Below the pieces are notes generated by a model. It was not told the origin of the DNA, did no database searches, and saw only the letters and a list, made by a program, of their open reading frames with translations. A DNA stretch of 64,000 nt from Brachionus manjavacas (taxonomy: Eukaryota > Rotifera > Eurotatoria > Ploima > Brachionidae): positions 78,501 to 142,500 of the forward strand of contig JAHQIY010000050.1 of assembly GCA_019054805.1 (NCBI GenBank). The letters run 5' to 3'. Positions 1 through 64,000 of the stretch are shown here, in pieces; positions within the stretch are counted from its first letter, which is position 1, and each line of letters starts with the position of its first letter. Position numbers and translations under genes: made by a program.

Positions 1-31
1 CACTAAATATTGCCGAATGATCGCTGAACCA
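1..31 (-). pseudogene. Broken tail of a Helentron EEP endonuclease
   Basis: The first 31 bases match, almost base for base, positions 23,376-23,405, which encode the C-terminal Ser-Asp-His motif of the endonuclease of the second Helentron (reading FSDHSAIF on the minus strand). The fragment stops abruptly where a telomere-like tract begins, so a further Helentron copy in the same orientation probably lies to the left of the window and was cut within its endonuclease gene. Too short to judge function. Confidence 0.6.
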
Positions 32-32
32 G

Positions 33-46
33 GGTTTAGGGGGTTG
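33..46 (+). repeat. Degenerate telomeric tract (TTTAGGG-like)
   Basis: The sequence GGTTTAGGGGGTTG sits between the broken endonuclease fragment and the Helentron terminus. It resembles two slightly altered TTAGGG units with the G-rich strand running into the element. Short on its own, but the same arrangement recurs at 53,093, at 54,552 and, inverted, at 25,676. Confidence 0.55.
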
Positions 47-243
47 CCTAGATTTTTCGCTGATATTTCAATATCAAGAAAAAAAAAATCTAGGTATTAC
101 GTTTGTCGTGTCCGTCCGTCCGTCTGTGGACACATGTAACCTTAGTTTTTAGATGTAAACCCTAGTTTTAAAAATGACATAAAATATGTCCACACAATGG
201 CACTGAATAGTTTTGCATGTAACGAGTGAAAAATCTAGGCAAT
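44..243 (+). mobile_element. Helentron terminus: hairpin, GTCC microsatellite, sub-terminal inverted repeat
   Basis: Bases 47-94 form a hairpin: CCTAGATTTTT pairs with AAAAATCTAGG, and TGATAT pairs with ATATCA inside. A short GTCC tract follows (three GTCC plus GTCT, 110-125). At 228-242 the outer 15 bases reappear inverted as GTGAAAAATCTAGGCAA. This order (hairpin or sub-terminal repeat, GTCY microsatellite, second sub-terminal repeat) is known from DINE-1/Helentron-type elements of insects. The segment also holds two AACCCTAG boxes (about 138-168) that look like C-strand telomere units. Confidence 0.75.
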
Positions 244-363
244 CTAATTTTTTAAAAATTAAACTTTAAATCAATCAATTACTTTATTAAAAATATAGAA
301 AAAATTAAAGTAATAAAAAATATTTATTGACAACAAAAATTCAAACTAAAAATGAAAAAAATA

Positions 364-1253
364 TCAGTAATAAAAAGTTATCTCGATGAAAATAGCCTGA
401 TGATCACTGAACCATGTTGAATATGGCTTTGATTTAAATTGACTTTAACTATTCGACTTGTTTGTAAGACACCAATCCAATTGAGACATACCCTTGAAAG
501 TTAAACATTTTGTAAAAATTGGTATCAAGTTCAAATTGTCTCTTAGTGAATCAAGGTACTTAGAATTGTTCTCTCTATTAAAATCAATATTGAAATCACC
601 AAAGGTTACCAAAGAATCTATGCTTTGCAAATTTGATTTCAAAAAGGAAATCAACTCTTGAATAAACTTGTTGTTGTCCATCTTTGGATGCTTGTAAAGA
701 TTTAAAAAATAGACAACTGTTGAATTTTCCTTTTTGAATTTGAATAAACTCAATTCAACACATTTAGTTTGATTTTGCCTGAATACTCAAACAATGTGGA
801 TGCATTGTGTGCAACTAATTCAAAATTGTCAATAAGTGATTTATCCTTGCGTATTAAACATATTTGTCCATTTGAACAATTTAAATTGATTCCACTTGAA
901 TAATAAACAAGGTGATAATTGTCAAACAATGATTTTGCTTCATTTTGTCTAAAATTTTTTCTATTATGACATTCACTTAGAAAAATAACATCAGTTTGCT
1001 TATATCCAAAGTGATATTTGACATTTTCTTTGTTTGAATTAAATGATTGAATATTTTCAAACATTGTCAAATCACTTGTTCTATTTGCCTCAAAACCAAA
1101 ATTCAAAAAATAGTAATGGTTTCTCATGTTAGCATCCGATCTTAGTCTATTCATTGCGAACCGGATCATTTTGTTCAAACAATTGCAATTCTTTTTCTCG
1201 TTGTTCTTTGGACAATCGTTGAACACGTGCACTCTCAATCGAAAGACTACCAT
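364..1253 (-). pseudogene. EEP (apurinic-type) endonuclease domain of Helentron 1
   Basis: The pieces 1253-750, 753-445 and 440-364 together contain the full series of endonuclease/exonuclease/phosphatase motifs: an N-terminal Asn motif (NIQSFNS), the catalytic Glu (FLSECH), a Tyr/Pro stretch (NLYKHPK), GDFNIDF, SQLDWC and SDHQAIF. The family cleaves DNA at abasic or target sites; in Helentrons it is fused to or lies behind the helicase, and its exact role is unsettled. The domain is broken by a frameshift near 750 and by a stop near 445. The same C-terminal segment is amplified in the array after 53 kb. A non-LTR retrotransposon origin is possible in deep ancestry, but no reverse transcriptase is present here. 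Confidence 0.8.
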
Positions 1254-2756
1254 ACAAATACAAACCAGTCAGCTTAGTTGCTCTACTCAATGCTACATAC
1301 AACAACGATCGTTTCAAACTGTCTCCAATGAACACAGCAACACATGTATACGATTGTCCCTACGATTTGTGTATTGTCATTGATTCACATTCAATCAAAG
1401 TAAATTGTCTTCTATCCACATGATAATTACCACCCGCTTTTGGTCTTTTAATTGTCTGTTGTTTGTAAACCAACGCAGTCAATTGTGGATCTATTGTTTC
1501 TTTTAGAATCAACGAATCGTCTTTCATCCATTTTAGTTGATCGTTTTCATTTCGCGACAAATGACCAACATCTTTATCAGTAAATTCCAAGTACAAACGT
1601 TTAACCAATGGCTTTTCGTCTGTCTTTTTATTTGTAAAAACAATTTGTTTCAAACACCCAACTCTGTTCGCACATTTGTCGTCATCATGTATTTGCAGTT
1701 GACTTTAAACCTTAGCAATGTTGGCATTCCACATGTTTTATTCATGTCCATTTCATTTCTGAGACTTGCTACAAGATTTTTTGCTTTATTTGAATTATTC
1801 TCTTTGCCTTGAGCCAAATCAATTGCTCGATTTTCAACTAAATCACCAGGCATTGATCTCAACTTGTAATCATTGTATTCATTCACTCCTTTATTTGAAT
1901 GAATAACACAAATAGCTTCTCTTGGTATTTGATCAATGAGAACAATGCGTGAATTAAACATTCTCTCTTGTTTTTCACTCAAACCTATAACGCCTTTGTT
2001 TCCAACTGTATTTAGAGCTTCAGCAAACACTACATCGTCACGTTGTCTCATTATTTCTTTGAGTTCAAAAAATTCAAACTTGTGCCACAACAAATCACCT
2101 GCCAAAATCGAATAGCCACTCTTTCCTCTAGATCTTTAAAAAATCCAATTGTCTTGAACTGGACATATTTGATTCAAATCACCAACAACAACAATAGATA
2201 TATGGCCAAATGGCTTTGAATTGTCCATAATTTGCATTAAACGCTTATTTAATTTCAAAAATAAATTGCTTCCGACCATCGATATTTCATCAATTATTAA
2301 CAATTTTACTTTTTTAAATAGCTTTCGCTATTTTGTCATTAGATTTTCTGATAACCGGTCCATATTGTTTGAATGAATTGGAAAATAGAACAATGAATGC
2401 AAAGATGATCCTTTAATGTTAAATGCTGCTTTGCCAGTAAATGCTGACAAGAGTACAGTAATAGAAGTTGGATCATTGATATTGTCACTTTTTATTCTTT
2501 TAAACGTTTGATATAACGACTTGATTAGATGATACTTACCAGTTCCCGCACCACCACTAATAAAATGATAAAATGGCTCTGTTGATCGTACACAATCGAT
2601 AAAATTTGACAAATACTTGTGTTGAATAAGATTAAGAGACTTCATCAATGTTGCATATTCATCATTTGTTGTTCGCTTTGGCAAAATAATCGAATCACAA
2701 TTGGCATTTATCATACTTTGCAAATTACTAATTTCATCTTGAATAACAGCATGATA
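1147..2756 (-). pseudogene. PIF1-like helicase domain of Helentron 1
   Basis: SF1B helicase motifs can be followed through several frames: Walker A GGAGTGKY at about 2,532-2,555, Walker B IDEIS at about 2,280-2,296, a GDLNQICPV motif near 2,160-2,185, the ELKEIMRQRDD motif near 2,040-2,070, and motif VI ALSRATKLTGLYLYG near 1,245-1,295. The helicase would unwind the displaced strand during rolling-circle transposition. The Walker A residue after Lys is Tyr instead of Ser/Thr. Frames change near 2,330, 2,106, 1,650 and 1,340, so the gene is dead. Helentron 2 (24,390-25,094) carries a close relative. Confidence 0.85.
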
Positions 2757-3400
2757 TCAAAATTCATCTTCAATTTCTTCATTTCTCGCTTCATTTACAT
2801 TCGTCACAAGGTTTTCATTTGCTTCATTCACTCGTTCCACATAATCTTCGACCATACGCTCATAATGCTCTTGTATTTCTGTTTCCAAATCATTTATAGC
2901 TTTATCAAACTCTTCTGCCACAACAGATTCAAAGCGTGCACGATTATTAGCTATAATTGTCTTGTTGAGCTCAAATATTTCAAATGTATCTTTTACTTCA
3001 ACTTCTTTTTTTTCATTTCTCCACGGGTGAAACAACATTATTTCAACACGATAGTAATTTTCCCGATCTTTTATTCGATTATATCTTTTGTAACGCAATA
3101 TTTTACACTTGTTTCATTTTTTTACATATCCATCGTTATTTTTCAATTTAATCAATTTTGAATTACTTGCTATTTCAACAGTGTCAGAAACATCATCGTC
3201 TTCACCATTGTTCGTTTCAACTCTTGCCAATAGTTCATTTCCAAAATAATAATTGTTGTCATCTTCGTCCAAATTTTCGTCTTCTTCTTCTTGAAATCGT
3301 CCAACTCGAGTCAAATCGTTTGGATCTTTTGCTCTTTCTCTTGAAAAATAGTCAAAGTAAGTGGCAAATTCGGCCAAACACATTCTTTCCATTTCAATAG
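2757..3400 (-). pseudogene. Linker between Rep and helicase, Helentron 1
   Basis: Two open pieces (3392-3114 and 3098-2757) cover the acidic linker. The second contains RYKRYNRIKDRENYYRVEIM followed by LFHPWRNE, a stretch typical of Helitron proteins just before the helicase, then a long acidic, probably coiled-coil segment. A frameshift lies near 3,105. No catalytic role is known for this part. Confidence 0.7.
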
Positions 3401-3416
3401 GTCTATTAACATAATG

Positions 3417-4400
3417 CTAAAGTATGCCAGCTCGAAATATGTTTTTGGATTCAGGATTCATTATTTCCAAAAAACGATCCTTATTAAGTATAACATTTCT
3501 TTGATTGGAAGGAAATGTATTAACATAAATGGCTTCACGAGATGTTCGCGACACAGGCATACTCAACAATGTATATGTACACTCTTGAGCTGATATTTCA
3601 CAACAATTGTTAAGCTTGTTGGCTACCTTTAACAAACGTTGTTTTACGCTCAAATTTCCACGCACAACTTCTTCGACAGTATTTTTAAGTAGTCGTGACA
3701 TTGAAGCATTTGATTTGAGCATGTACGCCGATACATAAGCTGCAGCACCATACGGATCAGTAATAAATTGAATGTCCATATTTGCTCTGTGACGAACATA
3801 AATTGGTTTATTGTATGGATTAACCATTATGTCATTAGATGATCATTTCAAAAAGACTGTAGATCTCTTAATCGAACGTGAAAGTGCTCTCAAATAATCA
3901 ATTTCATTTAATCCAATCATTTCTAAAAATTGTACATAACTAATTGAATATGATGAGTTACCTTTGAATTTTGTATTTATTTCACTCAATTTCTCTCTAA
4001 TCATAAGGAAATTTTCGTAAGCCTTGTGAAAATCGTTATCATCTTTTTTCAAAGGCTATAATTTTGTTGTTTTGTCCAGAATGGGCCATGGAAATCTATA
4101 CTTGCACAAAATGTTACCATGATCATCGGTAATTTTACAGTTCCTTTTGTGCACATGAACTTGATACTTCAATGTTACCTCTTGCAAAATGCAACTAAGA
4201 TTCTCATAATCGTCTTCCTCAATCAAATTGTTTGCTGAACGCTTTGACGTTATGTATTTGTCAATAAATTCGCCGCAATTTTTAACCAATTCTCTTTTAT
4301 CTTGCAAATCTTCATCATATTTTGGAGCATCTATATTCCATGTTATCATTTGAATGTGAGGACTTCCACGATTTTGAAATTCAACACGCCAATCAAACAC
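3417..4400 (-). pseudogene. HUH-type Rep nuclease domain of Helentron 1
   Basis: The piece 4400-4056 has EFQNRGSPHIQMITWNIDAP, which is the metal-binding HUH motif of Helitron Reps with the second His replaced by Gln (about 4,350). The piece 3827-3417 has NMDIQFI and YVSAYMLK, the two-tyrosine motif that nicks and joins DNA (about 3,715-3,740), followed by the conserved MPVSRTSREAIY. The piece 4052-3843 is the region between them. Rep would cut one strand at the element end and start rolling-circle replication. Frames change near 4,054 and 3,835. HUQ in place of HUH occurs in some active Reps (circovirus motif II), so Gln alone does not prove loss of function, but the frameshifts do. Confidence 0.85.
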
Positions 4401-4406
4401 AGGATT

Positions 4407-5640
4407 CTATTTAAAGGGTCCATTCAAATTGAAAATGTATTTGAGCAATTCCCCCATTCTATTTTCAAAATATCTTGCCACAATGATTGGATCGCGACTA
4501 ACCATTTCAATACGCTTGTCTCTCGTTATTTTTATCAATTCATCGGCTGAAAGATATTTATTGTCGAGTGTTTTCGATAAAACTTGAATCAATTCATTCC
4601 ATTCTATTTCTGCCGGACTTAATGCTATAAAAAACGACCGACAGCCCAATTGACGAATCATCGCATTTATTTCCATTTTTTTCCACTCCCAATACTGCGG
4701 ACTTGATCTTATTGTTCTCAAAACTATTTGTGCTTCATTTCGAACTATTAAATCTTTTATTTTTGTTTATTTAGAGCATCACGTGCAGTCATCGATTCAA
4801 TTTCTTTTGTTTTTCCTAAGCATGTGTCTATGGCTGCATTTAGTTTTTTGCTTACCAATTGCTTGTACGAGTAAAACAATTTATTTATGTCATTGGAACA
4901 TCGTCTGTCTAATCGACGAAATTCTGATTTGCATCTCATTCCGTATTTGATTTGAAATTTTGGTTGATACGACCACCATATATTTTAATAAACGTCAACT
5001 CTTCGGCATCTTAATCAGAAAGAATTAATCTTGGCTGAATACCTTCGCCTGGCGCTATTGTCTTTACTAAATCGTTGTTGTCAAATAAAAGAATTGTTTG
5101 TGCATTTTGAAATTGTTCAACATAATCAGCGTCTTCATTTCTTTTTTCTAACCCTTGTAAATTTGGATAAAGTCTTTTTTAAGTACCAGAAGCCAATGAT
5201 CTATCTTCATTATTCACAATGAAATCTTCAGTCAAATCCACATTGTCAAAATCTGTGTGTTTTTCGAACCATTCGGTTGATAATTTTATGTTATTCTCTT
5301 TGAAAAGGGGCCTATTAGGCAAATATCTAATTGCTTTTAAAATTAAATATGGTCGTAATGAATCAAACTTAGTTTATAGTCCATTCTTCTTTTCAATACC
5401 AACTGAATTGTTTCGGAATGTTCAAATGAACGCGGAAGAAATTCCAATGTTTTTTCTGTATCAATTGGTATATTTACTACATTGCAAGATATTTTTTGTT
5501 GATGATCCCAATTAACCAATTCTTTGATACGTACAAATGGAAGTCTTGGCGAACACAAGCGTTCTTCAACTTCATTTAAATGTTTTAATTCGTCTTGAAG
5601 TACTGGAAATTGTAATCCATTTGACAATGCAAGATTGGGT
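4407..5640 (-). pseudogene. Helitron-like N-terminal domain, Helentron 1
   Basis: Pieces at 5627-5343 (LNEVEERLCSPRLPFVRIKE with NVVNIPID), 5230-4930 (IAPGEGIQPR... DAEELTFIKIYGG, with an internal stop), 4939-4757 and 4721-4407 (TIRSSPQYWEWKK, MIRQLGCRSFFIALSPAE) match, in order, the conserved blocks of the Helitron N-terminal domain that precedes the Rep core. The domain is found in nearly all Helitron Rep proteins and is thought to help DNA binding. The frame is broken at about 5,340, 5,030, 4,940 and 4,730. Confidence 0.8.
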
Positions 5641-5642
5641 AT

Positions 5643-5860
5643 TTAATTTTCTCTCACATATTTAGAGCAAGTAACACGAATCCAATTAAATCCACATTCC
5701 GATTTAACATCTACATTAAATATTTGATTGTACAAACTGTTATTTTTACTAAGTGTGAACTTATTTACTGTTCTCTTAAAAAAAAGACCTCCACAACAAA
5801 CACAAACAAACGAGGGACCATTTTGAATTCCTTCCTCATAAACATCTATCAAAAATTTAA
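5643..5860 (-). pseudogene. Zinc-finger-like segment of Helentron 1 Rep
   Basis: The segment reads NGPSFVCVCCGGLFFKRTV and then CGFNWIRVTCSKY. Paired Cys residues after a Gly-Pro are the usual zinc-binding block between the N-terminal repeats and the Helitron N-terminal domain. In frame with the last of the charged repeats (MQEQLSNTEQHRNRRSDKA). The sequence shows the Cys pairs directly; zinc binding is inferred from the family. Confidence 0.7.
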
Positions 5861-7690
5861 TATTTGATTTTTGATTTCGTTTATTAAATGAATTTCTTGC
5901 TTGATCTTCAATTCTCAAAGCTTTATCAGATCTTCTATTTCTGTGTTGTTCGGTATTTGACAATTGTTCTTGCATTCTGTATTCAATATTTTTTTTCCTT
6001 CAATCATGCTCGATTGTGTTTGCATTTTGTTCATTGTTTCGATATATGGAATCACTTCTTCTAAATTGATGCTCTTCAGTGTTTCTAGCCTGTTCCTTTT
6101 CTCTGTATTGTTGATCTTGTCTTCTTAGTTGATGCACTTCAGTGTCTCTTAGCTGTTCTTCTTCTCTAAAATCATGATCGAGTCTTCTTACACTACGCTG
6201 ATAAGTATTTACTATCTATTCATCATTTCTAAAAATTGTATCCTGCCTTCTAACTTGATGTTCATTTGTATTTCGAATTTGTTCAAGTTCTCTATATTCC
6301 GGATCTGTTCTTCTCATTTGATGTTCTTGAGTGTTTCTTGATTGCTCATAATTTCTAATTTGACAAAGCTCAAGACGTCTGGCGACGTCTCTTGCCTAGC
6401 CATACTATGGTTTATTTTAGGCTTGATTTAATTAAACTGAAATTGTTTTTTTTCAAAAATCGTTTTAACTTAAATATTGTCTTTTAGTGCTTTTGTTAAA
6501 ATTTAACTTACAGGTATAATGTCCAGAGTTAGATGCGTCTCCAAGATGAAAACAAATTGTTGTAAGCTCATAAATTCTGTCATTTAAATTTGATTCCATA
6601 TAATTGCTCAAGTTTAATTCTTCTTGAAAATCAATAGAATTTGTCAATTTTCTAACAGTACCAAAATTATCTACCTTTTTTTCTTTAGAAATTTGATAAG
6701 AATATTGAAATAAATTTTTTTAAAAAATTAAATTACTCTAAATCTTTTGAGTATTATTATCAAATTGTCCTTCATTGCATTTAGTTTAGAACTTGAAGAA
6801 AAGGTTTGATTCGAATTGCACTGATTGCAAAACGTATCCTCAATCAATTCATCACGAATAAATATTTCCAAACAATCGTTCATTTAATAACAATTCGAAT
6901 CCATTGGCAATTGTAAGCAAAGATTTGTAAAAGTGATTTGTTTTTGATGCATTGAATTTTTGCCACATTTCATTTTCTGCATTGTTACGAATATAAAGCT
7001 TTGACTCATTTGATTATGAGTAAACTTGAAATTTTCAAAAACATCTTCTAAACTATCGTTTGATCTAAGTCCACGTTATCCAATCTCAATCTCAATTACA
7101 CACTCATCAAAATAACCCATGAATTGTATGAGAAATTCATGAGCATCGTGCGATCAAATCGTGTAAAAGTCTCACTTAATTTCGACTCGTACATTTGATC
7201 GAAAAAATTTAGTTACAAATTTTTAAATGCTTTTTGGTTTAATCTTTTTGTTATATTAAAACCTTCGTACACTAAATTAACATATGTATCAACCAAATTG
7301 TACTCGTCTTGATCATAGGCAAATTGATGTTGGTATATTTGATCTTGTCTTCGTAATTTATGCTCTTGACTATTTCTAATTTGTTCATTGATCCTATATT
7401 CGACATCGTTAAATCTTTTATTTTTCTTTAGAAAAGTGTTTTTTAATTGTTCGTATTGTTTTTCGAACAAATCTTCACGTTTAACTTGTTTACTTGTTTT
7501 TTGAATTGATTTTTCGACATTTCTAAAATTCTCATCTTCTCTTTTCTTTCTCATCCATTCTCTTTTTTATTCTTTTCGTTTATCTTGCAATCCAAACTCC
7601 CTATCAAATTCTATGCTTTTCATTTCAAAAATTGTTTTTTCTATAGATTTTTGTTTGTATTTGTGTTCAATTACATTTTTCAATACCATG
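5860..7690 (-). pseudogene. Charged 21-residue repeats, N-terminus of Helentron 1 protein
   Basis: Between about 6,400 and 5,900 the minus strand encodes at least six copies of a 21-residue unit resembling EQARNTEEHQFRRSDSIYRN. Further, more worn copies (EQIRNSQEHKLRRQDQIYQH, 7,213-7,554) lie upstream. Such charged repeats precede the zinc finger in many Helitron proteins. Between them, 6,420-7,210 holds fragments interrupted by stops (for example 6647-6465, with CFHLGDASNSGHYTCKL, which resembles the C-terminal His box of a ubiquitin-specific protease). Several stops and frame changes are present. Confidence 0.65.
6465..6647 (-). pseudogene. Possible ubiquitin-protease His-box fragment within Helentron 1
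   Basis: The 60-codon open stretch contains YELTTICFHLGDASNSGHYT followed by CKL. In USP-type deubiquitinases the C-terminal catalytic box has the pattern Y-x-L-x-x-[IV]-x-x-H-x-G-x-x-x-x-G-H-Y, which this fits well. The upstream plus-strand text 6,750-7,150 has Cys-rich codons on the minus strand and could be a worn-out remainder. It may be a host gene piece captured by the Helentron, or part of its N-terminal region. No Cys box was identified, so confidence is limited. Confidence 0.4.
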
Positions 7691-7980
7691 TCGAATTAAT
7701 TAATTCATTAAACTACGGAACCGACAAAACAAGTGTTAATTAAATTTGGAATTCCTTTGCCAACAAAGTAAGAATTTCGATCGTAGTCAAAGTTTTTCAA
7801 TAGTGAAATGTTTCTAAACAATTAATTTTCTTATTGTTAATTGTCCGCTCATTATTCGTTGGTTAAAATTCTTTTTCGATAAATTTTTCTAAATATCTAA
7901 AATGAAAAGAAAAATTTATTTAAAAATTAAAACAAAACTAAAAGAAAAAAGGGTTAGTATTAGGCATATTGAACATTGCC
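7690..7980. other. AT-rich spacer, nothing recognised
   Basis: No open frame above about 40 codons with a credible composition and no clear repeats were seen here. Confidence 0.5.
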
Positions 7981-7984
7981 TTTT

Positions 7985-9430
7985 GAATAATTACCATGTT
8001 TTACTCTGCTAAAATAAAAGTAAATCAAAAAAATTGTAATAATTACAAGAAATAAAATTCCAAAAAAAAATTAAAATTGTTGAAAAAAAATTTCTTATCA
8101 GATCATAAATATTTCCAATTTTGTTTGCAAACCATTGCACATTTGTTTCCATTGGATTGGTTTCGATCGAATTTCCATATACGTCCAATTTTGAATCCAC
8201 TTTAAGCGAGTCCATTACAACAAAAGGCGAATTAAAAAATGACGAATCATCTTTCAAAATATGTGTGTTCTCAATAAAGTCCGTTCCGTTCAACAAGTAA
8301 GCGTGATGATTGTATAAATTTTTTAAATCGCCTGTTTCAATTTAAAATCAGTAGAATGATGGGATTAAATTTGAAATGCGAAGAGTATTTTGTGACAATC
8401 TTTCCACTAGAACGGTTTTTTTATTTGACACTCTTAACATTATTGATTGATCACATTCGAAAGCTTTTTTTTAAATTTTGGATTATTATATTATTTGGCC
8501 GTATGTAACCTGATCTGAATTTATTTGAATTTTGAATGCGATATTCAATTTGTAAATGTTAAGTGCATTCTTTTGAATCAACTTGTTTTTTGATGCGAAT
8601 TTTGTCTATTTTCGAACAAAGTGGTATAAATACTTGGCCATTGTTAATGTAAAAAAGGAAATTTTCATTATCTTAAAAACAAATTAAAAAATTCAAATTA
8701 TCGAATTAAAAATTAATTAAATATTTATTACCTTTATGGGTTAGATTCAAGAACGTATCTTAAAGATGAAGGTTTTGTTTAATTGAATTGATAAAAATGC
8801 TACAATGTAATTGTTTAATCATTTCCAGCATGACAAATGTTGAATAATCTTGTTCAGAAACTAAAAGCCTATTTTTTCTTTCTCTGTAAAATGACTAAAT
8901 GATTACTTTGATCTGGGAAGGTTTTCAAGCTTATCCTTAATGACTTAGCTTTCAGCGTGTAAAATTAAATACATCCTATCATGCGCTAGGTGAAAATCAC
9001 CAGGGTAGAAAGAATGGTAGAGTCCCTTTGATGTTTTCCAAAGTCAAATCCACAATCTTTAATATAACCAGTCACCATAAAAAGATAATTTCTCTCGATG
9101 AATAAAGAACTTATCTTTTAAACCCATCATTCACTTAATCTATTTTAATCATATCAGTAAAATGTATTAACCTTTCATATTGACAATTGTGAATATCCTC
9201 TCTATCCCATATTATTGAACTTTGAGGCGTTTTTCAAAATTCATCTTCTGCATAGCATGTTTCAATTGAGTTGTGAAAAATATTTTGCTTTTTATTTTGA
9301 GCGAATACAATCTTTACATTGAAATGACATTCGTAAAAAGTTTTTTCAATTGTTGCAAAATAAAATGGATATTTTTCGACAACATCCTGTGAAAACGAGC
9401 AAGTGTTTTTGTTAGTACATATCATATTGA
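7985..9430 (-). pseudogene. Degraded coding region with C-terminal membrane segment, unrecognised
   Basis: The minus strand shows open pieces at 9425-9234 (starting CTNKNTCSFSQDVVEKYP, several Cys), about 8460-8345 and 8330-8009. The last ends in a strongly hydrophobic stretch (NFFSTILIFFWNFI) like a transmembrane anchor, preceded by an Asn-glycosylation site (LNGTDF). Stops at about 8,340 and between the pieces show decay. The arrangement of Cys-rich ectodomain plus C-terminal anchor resembles a cell-surface or envelope-type glycoprotein, but no family was recognised. It lies upstream of Helentron 1 genes and may be captured cargo or simply the insertion site. Confidence 0.35.
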
Positions 9431-9447
9431 ATTTTGAAAATCTTAAT

Positions 9448-9570
9448 CCAAAAAAATAATAAATTGTTTGCGTTAAACCACTTATTAGGTTTTCAAGATT
9501 TTACTTTCCAAGTAAAAAAAATCTAGGTATTACGTTTGTCGTGTCCGTCCGTCTGTCCGTTGACAGGCCC
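9448..9570 (+). mobile_element. Junction of Helentron 1 right end with a second, truncated Helentron terminus
   Basis: Bases 9,448-9,490 (TTAATCCAAAAAAATAAT onward to TTAAACCACTTATT) match the beginning of the 259-base monomer that is tandemly repeated after 54 kb. At 9,510-9,562 a terminus follows (AAAAAAATCTAGGTATTACG, TTTGTCGTG, GTCC/GTCT microsatellite) whose left hairpin arm is missing and whose sequence after the microsatellite differs from the other termini. So two element ends lie side by side, or a divergent terminus replaced the normal one. Confidence 0.6.
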
Positions 9571-10100
9571 AAATGGACGAAGGAAACAAGCTAAAGCACT
9601 GAAAATATGTGAGCATAATCTTTTAATTATAAGAAGAGTGCTCGCAAAATTTCAAACCCACACACAACTTACTTTTAAAATTTTGGCATTTTTCCCCCCA
9701 AAAACGTCAATTTACGTCGGAAAAATCATTCAATCTAAATTCTAAACAAAAAATTGAATTTGAAAGCAAAAAAAATATTCTAGAAAATGGAATTGAAGGT
9801 TTAAATCATGTGCTAAGGCAATGTGAAATTTTAGTACATTTTTAAAATATTCCAAATTTTTAATCGAAAAATAATAAAACTAAATTTACTGCTCAATTTA
9901 AATTGAAATTAATGTTTGTACAAAAATGTACAAATCTTTTACAATATGTTTTATTATTTTCCAAATTATCTTTTTTTATATATTGATCAACTTATCATTT
10001 TAATCAATTAAAAAAAGATGCACTTATTTTGTCTTCTTTAAAACAGACTTTTAAAATATTTAATTTTGCAATAAATTTTTAAAACACATGTTATTTGAGA
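9571..10100. other. AT-rich spacer after the terminus
   Basis: Bases 9,570-9,740 (GGCCCAAATGGACGAAGGAA onward) belong to the divergent terminus or its flank; the rest is AT-rich without a credible reading frame. Confidence 0.4.
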
Positions 10101-10141
10101 TCAAAAAACTATCTGATAGAAAATGTTCATTTTGTGGTAGA

Positions 10142-11722
10142 AATGACTGTTCAGTTCAAAATGGAGGCTGTCCCCATTACTGTCATCAATCTCCTATTGG
10201 ATCTCATTGTTACTGTCCTCTAGGCTTTCAGACTTCCAATTTGACCAATTATTAAATATATGAAGACATTGATGGGTGGTGTAGTTCTGGACCCAAGATC
10301 TGAACATAGGCTTATATTTTGGACAGATTGGGGCAAGTATCCGCGGATAGAACGAGCAAGCATGGATGGTACAAACCGGACTGTTTTGATTTCGACCAAA
10401 CTTTACTGGCCAAATGGTCTGGCTATGGATATGGTACGAGAACGTATTTATTTTGCGGATGCACATCTTGACTACATCGAGTCTTGTGACTACAATGGAA
10501 ACAACCGTGTTCAAGTAATCAGCAACGATTTGATGCTTCGTCATCTACACAGCTTGGCCTTTTTCGAGCATAACATTTTTTGGCTTGACCGTGGACACTA
10601 TAAAGTTCTTAAATTAGACCGACTCAGTCCAAAAAATAAAACAACCATTGCTGACATATAATCACGAGCCCTGACTTTAAAAGTGGTCCACGAGCTGCTA
10701 CAACCTCAAGAACAAAATCCCTGTCTCACTTCCAACTGCGAACAGCTTTGTCTTTTGGCCAAAAATCAGCAAAGTTTTACATGCGAATGCCAAATAGGAT
10801 ACCTCAAAGATCCCATCAACAAAAATAGATGCAGCATTGATCAATCAGAATTTCTACTAGTTCTAAACAAAACATTATCGGTGGCCACTCTTTCCTGCTC
10901 AAGACACCTATTTTTCAAATTTGGAGCGTGAATCAGGTTTTCTATGGGACCGAATGGTCACTTTAAATGACATTAAATCTGGATTCGATTTTACTTATAA
11001 CTTTGTTGACCAAATAATTTACTGGCTGGGGCATGACTGGTCAAATTCTGGTCTTACAATAAACAAAATTAAATTTGATGGTGAGCAGCGAGGCCAATTG
11101 TCTGCAGACAAAAGCCAAAGCTTTGGATACATTTATTGTCTTGATTTTGACACCTAGTCACGAAACATATTCCTTGGCAACATTCAAGAGTCTCAAATTG
11201 AAGTGATCAATGTGGATAATTTTCACCGAGCTGTCATTTTTTCCGGTTCTGTGCACCAGCTAGGTGTTGGACAGCCAATTAGCATAGCGGTCAATTCGGA
11301 GGACCATGAAATCTATTGGATAGACAAAGGCTTTGACTCGGTGCCCATGAAAATTGCTGCTGTCAATATGGACGGAAGTTCGAGTCGCATATTGGTAAAA
11401 AATGATCTAATCAAACCTTTGGCGCTTACTTACCATGAAAAGTCGCGCAGGCTCTACTGGTCTGATTCAGGCCGAAAAAAAATCGAGTCTATTTCACTAG
11501 ATGATTTGGAGGACCGTCGAACAACAGTGACCGATTTAGATCACGTGACAGCTGAAGACGAAACAAATGCCAATTGTACTCGAAGAGCGTGTGGACCAAA
11601 TGAATTGCAATTCAAAAATGGCCTGTGTATCAATTCGGCTTATAAATGGTAACTAATTAACCATTAAAATATTACTTAAAGTTTATTTTATTTTTTCCTA
11701 GTCACAATTTCAGAATTTTAAG
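10142..11722 (+). pseudogene. LRP-family (LDL-receptor-related) protein fragment, broken
   Basis: In order the strand encodes an EGF-like module (NDCSVQNGGCPHYC... CYCPLGF, 10,142-10,255), a YWTD beta-propeller (FWTDWGKYPRIERASMDGTN, YWPNGLAMD, 10,260-10,660), a second EGF module (NPCLTSNCEQLC... CECQIGYL, 10,720-10,830), a second propeller (IYWLGHDW, IYWIDKGFD, LYWSDSGRKKIESISLD, 10,940-11,560), and the start of an LDL-A module (CGPNELQFKNGLCI). This is the layout of LRP1/LRP2-type endocytic receptors. It is broken by frameshifts near 10,256 and 10,925 and in-frame stops at 10,659 and 11,155. An intron with GT...AG ends (11,649-11,701, 53 bases) restores a Cys codon in the LDL-A module, so this descends from a spliced gene and not from a processed mRNA copy. 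The transmembrane and tail parts are absent. Confidence 0.85.
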
Positions 11723-11903
11723 ATAAGAAAAAAAGCTTTGTTTTAATTTATTATTAATAAATTCATATCTCTAAATTTTTTATTGCAATGTTAATTTAAA
11801 TATTTTAAGTAAAATTATTTACCAATTTTTAAATTACTTATTTTTAAAATTCTTTTTGCTTAAGCTTTTTGTGTAAAAGATAAACCAAGGAAAAAACAAA
11901 TTA
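11723..11903. other. AT-rich spacer
   Basis: Very AT-rich sequence without open frames; no repeats recognised apart from A and T runs. Confidence 0.5.
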
Positions 11904-11939
11904 TACTCCTCATAATTATAATTATAATTATGAGGAGTA
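11904..11939. repeat. Perfect 36-base palindrome
   Basis: TACTCCTCATAATTATAA is followed directly by its exact reverse complement, giving an 18-bp-arm palindrome with no loop. It could extrude as a cruciform or act as a paired site; no gene association is evident. Confidence 0.9.
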
Positions 11940-11995
11940 AAATTCTCAAAATAAAATATTTATAAAATTTATTTGTGATTCCAGTAATCCAGAAA

Positions 11996-12211
11996 CGTCC
12001 ATTTATTCTTTTATTATCTTATGGACAACTTGAATGACGAGGCGTCCATTTATTCTTTTATTTCCTTATGGACAACATGAATGACGAGGCGTCCATTTAT
12101 TCTTTTATTACCTTATGGACAACTTTATTGACGAGGCCTCCATTGTTTCTTTTAGTTTAATTTTAGGTCCATTTTACCTTTTTTTATATATATGGTCAAC
12201 TTGAGTGACTA
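11996..12211 (+). repeat. 47-base minisatellite, three good copies and two worn ones
   Basis: The unit starts CGTCCATTTATTCTTTTATT and ends GACAACTTGAATGACGAGG. Copies begin at 11,996, 12,043, 12,090 and 12,137, exactly 47 bases apart; the fourth is partly altered, and a fifth, more diverged one (GGTCCATTTTACC ... GTCAACTTGAGTGAC) ends at 12,211. It lies immediately upstream of the small spliced gene at 12,277. Confidence 0.9.
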
Positions 12212-12276
12212 GAATTATTTTTTTATCTTTTTTAAATTCTTTTTAGAAAAAGAAAGTGTTTTTTAACTTTTTTAAA

Positions 12277-12889
12277 ATGGATACAAATGATCAAACAAGA
12301 AAATCATCTTCTATTTCATCAAGAAAGTCAATTGGCTCAGCAAAATTTGTGAAAAGAGACATCCTTCAGCTTTACAGGAAAGCTTTTCATGAATATGATA
12401 AAATATTTAACATTCGAAAGAAGAATTTTCAACAGTTTAAATCATTAATGAAAGGTTTTTTTATTTTAAAATGGTTAAGCGAATTATAAATTTATTTTTA
12501 GCGAGGGGATTGAAATTTTCCATTGAAGAGAAAGAAATGGAAGATATTTCGAGAAACAGGGGTTTGATTAATTTCTGGGTTCAATTTGATGGTCAACATA
12601 CATTCCATCTTAAAGAAAATGATACCGGAGCTCTAAATGATGTTTTGAAATTTAAGCACAAAGAGCTTGAAAAAGAGGTAAAATAATTAAATAAATAAAA
12701 TTTTTTTAGAATTAATTCTTTGTTTTTTAAGGGAAGCATCGATTTATAGCGAAAATAGAACATTTTCCTCATTCAATGATTTTAATACAGTAGGGTTCCT
12801 GAATTCTTACAAAAAATTGAATTTTAAATTTATCCTTTCAGAATGAAGAACTGGAACGTGAACGTATCAGAAATTGTGAATTGAAATGA
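12277..12889 (+). CDS. Small three-exon gene, product unrecognised
   Basis: Exons 12,277-12,454, 12,502-12,677 and 12,842-12,889 join in frame, through introns with GT...AG ends (47 and 164 bases), to a protein of about 133 residues. It starts MDTNDQTRKSSSISSRKS, has a basic Ser-rich N-terminus, a middle part with FSIEEKEMEDIS and FWVQFDGQHTFHLKEND, and a charged helical end (KFKHKELEKENEELERERIR). The restored frame over both splice sites is good evidence that it is or was a real gene. No family was recognised. The stop lies just before an A9 run, so the frame may once have continued into the next exons at 12,903. Confidence 0.55.
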
Positions 12890-12902
12890 AAAAAAAATTT
12901 TA

Positions 12903-13129
12903 ATGAAAAAAGGTTTCAATTTGCCCGATTGTGATTTGCCTGAATTTTGTCATGGTAGGTTTAAAATTTCAATTGTTAAATATTTTATTTTTAATTAAAA
13001 GAGAATGAGATTGAACTTCCGCCTTTTCCAATGGACGATTCCATTTACTCAAAGAATATTATTGACTTTGACATGGTCAGTAAAACATTTGTCACAGAAA
13101 TACTTGATGAGACTGAGGAATTTAAATAA
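12903..13129 (+). CDS. Two-exon acidic ORF, possibly the 3' part of the preceding gene
   Basis: Exons 12,903-12,954 and 13,002-13,129 (donor CATG|GTAGGT, acceptor TTAAAAG) join to MKKGFNLPDCDLPEFCHENE followed by an acidic tail ending DETEEFK and a stop. It begins 13 bases after the stop of the preceding gene, in a different frame with an A9 run between, so a single indel could have split one gene. Function unknown. Confidence 0.45.
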
Positions 13130-13310
13130 GCAATTAACCAAACACAACAATTCACGAACAATCATCTAGTTCAATCGATGGAAACTTGTGAATTAATTAA
13201 AGCAAAAAGTTTAATAAAATCATCCATTACGATTTCCAAATTAAATGATAATGATTCCTCAAAAGTAAAATTAAAAAAAAAATTAGCTTTAATAATTTTC
13301 TTCATTGATA

Positions 13311-13442
13311 ATGCCAGATTATGTCCATCCCGATGACATTTATTTTGACTTCGATAAAGTCTTGGGCTACCGAAGAAAGGAGGGGAAAAAACAGGTCAAA
13401 ATAAAATGGTCCAAAATTGGTGGAAAAGATTTTAAGCCGTAA
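13311..13442 (+). pseudogene. Chromodomain-like fragment
   Basis: The 43-codon stretch contains FDFDKVLGYRRKEGKKQVKI followed by KWSK, which resembles the N-terminal half of a chromodomain (pattern V-x-K-I-L-x-x-R-x-x-x-G-K-x-x-Y-x-V-K-W). The aromatic after GKKQ is missing and the C-terminal helix is absent, so methyl-lysine binding is unlikely. It could be the last exon of the preceding small genes, with an acceptor AG within TAATGCCAG, or a leftover of a chromovirus integrase. Uncertain. Confidence 0.4.
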
Positions 13443-13540
13443 TTTATAAATATATTTAATTTTTTTTTTAATAACCACTTACCCCAATAACAAAAAAAAA
13501 AGAAAATTTTGCTTAATAAAATTGGAAATGAAAAAACCAA

Positions 13541-13912
13541 TGTGTTGTTTGGGGCTATGAAGTTCATTTCAATTTGATCGTTTCAATTCAGAAAAATTTG
13601 AATAACTTTTTTAGTTTAAGGAAAAATTTAGTCCTGTAAAATGCTTAATTTTTAAGCAACTTTGCTTAATCCGAAAATAAATGTCGCAAAAACTCTGCAA
13701 AGTAAGTGCACAAATAATTTGAATACTTTTTAATGGCGTACAAAATGCACAAAATTGCATGGTATTTTGCAGTCTTATTTTACTGAATTAAGCAAATTTG
13801 CTTATTATTTAGCATTCTATAGAACTAAATTATCTCTTTTAGTAAAAAAGTTATTCAAAGTTTTCTGAATTGAAATGATCGAATTGAAATCAACTTCACA
13901 ACCCCGTGTTGT
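13541..13912. mobile_element. Fold-back MITE-like element of about 370 bases
   Basis: The left arm (TGTGTTGTTTGGGGCTATGA ... TTTCAATTCAGAAAA) is an imperfect reverse complement of the right arm (... TTTTCTGAATTGAAATGATC ... AACCCCGTGTTGTT). Pairing extends inward to about 13,685 and 13,780, including GCTTAAT/ATTAAGC blocks, leaving a loop of about 100 bases. It has no coding capacity. The long inverted arms fit a non-autonomous DNA transposon; target duplication was not clear. Confidence 0.7.
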
Positions 13913-13988
13913 TAAATATTTAATTAAATTTGATTAAAAATTTCTTCATTTTGGATATTTAAAAAAGGGATTTAGATAATTTTCCCGT

Positions 13989-14312
13989 TACTCGGGAAGG
14001 GAATTCTCAGTAGCCGCCCCCACAGAAGCAATCTTGTTCAATGAGGCAGCGGCGTCAATCATTCCGGGACTCATGTCCGATTACCCGTCGGTGTTAAAGC
14101 TACACATCGACAACAAAGCAGTAATCGGACTCTGGAAGAGAGTCAGGGCAAAATGGTTCAAGATTTACAGCACTGGGGCTGAAAACATGCATCGTTTCCT
14201 GTCACTGGTCATCATGGTAAACTGGATGAGGACAACTTTTGACGTTCGCGTTTCGTACGTGCCATCTGCCGACAATCCAGCAGACGCGCCTAGCCGGCGC
14301 ATATCACAATAA
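13989..14312 (+). pseudogene. RNase H end of a retroelement (DIRS/Ty3-like)
   Basis: The open frame runs from FSVAAPTEAILFNEAAASII through LKLHIDNKAVIGLWKR to VSYVPSADNPADAPSRR and a stop. The Glu in FNEAAAS, the Asp in IDNKAV and the Asp in NPADAPSR fit the later catalytic positions of retroelement RNase H. The NPADAPSR ending is common in DIRS-like and some LTR elements; the family cannot be decided because reverse transcriptase and integrase or recombinase are missing. It is much more GC-rich than its surroundings, suggesting a different origin or a recent insertion. Confidence 0.7.
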
Positions 14313-14582
14313 ATTAGCTTACGCCATGGCACCACTGCGAACGCATATAAATATAAGCTGTCCAGCGGTATATCGGCAGCTTTCGAACTTTATTTTTAAT
14401 TTCTAATAAAAACGACTGACTCGTGGTCAGTTCGAAAGCTGCTGGTAATACGTCAGGCAGCTTGTATCAATAGGCGATCGTTGTAGTGCCAAGGCGTAGG
14501 CTCCATTTATGGTGGTATGCGCCGGCTAGGCGCGTCTGCCGGATTGTCGGCAGATGGCACATACGATACGCGGACGTCGAAA
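14238..14582. repeat. Large inverted repeat of the retroelement end
   Basis: Positions 14,238-14,390 recur inverted at 14,428-14,582, with the central 38 bases (TTTATTTTTAATTTC ... CTGACTCGTGGTCA) unpaired. The right arm encodes, on the minus strand, the same DVRVSYVPSADNPADAPSRR end of RNase H with a few base changes. So two copies of the retroelement 3' end lie tail to tail. Confidence 0.8.
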
Positions 14583-14589
14583 TTAAAAA

Positions 14590-15290
14590 ATTTTATTATG
14601 AGTTAATTATTGGACAAAAATTCAATATGGCATTTATCTGATACAATAATTAATCAAAGATTTTAATTTTAAAAAATATCAAATCCAATTTAGAAATTTG
14701 TTGAATATAATTTTATTTCGTATATATGTTTGAATAAAAATTTAATAAAATAAATACTTCATATGATTTTATCCTTTGGGCTGATTCTGAAGCAACTTAA
14801 AAAAGATCCTAAGAAATTTTATCTTGTATTTGTTGCATATTTGATTTTAATTTTGATAATTATATCAAAATTGAAAAATATATAAGATTTCTAATTTAAA
14901 TTTTAAAATGTTTTTTTAAAAAATTTTATATGAGTTTATTTTGAGATGGATAGTCATTACGACTTTTTTTTTTTTAAAAATAAATAAAATTTTTTAATTT
15001 TTTAAAATTTAAAAATTTATTTTAGAAATTTATTGAATAAAATTTAATTGAGTGTTTATTTTTGATAAAAAATTAAAAATATAGAAAACGAATGAACTAT
15101 TTTCTTTGGACTGATTATGAAGCATCTTAAAAAATATTTTCAGATAATTTTATCTTATATTTGCTGCATATTTGATTTTAAATTTGATTTTTCTATCAAT
15201 CTTGAAAAATATATTATTGATTTAAATTTCAAATTTACGATCTCTAATTAAAATTTTAAATTTTTTTAAGAGTTTATTTTAAAACTTAAC
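14590..15290 (+). repeat. Diverged tandem duplication, unit about 345 bases
   Basis: The stretch TTTGGGCTGATTCTGAAGCA ... TTTGATTTTAATTTTGATAA (14,775-14,870) recurs as TTTGGACTGATTATGAAGCA ... TTTGATTTTAAATTTGATTT (15,105-15,195), with similar AT-rich sequence on both sides. Coding potential was not seen. 15,290-15,500 is AT-rich sequence without further structure. Confidence 0.55.
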
Positions 15291-15524
15291 ATGTGCCTAA
15301 TAATCGTTTTTATTTATTTCCATTTTTTTTAATTTTTGATTTTTGATTTTTGATTTAAAAAAAAATCTTTAAGATAAAATTGCTGTCGAAAATGCAGAAA
15401 AAAAGAAACTTTGAAAATTTAGATTATTTGATCGAAGTAAAATCAAATTACATGAAAAATAACAATTTATGTGATTTTTTTGTTCATATGGCAAGAACAG
15501 TCATTTTTATGAGATAATTCGAAA

Positions 15525-17667
15525 TTATTTTTCCTCACTTAATACTGAGAAAGCTTCTTTTAATTTATATGTTAAATGGAACAGAAATGATAACATGTTT
15601 CGAACAAAAGTTTTGGAGAAATTAAAATTTATTTCAAACTGTTCTTTAATCAATTTTGATTCACTTAAAACTACACGAATTATTTTTGACCAAAATGAAT
15701 GGAATTCAATATTGAATTTTACCTCAAAAAATTCAAGACCATTTATTTTAGCAGGGTCAAATCAAATATTTTCAAAAAAATTTTTAATTTGTGGAATTAA
15801 AATATTTTAAAATTGAAATTTAATCGATTTGGAACTTCAAAAAAAGATTTACCTGGTCATAATTACTGGCAAGGAATATTTAAATGCATTCTTTGTAAGC
15901 AAGAAGTCATTTATCGAAAAAAAAACAAATTTTTCCGGTTTCATTACAATGATAATTGAATTAGAAAAAACTTGTGCAGGCTTAAACGGTAAACTTAGAA
16001 TAGATGGAGAGAACCGTAATTTAATTAAGCAAGAGGTTTATAGCAAAGGAACCATGGGTTTTAAAAATGATGCTTTATTAGAAAGTAAATTGGATTAACT
16101 TTAAAACTAAATCATTAAAATTTAAAATTTTAGAAGATCAATTAAAAATAAACATTAAAGATACAAGTTTGAGGAAAATGACAAGCGAGTTTGCACATCG
16201 ATTTCGTATGGACAAAGAATTTAGAGTCGATTGTGATAAAGCTAAATTATTTTTTGAATTTGAGTGTCCTGGTAACAATAAAAAATCAATTCATGGCTTT
16301 GTTCATGAAATTCATTCAAATCCTTTTGGTGCTATTCTTTTGTCCGAATTTCAAGTATATTTTAAAGATGAAATTTTAATTAAAGAAATAAAAATTCGAT
16401 TTTTAAGATAAAAATATGGGCTATTATCATTGAAAAAAATCCTATTTGTTATTTTGATGCAACTGGAGGAATTTTTAAAAAAATGTTCCATCAACAAGAA
16501 ACTTTAATCTATTCAATTGCAATTCATGATACCTTAAATAACAAATGCCTTTCAATAGCAGACTTTTTTACAAATTCGAATAATAATGTTTCAATTTATA
16601 CCTATCTTTATGTAATACTTGAAAAACTTAAATGTTATAAGTTTTTCAAACCACCGAAAGCTATTGTAAGTGATTTTTTATGGGCAAATATCACTGCACT
16701 GATGAAAGCAGTAAATAATTTAGATATAATTGACTATCTTAGTCTTGTTTTTCATGTTTTTGTCGATAAACAGCTATTCGCTCTGAGTGGAATCAAGTCC
16801 ATAATTTATCTTTGTTCTACTCACTTTCTGAAGAAAATACAAGACGATGCCAGAAATGCCTTAAAAATAATGAATTGGGAAAAAGCAAAAAAAATTTACA
16901 ATTTGTTTATCGGTGCATTCTGTCTGTTACAAAATTCGATTTGTTTAAACGTTTTCAATACTATTCTTAAATGCATGAAGATAGTTTTTACTAGCAAATA
17001 CAGAAATGAAAGATTTCAAGTGAATTATATTACTTTAAAAACGTTTGTTTTGAATAATTCGGTGGAAATAGTTGATCACTCATGTAACAATTGTCGGAAA
17101 ACTAAAATTATTGAAGATGATGATCAAAAAAAGTTTGTTTTTATAGAAAACAAGGAAGTTTCATTCGTTAAAGATTCTCCGTTCTCCAAATATTTTTTAA
17201 TGTTTTATTAGAATTTGATGAAGAGATTGAGACACCTACAAAAAACAGCTATTATGTGCCCAAACTATTTGAAATACTGTCTAATAAATTACTTTTAATG
17301 CCTTTTTGGTGTGGAATTTTGCTCAGTTACTTCAATATTAATGAAACCACAAACAATTATGTCGAAAAATGGTTTCAAGATATAAAAATTAATCTGTTTA
17401 GAAAACATAAGAGAGTAAGCAAGTTTCAAAGAATTTGTCAAAATGAATTCATTACTCCTCATTATTTTTATCTAAAGTCTGAATATAAACGTCTATATGA
17501 AGATCATTTTAATATAAATTTTGTCGATTTTGAGTCGAAAAAAGAGAATTATCAAACAGAACGATTTTCATACGAAAAGTGGAGTCTTCCAAAGCTATCA
17601 AGAAAAGGAAATGATATTTCACAAAATTATTATGAAAGCTTCGACAAAAAACAACTTGGGAGCTAGT
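15525..17667 (+). pseudogene. MULE-like (Mutator) DDE transposase, frameshifted
   Basis: Pieces run in order. An N-terminal part (15,525-15,810) is followed by a zinc-binding-like block in a shifted frame (YWQGIFKCILCKQEVIYRKK ... FRFHYND, about 15,860-15,955), then 15,960-16,411, a catalytic core (16,420-17,211) with YFDATGG (first Asp, about 16,456) and AIVSDFLW (second Asp, about 16,670), and a C-terminal part (17,214-17,667) with NETTNNYVEKWFQDIK (probable Glu). The Asp-Ala-Thr-Gly box is characteristic of MULE transposases. The frame shifts at about 15,820, 15,955, 16,415 and 17,213, so the gene is inactive. The Ulp1-type gene that follows in the same orientation probably belongs to the same element, as in several MULE families. 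Terminal inverted repeats were not found. Confidence 0.65.
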
Positions 17668-18198
17668 AAAAAAAAATTAAGTTAGTTGATATTGGCCTCT
17701 ACGAAGATATGGAATTGGACAGTGAATCGGAGACAGGTAACTTAAGATATAAAGCATTTTATTATTGACCTTAATATTTTATCTTTTTAAGAAATGGTAG
17801 CAAATGTACAAGGAAATCAAAATGAAATAAAAGTTAGTGATGATGAATATATGGACACAAATGAATTAATTTCTTTCAATAACATTTATGATTCGGGAAC
17901 TAACACGGAAAATTTTTTTAAATTGACAATATTTTGATAAGAAAAAAAGATGCAAAAAGATTACTCATCAATGAATGGTTATCTGGAGATGTAGGAATTA
18001 ATAATTATATTTCTAAAAAACAATTTTAAACCAAAATTCTTAACAAAGGTCTTAGAAGCGTATGCACGTTGTCAACTAAAAAAGTCTAAAGAAAATATTT
18101 TACTGTTAAATACCATTCAACCGAAATTTTCAACACTGGTTTTTTAAAAGTTAATATGGATTACAAAGTAATTTTTTCAGATTAGTTAGAAAAACTAA
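17668..18198 (+). pseudogene. Degraded stretch between transposase and Ulp1 gene
   Basis: Short open pieces (for example MVANVQGNQNEIKVSDDEYM at about 17,793, after a possible acceptor TTTTTAAG) with acidic composition are separated by stops. They are probably the 5' part of the Ulp1-type gene, broken, but no domain was recognised. Confidence 0.4.
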
Positions 18199-18738
18199 CT
18201 TAAGGAATATTTTGAAAATATAAAGTTTGAGAAATTCAAAAATATTTTCGGTTTTATTAATGAAAATATGAATCATTGGACTTGTTTTTTAGTGGATAAT
18301 GACAATTGTGTGATATATTATCTCGATCCTTTAGGTGAAAAAGATGGGAATAAAATCCAATTGTTTAATAATTGGTCAAATTATATGAAATCAATTTTGT
18401 TTGTTGCTAAAAAGAAATGGAAAATGCGACTGATAAACCACATAATACAAAACGATTCAACAAATTGTGGTGTTTACGTTTGTTTTTTTCTAAAACAATT
18501 ATTAACAGGGAAAAAATTAGAATTTAAGAATTCAATTGATGACCTATGCAAATTTAGAATAGAAATGAATTGTAATTTTAAAGTAAATTCATTAAAAAAT
18601 TATTGTTCTTTCTGTGGTGAAACATTGAAAGTAAAAGATGCAACACTCAAAACGAATTGTTGCCATAGATATCATACTGACTGTTCTTTAGTGAAATTGA
18701 AATCAAAAGAGAATTTTGTTTGTCCTTTATGTAACTAG
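18199..18738 (+). CDS. Ulp1/SENP-type (C48) cysteine protease with C-terminal RING finger
   Basis: The open frame has the C48 catalytic set in order: His in NMNHWTCFLVD, Asp in IYYLDPLGE, Gln and Cys in IIQNDSTNCGVYVCFF. The last ~45 residues form a RING-type finger: CSFC, then TNCCHRYHTDC, then CPLCN at the very C-terminus. Ulp1 proteases remove SUMO-like modifiers; RING fingers recruit ubiquitin-conjugating enzymes. Transposon-borne Ulp1 genes are known from MULEs, and the transposase remnant directly upstream supports that origin. The catalytic residues are intact in this piece, but the upstream part is broken. Whether it is still translated is unknown. Confidence 0.7.
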   Translation, partial: LKEYFENIKFEKFKNIFGFINENMNHWTCFLVDNDNCVIYYLDPLGEKDGNKIQLFNNWSNYMKSILFVAKKKWKMRLINHIIQNDSTNCGVYVCFFLKQLLTGKKLEFKNSIDDLCKFRIEMNCNFKVNSLKNYCSFCGETLKVKDATLKTNCCHRYHTDCSLVKLKSKENFVCPLCN

Positions 18739-20175
18739 TTAAAATTAGATTCTTTATTTTAAAAAATTTAAATAAACTAAATAAAAATTTCTTTTTTTAT
18801 CAATGAAAAGAAAACAAAAATGACATTTTGTTTATAATTAATATGTTTATATTTTTTTAATATCCACCAGAATTAACTTTGCTCAATTATTGAAGATTAG
18901 TTTAACAAATTTCATAATTTTTAGATTTAAAAATCAAACCTATATTAAATCACTTTAAAGCATTTGATAAAATGTCAGAAGAATTATCACGAAAACATGA
19001 AATAAGTGAAATCTATAAGATTCCTAAAATCAAAGTTATTTATAGTTCAATGCTCCCTTAAAGCATTCAACATAACAAAATTGTTCAAAGAGATGATTTT
19101 TCTAAAAACTTGATTAAAGTGAAAAAAAGTCCAGTTAAAAAATCACATTTTAACGAAGAAATCGTTAATGATTTATCCGAAAATGATAATTCTAAGGAAG
19201 AAAAAGCCAATTTTTCTCAAAAGCTTGTTGATTCGATTTTGGTAATTTAAGTACTTACAACGATATAATTTTTAAAAGGTCTATTTTCAGGATATTTCAT
19301 TGGATATCAAAAACACAGTTAAAGAAACTATCTAAGATACCATCTGTAATGTGGGCAAAAAAGAACGAAGTAAATCCTTAAAAATAATCACACTTGTTTT
19401 TAAGTCACAAGTCTTAAGTCAAATCAAGTCAATGACTTAAAATTTTTTTAATAAATTCATATTTAATACCAATAAAGTAGTTGCTTCCGAATTCCTGGCT
19501 TTTAATCTTTCACTTTGTCGTCTGTTATGTTCTGTAAGCAGATTAGAAAAAAATTCTTTCAACTGGTCAAAATGAAGCAGATATTGATAAAAATTTTTGT
19601 GCAAGTCATAACTTTGACTTAATTTCTTAATCTGTAATGAAATTAAAAAATATCCAATTGTTTATATAATTTTTAAAATAGTTTGAAGAAATTAAACGTC
19701 AGACTGAAATCGATTTAAAGAATGCATTGTACATGAACGAAAAATTAAAAATAGATCAAAAAGAAAAGTTCATTGAAAGAGAGAAATTATTGACACAAAA
19801 ATTTTCTAGAGAGAAAGAAAAATTGGAGAATGAAATTGTTTCAAAAACCAACCAATTGATTGAGTACTAAATAAAAAAAAATACAAATAACAAAAAAATT
19901 TAATTTTTTATCTAAAATTTATTAGGAAATATCAGGAAATCAGTGATTTAAAGGCAACAAATGATGAAATCTGGTAATAATTAGAAAAAATTTAAAATTT
20001 GTTTTTTAAATAAAAGTCTATAATTAGTGAAAAAAATCAAAATCATGAAAATAAAAAAATTGAAAAACTGATTATTCGAAAAAAAAGATCAAAACGAATT
20101 GGTAAAGAGAATTCAGGATTAAGATTAAGGAAAATTCGAAATCGTGAAGACGACAAGTACGTATTTTTATTTTAA

Positions 20176-20503
20176 ATTGCAAATTATTATAAAATAAACC
20201 TTAATTTTTTATTTTTGCAAGAGAAACCCTAGTTAGATCTGAGTCAGATTTAATAAGTCAACTTGAAGAAAGCAAATCTGATTGTCTGCAGAATATAATT
20301 TACTGCATCAGAGAATCCTGCAGCTAGAAAATGAAAAAAAAAAACAATAAAAAAAGAATTGAAAACTTCGAACAAGTTTGAAGAAAAAGTAAGACACTTA
20401 AATTTAAAAATCAAAGAACTTGAATCAGACAAGTAAAGTTTAATGTTTGTTGTAAAAAGTTATAAAATCAAAAAAAATTTTAGGATGAAATTAATGAATT
20501 TTA
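20176..20503 (+). repeat. Duplicated intron-exon segment, copy A
   Basis: This ~328-base stretch recurs 545 bases downstream at 20,721-21,046 with few differences, covering intron sequence, the exon starting after TTTTTGCAAG and the beginning of the next exon. Confidence 0.85.
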
Positions 20504-20720
20504 ATAAAAATTTAAAAATAAAAATTCAAGATCAAAAAGTTGAAAAAGAGCTACTCGAAAGTCAAATAGAAAAATTGAAAAAAAATATCGAAGAAATTAA
20601 TACATCGAGAACAGATCTTAAATCACGAATCGAACACTACAAAGAATTGATTGACAGGTTCGGAGAATTAAATAAAGAAATAGAAAATCTGGAAAACGAG
20701 AAGTAATAATTTTATTTTCA

Positions 20721-21046
20721 ATTGCCAATTATTATAAAATAAACCTTAATTTTTTATTTTTGCAAGAGAAACCCTAGTAAGATCTGAGTCAGATTTAATA
20801 AGTCAACTTGAAGAAAGCAAATCTGATTGTCTGCAGAATATAATTTACTGCATCAGAGAATCCTGCAGCTAGAAAATGAAAAAAAAATCATCAAGAAGAA
20901 TTGAAAACTTCGAACAAGTTTGAAGAAAAAGTCAGACACTTAAATTTAAAAATCAAAGAACTTGAATCAGACAAGTAAAGTTTAATGTTTGTTTTAAAAA
21001 GTTATAAAATCAAAAAAAATTTTAGGATGAAATTAATGAATTCTAA
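20721..21046 (+). repeat. Duplicated intron-exon segment, copy B
   Basis: Second copy of the segment at 20,176-20,503. Differences are mainly in the A run after GAAAATG and in the last bases, where copy B continues into a different exon. Confidence 0.85.
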
Positions 21047-21776
21047 TACTTGTCTTAAATCATGTAATGAAAAGCTTAAAGAAGAAATAGATTAACGAGT
21101 TAGAAGCTTGTCAGCTGATTTGGATTTTTCAAGGATTCTTATTCAATATAATAAAAGACTTGAATTAAAAAAATTAGAAAATTTAAAATCGGATCTTAAA
21201 AAAAGGTTTGTTTTGTTTCGATTCTTTTATTATTCAGAAAATCTCTTTAAAATTTTTAATTTAAGAGAAGATAAATGTTTAATTATTGAAAAAGAGTTAA
21301 ATGATTTAATGAAGTCTTTCAATATTCCATTCGACGGATCAATACCGAAAATGATTTTAAGAAATTCGATAAACACTTCATGTCCTTACGGTTTATGTAG
21401 AGGACAGAACAATGTTGATCCTAATAAAAAAAGACACAAAAAGTAAAATTAATATCTTAGTTTTTCTAATATCATATATTTTTGTAAGTGGTTTTATTTT
21501 ATCAATTGTCCCCTCAATCCTATTAACGAAAATCTGAAGCCAAAATATGGTTTTAAAGATAAAGACATTCTTAATGAATTACATAAAAAACTTTAAAAAT
21601 CAATAATTTGAAAATTTTATATTAATATTAGTTTTATATTAGAAATTAGATTTTAGATCCAAAAACAACGATTACAAAACTGTTAATTTTTCTACAGACA
21701 ATCATTCTGAATGTTCAGCGATCGATCAAGTAACTTTTATCTTTCTAATCCAGATTAATTTTAAATACTCATCTAG

Positions 21777-21995
21777 ATTGGACACAATAAAAATATTCCA
21801 AAATATGTCCACAAAGGTGATGAAGATCAAGTTGTTGGAATTTTTAAAAGTCGAGGAAAAGCAAATGGTCGAATGGTGAGACAGGGCCCATATGGAGGAA
21901 TTTACTACGAAATTCCTCACTCATTCAGTAAAAAATACATGTCAGAAAGTCAAAAAACCCATTGTGTCGAATATTTCGAGACAATGGATTTTTAA
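21777..21995 (+). pseudogene. Exon-like fragment with GPYGGIYY motif
   Basis: After an acceptor-like TCATCTAG the frame is open for 72 codons: GHNKNIPKYVHKGDEDQVVG, then RQGPYGGIYYEIPHSFSKKY and a stop at 21,995. The motif resembles short basic modules of the form G-P-x-G-G-x-Y-Y found in some nucleocytoplasmic large DNA virus and phage proteins, but the similarity is too short to assign. It may be the last exon of the preceding coiled-coil gene. Confidence 0.35.
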
Positions 21996-22984
21996 AAACC
22001 ATTTTATATTGTAAATTGTATATAATAGTTTGAGATTCTAAAATGGGATGATTGATTGTTCAAAATCAAGAGAAAATACTTTTGAAGCTCAGAAAGGTGA
22101 AGATTAATGGTTATGAACTCCAATCTCTTTCAAAATTAATTGGATTGTTAGATAAAATCAAATGGGAATGATCAAATATTGATCTGCAAATCTTTTAAGG
22201 AAATAAGTTCCCAATGAGATTATCGGCAAATCTGATTAATTTTAATAAGACAGAGGAACATATCCATAGATTTTCACTAGTATCTGGGCTTCATAATGTA
22301 TTTTTGCTTCGATTTTGCAAATTTCATAACCACTAAAAGGATCTAACAAAAAAAAATAAAATTTTTAATTTTTTTTATAATAATATATTTTAAAAAAATA
22401 AAACTTTCTTTCAATTTTAATTTCTATAAATCAATTTCAATCAATTTCAATCGAATTAATAGTAAAAATAGGCTTTAAATATTTATTTTACTACTACTAA
22501 AAACTGTTCAATTATCTGTTAGATACACAACATCAAAAATACTTGATTAAAACATGCAATAAATTGCAGAGTTTTTTCAGAGCTCGGAATTCATCTGGAA
22601 AAATTTGTTCTATATTGTCCTGTTTACAGAACCATTTTTTCACAATTAGAAAATTATATTAAGTTTGGAACAATTTCAGCCTCAGTCTTAAAAAAAGCAT
22701 TGTGAACAATTTTTTTAGTATAATTTGCAAAAGTAACTTAACAACCGTTCAGATCAAAAATCGATTAAAATTTATTGATGATTTATCTAACAGATATTTT
22801 TCTTTTTGATCTTTTTGAATTTTATATATTTTGTACATCGAATATCTAAAATAAAATGTTTCAATTACAATAATGTTTATATTTTGTACTTTAATTTTTG
22901 TACAAAGTTTTCACATTGCCTGTGCAAAATGATTGGCATATGACTAAAATATCAAGAAATATACGTCAAAAATAAACGTGTAAA
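21996..22984. other. AT-rich spacer
   Basis: No credible gene. A short direct repeat of TCAATTTCAA lies at about 22,430-22,452. Nothing else was recognised. Confidence 0.5.
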
Positions 22985-23362
22985 ATCTAGGCAAAATAAA
23001 TTTTTTAGGGGTTTAAAATTTAAACCATAATAGTTCTTGTTCAATTTTATGAATTAGAGTTGAATGAATGATTTTGAGAAAAATAATGTTCGAAATAAAA
23101 ATTTCATCAAGTTATCATTATATAACAGCAGGTGTAACAAACAATTATTCAAAATTGTTAAATTGAGTACGAAAAAAAATTGAACTAATTTTAAATTTTT
23201 TCCTTTTATTTTTATTTATTTTGTTCAAATAAACATTCAAATCAAATAGAAATCCAAAACATTTCAATTAATACGTAATTTTTATTGATATTAAGAAAAA
23301 AACAACAACACAAACAAATATTCACTCGAACAATATTATTAATGTGAAAATTGAACAATTTT

Positions 23363-24179
23363 CTAAAAAGTAACTTCTTTAAATATTGCCGAATGATCGC
23401 TGAACCAAGTCGAGTAAGGCTGCGAGTGAAAACCATTTAGAGTGGCAAAAATTTGATTGTGTTTATTGTAGAAACACCAGTCCAATTGTGATATGTTTTT
23501 GTGTGTTTTGCACTTGTCAAAATACGGTTCCAAATTGAATTGTTGTTTAAAAAAGTTCAAATACTTTTTGTTTGATACTTGATTGAAATCAAAGTTAAAA
23601 TCGCCCATTACAATTAGTGGACAATTAGTGCTTTTTTCGCAAAATTTTGAAATGAATTTTTTTAAATCGGCAAGAAAAATTTCGTTGTCTTACTTGGGAT
23701 GTTTATACAAGTCAAGCAAGTAGAGTTTTTTGACGTTCAAGTCATGTTTACGCCATACAAATTCAAAAATACTCAATTCAACGCATTTATTTTGTTGCAT
23801 ACGAACATGTTCGTATTGTAATGATGCATTGTGAGCCAACAATCTAAAACAAGAGCTCAACTCTTTTCGAACATAACATATTTGACGCATTTAAATCAGT
23901 TGCATACGAATAGTACATACAATCGTATTGATGTTGTACATTTGATTCAAACAATCGAGATGCATGCAAACGATTTGCTCTTGTATTGTGACATTCACTC
24001 AATAGTATAATGTCAGCTTGTTTATAGCCAAAGTCTGCTTTTAAAATTTCTTTTTTCGAATTGAACGATTGAATATTTTGAAATACAATTGTCAAGTCAC
24101 ATGTTCTTTTCTTTTCAAATGTGTAGTCTAGGAAAAAGTAGCAATTTTTCAATTGAGCTTGGCTGCGCAAACGACTCAT
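23363..24179 (-). pseudogene. EEP endonuclease domain of Helentron 2
   Basis: Pieces 24179-23844 (FQNIQSFNSKKE, IILLSECHNTR), 23890-23690 (LLAHNASLQYEHV, LDLYKHPK) and 23608-23363 (MGDFNFDFNQ, SQLDWCFYNK, WFSDHSAIFKE) cover the whole EEP domain with the expected Asn, Glu, Asp/Asn, Asp and His positions. A frameshift near 23,880 and a stop between YKHPK and GDFN break it. The last motif matches the 31-base fragment at the very start of the window. Confidence 0.8.
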
Positions 24180-24183
24180 TTCA

Positions 24184-24393
24184 ATGCGAACTGGATCGTT
24201 TTGTTCAATGTTTTCCGATTCTTGTTGGCGTTATTGCTTGGACAATCGTTGTACACGTGCACTCTCAATTGACAAACTGCCATACAAGTACAAACCATTT
24301 AATTTTGTTGCACGACTCAATTCCACATATAACAATGATCGTTTCAACGAATCGCCAATACAAACGGCAACACACTCGTTAGATTGTCCTTAA
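24184..24393 (-). pseudogene. Helicase motif VI fragment of Helentron 2
   Basis: The minus strand reads, with breaks, CVAVCIGDS-like, then RATKLNGLYLYGSLSIESAR and RVQRLSKQ, matching the end of the PIF1-type helicase of Helentron 1 at 1,147-1,335. A stop (TAA, about 24,391) separates it from the main helicase frame. Confidence 0.7.
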
Positions 24394-25094
24394 GATTTGT
24401 GTATTGTCATTGATTCACATTCAACAAGTGCGGGTATTTGATCAATGTTAACAATACGTGAATTAAACATTTTCACTTGATCTTCACTCAAACCAATAAC
24501 ACCTTTGTTACCCAAGGCATTTAGAGCTTTGGCAAACACTGCATCGTCACGTTGTCTCATTATTTCTTTTAGCTCAATAAGTTTAAACATTTGCCATAGC
24601 ATTACACCAGCCAAAATAGAATTGCCATTTTTTTGCCATCGTTTTGACTTTGTTTCAAATATCCAACTATCGTGCACAGGACATATTTGATTCAAATCAC
24701 CTACGACAACCAGTGAAACATTGCCAAACGGTTGATTATTGTTCATTATTTTTTGTAATCGTTTGTTTAATTTTCCAAATAGATTTGCACCAACCATTGA
24801 TATTTCGTCAATGATAATTAGCTTTACATTGCCTATTGAGTGTCGAACACGAGCTAAAAGTTTATCCGACAAACGATCCAATTTATTCGAATGTATTGGC
24901 AAATGATACATTGAATGAAGCGTTGTTCCTTTTATATTGAATGCTGCTTTGCCAGTAAATGCTGTCAACAATGCTGTTTTTGTTAAACATTTATTTTCGA
25001 GTGTTTTCATCAAAATACAAATTAATTCGTTCCAATCTATTTCAGCTGGACTCAACGTAATAAAAAACGACGGACAACCTAATTGTCGAATCAT
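24390..25094 (-). pseudogene. Chimeric Rep-helicase ORF of Helentron 2 created by in-frame deletions
   Basis: The 234-codon frame starts with the Helitron N-terminal block (MIRQLGCPSFFITLSPAEID, WNELI) and after NKCL jumps directly to the helicase (TALLTAFTGKAAFNIKG), then continues through IIIDEISMVGANLF (Walker B), VVVGDLNQICPVHD and ELKEIMRQRDDAVF. A second jump (NIDQIP|ALVECESMTIHKS) removes the part between motifs IV and V. Alignment to Helentron 1 shows the Rep core, both catalytic motifs and Walker A are missing, yet both joints keep the frame. No Rep or ATPase activity is expected. Confidence 0.75.
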
Positions 25095-25600
25095 TGCATT
25101 TAAACCCTATTGAGTGTCGAACACGAGCTAAAAGTTTGAATCATTGCATTTATTTCCATTTTTTTCCATTCCCAATACTGTGGACTCCATCGAATTGTAC
25201 GCAAAAACATTTGTGCTTCATTTCGAACGATTATTTCAATTATTTTTTGTTTATTTAGTGCATCACGTGCATTAATCGAATCAATTTCTTTGTTTTACGC
25301 AAACAAGTATCTATTGCTGCATTTAGTTTTTTGCTAACCAATTTTTCAAACTGATTATAATTCTGATTTACATCTGCCATACTTTAATTGTACTTTGGTA
25401 AATATTTTTCGCCTCCGTATATTTTGATAAATGTCAACTCTTCGGCATCTTTATCGGAAAGTATTGAACGCGGTTGAATACCTTCGCAAGGAGCAATTGT
25501 TTTTACCATTTCGTTATTATCCACTAATAATGTTTGCTGATTATCAATGTTATCCTCGTCAAACTAATTCTTTTGAATATCATCTATTTGATCTCGGCAC
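25095..25600 (-). pseudogene. N-terminal Rep remnants of Helentron 2
   Basis: The minus strand of 25,380-25,570 reads NNEMVKTIAPCEGIQPRSIL, then SDKDAEELTFIKIYGGEKYL, a block conserved in Helitron N-terminal domains. 25,130-25,370 contains FEKLVSKKLNAAIDTCLRKT and the Trp-rich block before MIRQLG in shifted frames. The zinc finger and charged repeats found in Helentron 1 are absent, the frame being cut near 25,590 by the hairpin terminus. Confidence 0.65.
25114..25148 (+). repeat. Templated insertion copied from 24,832-24,866
   Basis: About 33 bases (CCTATTGAGTGTCGAACACG, then AGCTAAAAGTTT) interrupt the Rep reading frame. They are an exact copy of 24,833-24,865 and are flanked on both sides by AATCATTGCATTTA, which is therefore duplicated. 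Confidence 0.85.
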
Positions 25601-25613
25601 GACAAACTTAATA

Positions 25614-25661
25614 CCTAGATTTTTTTTTTCTTGATACTGAAATATCAGCGAAAAATCTAGG
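25614..25661 (-). mobile_element. Helentron hairpin terminus next to telomere repeats
   Basis: Read on the minus strand it is CCTAGATTTTTCGCTGATAT, TTCAGTATCAAG, an A run and ATCTAGG: the same hairpin as at 47-94. It is followed inward by TATTAAGTTTGTCGTG and then, without the GTCC microsatellite, by the Rep remnant, so a deletion has removed the sub-terminal part. Confidence 0.85.
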
Positions 25662-25662
25662 T

Positions 25663-25676
25663 CACCCTAACCCTAA
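25663..25676 (-). repeat. Interstitial telomere repeats, C-strand on plus
   Basis: CACCCTAACCCTAA directly abuts the Helentron hairpin. On the minus strand this is TTAGGGTTAGGGTG running into CCTAG, the same orientation relative to the element as at 33-46 and 53,093-53,116. Confidence 0.75.
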
Positions 25677-26024
25677 GGATCCATGCTGAATTTCAGTTAA
25701 ATGATCCACCATACTTCCCATTTTGGTTCACCCAAGCTTAATTTAATGGAAACATTGTAATTTCTACAGACTCGAGTCATATTGAATATAGTTTGATCAT
25801 CGACAATAACTTTTTTGTGACGTTTCATATTTTTATTTTGCTTAGTTTTAGTGAAAAGACAATTTCGCTAGTTTAATTTCATTCTATATGAGAAAAAAAC
25901 ATGTTTAAAAAAAAATTATAATCTTTATTTTGAGAATTTATTTAAAGCTATCTAAAAATGCCTAAATTATTATTGATAAAAACGCTGTATTAAAATTTGG
26001 GCTAGATTTCTTAAAAAAATTTGC
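25677..26024. other. Spacer between Helentron 2 and the GTPase gene
   Basis: Mostly AT-rich. A 43-codon minus-strand frame (25,828-25,697, starting MKRHKKVIVDDQTIF) is present but has no recognised features. The 3' end of the GTPase transcript should lie here; several ATTTATT and AATAAA-like stretches are possible poly(A) signals. Confidence 0.4.
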
Positions 26025-29000
26025 TTAAATGTTTTCATTCCATTTTGGAGCATGATTTTCTTGAAGCATTTTTTCTGCATCTTCCAAAAAAAGCCATTCT
26101 TTGTCGTATTTTTTATCTACTATTTTGTAATTAATAAAATTGAATTGTTTCAATAATGGTATTCGTGTATTCATCCAAGCCCTCATTATTTGGTTTCTAA
26201 ATTTAATATTTCCTGAATTAGAGGGATTTTTTCCATATTTAGAATAATTTTCTTTGATATCGGACAACCATTCTGGGTGTTCATTTTCGAGAAATTTCGT
26301 ACAATTCTTGTATTCCTGGTCGCCAATGTAAAAATAAGACTCAATAAATGATCCTTTTTCCCAACAAAAATTAGTTTCAATTTCATTTGTAATTTTATCA
26401 CTCCATTTATAAAATCCACCCAAAATATGAAATTGGGAACGATGGTTTCCAAGATGTCCTTTAGCATTTTGACACTTAGATCCACAACATGGACATCTTG
26501 AATTGCATCCAATATAATTTTCGATAAAATCAATTATTTCAGATTTACATCTTTTATCCAATTCATTATTGAATTTTTTTAGCTTATCGTTCAACTCTTG
26601 GTCAAATTTTCCAATTGATTGTTTAAAACCACTTATAAAAAGTTCAAAATCGTTAATTTCTGTTCCAATAATTGAATCTTTTTCATTAAATAGGCGAGCT
26701 AAAGATTCATTTTTTTCTTTGGCCTCTTCTTCCAAATTTTCAAAAAATACTTTGCAGGAAGAAATTTTAGTTGAAAGGTTACAATCTAAAAAAAATTTAA
26801 AAAGTTCACAATACAAATTTTTGATTTCCTCTTTCTTTTTTAATGTTAGAATTTCTAAATCAGTCTTTATATTTTCAAAGCAAACCTCTTTACAATATCT
26901 ATTTACATCAATTACATATTTGTAAACATTATTATAGTTCGAATTTTCAAAGCTTAAGTTGAAAGCAAATTCAACCAACTCATTTGGTGTCTTAAAATTT
27001 CGATTTAATATTTCCTTTGATGTATTTGTTATAGATAAAGTTTCAATTTGAATCAAATAATCGATTAATTTGTTTATAAAATCATTTGCCACAGTTTGTC
27101 CAAGTTTTTTTTGGTCTCTTTTCATTATATAAATCTCTTTGGATTTCTTAATTATGTATTTTTTTTCCTCTTCATATTTTTCCTTTTCTCTTCTATAATT
27201 TGATTGTTGAAGCTCATTAGCCTTTTCAATAGTCAAACAAAGAAGATGTTTTATCAATAAATTGAATACCTTCAAAAAACTGAGATTACATTTAATAACC
27301 ATTGATTCTGGATGAGAAAGCTCAGAGTTTAAAAATTGAAAAATATCATAAATAAAGCTGTTGGTGATCTGAAATAAATTACCATTTAACAAAAACATTT
27401 TTTCAAATTTCTGCATTAAATCAAATGATTTATTAATTAGATAATTATTCATATCATCTTTAGATTTGAAAAAATTAAAAAGTTTTTTAATAATTCCAGC
27501 AGAATACCAATTTTCTACATTTATTTTCTTTTTAAAATCGTTTTGAAAATAATCTCTCAATCCAATTTTATTTTCAAGTCCATGTAACCTCTTATTTTGA
27601 GATACGATTAATGTAGAAATATCATAAAACATTCTTTCTATATTTTTAATGTCAACTGACCGAATCATTGAATTTAGACGAATATTATTTTCTTGGTCAA
27701 TTTTTTCAAATTTTTTCTCAATATCTCTAATAAATGCATCAATATTGTCATAGTGAATATTTTTTGCTAATAAATCATTTATTTCACCAATAATTTTTTG
27801 ATTTACATTTTTATACTCACTCATATTCTTAAGAAAGATACAATTTTCAATCAGCCTCTGAATACTTATGACCTTTAGCCATTCAAATTGGTACGATATT
27901 CTTTTTCTATATTCATTGACTATTGGTTTAGGATAATAGGGTACATTTGTAAGTGAATCGAATTCTTGGTTTACCTTTTCTTTTCTCTCTTCTACACATC
28001 TTTCAATGTCATGTTTACATTGTGCTTCAATTGATTCATTAAAAGTTTTCGTTTCTCTATAAATATTAATAATTTGATTAATTAATTCATCTAAGATTTT
28101 TGCTAATTCAGTTCTATGTTTCGTAAGTAAATTGTTTGATTTAGCGCTTATCTCATCTCTTATTTTAATTTCCTCCAAATCTTTACAATTAAAAATGTTC
28201 TCACCGGTTTTACTAATTGTTTCCCAATGTGAGCTCAGATTTGTGTACAAATCAGGAAAATTTTTGATCACATTGTCTTCATCAACTAAATCAATTTGTT
28301 GCATAAGTTTTTTCCTCAATTCAAAAACTTCATCAGGAAATATTTTATTTCTCCATTTTATTTTAATGTTCAATTTTTGACAATAGTCTTCAGAGAAAGC
28401 ATTTGAAAGAAGGGTTAAATTTTTAGGGTCCAAGTTTAAAACATCATCAATTGATGTTCCTACAAATTTAGAATCTTTAATTAGCCCTTCTTTTACCTTC
28501 GAAACTTGACTATTTATGCTTGACTCACTACGATCAATTTGATCCCGCAATACGAACAATATCAATGGTTTGAAAGAATGATTAGACAAATGTATTTTTG
28601 CAAAAAATGTAATGCCAAGAATTTTTTCCAAGTTGGAACTTATTTCTCCTTTATGATTTATGACTATCAAATGAGAGCTAAATACTGCCATTGTTGCCAT
28701 TTGGTTATCAAACAACTTGCTGCTAGATTCAACAGAAGCAAGACCTTCAGTGTCTAATATGACAATTGTTTTGTCACCATATGTTACGAAATTCATGTAA
28801 ATACCAATTGTACATCTTCCTGCACAAGTTCTAAAATCGCAGCCAAATAATGAATTTAACAATGAGCTTTTGGCCGAACTTTGTTCACCAATAACTGAAA
28901 TAACATAGATATTTTTATAATTTTCAAGCTTTTCCATTATTTCCTTGAGTAAATTTGACTTTACGCTCAGCGGACTTCCTCTTAATAAATGAATACTGTA

Positions 29001-31082
29001 TCCATTTTGTACTAATTTAATATATCTATCAATAACTAGATCTTTGAGGTCCTTGTCTGCTTTTCTAAATTGATCAAGCCAGTCAAAGTAAAGAAATAAC
29101 TCGTCCCAAAATTTGTCCAAATTTAGGTCGATTGCATTTATCTTTTCATCAAGTTCTTGTAACTCTGTCTTTTTATTCTCCATTTTTTCTATTAGGTTAT
29201 CATTTTTTATATTATTTTGCACAATTTTTATCTTGTTTTCGAATATTGAAAACTCATTTGATAATTTTTCTCGTTGTTTTCTAAATTTATTTAGCTCTCT
29301 TTTTTTGAATTTAATTAGACATTTTTCCAATATTGATAAATCTGTCATGAAATTTTCTTTTGACTCCAAAATTTTAATGAAAAATTTAATTGCGTCACTC
29401 TTTGGCTCAATTGTTTTTAATTGCAATTGTAATTCTTCTAAAATTTTATCAATTCTTTTTCTTTCACTTAAATCAGTTTCTTGTGAAGTAAGTCGATACG
29501 ATTTGTTTTCATTTATTTCAATATTTTTGTAAACATCTGACAATTTGAACATTTCTTTCATAGCATCAATTTTAATTTCGCTATTCTGGCCAAATAATTC
29601 ATTAAATTTTTCTTCAACCCATGTCTCCTCACTTTTTGAATTAAAATACCCAGGATTTGAATTTAATTTGTCATTATTTGACTTGACATCTTGAATGGAA
29701 TGGAATTTTTGAGTCTCAATTTTATCCAAAACTTTCTGAAAATTTTCTTTGAACATGTCTTTTTTAATTGTTAATATTTCGTAATCAATGTCTAAATTAA
29801 ACCAATTTTCAACAACTAGAATGGAAACACCAGAGTCATTAAATCTCATGTCATTTAATCTCTCTTTTATCAACTCCAGGGAGTTTGAATATTTTTCAGT
29901 GTAGTCACGGATTAGTAAAACCAATTTTAAACAGAATTTTAACTTATTTGTTTGCTTTAAACGTTCATAGAAATTTAATATAACATTTATTTCATATTTC
30001 GGCTCTCCAGTTTTTTCATCAAAGTCATCAATATTTGCATTCAAAATGTGCAGAGATGCATTTGCTAAAAGTGACTGGAACAAGTTTTCCATATTTAGGC
30101 CAGTTAGTTCACCATTAAAATCCGCAATAATCCAATTATTACTTGACTCTTCATTGCAAATTATGTCAATGCTGTTTTGTACAGGTGTATTATTGCGTAC
30201 TCCAAAAACTGAATTTTTATTTAGACCAGAGAACATGTAAGGAATAAGTGATGACTTTCCTTTGCGAATGCTTGATGAAGTTCCACTTATTATTGCCAAG
30301 GGTTTGCTTGTAAAACACAGCATATCTTTGAAAATTTCAAAATTTATCTTTTCTTTTAAACAATTGTTTTTGTGATCGTAAACCTCATACAAAAGTGGTA
30401 AAGGATAATCATTTTTGGATAAGAGATAGCCCAGTCTTGCCAATGATTGATATCCAACTGATTCTAAAATACAAATCACCAAATCTTTTTCAGTAATTAA
30501 TTCAAGGAGTTGTTTAGTTTTTGAATCAATGCTGGCATTGCAGTAAGCTATTTTAGATAGTTGTTTTATTATTGAATCAAATCGCTTGATTCTTTTCAAA
30601 TTGTCCAAAAGATATGGTTTGAGTTCAGACGGTAGTGATTTCCCATTTTTAAACCATTTAACCAAGTCTTCGGCATTTAATTCTTCAAGAATTATTTTGT
30701 TAAATTCAATTTCAAACTGATCAGGATTTGGACTTTTTAAACTCATCATTTTTTTAAGATCCAAAAATTTGGTAAATTGAGTTATTTCTACCGCTTCATT
30801 TATTTCTCCTATTTTAGGATTTTCAATCATAACCTGAATGTTCTCAGCTTTTTGGTTTGAATCTTCTCTTATGTTTTTTTCTTCTAATGACAATTGAGTA
30901 TTTTTATTTTCATTTATATCTTTTCTCACGTTTCGGGAAAGTTTGGCGTTGTTGCATTTTTTAAACGAAATACTTTTTTCAGAACAATCATTTTCAAATA
31001 TTTTTATAATTTCTGAAACTTTGTTTAATTTAATACTTTCGACAACATTATTTGACTCTTCTTTTTTCGAATTTCCAATCAT
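26025..31082 (-). CDS. Very large GTPase of the VLIG/URGCP type, 1,685 residues, single exon
   Basis: Residues 1-260 are a charged N-terminal part. Residues 266-279 (SGTSSSIRKGKSSL) fit the first, pseudo-GTPase-like region of this family. Residues 545-680 are coiled coil. The G domain starts with the P-loop GEQSSAKSS (732-740), then AGRCTIGIYMN (754-764), DTEG (777-780) and LRDQ (845-848), where GBP-like GTPases have Arg-Asp. Another coiled coil lies near 1,310-1,360. The C-terminus has a metal-binding-like block CPCCGSKCQNAKGHLGNH, then HILGGFYKW (1,530-1,560), typical of VLIG proteins. Family members are huge, are encoded by one exon, and are interferon-induced in vertebrates; their role in invertebrates is not settled. 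The Gly that normally precedes Lys-Ser in the P-loop is Ala (737), which may weaken nucleotide binding. The frame is fully open and the start is shared by three further copies. Confidence 0.85.
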   Translation of the reverse strand: MIGNSKKEESNNVVESIKLNKVSEIIKIFENDCSEKSISFKKCNNAKLSRNVRKDINENKNTQLSLEEKNIREDSNQKAENIQVMIENPKIGEINEAVEITQFTKFLDLKKMMSLKSPNPDQFEIEFNKIILEELNAEDLVKWFKNGKSLPSELKPYLLDNLKRIKRFDSIIKQLSKIAYCNASIDSKTKQLLELITEKDLVICILESVGYQSLARLGYLLSKNDYPLPLLYEVYDHKNNCLKEKINFEIFKDMLCFTSKPLAIISGTSSSIRKGKSSLIPYMFSGLNKNSVFGVRNNTPVQNSIDIICNEESSNNWIIADFNGELTGLNMENLFQSLLANASLHILNANIDDFDEKTGEPKYEINVILNFYERLKQTNKLKFCLKLVLLIRDYTEKYSNSLELIKERLNDMRFNDSGVSILVVENWFNLDIDYEILTIKKDMFKENFQKVLDKIETQKFHSIQDVKSNNDKLNSNPGYFNSKSEETWVEEKFNELFGQNSEIKIDAMKEMFKLSDVYKNIEINENKSYRLTSQETDLSERKRIDKILEELQLQLKTIEPKSDAIKFFIKILESKENFMTDLSILEKCLIKFKKRELNKFRKQREKLSNEFSIFENKIKIVQNNIKNDNLIEKMENKKTELQELDEKINAIDLNLDKFWDELFLYFDWLDQFRKADKDLKDLVIDRYIKLVQNGYSIHLLRGSPLSVKSNLLKEIMEKLENYKNIYVISVIGEQSSAKSSLLNSLFGCDFRTCAGRCTIGIYMNFVTYGDKTIVILDTEGLASVESSSKLFDNQMATMAVFSSHLIVINHKGEISSNLEKILGITFFAKIHLSNHSFKPLILFVLRDQIDRSESSINSQVSKVKEGLIKDSKFVGTSIDDVLNLDPKNLTLLSNAFSEDYCQKLNIKIKWRNKIFPDEVFELRKKLMQQIDLVDEDNVIKNFPDLYTNLSSHWETISKTGENIFNCKDLEEIKIRDEISAKSNNLLTKHRTELAKILDELINQIINIYRETKTFNESIEAQCKHDIERCVEERKEKVNQEFDSLTNVPYYPKPIVNEYRKRISYQFEWLKVISIQRLIENCIFLKNMSEYKNVNQKIIGEINDLLAKNIHYDNIDAFIRDIEKKFEKIDQENNIRLNSMIRSVDIKNIERMFYDISTLIVSQNKRLHGLENKIGLRDYFQNDFKKKINVENWYSAGIIKKLFNFFKSKDDMNNYLINKSFDLMQKFEKMFLLNGNLFQITNSFIYDIFQFLNSELSHPESMVIKCNLSFLKVFNLLIKHLLCLTIEKANELQQSNYRREKEKYEEEKKYIIKKSKEIYIMKRDQKKLGQTVANDFINKLIDYLIQIETLSITNTSKEILNRNFKTPNELVEFAFNLSFENSNYNNVYKYVIDVNRYCKEVCFENIKTDLEILTLKKKEEIKNLYCELFKFFLDCNLSTKISSCKVFFENLEEEAKEKNESLARLFNEKDSIIGTEINDFELFISGFKQSIGKFDQELNDKLKKFNNELDKRCKSEIIDFIENYIGCNSRCPCCGSKCQNAKGHLGNHRSQFHILGGFYKWSDKITNEIETNFCWEKGSFIESYFYIGDQEYKNCTKFLENEHPEWLSDIKENYSKYGKNPSNSGNIKFRNQIMRAWMNTRIPLLKQFNFINYKIVDKKYDKEWLFLEDAEKMLQENHAPKWNENI

Positions 31083-31145
31083 AGTTAACTAAATATTGGT
31101 AACTTGTAAATTTGAATCTTCTATTCTCTATTCTAAGTGTTATTT
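31083..31145 (-). promoter_or_regulatory. Shared 5' flank of the VLIG copies
   Basis: The bases before the start codon are the same in all copies (31,083-31,135; 35,253-35,305; 46,045-46,100 inverted; 51,555-51,610 altered) and lead straight into the 530-base satellite. It must contain the 5' UTR and perhaps the promoter, or the promoter is inside the satellite. No TATA box or initiator was singled out in this AT-rich DNA. Confidence 0.4.
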
Positions 31146-32135
31146 TTAAATGTTTTAAATTAGTAAAAAATAATTTTGTTTAAAAAATTCCATACAATTG
31201 TTATTGTATATCACCGTGGTAACCCCGTATCTCCAAGGTTTGATTTTTATAGATTTTTTTATTCGATAGTTAATTAATATTTATGGAAGGCATTAATATT
31301 TAAAAAAACAATGATTAATTACGCTATCAAACAAGATTCAGAAGCTTATTACTGTTATTGCAACAGTCAATTAATAATAATTTAAAGAAACTTTTAAGTT
31401 ACTATTTAAATATCATTTAGAAAAATAGTCTATATTCCAACTATTATCCTTTAACTGAAAATTAATTAGATTTTTTAACTTAAACTCTTTTTTTATTCAT
31501 TTATACTTAAGTAATTTGTTTTAAATGCTTCGAACTGAACATGAAGTCGGCTTAAAAATTATCTGAAATTTTAAATTAACATGGAATAAAAACAGAATTT
31601 CAATTTAGAAAAAAAAGTCTTCTGCTTATAAATAATAAAATATAAAAATTTAAAATTCCTATTCTTAGTGTTATTTTTAAATGTTTTAAATTAGTAAAAA
31701 ATAATTTTGTTTAAAAAATTCCATACAATTGTTATTGTTTATCACCGTGGTAACCCCGTATCTCCAAGGTTTGATTTTTTTAGATTTTTTATTCGATAGT
31801 TAATTAATATTTATGGAAGGCATTAATATTTAAAAAAACAATGATTAATTACGCTATCAAACAAGAACCAGAAGCTTATTACGGTTATTGCAACAGTCAA
31901 TTAATAATAATTTAAAGAAACTTTTAAGTTACTATTTTAATATCATTTAAAAAAATAGTCTATATTCCAACTATTATCCTTTAACTGAAAATTAATTAGA
32001 TTTTTTAACTTAAACTCTTTTTTTTATTCATTTATACTTAAGTAATTTGTTTTAAATGCTTCGAACTGAACATGAAGTCGGCTTAAAAATTATCTGAAAT
32101 TTTAAATTAACATGGAATAAAAACAGAATTTCAAT
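31130..32135 (+). repeat. 530-base satellite, block 1 (about 2 monomers, + orientation)
   Basis: Monomer landmarks: ATCACCGTGGTAACCCCGTA (GC-rich box), ATTACGCTATCAAACAAGA, and TGAACATGAAGTCGGCTTAA. Spacing between the same landmark in neighbouring monomers is 528-533 bases. The block joins the inverted block 2 within AATTTCAATTAATCATTG. Confidence 0.9.
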
Positions 32136-33198
32136 TAATCATTGTTTTTTTAAATATTAATGCCTTCCATAAATATTAATTAACTATCGAATAAAAAAAT
32201 CTAAAAAAATCAAACCTTGGAGATACGGGGTTACCACGGTGATAAACAATAACAATTGTATGGAATTTTTAAACAAAATTATTTTTTACTAATTTAAAAC
32301 ATTTAAAAATAACACTAAGAATAGGAATTTTAAATTTTTATATTTTATTATTTATAAGCAGAAGACTTTTTTCTAAATTGAAATTCTGTTTTTTATTCCA
32401 TGTTAATTTAAAATTTCAGATAATTTTTAAGCCGACTTCATGTTCAGTTCGAAGCATTTAAAACAAATTACTTAAGTATAAATGAATAAAAAAAAAAGAG
32501 TTTAAGTTAATAAATCTAATTAATTTTCAGTTAAAGGATAATAGTTGGAATATAGACTATTTTTTTAAATGATATTAAAATAGTAACTTAAAAGTTTCTT
32601 TAAATTATTATTAATTGACTGTTGCAATAACCGTAATAAGCTTCTGGTTCTTGTTTGATAGCGTAATTAATCATTGTTTTTTAAATATTAATGCCTTCCA
32701 TAAATATTAATTAACTATCGAATAAAAAATCTATAAAAATCAAACCTTGGAGATACGGGGTTACCACGGTGATAAACAATAACAATTGTATGGAATTTTT
32801 TAAACAAAATTATTTTTACTAATTTAAAACATTTAAAAATAACACTAAGAATAGGAATTTTAAATTTTTATATTTTATTATTTATAAGCAGAAGACTTTT
32901 TTTCTAAATTGAAATTCTGTTTTTATTCCATGTTAATTTAAAATTTCAGATAATTTTTAAGCCGACTTCATGTTCAGTTCGAAGCATTTAAAACAAATTA
33001 CTTAAGTATAAATGAATAAAAAAAAGAGTTTAAGTTAAAAAATCTAATTAATTTTCAGTTAAAGGATAATAGTTGGAATATAGACTATTTTTTTAAATGA
33101 TATTTAAATAGTAACTTAAAAGTTTCTTTAAATTATTATTAATTGACTGTTGCAATAACAGTAATAAGCTTCTGAATCTTGTTTGATAGCGTAATTAA
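32136..33198 (-). repeat. 530-base satellite, block 2 (2 monomers, - orientation)
   Basis: Same monomers as block 1 in reverse. It ends inside the monomer at TAATTAATCA, where it joins the truncated VLIG copy with a 4-base microhomology (ATCA). Confidence 0.9.
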
Positions 33199-35252
33199 TC
33201 AATAACTAGATCTTTGAGGTCCTTGTCTGCTTTTCTAAATTGATCAAGCCAGTCAAAGTAAAGAAATAACTCGTCCCAAAATTTGTCCAAATTTAGGTCG
33301 ATTGCATTTATCTTTTCATCAAGTTCTTGTAACTCTGTCTTTTTATTCTCCATTTTTTCTATTAGGTTATCATTTTTTATATTATTTTGCACAATTTTTA
33401 TCTTGTTTTCGAATATTGAAAACTCATTTGATAATTTTTCTCGTTGTTTTCTAAATTTATTTAGCTCTCTTTTTTTGAATTTAATTAGACATTTTTCCAA
33501 TATTGATAAATCTGTCATGAAATTTTCTTTTGACTCCAAAATTTTAATGAAAAATTTAATTGCGTCACTCTTTGGCTCAATTGTTTTTAATTGCAATTGT
33601 AATTCTTCTAAAATTTTATCAATTCTTTTTCTTTCACTTAAATCAGTTTCTTGTGAAGTAAGTCGATACGATTTGTTTTCATTTATTTCAATATTTTTGT
33701 AAACATCTGACAATTTGAACATTTCTTTCATAGCATCAATTTTAATTTCGCTATTCTGGCCAAATAATTCATTAAATTTTTCTTCAACCCATGTCTCCTC
33801 ACTTTTTGAATTAAAATACCCAGGATTTGAATTTAATTTGTCATTATTTGACTTGACATCTTGAATGGAATGGAATTTTTGAGTCTCAATTTTATCCAAA
33901 ACTTTCTGAAAATTTTCTTTGAACATGTCTTTTTTAATTGTTAATATTTCGTAATCAATGTCTAAATTAAACCAATTTTCAACAACTAGAATGGAAACAC
34001 CAGAGTCATTAAATCTCATGTCATTTAATCTCTCTTTTATCAACTCCAGGGAGTTTGAATATTTTTCAGTGTAGTCACGGATTAGTAAAACCAATTTTAA
34101 ACAGAATTTTAACTTATTTGTTTGCTTTAAACGTTCATAGAAATTTAATATAACATTTATTTCATATTTCGGCTCTCCAGTTTTTTCATCAAAGTCATCA
34201 ATATTTGCATTCAAAATGTGCAGAGATGCATTTGCTAAAAGTGACTGGAACAAGTTTTCCATATTTAGGCCAGTTAGTTCACCATTAAAATCCGCAATAA
34301 TCCAATTATTACTTGACTCTTCATTGCAAATTATGTCAATGCTGTTTTGTACAGGTGTATTATTGCGTACTCCAAAAACTGAATTTTTATTTAGACCAGA
34401 GAACATGTAAGGAATAAGTGATGACTTTCCTTTGCGAATGCTTGATGAAGTTCCACTTATTATTGCCAAGGGTTTGCTTGTAAAACACAGCATATCTTTG
34501 AAAATTTCAAAATTTATCTTTTCTTTTAAACAATTGTTTTTGTGATCGTAAACCTCATACAAAAGTGGTAAAGGATAATCATTTTTGGATAAGAGATAGC
34601 CCAGTCTTGCCAATGATTGATATCCAACTGATTCTAAAATACAAATCACCAAATCTTTTTCAGTAATTAATTCAAGGAGTTGTTTAGTTTTTGAATCAAT
34701 GCTGGCATTGCAGTAAGCTATTTTAGATAGTTGTTTTATTATTGAATCAAATCGCTTGATTCTTTTCAAATTGTCCAAAAGATATGGTTTGAGTTCAGAC
34801 GGTAGTGATTTCCCATTTTTAAACCATTTAACCAAGTCTTCGGCATTTAATTCTTCAAGAATTATTTTGTTAAATTCAATTTCAAACTGATCAGGATTTG
34901 GACTTTTTAAACTCATCATTTTTTTAAGATCCAAAAATTTGGTAAATTGAGTTATTTCTACCGCTTCATTTATTTCTCCTATTTTAGGATTTTCAATCAT
35001 AACCTGAATGTTCTCAGCTTTTTGGTTTGAATCTTCTCTTATGTTTTTTTCTTCTAATGACAATTGAGTATTTTTATTTTCATTTATATCTTTTCTCACG
35101 TTTCGGGAAAGTTTGGCGTTGTTGCATTTTTTAAACGAAATACTTTTTTCAGAACAATCATTTTCAAATATTTTTATAATTTCTGAAACTTTGTTTAATT
35201 TAATACTTTCGACAACATTATTTGACTCTTCTTTTTTCGAATTTCCAATCAT
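33195..35252 (-). pseudogene. VLIG copy 2, residues 1-685 only
   Basis: The 685-residue frame is identical to the N-terminal part of the gene at 26,025-31,082. It ends immediately after KDLKDLVID, where satellite begins, so the complete G domain, the second coiled coil and the zinc block are missing. The DNA identity also covers the 5' flank and the adjoining satellite, so the duplication is recent. A protein made from it would have the pseudo-GTPase region and first coiled coil only; interference with the full protein is conceivable but unproven. Confidence 0.85.
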
Positions 35253-35299
35253 AGTTAACTAAATATTGGTAACTTGTAAATTTGAATCTTCTATTCTCT

Positions 35300-37905
35300 A
35301 TTCTAAGTGTTATTTTTAAATGTTTTAAATTAGTAAAAAATAATTTTGTTTAAAAAATTCCATACAATTGTTATTGTATATCACCGTGGTAACCCCGTAT
35401 CTCCAAGGTTTGATTTTTATAGATTTTTTTATTCGATAGTTAATTAATATTTATGGAAGGCATTAATATTTAAAAAAACAATGATTAATTACGCTATCAA
35501 ACAAGATTCAGAAGCTTATTACTGTTATTGCAACAGTCAATTAATAATAATTTAAAGAAACTTTTAAGTTACTATTTAAATATCATTTAAAAAAATAGTC
35601 TATATTCCAACTATTATCCTTTAACTGAAAATTAATTAGATTTTTTAACTTAAACTCTTTTTTTTTTATTCATTTATACTTAAGTAATTTGTTTTAAATG
35701 CTTCGAACTGAACATGAAGTCGGCTTAAAAATTATCTGAAATTTTAAATTAACATGGAATAAAAACAGAATTTCAATTTAGAAAAAAAAGTCTTCTGCTT
35801 ATAAATAATAAAATATAAAAATTTAAAATTCCTATTCTTAGTGTTATTTTTAAATGTTTTAAATTAGTAAAAAATAATTTTGTTTAAAAAATTCCATACA
35901 ATTGTTATTGTTTATCACCGTGGTAACCCCGTATCTCCAAGGTTTGATTTTTTTAGATTTTTTTATTCGATAGTTAATTAATATTTATGGAAGGCATTAA
36001 TATTTAAAAAAACAATGATTAATTACGCTATCAAACAAGAACCAGAAGCTTATTACGGTTATTGCAACAGTCAATTAATAATAATTTAAAGAAACTTTTA
36101 AGTTACTATTTTAATATCATTTAAAAAAATAGTCTATATTCCAACTATTATCCTTTAACTGAAAATTAATTAGATTTTTTAACTTAAACTCTTTTTTTTA
36201 TTCATTTATACTTAAGTAATTTGTTTTAAATGCTTCGAACTGAACATGAAGTCGGCTTAAAAATTATCTGAAATTTTAAATTAACATGGAATAAAAACAG
36301 AATTTCAATTTAGAAAAAAAGTCTTCTGCTTATAAATAATAAAATATAAAAATTTAAAATTCCTATTCTTAGTGTTATTTTTAAATGTTTTAAATTAGTA
36401 AAAAATAATTTTGTTTAAAAAATTCCATACAATTGTTATTGTTTATCACCGTGGTAACCCCGTATCTCCAAGGTTTGATTTTTTTAGATTTTTTTATTCG
36501 ATAGTTAATTAATATTTATGGAAGGCATTAATATTTAAAAAAACAATGATTAATTACGCTATCAAACAAGAACCAGAAGCTTATTACGGTTATTGCAACA
36601 GTCAATTAATAATAATTTAAAGAAACTTTTAAGTTACTATTTTAATATCATTTAAAAAAATAGTCTATATTCCAACTATTATCCTTTAACTGAAAATTAA
36701 TTAGATTTATTAACTTAAACTCTTTTTTTTTTATTCATTTATACTTAAGTAATTTGTTTTAAATGCTTCGAACTGAACATGAAGTCGGCTTAAAAATTAT
36801 CTGAAATTTTAAATTAACATGGAATAAAAACAGAATTTCAATTTAGAAAAAAAAGTCTTCTGCTTATAAATAATAAAATATAAAAATTTAAAATTCCTAT
36901 TCTTAGTGTTATTTTTAAATGTTTTAAATTAGTAAAAAATAATTTTGTTTAAAAAATTCCATACAATTGTTATTGTTTATCACCGTGGTAACCCCGTATC
37001 TCCAAGGTTTGATTTTTTTAGATTTTTTTATTCGATAGTTAATTAATATTTATGGAAGGCATTAATATTTAAAAAAACAATGATTAATTACGCTATCAAA
37101 CAAGAACCAGAAGCTTATTACGGTTATTGCAACAGTCAATTAATAATAATTTAAAGAAACTTTTAAGTTACTATTTTAATATCATTTAAAAAAATAGTCT
37201 ATATTCCAACTATTATCCTTTAACTGAAAATTAATTAGATTTTTTAACTTAAACTCTTTTTTTTATTCATTTATACTTAAGTAATTTGTTTTAAATGCTT
37301 CGAACTGAACATGAAGTCGGCTTAAAAATTATCTGAAATTTTAAATTAACATGGAATAAAAACAGAATTTCAATTTAGAAAAAAAGTCTTCTGCTTATAA
37401 ATAATAAAATATAAAAATTTAAAATTCCTATTCTTAGTGTTATTTTTAAATGTTTTAAATTAGTAAAAAATAATTTTGTTTAAAAAATTCCATACAATTG
37501 TTATTGTTTATCACCGTGGTAACCCCGTATCTCCAAGGTTTGATTTTTATAGATTTTTTTATTCGATAGTTAATTAATATTTATGGAAGGCATTAATATT
37601 TAAAAAAACAATGATTAATTACGCTATCAAACAAGAACCAGAAGCTTATTACGGTTATTGCAACAGTCAATTAATAATAATTTAAAGAAACTTTTAAGTT
37701 ACTATTTTAATATCATTTAAAAAAATAGTCTATATTCCAACTATTATCCTTTAACTGAAAATTAATTAGATTTTTTAACTTAAACTCTTTTTTTTTTATT
37801 CATTTATACTTAAGTAATTTGTTTTAAATGCTTCGAACTGAACATGAAGTCGGCTTAAAAATTATCTGAAATTTTAAATTAACATGGAATAAAAACAGAA
37901 TTTCA
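35300..37905 (+). repeat. 530-base satellite, block 3 (about 5 monomers, + orientation)
   Basis: Starts at the VLIG copy 2 flank and ends at the inversion junction TTTCAATTAATCATTG, which is the same as that at 32,131. Monomers differ mainly in A and T runs and in a few positions such as ACTGTTATTG/ACGGTTATTG. Confidence 0.9.
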
Positions 37906-40900
37906 ATTAATCATTGTTTTTTTAAATATTAATGCCTTCCATAAATATTAATTAACTATCGAATAAAAAAATCTATAAAAATCAAACCTTGGAGATACGG
38001 GGTTACCACGGTGATAAACAATAACAATTGTATGGAATTTTTTAAACAAAATTATTTTTTACTAATTTAAAACATTTAAAAATAACACTAAGAATAGGAA
38101 TTTTAAATTTTTATATTTTATTATTTATAAGCAGAAGACTTTTTTCTAAATTGAAATTCTGTTTTTATTCCATGTTAATTTAAAATTTCAGATAATTTTT
38201 AAGCCGACTTCATGTTCAGTTCGAAGCATTTAAAACAAATTACTTAAGTATAAATGAATAAAAAAAAAAGAGTTTAAGTTAAAAAATCTAATTAATTTTC
38301 AGTTAAAGGATAATAGTTGGAATATAGACTATTTTTCTAAATGATATTAAAATAGTAACTTAAAAGTTTCTTTAAATTATTATTAATTGACTGTTGCAAT
38401 AACCGTAATAAGCTTCTGGTTCTTGTTTGATAGCGTAATTAATCATTGTTTTTTAAATATTAATGCCTTCCATAAATATTAATTAACTATCGAATAAAAA
38501 AATCTATAAAAATCAAACCTTGGAGATACGGGGTTACCACGGTGATAAACAATAACAATTGTATGGAATTTTTTAAACAAAATTATTTTTTACTAATTTA
38601 AAACATTTAAAAATAACACTAAGAATAGAATTTTAAATTTTTATATTTTATTATTTATAAGCAGAAGACTTTTTTTCTAAATTGAAATTCTGTTTTTATT
38701 CCATGTTAATTTAAAATTTCAGATAATTTTTAAGCCGACTTCATGTTCAGTTCGAAGCATTTAAAACAAATTACTTAAGTATAAATGAATAAAAAAAAGA
38801 GTTTAAGTTAAAAAATCTAATTAATTTTCAGTTAAAGGATAATAGTTGGAATATAGACTATTTTTTAAATGATATTTAAATAGTAACTTAAAAGTTTCTT
38901 TAAATTATTATTAATTGACTGTTGCAATAACCGTAATAAGCTTCTGGTTCTTGTTTGATAGCGTAATTAATCATTGTTTTTTTAAATATTAATGCCTTCC
39001 ATAAATATTAATTAACTATCGAATAAAAAAATCTATAAAAATCAAACCTTGGAGATACGGGGTTACCACGGTGATAAACAATAACAATTGTATGGAATTT
39101 TTTAAACAAAATTATTTTTTACTAATTTAAAACATTTAAAAATAACACTAAGAATAGGAATTTTAAATTTTTATATTTTATTATTTATAAGCAGAAGACT
39201 TTTTCTAAATTGAAATTCTGTCTTTATTCCATGTTAATTTAAAATTTCAGATAATTTTTAAGCCGACTTCATGTTCAGTTCGAAGCATTTAAAACAAATT
39301 ACTTAAGTATAAATGAATAAAAAAAAGAGTTTAAGTTAAAAAATCTAATTAATTTTCAGTTAAAGGATAATAGTTGGAATATAGACTATTTTTTTAAATG
39401 ATATTTAAATAGTAACTTAAAAGTTTCTTTAAATTATTATTAATTGACTGTTGCAATAACCGTAATAAGCTTCTGGTTCTTGTTTGATAGCGTAATTAAT
39501 CATTGTTTTTTTAAATATTAATGCCTTCCATAAATATTAATTAACTATCGAATAAAAAATCTATAAAAATCAAACCTTGGAGATACGGGGTTACCACGGT
39601 GATAAACAATAACAATTGTATGGAATTTTTTAAACAAAATTATTTTTTACTAATTTAAAACATTTAAAAATAACACTAAGAATAGGAATTTTAAATTTTT
39701 ATATTTTATTATTTATAAGCAGAAGACTTTTTTTTCTAAATTGAAATTCTGTTTTTATTCCATGTTAATTTAAAATTTCAGATAATTTTTAAGCCGACTT
39801 CATGTTCAGTTCGAAGCATTTAAAACAAATTACTTAAGTATAAATGAATAAAAAAAAAAGAGTTTAAGTTAAAAAATCTAATTAATTTTCAGTTAAAGGA
39901 TAATAGTTGGAATATAGACTATTTTTTAAATGATATTAAAATAGTAACTTAAAAGTTTCTTTAAATTATTATTAATTGACTGTTGCAATAACCGTAATAA
40001 GCTTCTGGTTCTTGTTTGATAGCGTAATTAATCATTGTTTTTTTAAATATTAATGCCTTCCATAAATATTAATTAACTATCGAATAAAAAAATCTAAAAA
40101 AATCAAACCTTGGAGATACGGGGTTACCACGGTGATAAACAATAACAATTGTATGGAATTTTTTAAACAAAATTATTTTTTACTAATTTAAAACATTTAA
40201 AAATAACACTAAGAATAGGAATTTTAAATTTTTATATTTTATTATTTATAAGCAGAAGACTTTTTTCTAAATTGAAATTCTGTTTTTATTCCATGTTAAT
40301 TTAAAATTTCAGATAATTTTTAAGCCGACTTCATGTTCAGTTCGAAGCATTTAAAACAAATTACTTAAGTATAAATGAATAAAAAAAAAGAGTTTAAGTT
40401 AAAAAATCTAATTAATTTTCAGTTAAAGGATAATAGTTGGAATATAGACTATTTTTCTAAATGATATTTAAAATAGTAACTTAAAAGTTTCTTTAAATTA
40501 TTATTAATTGACTGTTGCAATAACCGTAATAAGCTTCTGGTTCTTGTTTGATAGCGTAATTAATCATTGTTTTTTTAAATATTAATGCCTTCCATAAATA
40601 TTAATTAACTATCGAATAAAAAAATCTATAAAAATCAAACCTTGGAGATACGGGGTTACCACGGTGATAAACAATAACAATTGTATGGAATTTTTTAAAC
40701 AAAATTATTTTTACTAATTTAAAACAATTAAAAATAACACTAAGAATAGGAATTTTAAATTTTTATATTTTATTATTTATAAGCAGAAGACTTTTTTCTA
40801 AATTGAAATTCTGTTTTTATTCCATGTTAATTTAAAATTTCAGATAATTTTTAAGCCGACTTCATGTTCAGTTCGAAGCATTTAAAACAAATTACTTAAG

Positions 40901-43900
40901 TATAAATGAATAAAAAAAAGAGTTTAAGTTAAAAAATCTAATTAATTTTCAGTTAAAGGATAATAGTTGGAATATAGACTATTTTTCTAAATGATATTTA
41001 AATAGTAACTTAAAAGTTTCTTTAAATTATTATTAATTGACTGTTGCAATAACCGTAATAAGCTTCTGGTTCTTGTTTGATAGCGTAATTAATCATTGTT
41101 TTTTAAATATTAATGCCTTCCATAAATATTAATTAACTATCGAATAAAAAAATCTATAAAAATCAAACCTTGGAGATACGGGGTTACCACGGTGATAAAC
41201 AATAACAATTGTATGGAATTTTTAAACAAAATTATTTTTTACTAATTTAAAACATTTAAAAATAACACTAAGAATAGGAATTTTAAATTTTTATATTTTA
41301 TTATTTATAAGCAGAAGACTTTTTTCTAAATTGAAATTCTGTTTTTATTCCATGTTAATTTAAAATTTCAGATAATTTTTAAGCCGACTTCATGTTCAGT
41401 TCGAAGCATTTAAAACAAATTACTTAAGTATAAATGAATAAAAAAAAAGAGTTTAAGTTAAAAAATCTAATTAATTTTCAGTTAAAGGATAATAGTTGGA
41501 ATATAGACTATTTTTTTAAATGATATTAAAATAGTAACTTAAAAGTTTCTTTAAATTATTATTAATTGACTGTTGCAATAACCGTAATAAGCTTCTGGTT
41601 CTTGTTTGATAGCGTAATTAATCATTGTTTTTTAAATATTAATGCCTTCCATAAATATTAATTAACTATCGAATAAAAAAATCTAAAAAAATCAAACCTT
41701 GGAGATACGGGGTTACCACGGTGATAAACAATAACAATTGTATGGAATTTTTTAAACAAAATTATTTTTTACTAATTTAAAACATTTAAAAATAACACTA
41801 AGAATAGGAATTTTAAATTTTTATATTTTATTATTTATAAGCAGAAGACTTTTTTTCTAAATTGAAATTCTGTTTTTATTCCATGTTAATTTAAAATTTC
41901 AGATAATTTTTAAGCCGACTTCATGTTCAGTTCGAAGCATTTAAAACAAATTACTTAAGTATAAATGAATAAAAAAAAAGAGTTTAAGTTAAAAAATCTA
42001 ATTAATTTTCAGTTAAAGGATAATAGTTGGAATATAGACTATTTTTTAAATGATATTAAAATAGTAACTTAAAAGTTTCTTTAAATTATTATTAATTGAC
42101 TGTTGCAATAACCGTAATAAGCTTCTGGTTCTTGTTTGATAGCGTAATTAATCATTGTTTTTAAATATTAATGCCTTCCATAAATATTAATTAACTATCG
42201 AATAAAAAAATCTATAAAAATCAAACCTTGGAGATACGGGGTTACCACGGTGATAAACAATAACAATTGTATGGAATTTTTTAAACAAAATTATTTTTTA
42301 CTAATTTAAAACATTTAAAAATAACACTAAGAATAGGAATTTTAAATTTTTATATTTTATTATTTATAAGCAGAAGACTTTTTTTCTAAATTGAAATTCT
42401 GTTTTTATTCCATGTTAATTTAAAATTTCAGATAATTTTTAAGCCGACTTCATGTTCAGTTCGAAGCATTTAAAACAAATTACTTAAGTATAAATGAATA
42501 AAAAAAAGAGTTTAAGTTAAAAAATCTAATTAATTTTCAGTTAAAGGATAATAGTTGGAATATAGACTATTTTTAAATGATATTAAAATAGTAACTTAAA
42601 AGTTTCTTTAAATTATTATTAATTGACTGTTGCAATAACCGTAATAAGCTTCTGGTTCTTGTTTGATAGCGTAATTAATCATTGTTTTTTAAATATTAAT
42701 GCCTTCCATAAATATTAATTTACTATCGAATAAAAAATCTAAAAAAATCAAACCTTGGAGATACGGGGTTACCACGGTGATAAACAATAACAATTGTATG
42801 GAATTTTTTAAACAAAATTATTTTTTACTAATTTAAAACATTTAAAAATAACACTAAGAATAGGAATTTTAAATTTTTATATTTTATTATTTATAAGCAG
42901 AAGACTTTTTTTCTAAATTGAAATTCTGTTTTTATTCCATGTTAATTTAAAATTTCAGATAATTTTTAAGCCGACTTCATGTTCAGTTCGAAGCATTTAA
43001 AACAAATTACTTAAGTATAAATGAATAAAAAAAAAGAGTTTAAGTTAAAAAATCTAATTAATTTTCAGTTAAAGGATAATAGTTGGAATATAGACTATTT
43101 TTTTAAATGATATTAAAATAGTAACTTAAAAGTTTCTTTAAATTATTATTAATTGACTGTTGCAATAACCGTAATAAGCTTCTGGTTCTTGTTTGATAGC
43201 GTAATTAATCATTGTTTTTTTAAATATTAATGCCTTCCATAAATATTAATTTACTATCGAATAAAAAAATCTAAAAAAATCAAACCTTGGAGATACGGGG
43301 TTACCACGGTGATAAACAATAACAATTGTATGGAATTTTTTAAACAAAATTATTTTTTACTAATTTAAAACATTTAAAAATAACACTAAGAATAGGAATT
43401 TTAAATTTTTATATTTTATTATTTATAAGCAGAAGACTTTTTTTTCTAAATTGAAATTCTGTTTTTATTCCATGTTAATATAAAATTTCAGATAATTTTT
43501 AAGCCGACTTCATGTTCAGTTCGAAGCATTTAAAACAAATTACTTAAGTATAAATGAATAAAAAAAAGAGTTTAAGTTAAAAAATCTAATTAATTTTCAG
43601 TTAAAGGATAATAGTTGGAATATAGACTATTTTTTTAAATGATATTTAAATAGTAACTTAAAAGTTTCTTTAAATTATTATTAATTGACTGTTGCAATAA
43701 CCGTAATAAGCTTCTGGTTCTTGTTTGATAGCGTAATTAATCATTGTTTTTTTAAATATTAATGCCTTCCATAAATATTAATTAACTATCGAATAAAAAA
43801 ATCTAAAAAAATCAAACCTTGGAGATACGGGGTTACCACGGTGATAAACAATAACAATTGTATGGAATTTTTTAAACAAAATTATTTTTTACTAATTTAA

Positions 43901-46040
43901 AACATTTAAAAATAACACTAAGAATAGGAATTTTAAATTTTTATATTTTATTATTTATAAGCAGAAGACTTTTTTCTAAATTGAAATTCTGTTTTTATTC
44001 CATGTTAATTTAAAATTTCAGATAATTTTTAAGCCGACTTCATGTTCAGTTCGAAGCATTTAAAACAAATTACTTAAGTATAAATGAATAAAAAAAAAAG
44101 AGTTTAAGTTAAAAAATCTAATTAATTTTCAGTTAAAGGATAATAGTTGGAATATAGACTATTTTTTTAAATGATATTTAAATAGTAACTTAAAAGTTTC
44201 TTTAAATTATTATTAATTGACTGTTGCAATAACCGTAATAAGCTTCTGGTTCTTGTTTGATAGCGTAATTAATCATTGTTTTTTTAAATATTAATGCCTT
44301 CCATAAATATTAATTAACTATCGAATAAAAAAATCTATAAAAATCAAACCTTGGAGATACGGGGTTACCACGGTGATAAACAATAACAATTGTATGGAAT
44401 TTTTAAACAAAATTATTTTTTACTAATTTAAAACATTTAAAAATAACACTAAGAATAGGAATTTTAAATTTTTATATTTTATTATTTATAAGCAGAAGAC
44501 TTTTTTTTCTAAATTGAAATTCTGTTTTTATTCCATGTTAATTTAAAATTTCAGATAATTTTTAAGCCGACTTCATGTTCAGTTCGAAGCATTTAAAACA
44601 AATTACTTAAGTATAAATGAATAAAAAAAAAAGAATCTAAGTTAAAAAATCTAATTAATTTTCAGTTAAAGGATAATAGTTGGAATATAGACTATTTTTC
44701 TAAATGATATTTAAATAGTAACTTAAAAGTTTCTTTAAATTATTATTAATTGACTGTTGCAATAACCGTAATAAGCTTCTGGTTCTTGTTTGATAGCGTA
44801 ATTAATCATTGTTTTTTTAAATATTAATGCCTTCCATAAATATTAATTAACTATCGAATAAAAAATCTAAAAAAATCAAACCTTGGAGATACGGGGTTAC
44901 CACGGTGATAAACAATAACAATTGTATGGAATTTTTTAAACAAAATTATTTTTTACTAATTTAAAACATTTAAAAATAACACTAAGAATAGGAATTTTAA
45001 ATTTTTATATTTTATTATTTATAAGCAGAAGACTTTTTTTCTAAATTGAAATTCTGTTTTTATTCCATGTTAATTTAAAATTTCAGATAATTTTTAAGCC
45101 GACTTCATGTTCAGTTCGAAGCATTTAAAACAAATTACTTAAGTATAAATTAATAAAAAAAAAAAGAGTTTAAGTTAAAAAATCTAATTAATTTTCAGTT
45201 AAAGGATAATAGTTGGAATATAGACTATTTTTCTAAATGATATTTAAATAGTAACTTAAAAGTTTCTTTAAATTATTATTAATTGACTGTTGCAATAACA
45301 GTAATAAGCTTCTGAATCTTGTTTGATAGCGTAATTAATCATTGTTTTTAAATATTAATGCCTTCCATAAATATTAATTAACTATCGAATAAAAAAATCT
45401 ATAAAAATCAAACCTTGGAGATACGGGGTTACCACGGTGATAAACAATAACAATTGTATGGAATTTTTTAAACAAAATTATTTTTTACTAATTTAAAACA
45501 TTTAAAAATAACACTAAGAATAGGAATTTTAAATTTTTATATTTTATTATTTATAATCAGCAGACATTTTTTTCTAAATTGAAATTCTGTTTTTATTCCA
45601 TGTTAATTTAAAATTTCAGATAATTTTTAAGCCGACTTCATGTTCAGTTCGAAGCATTTAAAACAAATTACTTAAGTATAAATTAATAAAAAAAAAAGAG
45701 TTTAAGTTAAAAAATCTAATTAATTTTCAGTTAAAGGATAATAGTTGGAATATAGACTATTTTTCTAAATGATATTTAAATAGTAACTTAAAAGTTTCTT
45801 TAAATTATTATTAATTGACTGTTGCAATAACAGTAATAAGCTTCTGAATCTTGTTTGATAGCGTAATTAATCATTGTTTTTAAATATTAATGCCTTCCAT
45901 AAATATTAATTAACTATCGAATAAAAAAATCTATAAAAATCAAACCTTGGAGATACGGGGTTACCACGGTGATATACAATAACAATTGTATGGAATTTTT
46001 TAAACAAAATTATTTTTTACTAATTTAAAACATTTAAAAA
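37906..46040 (-). repeat. 530-base satellite, block 4 (about 15 monomers, - orientation)
   Basis: The longest uninterrupted run. Landmarks GTGATAAACAATAAC occur at 38,011, 38,542, 39,071, 39,599, 40,132 and so on. The monomers nearest the VLIG copy 3 carry AACAGTAATAAGCTTCTGAA in place of AACCGTAATAAGCTTCTGGT, the same variant as next to copies 1 and 2, so that variant marks the gene-proximal monomer. No gene in this block. Confidence 0.95.
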
Positions 46041-46100
46041 TAACACTTAGAATAGAGAATAGAAGATTCAAATTTACAAGTTACCAATATTTAGTTAACT

Positions 46101-46748
46101 ATGATTGGAAATTCGAAAAAAGAAGAGTCAAATAATGTTGTCGAAAGTATTAAATTAAACAAAGTTTCAGAAATTATAAAAATATTTGAAAATGATTGTT
46201 CTGAAAAAAGTATTTCGTTTAAAAAATGCAACAACGCCAAACTTTCCCGAAACGTGAGAAAAGATATAAATGAAAATAAAAATACTCAATTGTCATTAGA
46301 AGAAAAAAACATAAGAGAAGATTCAAACCAAAAAGCTGAGAACATTCAGGTTATGATTGAAAATCCTAAAATAGGAGAAATAAATGAAGCGGTAGAAATA
46401 ACTCAATTTACCAAATTTTTGGATCTTAAAAAAATGATGAGTTTAAAAAGTCCAAATCCTGATCAGTTTGAAATTGAATTTAACAAAATAATTCTTGAAG
46501 AATTAAATGCCGAAGACTTGGTTAAATGGTTTAAAAATGGGAAATCACTACCGTCTGAACTCAAACCATATCTTTTGGACAATTTGAAAAGAATCAAGCG
46601 ATTTGATTCAATAATAAAACAACTATCTAAAATAGCTTACTGCAATGCCAGCATTGATTCAAAAACTAAACAACTCCTTGAATTTAAAATTCCTATTCTT
46701 AGTGTTATTTTTAAATGTTTTAAATTAGTAAAAAATAATTTTGTTTAA
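46101..46748 (+). pseudogene. VLIG copy 3, residues 1-194 fused to satellite
   Basis: Residues 1-194 equal the start of the complete gene; after QLLE the frame continues for 21 codons in satellite sequence (FKIPILSVIFKCFKLVKNNF, V) before a stop. Orientation is opposite to copies 1 and 2. It lacks every catalytic part. The same satellite-derived tail is present in copy 4, so the fusion happened once and was then duplicated. Confidence 0.85.
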
Positions 46749-48538
46749 AAAATTCCATACAATTGTTATTGTTTATCACCGTGGTAACCCCGTATCTCCA
46801 AGGTTTGATTTTTATAGATTTTTTTATTCGATAGTTAATTAATATTTATGGAAGGCATTAATATTTAAAAAAACAATGATTAATTACGCTATCAAACAAG
46901 AACCAGAAGCTTATTACGGTTATTGCAACAGTCAATTAATAATAATTTAAAGAAACTTTTAAGTTACTATTTAAATATCATTTAGAAAAATAGTCTATAT
47001 TCCAACTATTATCCTTTAACTGAAAATTAATTAGATTTTTAACTTAAACTCTTTTTTTTATTCATTTATACTTAAGTAATTTGTTTTAAATGCTTCGAAC
47101 TGAACATGAAGTCGGCTTAAAAATTATCTGAAATTTTAAATTAACATGGAATAAAAACAGAATTTCAATTTAGAAAAAAAAGTCTTCTGCTTATAAATAA
47201 TAAAATATAAAAATTTAAAATTCCTATTCTTAGTGTTATTTTTAAATGTTTTAAATTAGTAAAAAATAATTTTGTTTAAAAAATTCCATACAATTGTTAT
47301 TGTTTATCACCGTGGTAACCCCGTATCTCCAAGGTTTGATTTTTATAGATTTTTTATTCGATAGTTAATTAATATTTATGGAAGGCATTAATATTTAAAA
47401 AAACAATGATTAATTACGCTATCAAACAAGAACCAGAAGCTTATTACGGTTATTGCAACAGTCAATTAATAATAATTTAAAGAAACTTTTAAGTTACTAT
47501 TTAAATATCATTTAGAAAAATAGTCTATATTCCAACTATTATCCTTTAACTGAAAATTAATTAGATTTTTTAACTTAAACTCTTTTTTTATTCATTTATA
47601 CTTAAGTAATTTGTTTTAAATGCTTCGAACTGAACATGAAGTCGGCTTAAAAATTATCTGAAATTTTAAATTAACATGGAATAAAAACAGAATTTCAATT
47701 TAGAAAAAAGTCTTCTGCTTATAAATAATAAAATATAAAAATTTAAAATTCCTATTCTTAGTGTTATTTTTAAATGTTTTAAATTAGTAAAAAATAATTT
47801 TGTTTAAAAAATTCCATACAATTGTTATTGTTTATCACCGTGGTAACCCCGTATCTCCAAGGTTTGATTTTTTTAGATTTTTTTATTCGATAGTTAATTA
47901 ATATTTATGGAAGGCATTAATATTTAAAAAAACAATGATTAATTACGCTATCAAACAAGAACCAGAAGCTTATTACGGTTATTGCAACAGTCAATTAATA
48001 ATAATTTAAAGAAACTTTTAAGTTACTATTTTAATATCATTTAAAAAAATAGTCTATATTCCAACTATTATCCTTTAACTGAAAATTAATTAGATTTTTT
48101 AACTTAAACTCTTTTTTTTATTCATTTATACTTAAGTAATTTGTTTTAAATGCTTCGAACTGAACATGAAGTCGGCTTAAAAATTATCTGAAATTTTAAA
48201 TTAACATGGAATAAAACAGAATTTCAATTTAGAAAAAAAGTCTTCTGCTTATAAATAATAAAATATAAAAATTTAAAATTCCTATTCTTAGTGTTATTTT
48301 TAAAATGTTTTAAATTAGTAAAAAATAATTTTGTTTAAAAAATTCCATACAATTGTTATTGTTTATCACCGTGGTAACCCCGTATCTCCAAGGTTTGATT
48401 TTTTTAGATTTTTTTATTCGATAGTTAATTAATATTTATGGAAGGCATTAATATTTAAAAAAACAATGATTAATTACGCTATCAAACAAGAACCAGAAGC
48501 TTATTACGGTTATTGCAACAGTCAATTAATAATAATTT
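46680..48538 (+). repeat. 530-base satellite, block 5 (about 3.5 monomers, + orientation)
   Basis: Begins at the VLIG copy 3 breakpoint (within GAATTTAAAATTCC) and is cut in mid-monomer after AATTAATAATAATTT, where telomere repeats start. Confidence 0.9.
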
Positions 48539-48587
48539 GGGGTTAGGGTTTAGGTTAGGGTTAGGGTTAGGGTTAGGGTTAGGGTTA
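48539..48587 (+). repeat. Interstitial telomere tract (TTAGGG), about 8 units
   Basis: GGGGTTAGGGTTTAGGTTAG followed by five to six perfect GGGTTA units, then TTAAAACATTT of the satellite in opposite orientation. The G-rich strand points away from the + oriented satellite, as in a right chromosome end. Confidence 0.95.
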
Positions 48588-50790
48588 AAACATTTAAAAA
48601 TAACACTAAGAATAGGAATTTTAAATTTTTATATTTTATTATTTATAAGCAGAAGACTTTTTTTTCTAAATTGAAATTCTGTTTTTATTCCATGTTAATT
48701 TAAAATTTCAGATAATTTTTAAGCCGACTTCATGTTCAGTTCGAAGCATTTAAAACAAATTACTTAAGTATAAATGAATAAAAAAAAGAGTTTAAGTTAA
48801 AAAATCTAATTAATTTTCAGTTAAAGGATAATAGTTGGAATATAGACTATTTTTTTAAATGATATTAAAATAGTAACTTAAAAGTTTCTTTAAATTATTA
48901 TTAATTGACTGTTGCAATAACCGTAATAAAGCTTCTGGTTCTTGTTTGATAGCGTAATTAATCATTGTTTTTTTAAATATTAATGCCTTCCATAAATATT
49001 AATTAACTATCGAATAAAAAAATCTAAAAAAAATCAAACCTTGGAGATACGGGGTTACCACGGTGATAAACAATAACAATTGTATGGAATTTTTTAAACA
49101 AAATTATTTTTTACTAATTTAAAACATTTAAAAATAACACTAAGAATAGGAATTTTAAATTTTTATATTTTATTATTTATAAGCAGAAGACTTTTTTTTC
49201 TAAATTGAAATTCTGTTTTTATTCCATGTTAATTTAAAATTTCAGATAATTTTTTAAGCCGACTTCATGTTCAGTTCGAAGCATTTAAAACAAATTACTT
49301 AAGTATAAATGAATAAAAAAAAAAGAGTTTAAGTTAAAAAATCTAATTAATTTTCAGTTAAAGGATAATAGTTGGAATATAGACTATTTTTTTAAATGAT
49401 ATTTAAATAGTAACTTAAAAGTTTCTTTAAATTATTATTAATTGACTGTTGCAATAACCGTAATAAGCTTCTGGTTCTTGTTTGATAGCGTAATTAATCA
49501 TTGTTTTTTTAAATATTAATGCCTTCCATAAATATTAATTAACTATCGAATAAAAAAATCTATAAAAATCAAACCTTGGAGATACGGGGTTACCACGGTG
49601 ATAAACAATAACAATTGTATGGAATTTTTTAAACAAAATTATTTTTTTACTAATTTAAAACATTTAAAAATAACACTAAGAATAGGAATTTTAAATTTTT
49701 ATATTTTATTATTTATAAGCAGAAAGACTTTTTTTTCTAAATTGAAATTCCTGTTTTTATTCTCCATGTTAATTCTTAAAATTTCAGATAATTTTTAAGC
49801 CGACTTTCATGTTCAGTTCGGAAGTACGATTTAAAACAAAATTACTTAAGTATAAAATGAATAAAAAAAAAGAGTTTAAGTTAAAAAAAATCTAATTAAT
49901 TTCAATTGTTAATAGGATAATAGTTGGAATTATAGACTATTTTTCTTAAATGATATTTTAAATAGTAACTTAAAAGTTTCTTTTTAAATTATTATTAATT
50001 GACTGTTGCAATAACCGTAATAAAGCTTCTGGTTCTTGTTTGATAAAGCGTAATTAATCATTGTTTTTTTAAATATTAATGCCTGCCATAAATATTAATT
50101 AACTATCGAATAAAAAAATCTATAAAAATCAAACCTTGGAGATACGGGGTTACCACGGTGATAAACAATAACAATTGTATGGAATTTTTTAAACAAAATT
50201 ATTTTTTACTAATTTAAAACATTTAAAAATAACACTAAGAATAGGGAATTTTAAATTTTTCATATGTTTAGTTATTTATAAGCAGAAGACTTTTTTTCTA
50301 AATTGAAATTCTGTTTTTATTCCATGTTAATTTAAAATTTCAGATAATTTTTAAGCCGACTTCATGTTCAGTTCGAAGCATTTAAAACAAATTACTTAAG
50401 TATAAATGAATAAAAAAAAAGAGTTTAAGTTAAAATCTAATTAATTTTCAGTTAAAGGATAATGGTTGGAATATAGACTATTTTTCTAAATGATATTTAA
50501 ATAGTAACTTAAAAGTTTTTTAAATTATTATTAATTGACTGTTGCAATAACCGTAATAAGCTTCTGGTTCTTGTTTGATAGCGTAATTAATCATTGTGTT
50601 TTTAAATATTAATGCCTTCCATAAATATTAGGATTTAACTATCGAATAAAAAAATCTATAAAAATCAAACCTTGGAGATGCAGGGTTACCACGGTGATAA
50701 ACAATAACAATTGTATGGGAATTTTTTAAACAAAATTATTTTTTACTAATTTAAAACATTTAAAAATAACACTAAGAATAGGAATTTTAA
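48588..50790 (-). repeat. 530-base satellite, block 6 (about 4 monomers, - orientation)
   Basis: Begins in mid-monomer at AAAACATTTAAAAATAACAC directly after the telomere tract. From about 49,690 on, many single-base insertions and substitutions appear that are rare elsewhere. A repeat-derived 66-codon frame at 49,598 is not considered a gene. Confidence 0.9.
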
Positions 50791-51575
50791 ATTCAAGGAG
50801 TTGTTTAGTTTTTGAATCAATGCTGGCATTGCAGTAAGCTATTTTAGATAGTTGTTTTATTATTGAATCAAATCGCTTGATTCTTTTCAAATTATCCAAA
50901 AGATATGGTTTGAGTTCAGACGGTAGTGATTTCGCATTTTCAAACCATTTGGCAAGTCTTCGGCATTTTAATTCTTCAAGAATTGTTTTGTTAAATTCAA
51001 TTTCAAACTGATCAAGATTTGGACTTTTTAAACTCATCATTTTTTTAAGATCCAAAAATTTGGTAAATTGAGTTATTTCTACCGCTTTATTTGCTATCCT
51101 ATTTTAGGATTTTCAATCATAACCTGAATGTTCTCAGCTTTTTGGTTTGAATCTTCTCTTATGTTTTTTTCTTCTAATGACAATTGAGTATTTTTATTTT
51201 CATTTATATCTTTTCTCACGTTTCGGGAAAGTTTGGCGTTGTTGCATTATTTTTAAATGAAATACTTTAAATTCAGTAAACAATCATTTTGTTCAAATAT
51301 TTTTATACAATTGTTATTGTTTTATCACCGTGGTAACCCCGTATCTCCAAGGTTTGATTTTTTTATAGATTTTTATTCGATAGTTAATTAATATTTATGG
51401 GAAGGCATTAATATTTAAAAAAACAATGATTAATTACGCTATCAAACAAGAACCAGAAGCTTATTACGGTTATTGCAACAGTCAATTTCTGAAACTTTGT
51501 TTAGATTTAATACTTTCGACAACATTATTTGACTCTTCTTTTTTTCAATTCAATCATAGTTAACTAAATATTGGT
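50726..51575 (-). pseudogene. VLIG copy 4, worn fragment with satellite insertion
   Basis: 50,790-51,300 corresponds to residues ~38-194 of the complete gene with many substitutions and frameshifts, and carries the same 21-codon satellite tail as copy 3. 51,488-51,575 holds the remaining N-terminus and start region. Between them lies a piece of satellite (51,300-51,487). Confidence 0.8.
51300..51487 (+). repeat. Satellite fragment inserted in VLIG copy 4
   Basis: About 185 bases from ACAATTGTTATTG to GCAACAGTCAATTT replace nothing but split the VLIG sequence TTTTTATAATTTCTGAAAC at its ATAATT. Confidence 0.8.
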
Positions 51576-51609
51576 AACTTGTAAATTTGAATCTTTCCTA
51601 TTCCTCTAT

Positions 51610-53092
51610 TCTAAGTATTTATTTTTAAATGTTTTAAATTAGTAAAAAATAATTTTGTTTAAAAAATTCCATACAATTGTTATTGTATATCACCGTAGTA
51701 ACGTATCTCAAGGTTTGATTTTTATGATTTTTTATTCGATAGTTAATTAATATTTATGAAGGCATTAATATTTAAAAAAACAATGATTAATTACGCTATC
51801 AAACAAGATTCAGAAGCTTATTACTGTTATTGCAACAGTCAATTAATAATAATTTAAAGAAACTTTTAAGTTACTATTTAAATATCATTTAGAAAAATAA
51901 GTCTATATTCAACTATTATCCTTTAACTGAAAATTCATTAGATTTTTTAACTTAAACTCTTTTTTTTTTGTTGTTTATACTTAAAGCAATTTGTTTTAAA
52001 TGCTCGAACTGAACATGAAGTCGGCTTAAAAATTTTAAATTAACATGGAGATAAAACAGAGATTTCAATTTTAAAAGTCTTCTGCTTATAAATAATAAAA
52101 TATCAAAAATTTAAAAAATTCTATTCTTAGTGTTATTTTTAAATGTTTTAAATTAGTAAAAAATAATTTTGTTTAAAAAAATTCCATACAATTGTTATTG
52201 TTTATCACCGTGGTAGCGCTATCTCCAAGGTTTGATTTTTTTAGATTTTTATTCGATAGTTAATATTTATGGAAGGCATTTAATATTTAAAAAAAAACAA
52301 TGATTAATTACGCCAAAGAACAAAAACTTATTACGGTTATTGCAACAGTCAATTAATAATAATTTAAAAGAGCTTTGAGTTACTATTTTAATATCATTTA
52401 GAAAAAATAGTCTGTATTCCAACTATTATCCTTTTAACGAAAATTAATTAGATTTTTTAACTTAAGATTCTTTTTTTTTTTTTATTCATTTATACTTAAG
52501 TAATTTGTTTTAAATGCTTTCGAAAAACTGAACATGAAAGTCGAGCTTAAAAAATTATCTGAAATTTAAATTGGCATGGAATAAAAACGGAAATTTCCCA
52601 GAAAAAGTCTTCTGCTTATAAATAATAAAATGTAAAAATTTAAAATTCCTATTCTTGGTGTTATTTTTAAATGTTTTAAATTAGTAAAAAATAATTTTGT
52701 TTAAAAAATTCCATACAATTGTTATTGTTTATCACCGTGGTAACCCCGTATCTCCAAGGTTTGATTTTTATAGATTTTTTTATTTGATAGTTTTTTAATA
52801 TTTATGGAAAGGCATTAATATTTAAAAAAACAATGATTAATTACGCTATCAAACAAGAACCAGAAGCTTATTACGGTTATTGCAACAGTCAATTAATAAT
52901 AATTTAAAGAAACTTTTAAGTTATTATTTAAATATCATTTAAAAAAATAGTCTATATTCCAACTATTATCCTTTAACTGAAAATTAATTAGATTTTTTAA
53001 CTTAAACTCTTTTTTTTTTATTCATTTATACTTAAGTAATTTGTTTTAAATGCTTCGAACTGAACATGAAGTCGGCTTAAAAATTATCTGAA
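51610..53092 (+). repeat. 530-base satellite, block 7 (about 3 monomers, + orientation)
   Basis: The first two monomers (to about 52,620) are rich in small indels; the last is normal. It is cut in mid-monomer after AAAAATTATCTGAA, where telomere repeats begin. Confidence 0.9.
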
Positions 53093-53116
53093 GGGTTTAG
53101 GGTTAGGGTTAGGGTT
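53093..53116 (+). repeat. Interstitial telomere tract between satellite and Helentron array
   Basis: GGGTTTAGGGTTAGGGTTAG followed by GGTT joins the truncated satellite to the Helentron hairpin (GCCTAGATTTTTCGC). Confidence 0.95.
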
Positions 53117-53446
53117 GCCTAGATTTTTCGCTGATATATGAATATCAAGAAAAAAAAAATCTAGGTATTACGTTTGTCGTGTCCGTCCGTCCGTCCGTCC
53201 GTCCGTCTGTGGACACATCTAACCCTAGTTTTTAGATGTTAACCCTAGTTTTAAAAATGACAAAAAATATGTCGATCGATAGCATTGAATACATAAAAGG
53301 CGCGAAAAATCTAGGCAATCTAATTTTTTAAAAATTAAACTTTAAATCGATCAATCACTAAAACAAAAATATTATTCAAAAAGATTAAAGTAATAAAAAA
53401 TTTATTGACAACAAAAGTATGAACTAAATAAGATAAAAAAAGAGAA

Positions 53447-53758
53447 TTAAAATGTGATCTCGGTGAAAATAGCCTGATGATCACTGAACCATGTTGAATA
53501 TGGCTGTGATTTAAATTGACCAAAGAATGTGACTTGCTCGTTAGACACCAATCCAATTGAGACATATCCTTGAAAAGTTAAACATTTGCTAAACACGGGT
53601 GTCATGTTCAAATTGTCTCTTAGCGTATCAAGATATTTAGAATTGTTTTCTCTATTAAAGTCAATATTGAAATCACCTAAGATTACCAAAGAGTCTTGGC
53701 TGTGCAAATTTAAATTCAAAAAGGCAATCAACTCTTGAATAAACTTGTCATTGTCCAT
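53447..53758 (-). pseudogene. EEP endonuclease C-terminal fragment, unit 1
   Basis: It starts MDNDKFIQELIAFLNLNLHS and has GDFNIDF and WFSDHQAIF. Between them an extra A and a missing A further on put about 16 codons out of frame, so the SQLDWC motif is lost although the frame stays open. Coordinates include the part out of frame. Upstream the frame continues to a stop through NSTVVYFLNLYKHPK. Confidence 0.75.
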
Positions 53759-54219
53759 CTTTGGATGCTTGTAAAGATTTAAAAAATAAACAACTGTTGA
53801 ATTTAGAAAAGATTCAGCCTTTTAAATTGGTTTTTCTAATATATATTATATAATTTTATTTTTACTTTTAAAAAAAAACTATTTCAAATAACCAAAATTG
53901 TTAATTATGGAATGGTTATTAATGACATTGTATGGTGATGCAAATACAATCATTATTTAAAAATTCGTCAACATAATTTTTTTTTATCGATTTTTTTCCT
54001 AGCAACTAAAATTAATTTTTAGAAATTATTATAAATTATTTTGTTGCAATATTTTTAGTTAAAAATCGGGTTTTTTTTTTCAAATTAAATAAAGAAAAAA
54101 CAATTTGAAAAACATATTGTGTGCTTCATAGAATTTCATTTATATATTTCGAAAAAAATGGGGCGCAAAAAATAAGAAAGATTTAACATAAATATTCTCA
54201 TAAATAAATTCTTAAATCA

Positions 54220-54551
54220 TAATCCAAAAAAATAATTAATTGTTTGAGTTAAACCACTTATTGGTACAGGGTTCCGGTTAGGGAATTGCTCTAATTGATA
54301 GAAAAATAAAATTAGTGAGAACGGGGTCCGGGGCGGAGCCCTATTTTAGGAGTTCCGGGTATGCAGTAAGCTAGAGAACCATTAGTAAAAATTACTATTA
54401 TTTTTGAATGTTAAATAATCTAAAAAATTATTAGTAATTATTTTAGCATAAATATTCTCATAAATAAATTCTTAAATCTTAATCCAAAAAAATAATTAAT
54501 TGTTTGCGTTAAACCACTTATTGGTACAGGGTTCCGGTTAGGGAATTGCTC
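54220..54551 (+). repeat. 259-base monomer block of unit 1
   Basis: One complete and one partial monomer: TTAATCCAAAAAAATAATTA, GTTAAACCACTTATTGGTAC, GGGTTCCGGTTAGGG, a GC-rich hairpin GGGGCGGAGCCCT and GTATGCAGTAAGCTAGAGAA. Confidence 0.85.
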
Positions 54552-54563
54552 GGGGTTAGGGTT
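54552..54563 (+). repeat. Short telomeric tract before array unit 2
   Basis: GGGGTTAGGGTT separates the truncated monomer of unit 1 from the hairpin of unit 2. Confidence 0.8.
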
Positions 54564-54893
54564 GCCTAGATTTTTCGCTGATATATGAATATCAAGAAAA
54601 AAAAAATCTAGGTATTACGTTTGTCGTGTCCGTCCGTCCGTCCGTCCGTCCGTCTGTGGACACATTTAACCCTAGTTTTTAGATGTTAACCCTAGTTTTA
54701 AAAATGACAAAAAATATGTCGATCGATAGCATTGAATACATAAAAGGCGCGAAAAATCTAGGCCATCTAATTTTTTAAAAATTAAACTTTAAATCGATCA
54801 ATCACTAAAACAAAAATATTAATCAAAAAGATTAAAGTAATAAAAAATTTATTGACAACAAAAGTATGAACTAAAAAAGAAAAAAAAAGAGAA

Positions 54894-55202
54894 TTAAAAT
54901 GTGATCTCGGTGAAAATAGCCTGATGATCACTGAACCATGTTGAATATGGCTGTGATTTAAATTGACCAAAAGAATGTGACTTGCTCGTTAGACACCAAT
55001 CCAATTGAGACATATCCTTGAAAGTTAAACATTTGCTAAACACGGGTGTCATGTTCAAATTGTCTCTTAGCGTATCAAGATATTTAGAATTGTTTTCTCT
55101 ATTAAAGTCAATATTGAAATCACCAAAGATTACCAAAAGAGTCTTGGCTGTGCAAATTTAAATTCAAAAAGGCAATCAACTCTTGAATAAACTTGTCATT
55201 GT
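54894..55202 (-). pseudogene. EEP endonuclease C-terminal fragment, unit 2
   Basis: GDFNIDF, SQLDWC and WFSDHQAIF are present, but an extra A near 55,136 breaks the frame just after MDND...SQD. Otherwise the same as in units 3-5. Confidence 0.8.
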
Positions 55203-55649
55203 CCATCTTTGGATGCTTGTAAAGATTTAAAAAATAAACAACTGTTGAATTTAGAAAAGATTCAGCCTTTTAAATTGGTTTTTCTAATATATATTATATA
55301 ATTTTATTTTTACTTTTAAAAAAACTATTTCAAATAACCAAAATTGTTAATTATGGAATGGTTATTAATGACATTGTATGGTGATGCAAATACAATCATT
55401 ATTTAAAAATTCGTCAACATAATTTTTTTTTATCGATTTTTTTCCTAGCAACTAAAATTAATTTTTAGAAATTATTATAAATTATTTTGTTGCAATATTT
55501 TTAGTTAAAAATCGGGTTTTTTTTCAAATTAAATAAAGAAAAAACAATTTGAAAAACATATTGTGTGCTTCATAGAATTTCATTTATATATTTCGAAAAA
55601 AATGGGGCGCAAAAAATAAGAAAGATTTAACATAAATATTCTCATAAAT

Positions 55650-56898
55650 AAATTCTTAAATCATAATCCAAAAAAATAATTAATTGTTTGAGTTAAACCA
55701 CTTATTGGTACAGGGTTCCGGTTAGGGAATTGCTCTAATTGATAGAAAAAAAAAATTAGTGAGAACGGGGTCCGGGGCGGAGCCCTGGTTTAGGGTTCCG
55801 GGTATGCAGTAAGCTAGAGAACCATTAGTAAAAATTACTATTATTTTTTGAATGTTAAATAATCTAAAAAATTATTAGTAATTATTTTAGCATAAATATT
55901 CTCATAAATTAATTCTAAAATCTTAATCCAAAAAAATAATTAATTGTTTGCGTTAAACCACTTATTGGTACAAGGTTCCGGTTAGGGAATTGCTCTAATT
56001 GATAGAAAAATAAAATTAGTGAGAACGGGGTCCGGGGCGGAGCCCTGGTTTAGGGTTCCGGGTATGCAGTAAGCTAGAGAACCATTAGTAAAAATTACTA
56101 TTATTTTTGAATGTTAAATAATCTAAAAAATTATTAGTAATTATTTTAGCATAAATATTCTCATAAATAAATTCTTAAATCTTAATCCAAAAAAATAATT
56201 AATTGTTTGCGTTAAACCACTTATTGGTACAGGGTTCCGGTTAGGGAATTGCTCTAATTGATAGAAAAATAAAATTAGTGAGAACGGGGTCCGGGGCGGA
56301 GCCCTGTTTTAGGGTTCCGGGTATGCAGTAAGCTAGAGAACCATTAGTAAAAATTACTTTTATTTTTGAATGTTAAATAATCTAAAAAATTATTAGTAAT
56401 TATTTTAGCATAAATATTCTCATAAATAAATTCTTAAATCTTAATCCAAAAAATAATTAATTGTTTGCGTTAAACCACTTATTGGTACAGGGTTCCGGTT
56501 AGGGAATTGCTCTAATTGATAGAAAAAAAAATTAGTGAGAACGGGGTCCGGGGCGGAGCCCTATTTTTAGGGTTCCGGGTATGCAGTAAGCTAGAGAACC
56601 ATTAGTAAAAATTACTATTATTTTTGAATGTTAAATAATCTAAAAAATTATTAGTAATTATTTTAGCATAAATATTCTCATAAATAAATTCTTAAATCTT
56701 AATCCAAAAAAATAATTAATTGTTTGCGTTAAACCACTTATTGGTACAGGGTTCCGGTTAGGGAATTGCTCTAATTGATAGAAAAAAAAAATTAGTGAGA
56801 ACGGGGTCCGGGGCGGAGCCCTAGTTTAGGGTTCCGGGTATGCAGTAAGCTAGAGAACCATTAGTAAAAATTACTATTATTTTTGAATGTTAAATAAT
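55650..56898 (+). repeat. 259-base monomers of unit 2 (five copies)
   Basis: The first monomer has TTTGAGTTAAACC, the others TTTGCGTTAAACC, a regular higher-order pattern seen in every unit. Differences concentrate in the A run after TTGATAG and in the bases after GGAGCCCT. Confidence 0.9.
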
Positions 56899-57249
56899 GG
56901 GTTGCCTAGATTTTTCGCTGATATATGAATATCAAGAAAAAAAATCTAGGTATTACGTTTGTCGTGTCCGTCCGTCCGTCCGTCCGTCCGTCCGTCCGTC
57001 CGTCCGTCTGTGGACACATCTAACCCCTAGTTTTTAGATGTTAACCCTAGTTTTAAAAATGACAAAAAATATGTCGATCGATAGCATTGAATACATAAAA
57101 AGGCGCGAAAAATCTAGGCCATCTAATTTTTTAAAAATTAAACTTTAAATCGATCAATCACTAAAACAAAAATATTAATCAAAAAGATTAAAGTAATAAA
57201 AAATTTATTGACAACAAAAGTATGAACTAAAAAAGAAAAAAAAAGAGAA

Positions 57250-57561
57250 TTAAAATGTGATCTCGGTGAAAATAGCCTGATGATCACTGAACCATGTTGA
57301 ATATGGCTGTGATTTAAATTGACCAAAAGAATGTGACTTGCTCGTTAGACACCAATCCAATTGAGACATATCCTTGAAAGTTAAACATTTGCTAAACACG
57401 GGTGTCATGTTCAAATTGTCTCTTAGCGTATCAAGATATTTAGAATTGTTTTCTCTATTAAAGTCAATATTGAAATCACCAAAGATTACCAAAGAGTCTT
57501 GGCTGTGCAAATTTAAATTCAAAAAGGCAATCAACTCTTGAATAAACTTGTCATTGTCCAT
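57250..57561 (-). CDS. EEP endonuclease C-terminal fragment, unit 3 (103 codons)
   Basis: The open frame MDNDKFIQELIAF... holds the distal EEP motifs GDFNIDF, SQLDWC and WFSDHQAIF in frame, followed by a stop. The N-terminal Asn and Glu motifs are missing, so it cannot be a working nuclease alone. The sequence is identical in units 3, 4 and 5. Array homogenisation explains identity without selection. Confidence 0.5.
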   Translation of the reverse strand: MDNDKFIQELIAFLNLNLHSQDSLVIFGDFNIDFNRENNSKYLDTLRDNLNMTPVFSKCLTFKDMSQLDWCLTSKSHSFGQFKSQPYSTWFSDHQAIFTEITF

Positions 57562-57989
57562 CTTTGGATGCTTGTAAAGATTTAAAAAATAAACAACTGT
57601 TGAATTTAGAAAAGATTCAGCCTTTTAAATTGGTTTTTTCTAATATATATTATATAATTTTATTTTTACTTTTAAAAAAACTATTTCAAATAACCAAAAT
57701 TGTTAATTATGGAATGGTTATTAAAGACATTGTATGGTGATGCAAATACAATCATTATTTAAAAATTCGACAACAAAATTTTTTTTATCGATTTTTTCCT
57801 AGCAACTAAAATTAATTTTTAGAAATTATTATAAATTATTTTGTTGCAATATTTTTAGTTAAAAATCGGGTTTTTTTTCAAATTAAATAAAGAAAAAACA
57901 ATTTGAAAAACATATTGTGTGCTTCATAGAATTTCATTTATATATTTCGAAAAAAATGGGTCGCAAAAATAAAAAAGATTTTAGCATAA

Positions 57990-59256
57990 ATATTCTCATA
58001 AATAAATTCTTAAATCATAATCCAAAAAAATAATTAATTGTTTGAGTTAAACCACTTATTGGTACAGGGTTCCGGTTAGGGAATTGCTCTAATTGATAGA
58101 AAAAAAAAATTAGTGAGAACGGGGTCCGGGGCGGAGCCCTGTTTTAGGGTTCCGGGTATGCAGTAAGCTAGAGAACCATTAGTAAAAATTACTATTATTT
58201 TTGAATGTTAAATAATCTAAAAAATTATTAGTAATTATTTTAGCATAAATATTCTCATAAATAAATTCTTAAATCTTAATCCAAAAAAATAATTAATTGT
58301 TTGCGTTAAACCACTTATTGGTACAGGGTTCCGGTTAGGGAATTGCTCTAATTGATAGAAAAAAATAATTAGTGAGAACGGGGTCCGGGGCGGAGCCCTG
58401 GTTTAGGAGTTCGGGTATGCAGTAAGCTAGAGAACCATTAGTAAAAATTACTATTATTTTTGAATGTTAAATAATCTAAAAAATTATTAGTAATTATTTT
58501 AGCATAAATATTCTCATAAATAAATTCTTAAATCTTAATCCAAAAAAATAATTAATTGTTTGCGTTAAACCACTTATTGGTACAGGGTTCCGGTTAGGGA
58601 ATTGCTCTAATTGATAGAAAAAAAAAATTAGTGAGAACGGGGTCCGGGGCGGAGCCCTATTTTTAGGAGTTCGGGTATGCAGTAAGCTAGAGAACCATTA
58701 GTAAAAATTACTATTATTTTTGAATGTTAAATAATCTAAAAAATTATTAGTAATTATTTTAGCATAAATATTCTCATAAATAAATTCTTAAATCTTAATC
58801 CAAAAAAATAATTAATTGTTTGCGTTAAACCACTTATTGGTACAGGGTTCCGGTTAGGGAATTGCTCTAATTGATAGAAAAAAAAAAAATTAGTGAGAAC
58901 GGGGTCCGGGGCGGAGCCTGGCCTAAGGGTTCCGGGTATGCAGTAAGCTAGAGAACCATTAGTAAAAATTACTATTATTTTTGAATGTTAAATAATCTAA
59001 AAAATTATTAGTAATTATTTTATCATAAATATTCTCATAAATAAATTCTTAAATCTTAATCCAAAAAAATAATTAATTGTTTGCGTTAAACCACTTATTG
59101 GTACAGGGTTCCGGTTAGGGAATTGCTCTAATTGATAGAAAAAAAAAAATAGTGAGACCGGGGTCCGGGGCGGAGCCCTGGTTTAGGAGTTCCGGGTATG
59201 CAGTAAGCTAGAGAACCATTAGTAAAAATTACTATTATTTTTGAATGTTAAATAAT
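57990..59256 (+). repeat. 259-base monomers of unit 3 (five copies)
   Basis: Same as in unit 2; the fourth has GGAGCCTGGCCTAAGGG where others have GGAGCCCTGTTTTAGGG or similar. Confidence 0.9.
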
Positions 59257-59599
59257 GGGTTGCCTAGATTTTTCGCTGATATATGAATATCAAGAAAAAA
59301 AAATCTAGGTATTACGTTTGTCGTCCGTCCGTCCGTCCGTCCGTCCGTCCGTCCGTCCGTCTGTGGACACATCTAACCCTAGTTTTTAGATGTTAACCCT
59401 AGTTTTAAAAATGACAAAAAATATGTCGATCGATAGCATTGAATACATAAAAGGCGCGAAAAATCTAGGCCATCTAATTTTTTAAAAATTAAACTTTAAA
59501 TCGATCAATCACTAAAACAAAAATATTAATCAAAAAGATTAAAGTAATAAAAAATTTATTGACAACAAAAGTATGAACTAAAAAAGAAAAAAAAGAGAA

Positions 59600-59911
59600 T
59601 TAAAATGTGATCTCGGTGAAAATAGCCTGATGATCACTGAACCATGTTGAATATGGCTGTGATTTAAATTGACCAAAAGAATGTGACTTGCTCGTTAGAC
59701 ACCAATCCAATTGAGACATATCCTTGAAAGTTAAACATTTGCTAAACACGGGTGTCATGTTCAAATTGTCTCTTAGCGTATCAAGATATTTAGAATTGTT
59801 TTCTCTATTAAAGTCAATATTGAAATCACCAAAGATTACCAAAGAGTCTTGGCTGTGCAAATTTAAATTCAAAAAGGCAATCAACTCTTGAATAAACTTG
59901 TCATTGTCCAT
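59600..59911 (-). CDS. EEP endonuclease C-terminal fragment, unit 4 (103 codons)
   Basis: Identical in translation to the fragment in unit 3, with the same distal EEP motifs and the same missing N-terminal half. Confidence 0.5.
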   Translation of the reverse strand: MDNDKFIQELIAFLNLNLHSQDSLVIFGDFNIDFNRENNSKYLDTLRDNLNMTPVFSKCLTFKDMSQLDWCLTSKSHSFGQFKSQPYSTWFSDHQAIFTEITF

Positions 59912-60334
59912 CTTTGGATGCTTGTAAAGATTTAAAAAATAAACAACTGTTGAATTTAGAAAAGATTCAGCCTTTTAAATTGGTTTTTCTAATATATATT
60001 ATATAATTTTATTTTTACTTTTAAAAAAAACTATTTCAAATAACCAAAATTGTTAATTATGGAATGGTTATTAATGACATTGTATGGTGATGCAAATACA
60101 ATCATTATTTAAAAATTCGTCAACATAATTTTTTTATCGATTTTTTTCCTAGCAACTAAAATTAATTTTTAGAAATTATTATAAATTATTTTGTTGCAAT
60201 ATTTTTTAGTTAAAAATCGGGTTTTTTTTTCAAATTAAATAAAGAAAAAAACAATTTGAAAAACATATTGTGTGCTTCATAGAATTTCATTTATATATTT
60301 CGAAAAAAATGGGGCGCAAAAAATAAGAAAGATT

Positions 60335-61600
60335 TAACATAAATATTCTCATAAATAAATTCTTAAATCATAATCCAAAAAAATAATTAATTGTTTGAGT
60401 TAAACCACTTATTGGTACAGGGTTCCGGTTAGGGAATTGCTCTAATTGATAGAAAAAAAAATTAGTGAGAACGGGGTCCGGGGCGGAGCCCTTTTAGGAG
60501 TTCCGGGTATGCAGTAAGCTAGAGAACCATTAGTAAAAATTACTATTATTTTTGAATGTTAAATAATCTAAAAAATTATTAGTAATTATTTTAGCATAAA
60601 TATTCTCATAAATTAATTCTAAAATCTTAATCCAAAAAAATAATTAATTGTTTGCGTTAAACCACTTATTGGTACAAGGTTCCGGTTAGGGAATTGCTCT
60701 AATTGATAGAAAAAAAAAATTAGTGAGAACGGGGTCCGGGGCGGAGCCCTATTTTAGGAGTTCCGGGTATGCAGTAAGCTAGAGAACCATTAGTAAAAAT
60801 TACTATTATTTTTGAATGTTAAATAATCTAAAAAATTATTAGTAATTATTTTAGCATAAATATTCTCATAAATAAATTCTTAAATCTTAATCCAAAAAAA
60901 TAATTAATTGTTTGCGTTAAACCACTTATTGGTACAGGGTTCCGGTTAGGGAATTGCTCTAATTGATAGAAAAATAAAATTAGTGAGAACGGGGTCCGGG
61001 GCGGAGCCTATTTTAGGGTTCCGGGTATGCAGTAAGCTAGAGAACCATTAGTAAAAATTACTATTATTTTTGAATGTTAAATAATCTAAAAAATTATTAG
61101 TAATTATTTTAGCATAAATATTCTCATAAATAAATTCTTAAATCTTAATCCAAAAAAATAATTAATTGTTTGCGTTAAACCACTTATTGGTACAGGGTTC
61201 CGGTTAGGGAATTGCTCTAATTGATAGAAAAAAAATTAGTGAGAACGGGGTCCGGGGCGGAGCCCTATTTTAGGGTTCCGGGTATGCAGTAAGCTAGAGA
61301 ACCATTAGTAAAAATTACTATTATTTTTGAATGTTAAATAATCTAAAAAATTATTAGTAATTATTTTAGCATAAATATTCTCATAAATAAATTCTTAAAT
61401 CTTAATCCAAAAAAATAATTAATTGTTTGCGTTAAACCACTTATTGGTACAGGGTTCCGGTTAGGGAATTGCTCTAATTGATAGAAAAAAAAATTAGTGA
61501 GAACGGGGTCCGGGGCGGAGCCCTATTTTAGGAGTTCGGGTATGCAGTAAGCTAGAGAACCATTAGTAAAAATTACTATTATTTTTGAATGTTAAATAAT
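60335..61600 (+). repeat. 259-base monomers of unit 4 (five copies)
   Basis: Same higher-order pattern; the first two monomers share the variant ATTAATTCTAAAATCTTAAT and ACAAGGTTCC with those of units 2 and 5. Confidence 0.9.
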
Positions 61601-61954
61601 GGGTTGCCTAGATTTTTCGCTGATATATGAATATCAAGAAAAAAAAAATCTAGGTATTACGTTTGTCGTGTCCGTCCGTCCGTCCGTCCGTCCGTCCGTC
61701 CGTCCGTCCGTCCGTCTGTGGACACATCTAACCCTAGTTTTTAGATGTTAACCCTAGTTTTAAAAATGACAAAAAATATGTCGATCGATAGCATTGAATA
61801 CATAAAAGGCGCGAAAAATCTAGGCCATCTAATTTTTTAAAAATTAAACTTTAAATCGATCCAATCACTAAAACAAAAATATTAATCAAAAAGATTAAAG
61901 TAATAAAAAATTTATTGACAACAAAAGTATGAACTAAAAAAGAAAAAAAGAGAA

Positions 61955-62266
61955 TTAAAATGTGATCTCGGTGAAAATAGCCTGATGATCACTGAACCAT
62001 GTTGAATATGGCTGTGATTTAAATTGACCAAAAGAATGTGACTTGCTCGTTAGACACCAATCCAATTGAGACATATCCTTGAAAGTTAAACATTTGCTAA
62101 ACACGGGTGTCATGTTCAAATTGTCTCTTAGCGTATCAAGATATTTAGAATTGTTTTCTCTATTAAAGTCAATATTGAAATCACCAAAGATTACCAAAGA
62201 GTCTTGGCTGTGCAAATTTAAATTCAAAAAGGCAATCAACTCTTGAATAAACTTGTCATTGTCCAT
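61955..62266 (-). CDS. EEP endonuclease C-terminal fragment, unit 5 (103 codons)
   Basis: Identical in translation to the fragments in units 3 and 4. Confidence 0.5.
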   Translation of the reverse strand: MDNDKFIQELIAFLNLNLHSQDSLVIFGDFNIDFNRENNSKYLDTLRDNLNMTPVFSKCLTFKDMSQLDWCLTSKSHSFGQFKSQPYSTWFSDHQAIFTEITF

Positions 62267-62699
62267 CTTTGGATGCTTGTAAAGATTTAAAAATAAACAA
62301 CTGTTGAATTTAGAAAAGATTCAGCCTTTTAAATTGGTTTTTCTAATATATATTATATAATTTTATTTTTACTTTTAAAAAAACTATTTCAAATAACCAA
62401 AATTGTTAATTATGGAATGGTTATTAATGACATTGTATGGTGATGCAAATACAATCATTATTTAAAAATTCGTCAACATAATTTTTTTATCGATTTTTTT
62501 CCTAGCAACTAAAATTAATTTTTAGAAATTATTATAAATTATTTTGTTGCAATATTTTTAGTTAAAAATCGGGTTTTTTTTTCAAATTAAATAAAGAAAA
62601 ACAATTTGAAAAACATATTGTGTGCTTCATAGAATTTCATTTATATATTTCGAAAAAAATGTGGAGCAAAAAATAAGAAATATATAAAATAAATATTAA

Positions 62700-63954
62700 C
62701 ATAAATAAATTCTTAAATCAAAATCCAAAAAAAATAATTAATTGTTTGAGTTAAACCACTTATTGGTACAGGGTTCCGGTTAGGGAATTGCTCTAATTGA
62801 TAGAAAAAAAAATTAGTGAGAACGGGGTCCGGGGCGGAGCCCTGGTTTAGGGTTCCGGGTATGCAGTAAGCTAGAGAACCATTAGTAAAAATTACTATTA
62901 TTTTTGAATGTTAAATAATCTAAAAAATTATTAGTAATTATTTTAGCATAAATATTCTCATAAATTAATTCTAAAATCTTAATCCAAAAAAATAATTAAT
63001 TGTTTGCGTTAAACCACTTATTGGTACAAGGTTCCGGTTAGGGAATTGCTCTAATTGATAGAAAAAAAAAATTAGTGAGAACGGGGTCCGGGGCGGAGCC
63101 CTGGCTTTAGGAGTTCCGGGTATGCAGTAAGCTAGAGAACCATTAGTAAAAATTACTATTATTTTTGAATGTTAAATAATCTAAAAAATTATTAGTAATT
63201 ATTTTAGCATAAATATTCTCATAAATAAATTCTTAAATCTTAATCCAAAAAAATAATTAATTGTTTGCGTTAAACCACTTATTGGTACAGGGTTCCGGTT
63301 AGGGAATTGCTCTAATTGATAGAAAAATAAAATTAGTGAGAACGGGGTCCGGGGCGGAGCCCTATTTTAGGGTTCCGGGTATGCAGTAAGCTAGAGAACC
63401 ATTAGTAAAAATTACTATTATTTTTGAATGTTAAATAATCTAAAAAATTATTAGTAATTATTTTAGCATAAATATTCTCATAAATAAATTCTTAAATCTT
63501 AATCCAAAAAAATAATTAATTGTTTGCGTTAAACCACTTATTGGTACAGGGTTCCGGTTAGGGAATTGCTCTAATTGATAGAAAAAAAAATTAGTGAGAA
63601 CGGGGTCCGGGGCGGAGCCCTATTTTAGGGTTCCGGGTATGCAGTAAGCTAGAGAACCATTAGTAAAAATTACTATTATTTTTGAATGTTAAATAATCTA
63701 AAAAATTATTAGTAATTATTTTAGCATAAATATTCTCATAAATAAATTCTTAAATCTTAATCCAAAAAAATAATTAATTGTTTGCGTTAAACCACTTATT
63801 GGTACAGGGTTCCGGTTAGGGAATTGCTCTAATTGATAGAAAAAAAAAATTAGTGAGAACGGGGTCCGGGGCGGAGCCTGGTTTAGGGTTCGGGTATGCA
63901 GTAAGCTAGAGAACCATTAGTAAAAATTACTATTATTTTTGAATGTTAAATAAT
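62700..63954 (+). repeat. 259-base monomers of unit 5 (five copies)
   Basis: Same pattern as in the other units. The region just before (62,660-62,710) has some substitutions not seen in other units (for example AAAATAAATATTAACATAAA). Confidence 0.9.
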
Positions 63955-64000
63955 GGGTTGCCTAGATTTTTCGCTGATATATGAATATCAAGAAAAAAAA
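63955..64000 (+). mobile_element. Helentron array unit 6, cut by window end
   Basis: GGGTTGCCTAGATTTTTCGC and the first part of the hairpin are present, so the array continues beyond the window. Confidence 0.9.

What the first reader, a model, noticed from the sequence alone, without database searches (positions are those of the whole stretch)
53085..53125. Helentron terminus joined to the distal end of a telomere tract that caps a broken satellite
Seen: the 530-base satellite is cut in mid-monomer, about four TTAGGG units follow, then the Helentron hairpin begins. The same order (broken sequence, TTAGGG, element terminus, with the G strand running into the element) is found at 31-47, 54,552-54,565 and, inverted, 25,661-25,676. 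Inference: chromosome ends were healed by telomerase and a Helentron then attached to or inserted in the telomere in one orientation. That would be a telomere-targeting rolling-circle transposon building subtelomeres, comparable in outcome to yeast Y' elements.
Basis: partly seen in the sequence, partly recalled or inferred. Interest (0 to 1): 0.88.

Follow-up and report, generated by a model that had tools for sequence, protein, structure and literature searches.

The report
Jumping genes attached to chromosome ends
In what is probably a rotifer genome, several kinds of a rolling-circle jumping gene are joined, at one exact base of their own end, to short telomere repeats that cap broken DNA, which suggests that they dock on healed chromosome ends and build the regions next to them.

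Summary
In the 114 Mb genome the terminus core occurs 187 times; 168 carry GGGTTG directly in front, 106 of these as one amplified array junction. Of 58 distinct junction keys held, 40 have at least two telomeric units, 16 one GGGTT, 2 do not fit. The DNA before the tract differs: a cut satellite, other DNA, or the element itself cut at many positions. At least five terminus variants share the outer hairpin stem, differ in the loop and join at the same base, GGGTT|GCCTAG. For variant B, listed without asking for telomere, 12 of 12 copies do so and 9 of 12 have two or more units. A 2143 aa Rep-helicase frame follows one B terminus. One contig ends in 0.9 kb of telomere on a cut array. Best reading: a Helentron group whose Rep joins the element's 5' end to the telomeric G-strand 3' end; spread by recombination between tracts is the main rival. 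Family A points outward, B does not consistently. Helitrons enriched at nematode chromosome ends are in print; my searches showed no paper describing this junction.

The parts
32..46 (+). telomeric tract GGGTTTAGGGGGTTG in front of an A' terminus
47..9486 (+). decayed A' Helentron: terminus 47-94, Rep-helicase region about 737-6353 (coding on minus), UCH-side match 6723-7206, piece of the 259-bp repeat 9437-9486
   Evidence: blastn 71-73% to the C18 element over 737-6353 and 66% over 6723-7206; frames
9488..9776 (+). remnant of a B-like terminus that follows the cut 259-bp repeat
23240..25594 (+). rearranged Helentron pieces; PIF1 and a weak Helitron_like_N match at 24390-25106 (minus; the second is below its Pfam cut-off)
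25598..25661 (-). inverted A'' terminus, 64 bases, fused to the piece above
25662..25676 (-). telomeric tract TTAGGGTTAGGGTGA in front of the inverted terminus
31123..53092 (.). 530-bp satellite blocks in both orientations; the last monomer is cut at 53092
   Evidence: blastn of one monomer against the window
48540..48587 (+). telomeric tract between head-to-head satellite blocks, no element
53093..53117 (+). telomeric tract on the cut satellite: the junction of the finding
53118..53165 (+). family A terminus hairpin
53181..53207 (+). GTCC microsatellite beside the terminus
53302..53315 (-). inverted subterminal copy of the first 14 bases of the terminus
53118..54551 (+). non-autonomous family A unit, cut within the 259-bp repeat at its far end; endonuclease remnant on minus
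54552..54564 (+). telomeric tract GGGGTTAGGGTTG on the cut unit
54565..64000 (+). tandem family A units (termini at 54565, 56905, 59263, 61607, 63961), with 259-bp repeats from 55626; runs to the contig end

Best explanation
This is a group of Helentrons (rolling-circle transposons with Rep, helicase and endonuclease) that lives by docking on chromosome ends. Shown: at least five terminus variants are joined at GGGTT|GCCTAG to telomeric tracts that lie on cut DNA; element bodies end at many different places and carry a tract and the next element there; one contig ends in telomere on a cut array. Inferred: a chromosome end erodes or breaks and telomerase adds TTAGGG/TTTAGGG; the HUH Rep, holding the element's 5' end, transfers it to the telomeric G-strand 3'-OH after ...GGGTT, which offers the TT that Helentrons prefer. 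Nothing lies beyond a chromosome end, so the far end stays free, erodes, is capped by telomerase and receives the next element. Rolling-circle multimers or unequal exchange make the tandem arrays.
For: 58 distinct junction keys: 40 with two or more telomeric units, 16 with one GGGTT. Same base in variants A, A', B, B', C, D; B, listed without asking for telomere, 12 of 12. Upstream is the element itself, cut at many positions, in 28 of 58 keys and other DNA in 30 of 58. A family B element sits on a family A end cut after 443 bases with a 33-base tract between. C52 ends in telomere on a 259-bp repeat cut in mid-unit. Interstitial tracts and the C52 end have the same TTAGGG/TTTAGGG mixture. Tracts of two or more units meet the terminus at 40 places but the telomere-like motifs of the 259-bp repeat at only 3 and 2, although the first motif has 526 copies. 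Terminus forms a DNA hairpin in 7 of 7 variants, z -2.8 to -5.3. 2143 aa frame with Helitron_like_N and PIF1. TT target and a hairpin or subterminal repeat at the 5' end are on record for Helentron-like elements (passages).
Against: No enzyme activity, reads or strains were seen. Two keys do not fit: GGTTG only at C16:2,069,031, and TTTTGA at C30:323,488 and 471,192. 16 keys have only one GGGTT, which could belong to the element. Family B orientation is mixed; 12 of 171 placed family A copies are internal. The gene runs antisense to the joined end, so calling it the 5' end is inference. Of 8 further contig ends fetched, none shows terminal telomere and one reads N. Ten of the 187 family A copies were neither classed by pattern nor read.
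Confidence: 0.6

Rival explanations
1. Spread by recombination. One or a few Helentrons once entered a telomere; later, broken ends that telomerase had given a short tract invaded an existing tract-terminus junction on another chromosome and copied everything to the end (break-induced replication, as for yeast Y' or ALT). The transposase plays no current part.
For: A tract meets the GGTTAGGG motif inside the 259-bp repeat at 3 places, one read in full (L111), and the other motif at 2. Several junction keys recur in more than one place. Explains subtelomeric position and orientation.
Against: The repeat's telomere-like motif has 526 copies and yet is met far less often than the terminus, 40 places. 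At least five variants with different bodies share the exact joining base. Many keys have only GGGTT, little to recombine with. A long existing tract-terminus junction could still be a preferred donor, so this is not excluded.
Confidence: 0.25
2. Ordinary Helentron insertion into TT inside telomere arrays, both ends joined, followed by loss of the distal telomere.
For: TT is the recorded Helentron target (passages) and TTAGGG arrays are full of TT.
Against: Far ends of the cut elements lie at many positions, and the tract after them starts in different phases; I saw no shared far end followed by AGGG, apart from the amplified AATAAT|GGGTTG array junction, which is not followed by AGGG.
Confidence: 0.1
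3. Assembly or library artefact, or GGGTTG is simply part of the element and the longer tracts are chance or local slippage.
For: GGGTTG is nearly invariant. C19 holds an inverted repeat of the same junctions and C11 starts in N, so the assembly has weak spots.
Against: Tract length runs up to 113 bases with telomerase-like variation. The same form recurs in at least five variants and many contigs. Exact (TTAGGG)2 has shuffle mean 0.00.
Confidence: 0.05

Closest known systems
Helentrons and their non-autonomous HINE/DINE-1 elements (PMC4067079, passages)
   Same: Helitron_like_N and PIF1 domains, endonuclease frames behind them, terminal hairpin, inverted subterminal copy, microsatellite and tandem repeats inside non-autonomous copies, TT at the joining base
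   Different: joined to telomere tracts on one side, no shared far end seen, subtelomeric; gene antisense to the joined end (on record as a rare case)
Helitron-like elements of the Oscheius tipulae telomere extensions (PMC8022731, passages) and Helitrons at Caenorhabditis chromosome ends (PMC13370393, passages)
   Same: rolling-circle elements concentrated at chromosome ends
   Different: those passages report location, not a base-exact junction with telomere repeats or repeated attachment; other phylum
Terminons / telomere-associated Penelope-like elements of bdelloid rotifers (PMC6431247, passages)
   Same: attached to telomere repeats at one end, truncated by telomere repeats at the other, head-to-tail arrays, rotifer
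   Different: retroelements with reverse transcriptase and hammerhead ribozyme; here Rep-helicase, and no Rfam match at the gathering threshold in the window
HeT-A/TART of Drosophila and SART of Bombyx (recalled; SART1 paper PMC7265360 seen in a listing)
   Same: end attachment or telomere-repeat targeting
   Different: non-LTR retrotransposons
Yeast Y' elements (recalled)
   Same: helicase-coding subtelomeric repeats with telomere tracts between copies
   Different: spread by recombination; no HUH Rep or hairpin end known to me

Membership tests
Helentron | Rep (Helitron_like_N) and PIF1-type helicase in one protein | tested here: met
   2143 aa frame in C18, E 9.8e-26 and 2.8e-33
Helentron | endonuclease domain behind the helicase | tested here: inconclusive
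   endonuclease-like stretches in two frames behind the helicase, no Pfam run on them; the Brachionus relative P0002 carries PF14529
Helentron | terminal hairpin and inverted subterminal copy | tested here: met
Helentron | insertion at TT | tested here: met
   GGGTT|G in 12 of 12 B copies and 168 of 187 A copies; the exact cut base is inferred
Helentron | defined second end with an empty site | tested here: not met
   no shared far end found apart from the AATAAT array junction; empty sites could not be sought. Filed as a variant for this reason
telomere-attaching transposon (works like Terminons, HeT-A) | one end joined to telomere repeats at a fixed base | tested here: met
   56 of 58 keys end in at least one telomeric G run, in nearly all of them as GGGTT
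telomere-attaching transposon (works like Terminons, HeT-A) | other end variable and capped by telomere | tested here: met
   28 self-cut keys; C52 end
Terminon / Penelope-like element | reverse transcriptase and hammerhead ribozyme | tested here: not met
   no Rfam match at the gathering threshold in the window; no reverse transcriptase among Pfam matches of the 10 window and 3 C18 frames scanned
yeast Y' | spread by homologous recombination between ends | not testable with these tools
   needs several strains or reads

The most novel reading that the evidence does not exclude
A DNA transposon that performs one-ended transposition: its Rep uses the chromosome's own telomeric 3' overhang as acceptor, no 3' end or second strand transfer is needed, and replication from the nick may run off the chromosome end and carry along whatever lies distal. 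Together with telomerase it would form a second, DNA-based way of extending chromosome ends.
Probability: 0.35. Interest if true: 0.93.

Novelty: new variant of a known kind. Interest (0 to 1): 0.8.

Why it matters
The transposons known to me that extend or colonise telomeres by targeted attachment are retroelements. A rolling-circle DNA transposon doing the same, with a base-exact junction, would mean that a Rep nuclease can use a chromosome end as its target. It would offer a mechanism for the Helitron enrichment reported at nematode chromosome ends and would make questions on how subtelomeres grow directly testable in a small animal with an element that looks recently active.

Tried and rejected
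Considered: 47-25,661 as one 25.6 kb element with inverted ends. Rejected: the left part is one decayed Helentron that ends near 9,486, and the right end is a rearranged piece. Considered: a virus or linear plasmid with telomeric ends. Rejected because the G strand runs into the element, not out of it. Considered: Penelope-like elements with hammerhead ribozymes; no Rfam match at the gathering threshold. I first took the 2143 aa frame in C18 as family A; it belongs to a family B element that sits on a family A end cut after 443 bases. Naming the host from another window frame failed: one unnamed hit at 34%. The host as a Brachionus-like rotifer rests only on the hits of the element's protein. 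A script left out C19, six C30 copies and the large arrays; one search recounts with them.

Limits of the counts: of 187 family A copies (up to 2 mismatches), 168 were classed by exact pattern and nine others were read; ten were not seen. Families B', C, D and part of A were found with patterns that require telomere, so their rates are biased. The 58 keys include two pairs of inverted duplicates (56 if merged). Some keys counted as two units may owe part of the tract to the 259-bp repeat, which itself contains GGTTTAGGGTT (L055, L063 rows). In one search one 'self' key (L049) rests on a 28-base match, and one 'other' key (L028, second row) is a terminus cut after a few bases; that case could also be a 20-base slippage.

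Full report
Setting. The window is the last 64 kb of contig C50 (78,501-142,500 of 142,500) of a 114 Mb genome in 61 contigs. The best named relatives of the element's protein are from Brachionus calyciflorus, 56-57% identity, so the host is probably a monogonont rotifer; this is inference from a transposon protein.

Observation. At the main one a 530-bp satellite monomer stops at 53,092, a 25-base tract follows, and the hairpin terminus starts at 53,118. Exact (TTAGGG)2 occurs 7 times in the window, shuffle mean 0.00; the terminus core 8 times, shuffle mean 0.00. A further tract (48,540-48,587) lies between head-to-head satellite blocks without an element, so tracts also mark what look like plain fusions.

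Genome-wide. The 20-base core occurs 187 times with up to 2 mismatches, 0 for the reversed control. GGGTTG directly precedes 62 copies that have A, C or G before it and 106 copies as AATAATGGGTTG, together 168. The 106 are tandem array copies and count as one amplified junction. An exact TTAGGG within 5 bases of the end is found at 43 places. The held loci give 58 distinct keys of family and upstream DNA: 40 with two or more telomeric units, 16 with one GGGTT, 2 without a fit. The 2 are GGTTG at C16:2,069,031, and TTTTGA at C30:323,488 and 471,192.

Position and orientation. Of the 171 family A copies that I could place out of 187, 101 are within 130 kb of the end of a long contig and point outward, 2 point inward (both in an inverted repeat at the start of C19), 12 are internal (C1, C6, C30), and 56 are on contigs under 200 kb. 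Most of the 101 are array copies in C18, C27 and C28. Family B is mixed: 6 outward, 4 inward, 2 internal.

Independent families. A pattern for a tract followed by TTGCCTAGAT gave 40 places. Reading them showed further terminus variants, B, B', C and D, which share the outer stem and the joining base but differ in the loop. For B the genome was then listed without asking for telomere: 12 copies. All 12 have GGGTT(T)G and 9 have two or more units, with 12 different upstream sequences. Seven variants fold as single-stranded DNA hairpins with z from -2.8 to -5.3; the inner stems pair although their letters differ.

What is cut. Upstream of the tract lies the element itself in 28 of 58 keys, cut at many positions, and other DNA in 30 of 58. 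In C18 a family A end cut after 443 bases carries a 33-base tract and then a family B element. At the end of C52 a 259-bp repeat is cut in mid-unit and about 0.9 kb of mixed TTAGGG/TTTAGGG with irregular units runs to the contig end; the interstitial tracts have a like mixture. Of eight other contig ends fetched, none shows terminal telomere: C18, C27, C28, C14 and C57 stop inside repeat or terminus, C4 and C17 in other sequence, C11 in N. So C52 is the only capped element end that I saw.

The element. The family B copy in C18 has a 2143 aa frame with matches to DUF6570, Helitron_like_N, PIF1 and UvrD_C_2, and a UCH match in the frame upstream. HVHM and GGAGTGKS stretches are visible in it (motif meaning recalled). 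Endonuclease-like frames follow, broken by a frame change. Helitron_like_N gives 83 matches in the genome; 17 share one score of 99.4 bits, with open frames of up to 1571 aa, and 16 of these 17 lie on C52 or within about 52 kb of a contig end. In nine cases checked, the match starts 4,329-4,356 bases beyond a family A terminus. The window itself holds only decayed or rearranged coding copies.

Which end is joined. The gene is antisense to the joined end. In Helentrons and the Fusarium FoHeli elements the 5' end has a hairpin or subterminal repeat a few bases in; FoHeli3-5 start with TGCCT, and inverted gene orientation is on record (PMC4067079, PMC5148889; passages). I therefore read the joined end as the 5' end, the end that a Rep would transfer. 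This is inference. By the same anatomy the inverted copy 185-200 bases in could mark an old 3' end that is bypassed; this was not tested.

Mechanism. The recorded Helentron target is TT. A telomeric G overhang ending in GGGTT offers it as a free 3' end. Joining the element's 5' end there explains the exact base, the outward orientation of family A, and the lack of a shared far end. Test against plain homology: telomere tracts meet the GGTTAGGG motif of the 259-bp repeat at 3 places and its TTTAGGGTT motif at 2, although the first motif has 526 copies, against 40 tract-terminus junctions. This favours an end-specific process, but existing long tract-terminus junctions could also attract recombination, so that rival stays open.

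Literature. Searches of the open library led to Helitron-like elements largely limited to telomere extensions in Oscheius tipulae (PMC8022731, passages) and Helitron enrichment at Caenorhabditis chromosome ends (PMC13370393, passages). Bdelloid Terminons are the closest way of life (PMC6431247, passages). Passages of PMC4522978, PMC6872716 and PMC9071541 gave no such junction. In the listings and passages that I saw, no paper describes a telomere-repeat junction of a Helitron or Helentron; most subscription papers are not in the library.

Noticed in passing
window 48,540-48,587: A 48-base telomeric tract at the centre of head-to-head 530-bp satellite blocks: looks like a fusion of a healed end with another satellite end.
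   Followed up: partly
window 55,626-63,954: The 259-bp repeats of the array carry telomere-like motifs (CCGGTTAGGGAATTG and TGGTTTAGGGTTCC); 526 exact copies of the first in the genome. They may act as extra landing or recombination sites.
   Followed up: partly
L030 346-1065 minus (C18:1,323,066-1,323,786): A 240 aa frame with a long hydrophobic stretch near its end, upstream of the UCH and Rep-helicase frames; no Pfam match.
   Followed up: no
window 16,384-18,738: Frame with a Ulp1-type peptidase (C48) and a RING-type match.
   Followed up: no
window 26,025-31,088 minus and 33,195-35,258 minus: 1687 aa frame with a URGCP-like GTPase match; the 687 aa frame has one distant unnamed relative that carries GTPase domains.
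   Followed up: partly
G000:C19:6,271-45,436: Two junctions occur twice in opposite orientation with the same upstream DNA: an inverted repeat at the contig start, either an assembly fold-back or a real palindrome.
   Followed up: no
G000:C30:437-466 kb: Six A' termini at about 5-6 kb spacing inside a contig share one upstream junction: an amplified unit that contains a telomere tract; the G run before TTG varies from 3 to 5.
   Followed up: partly
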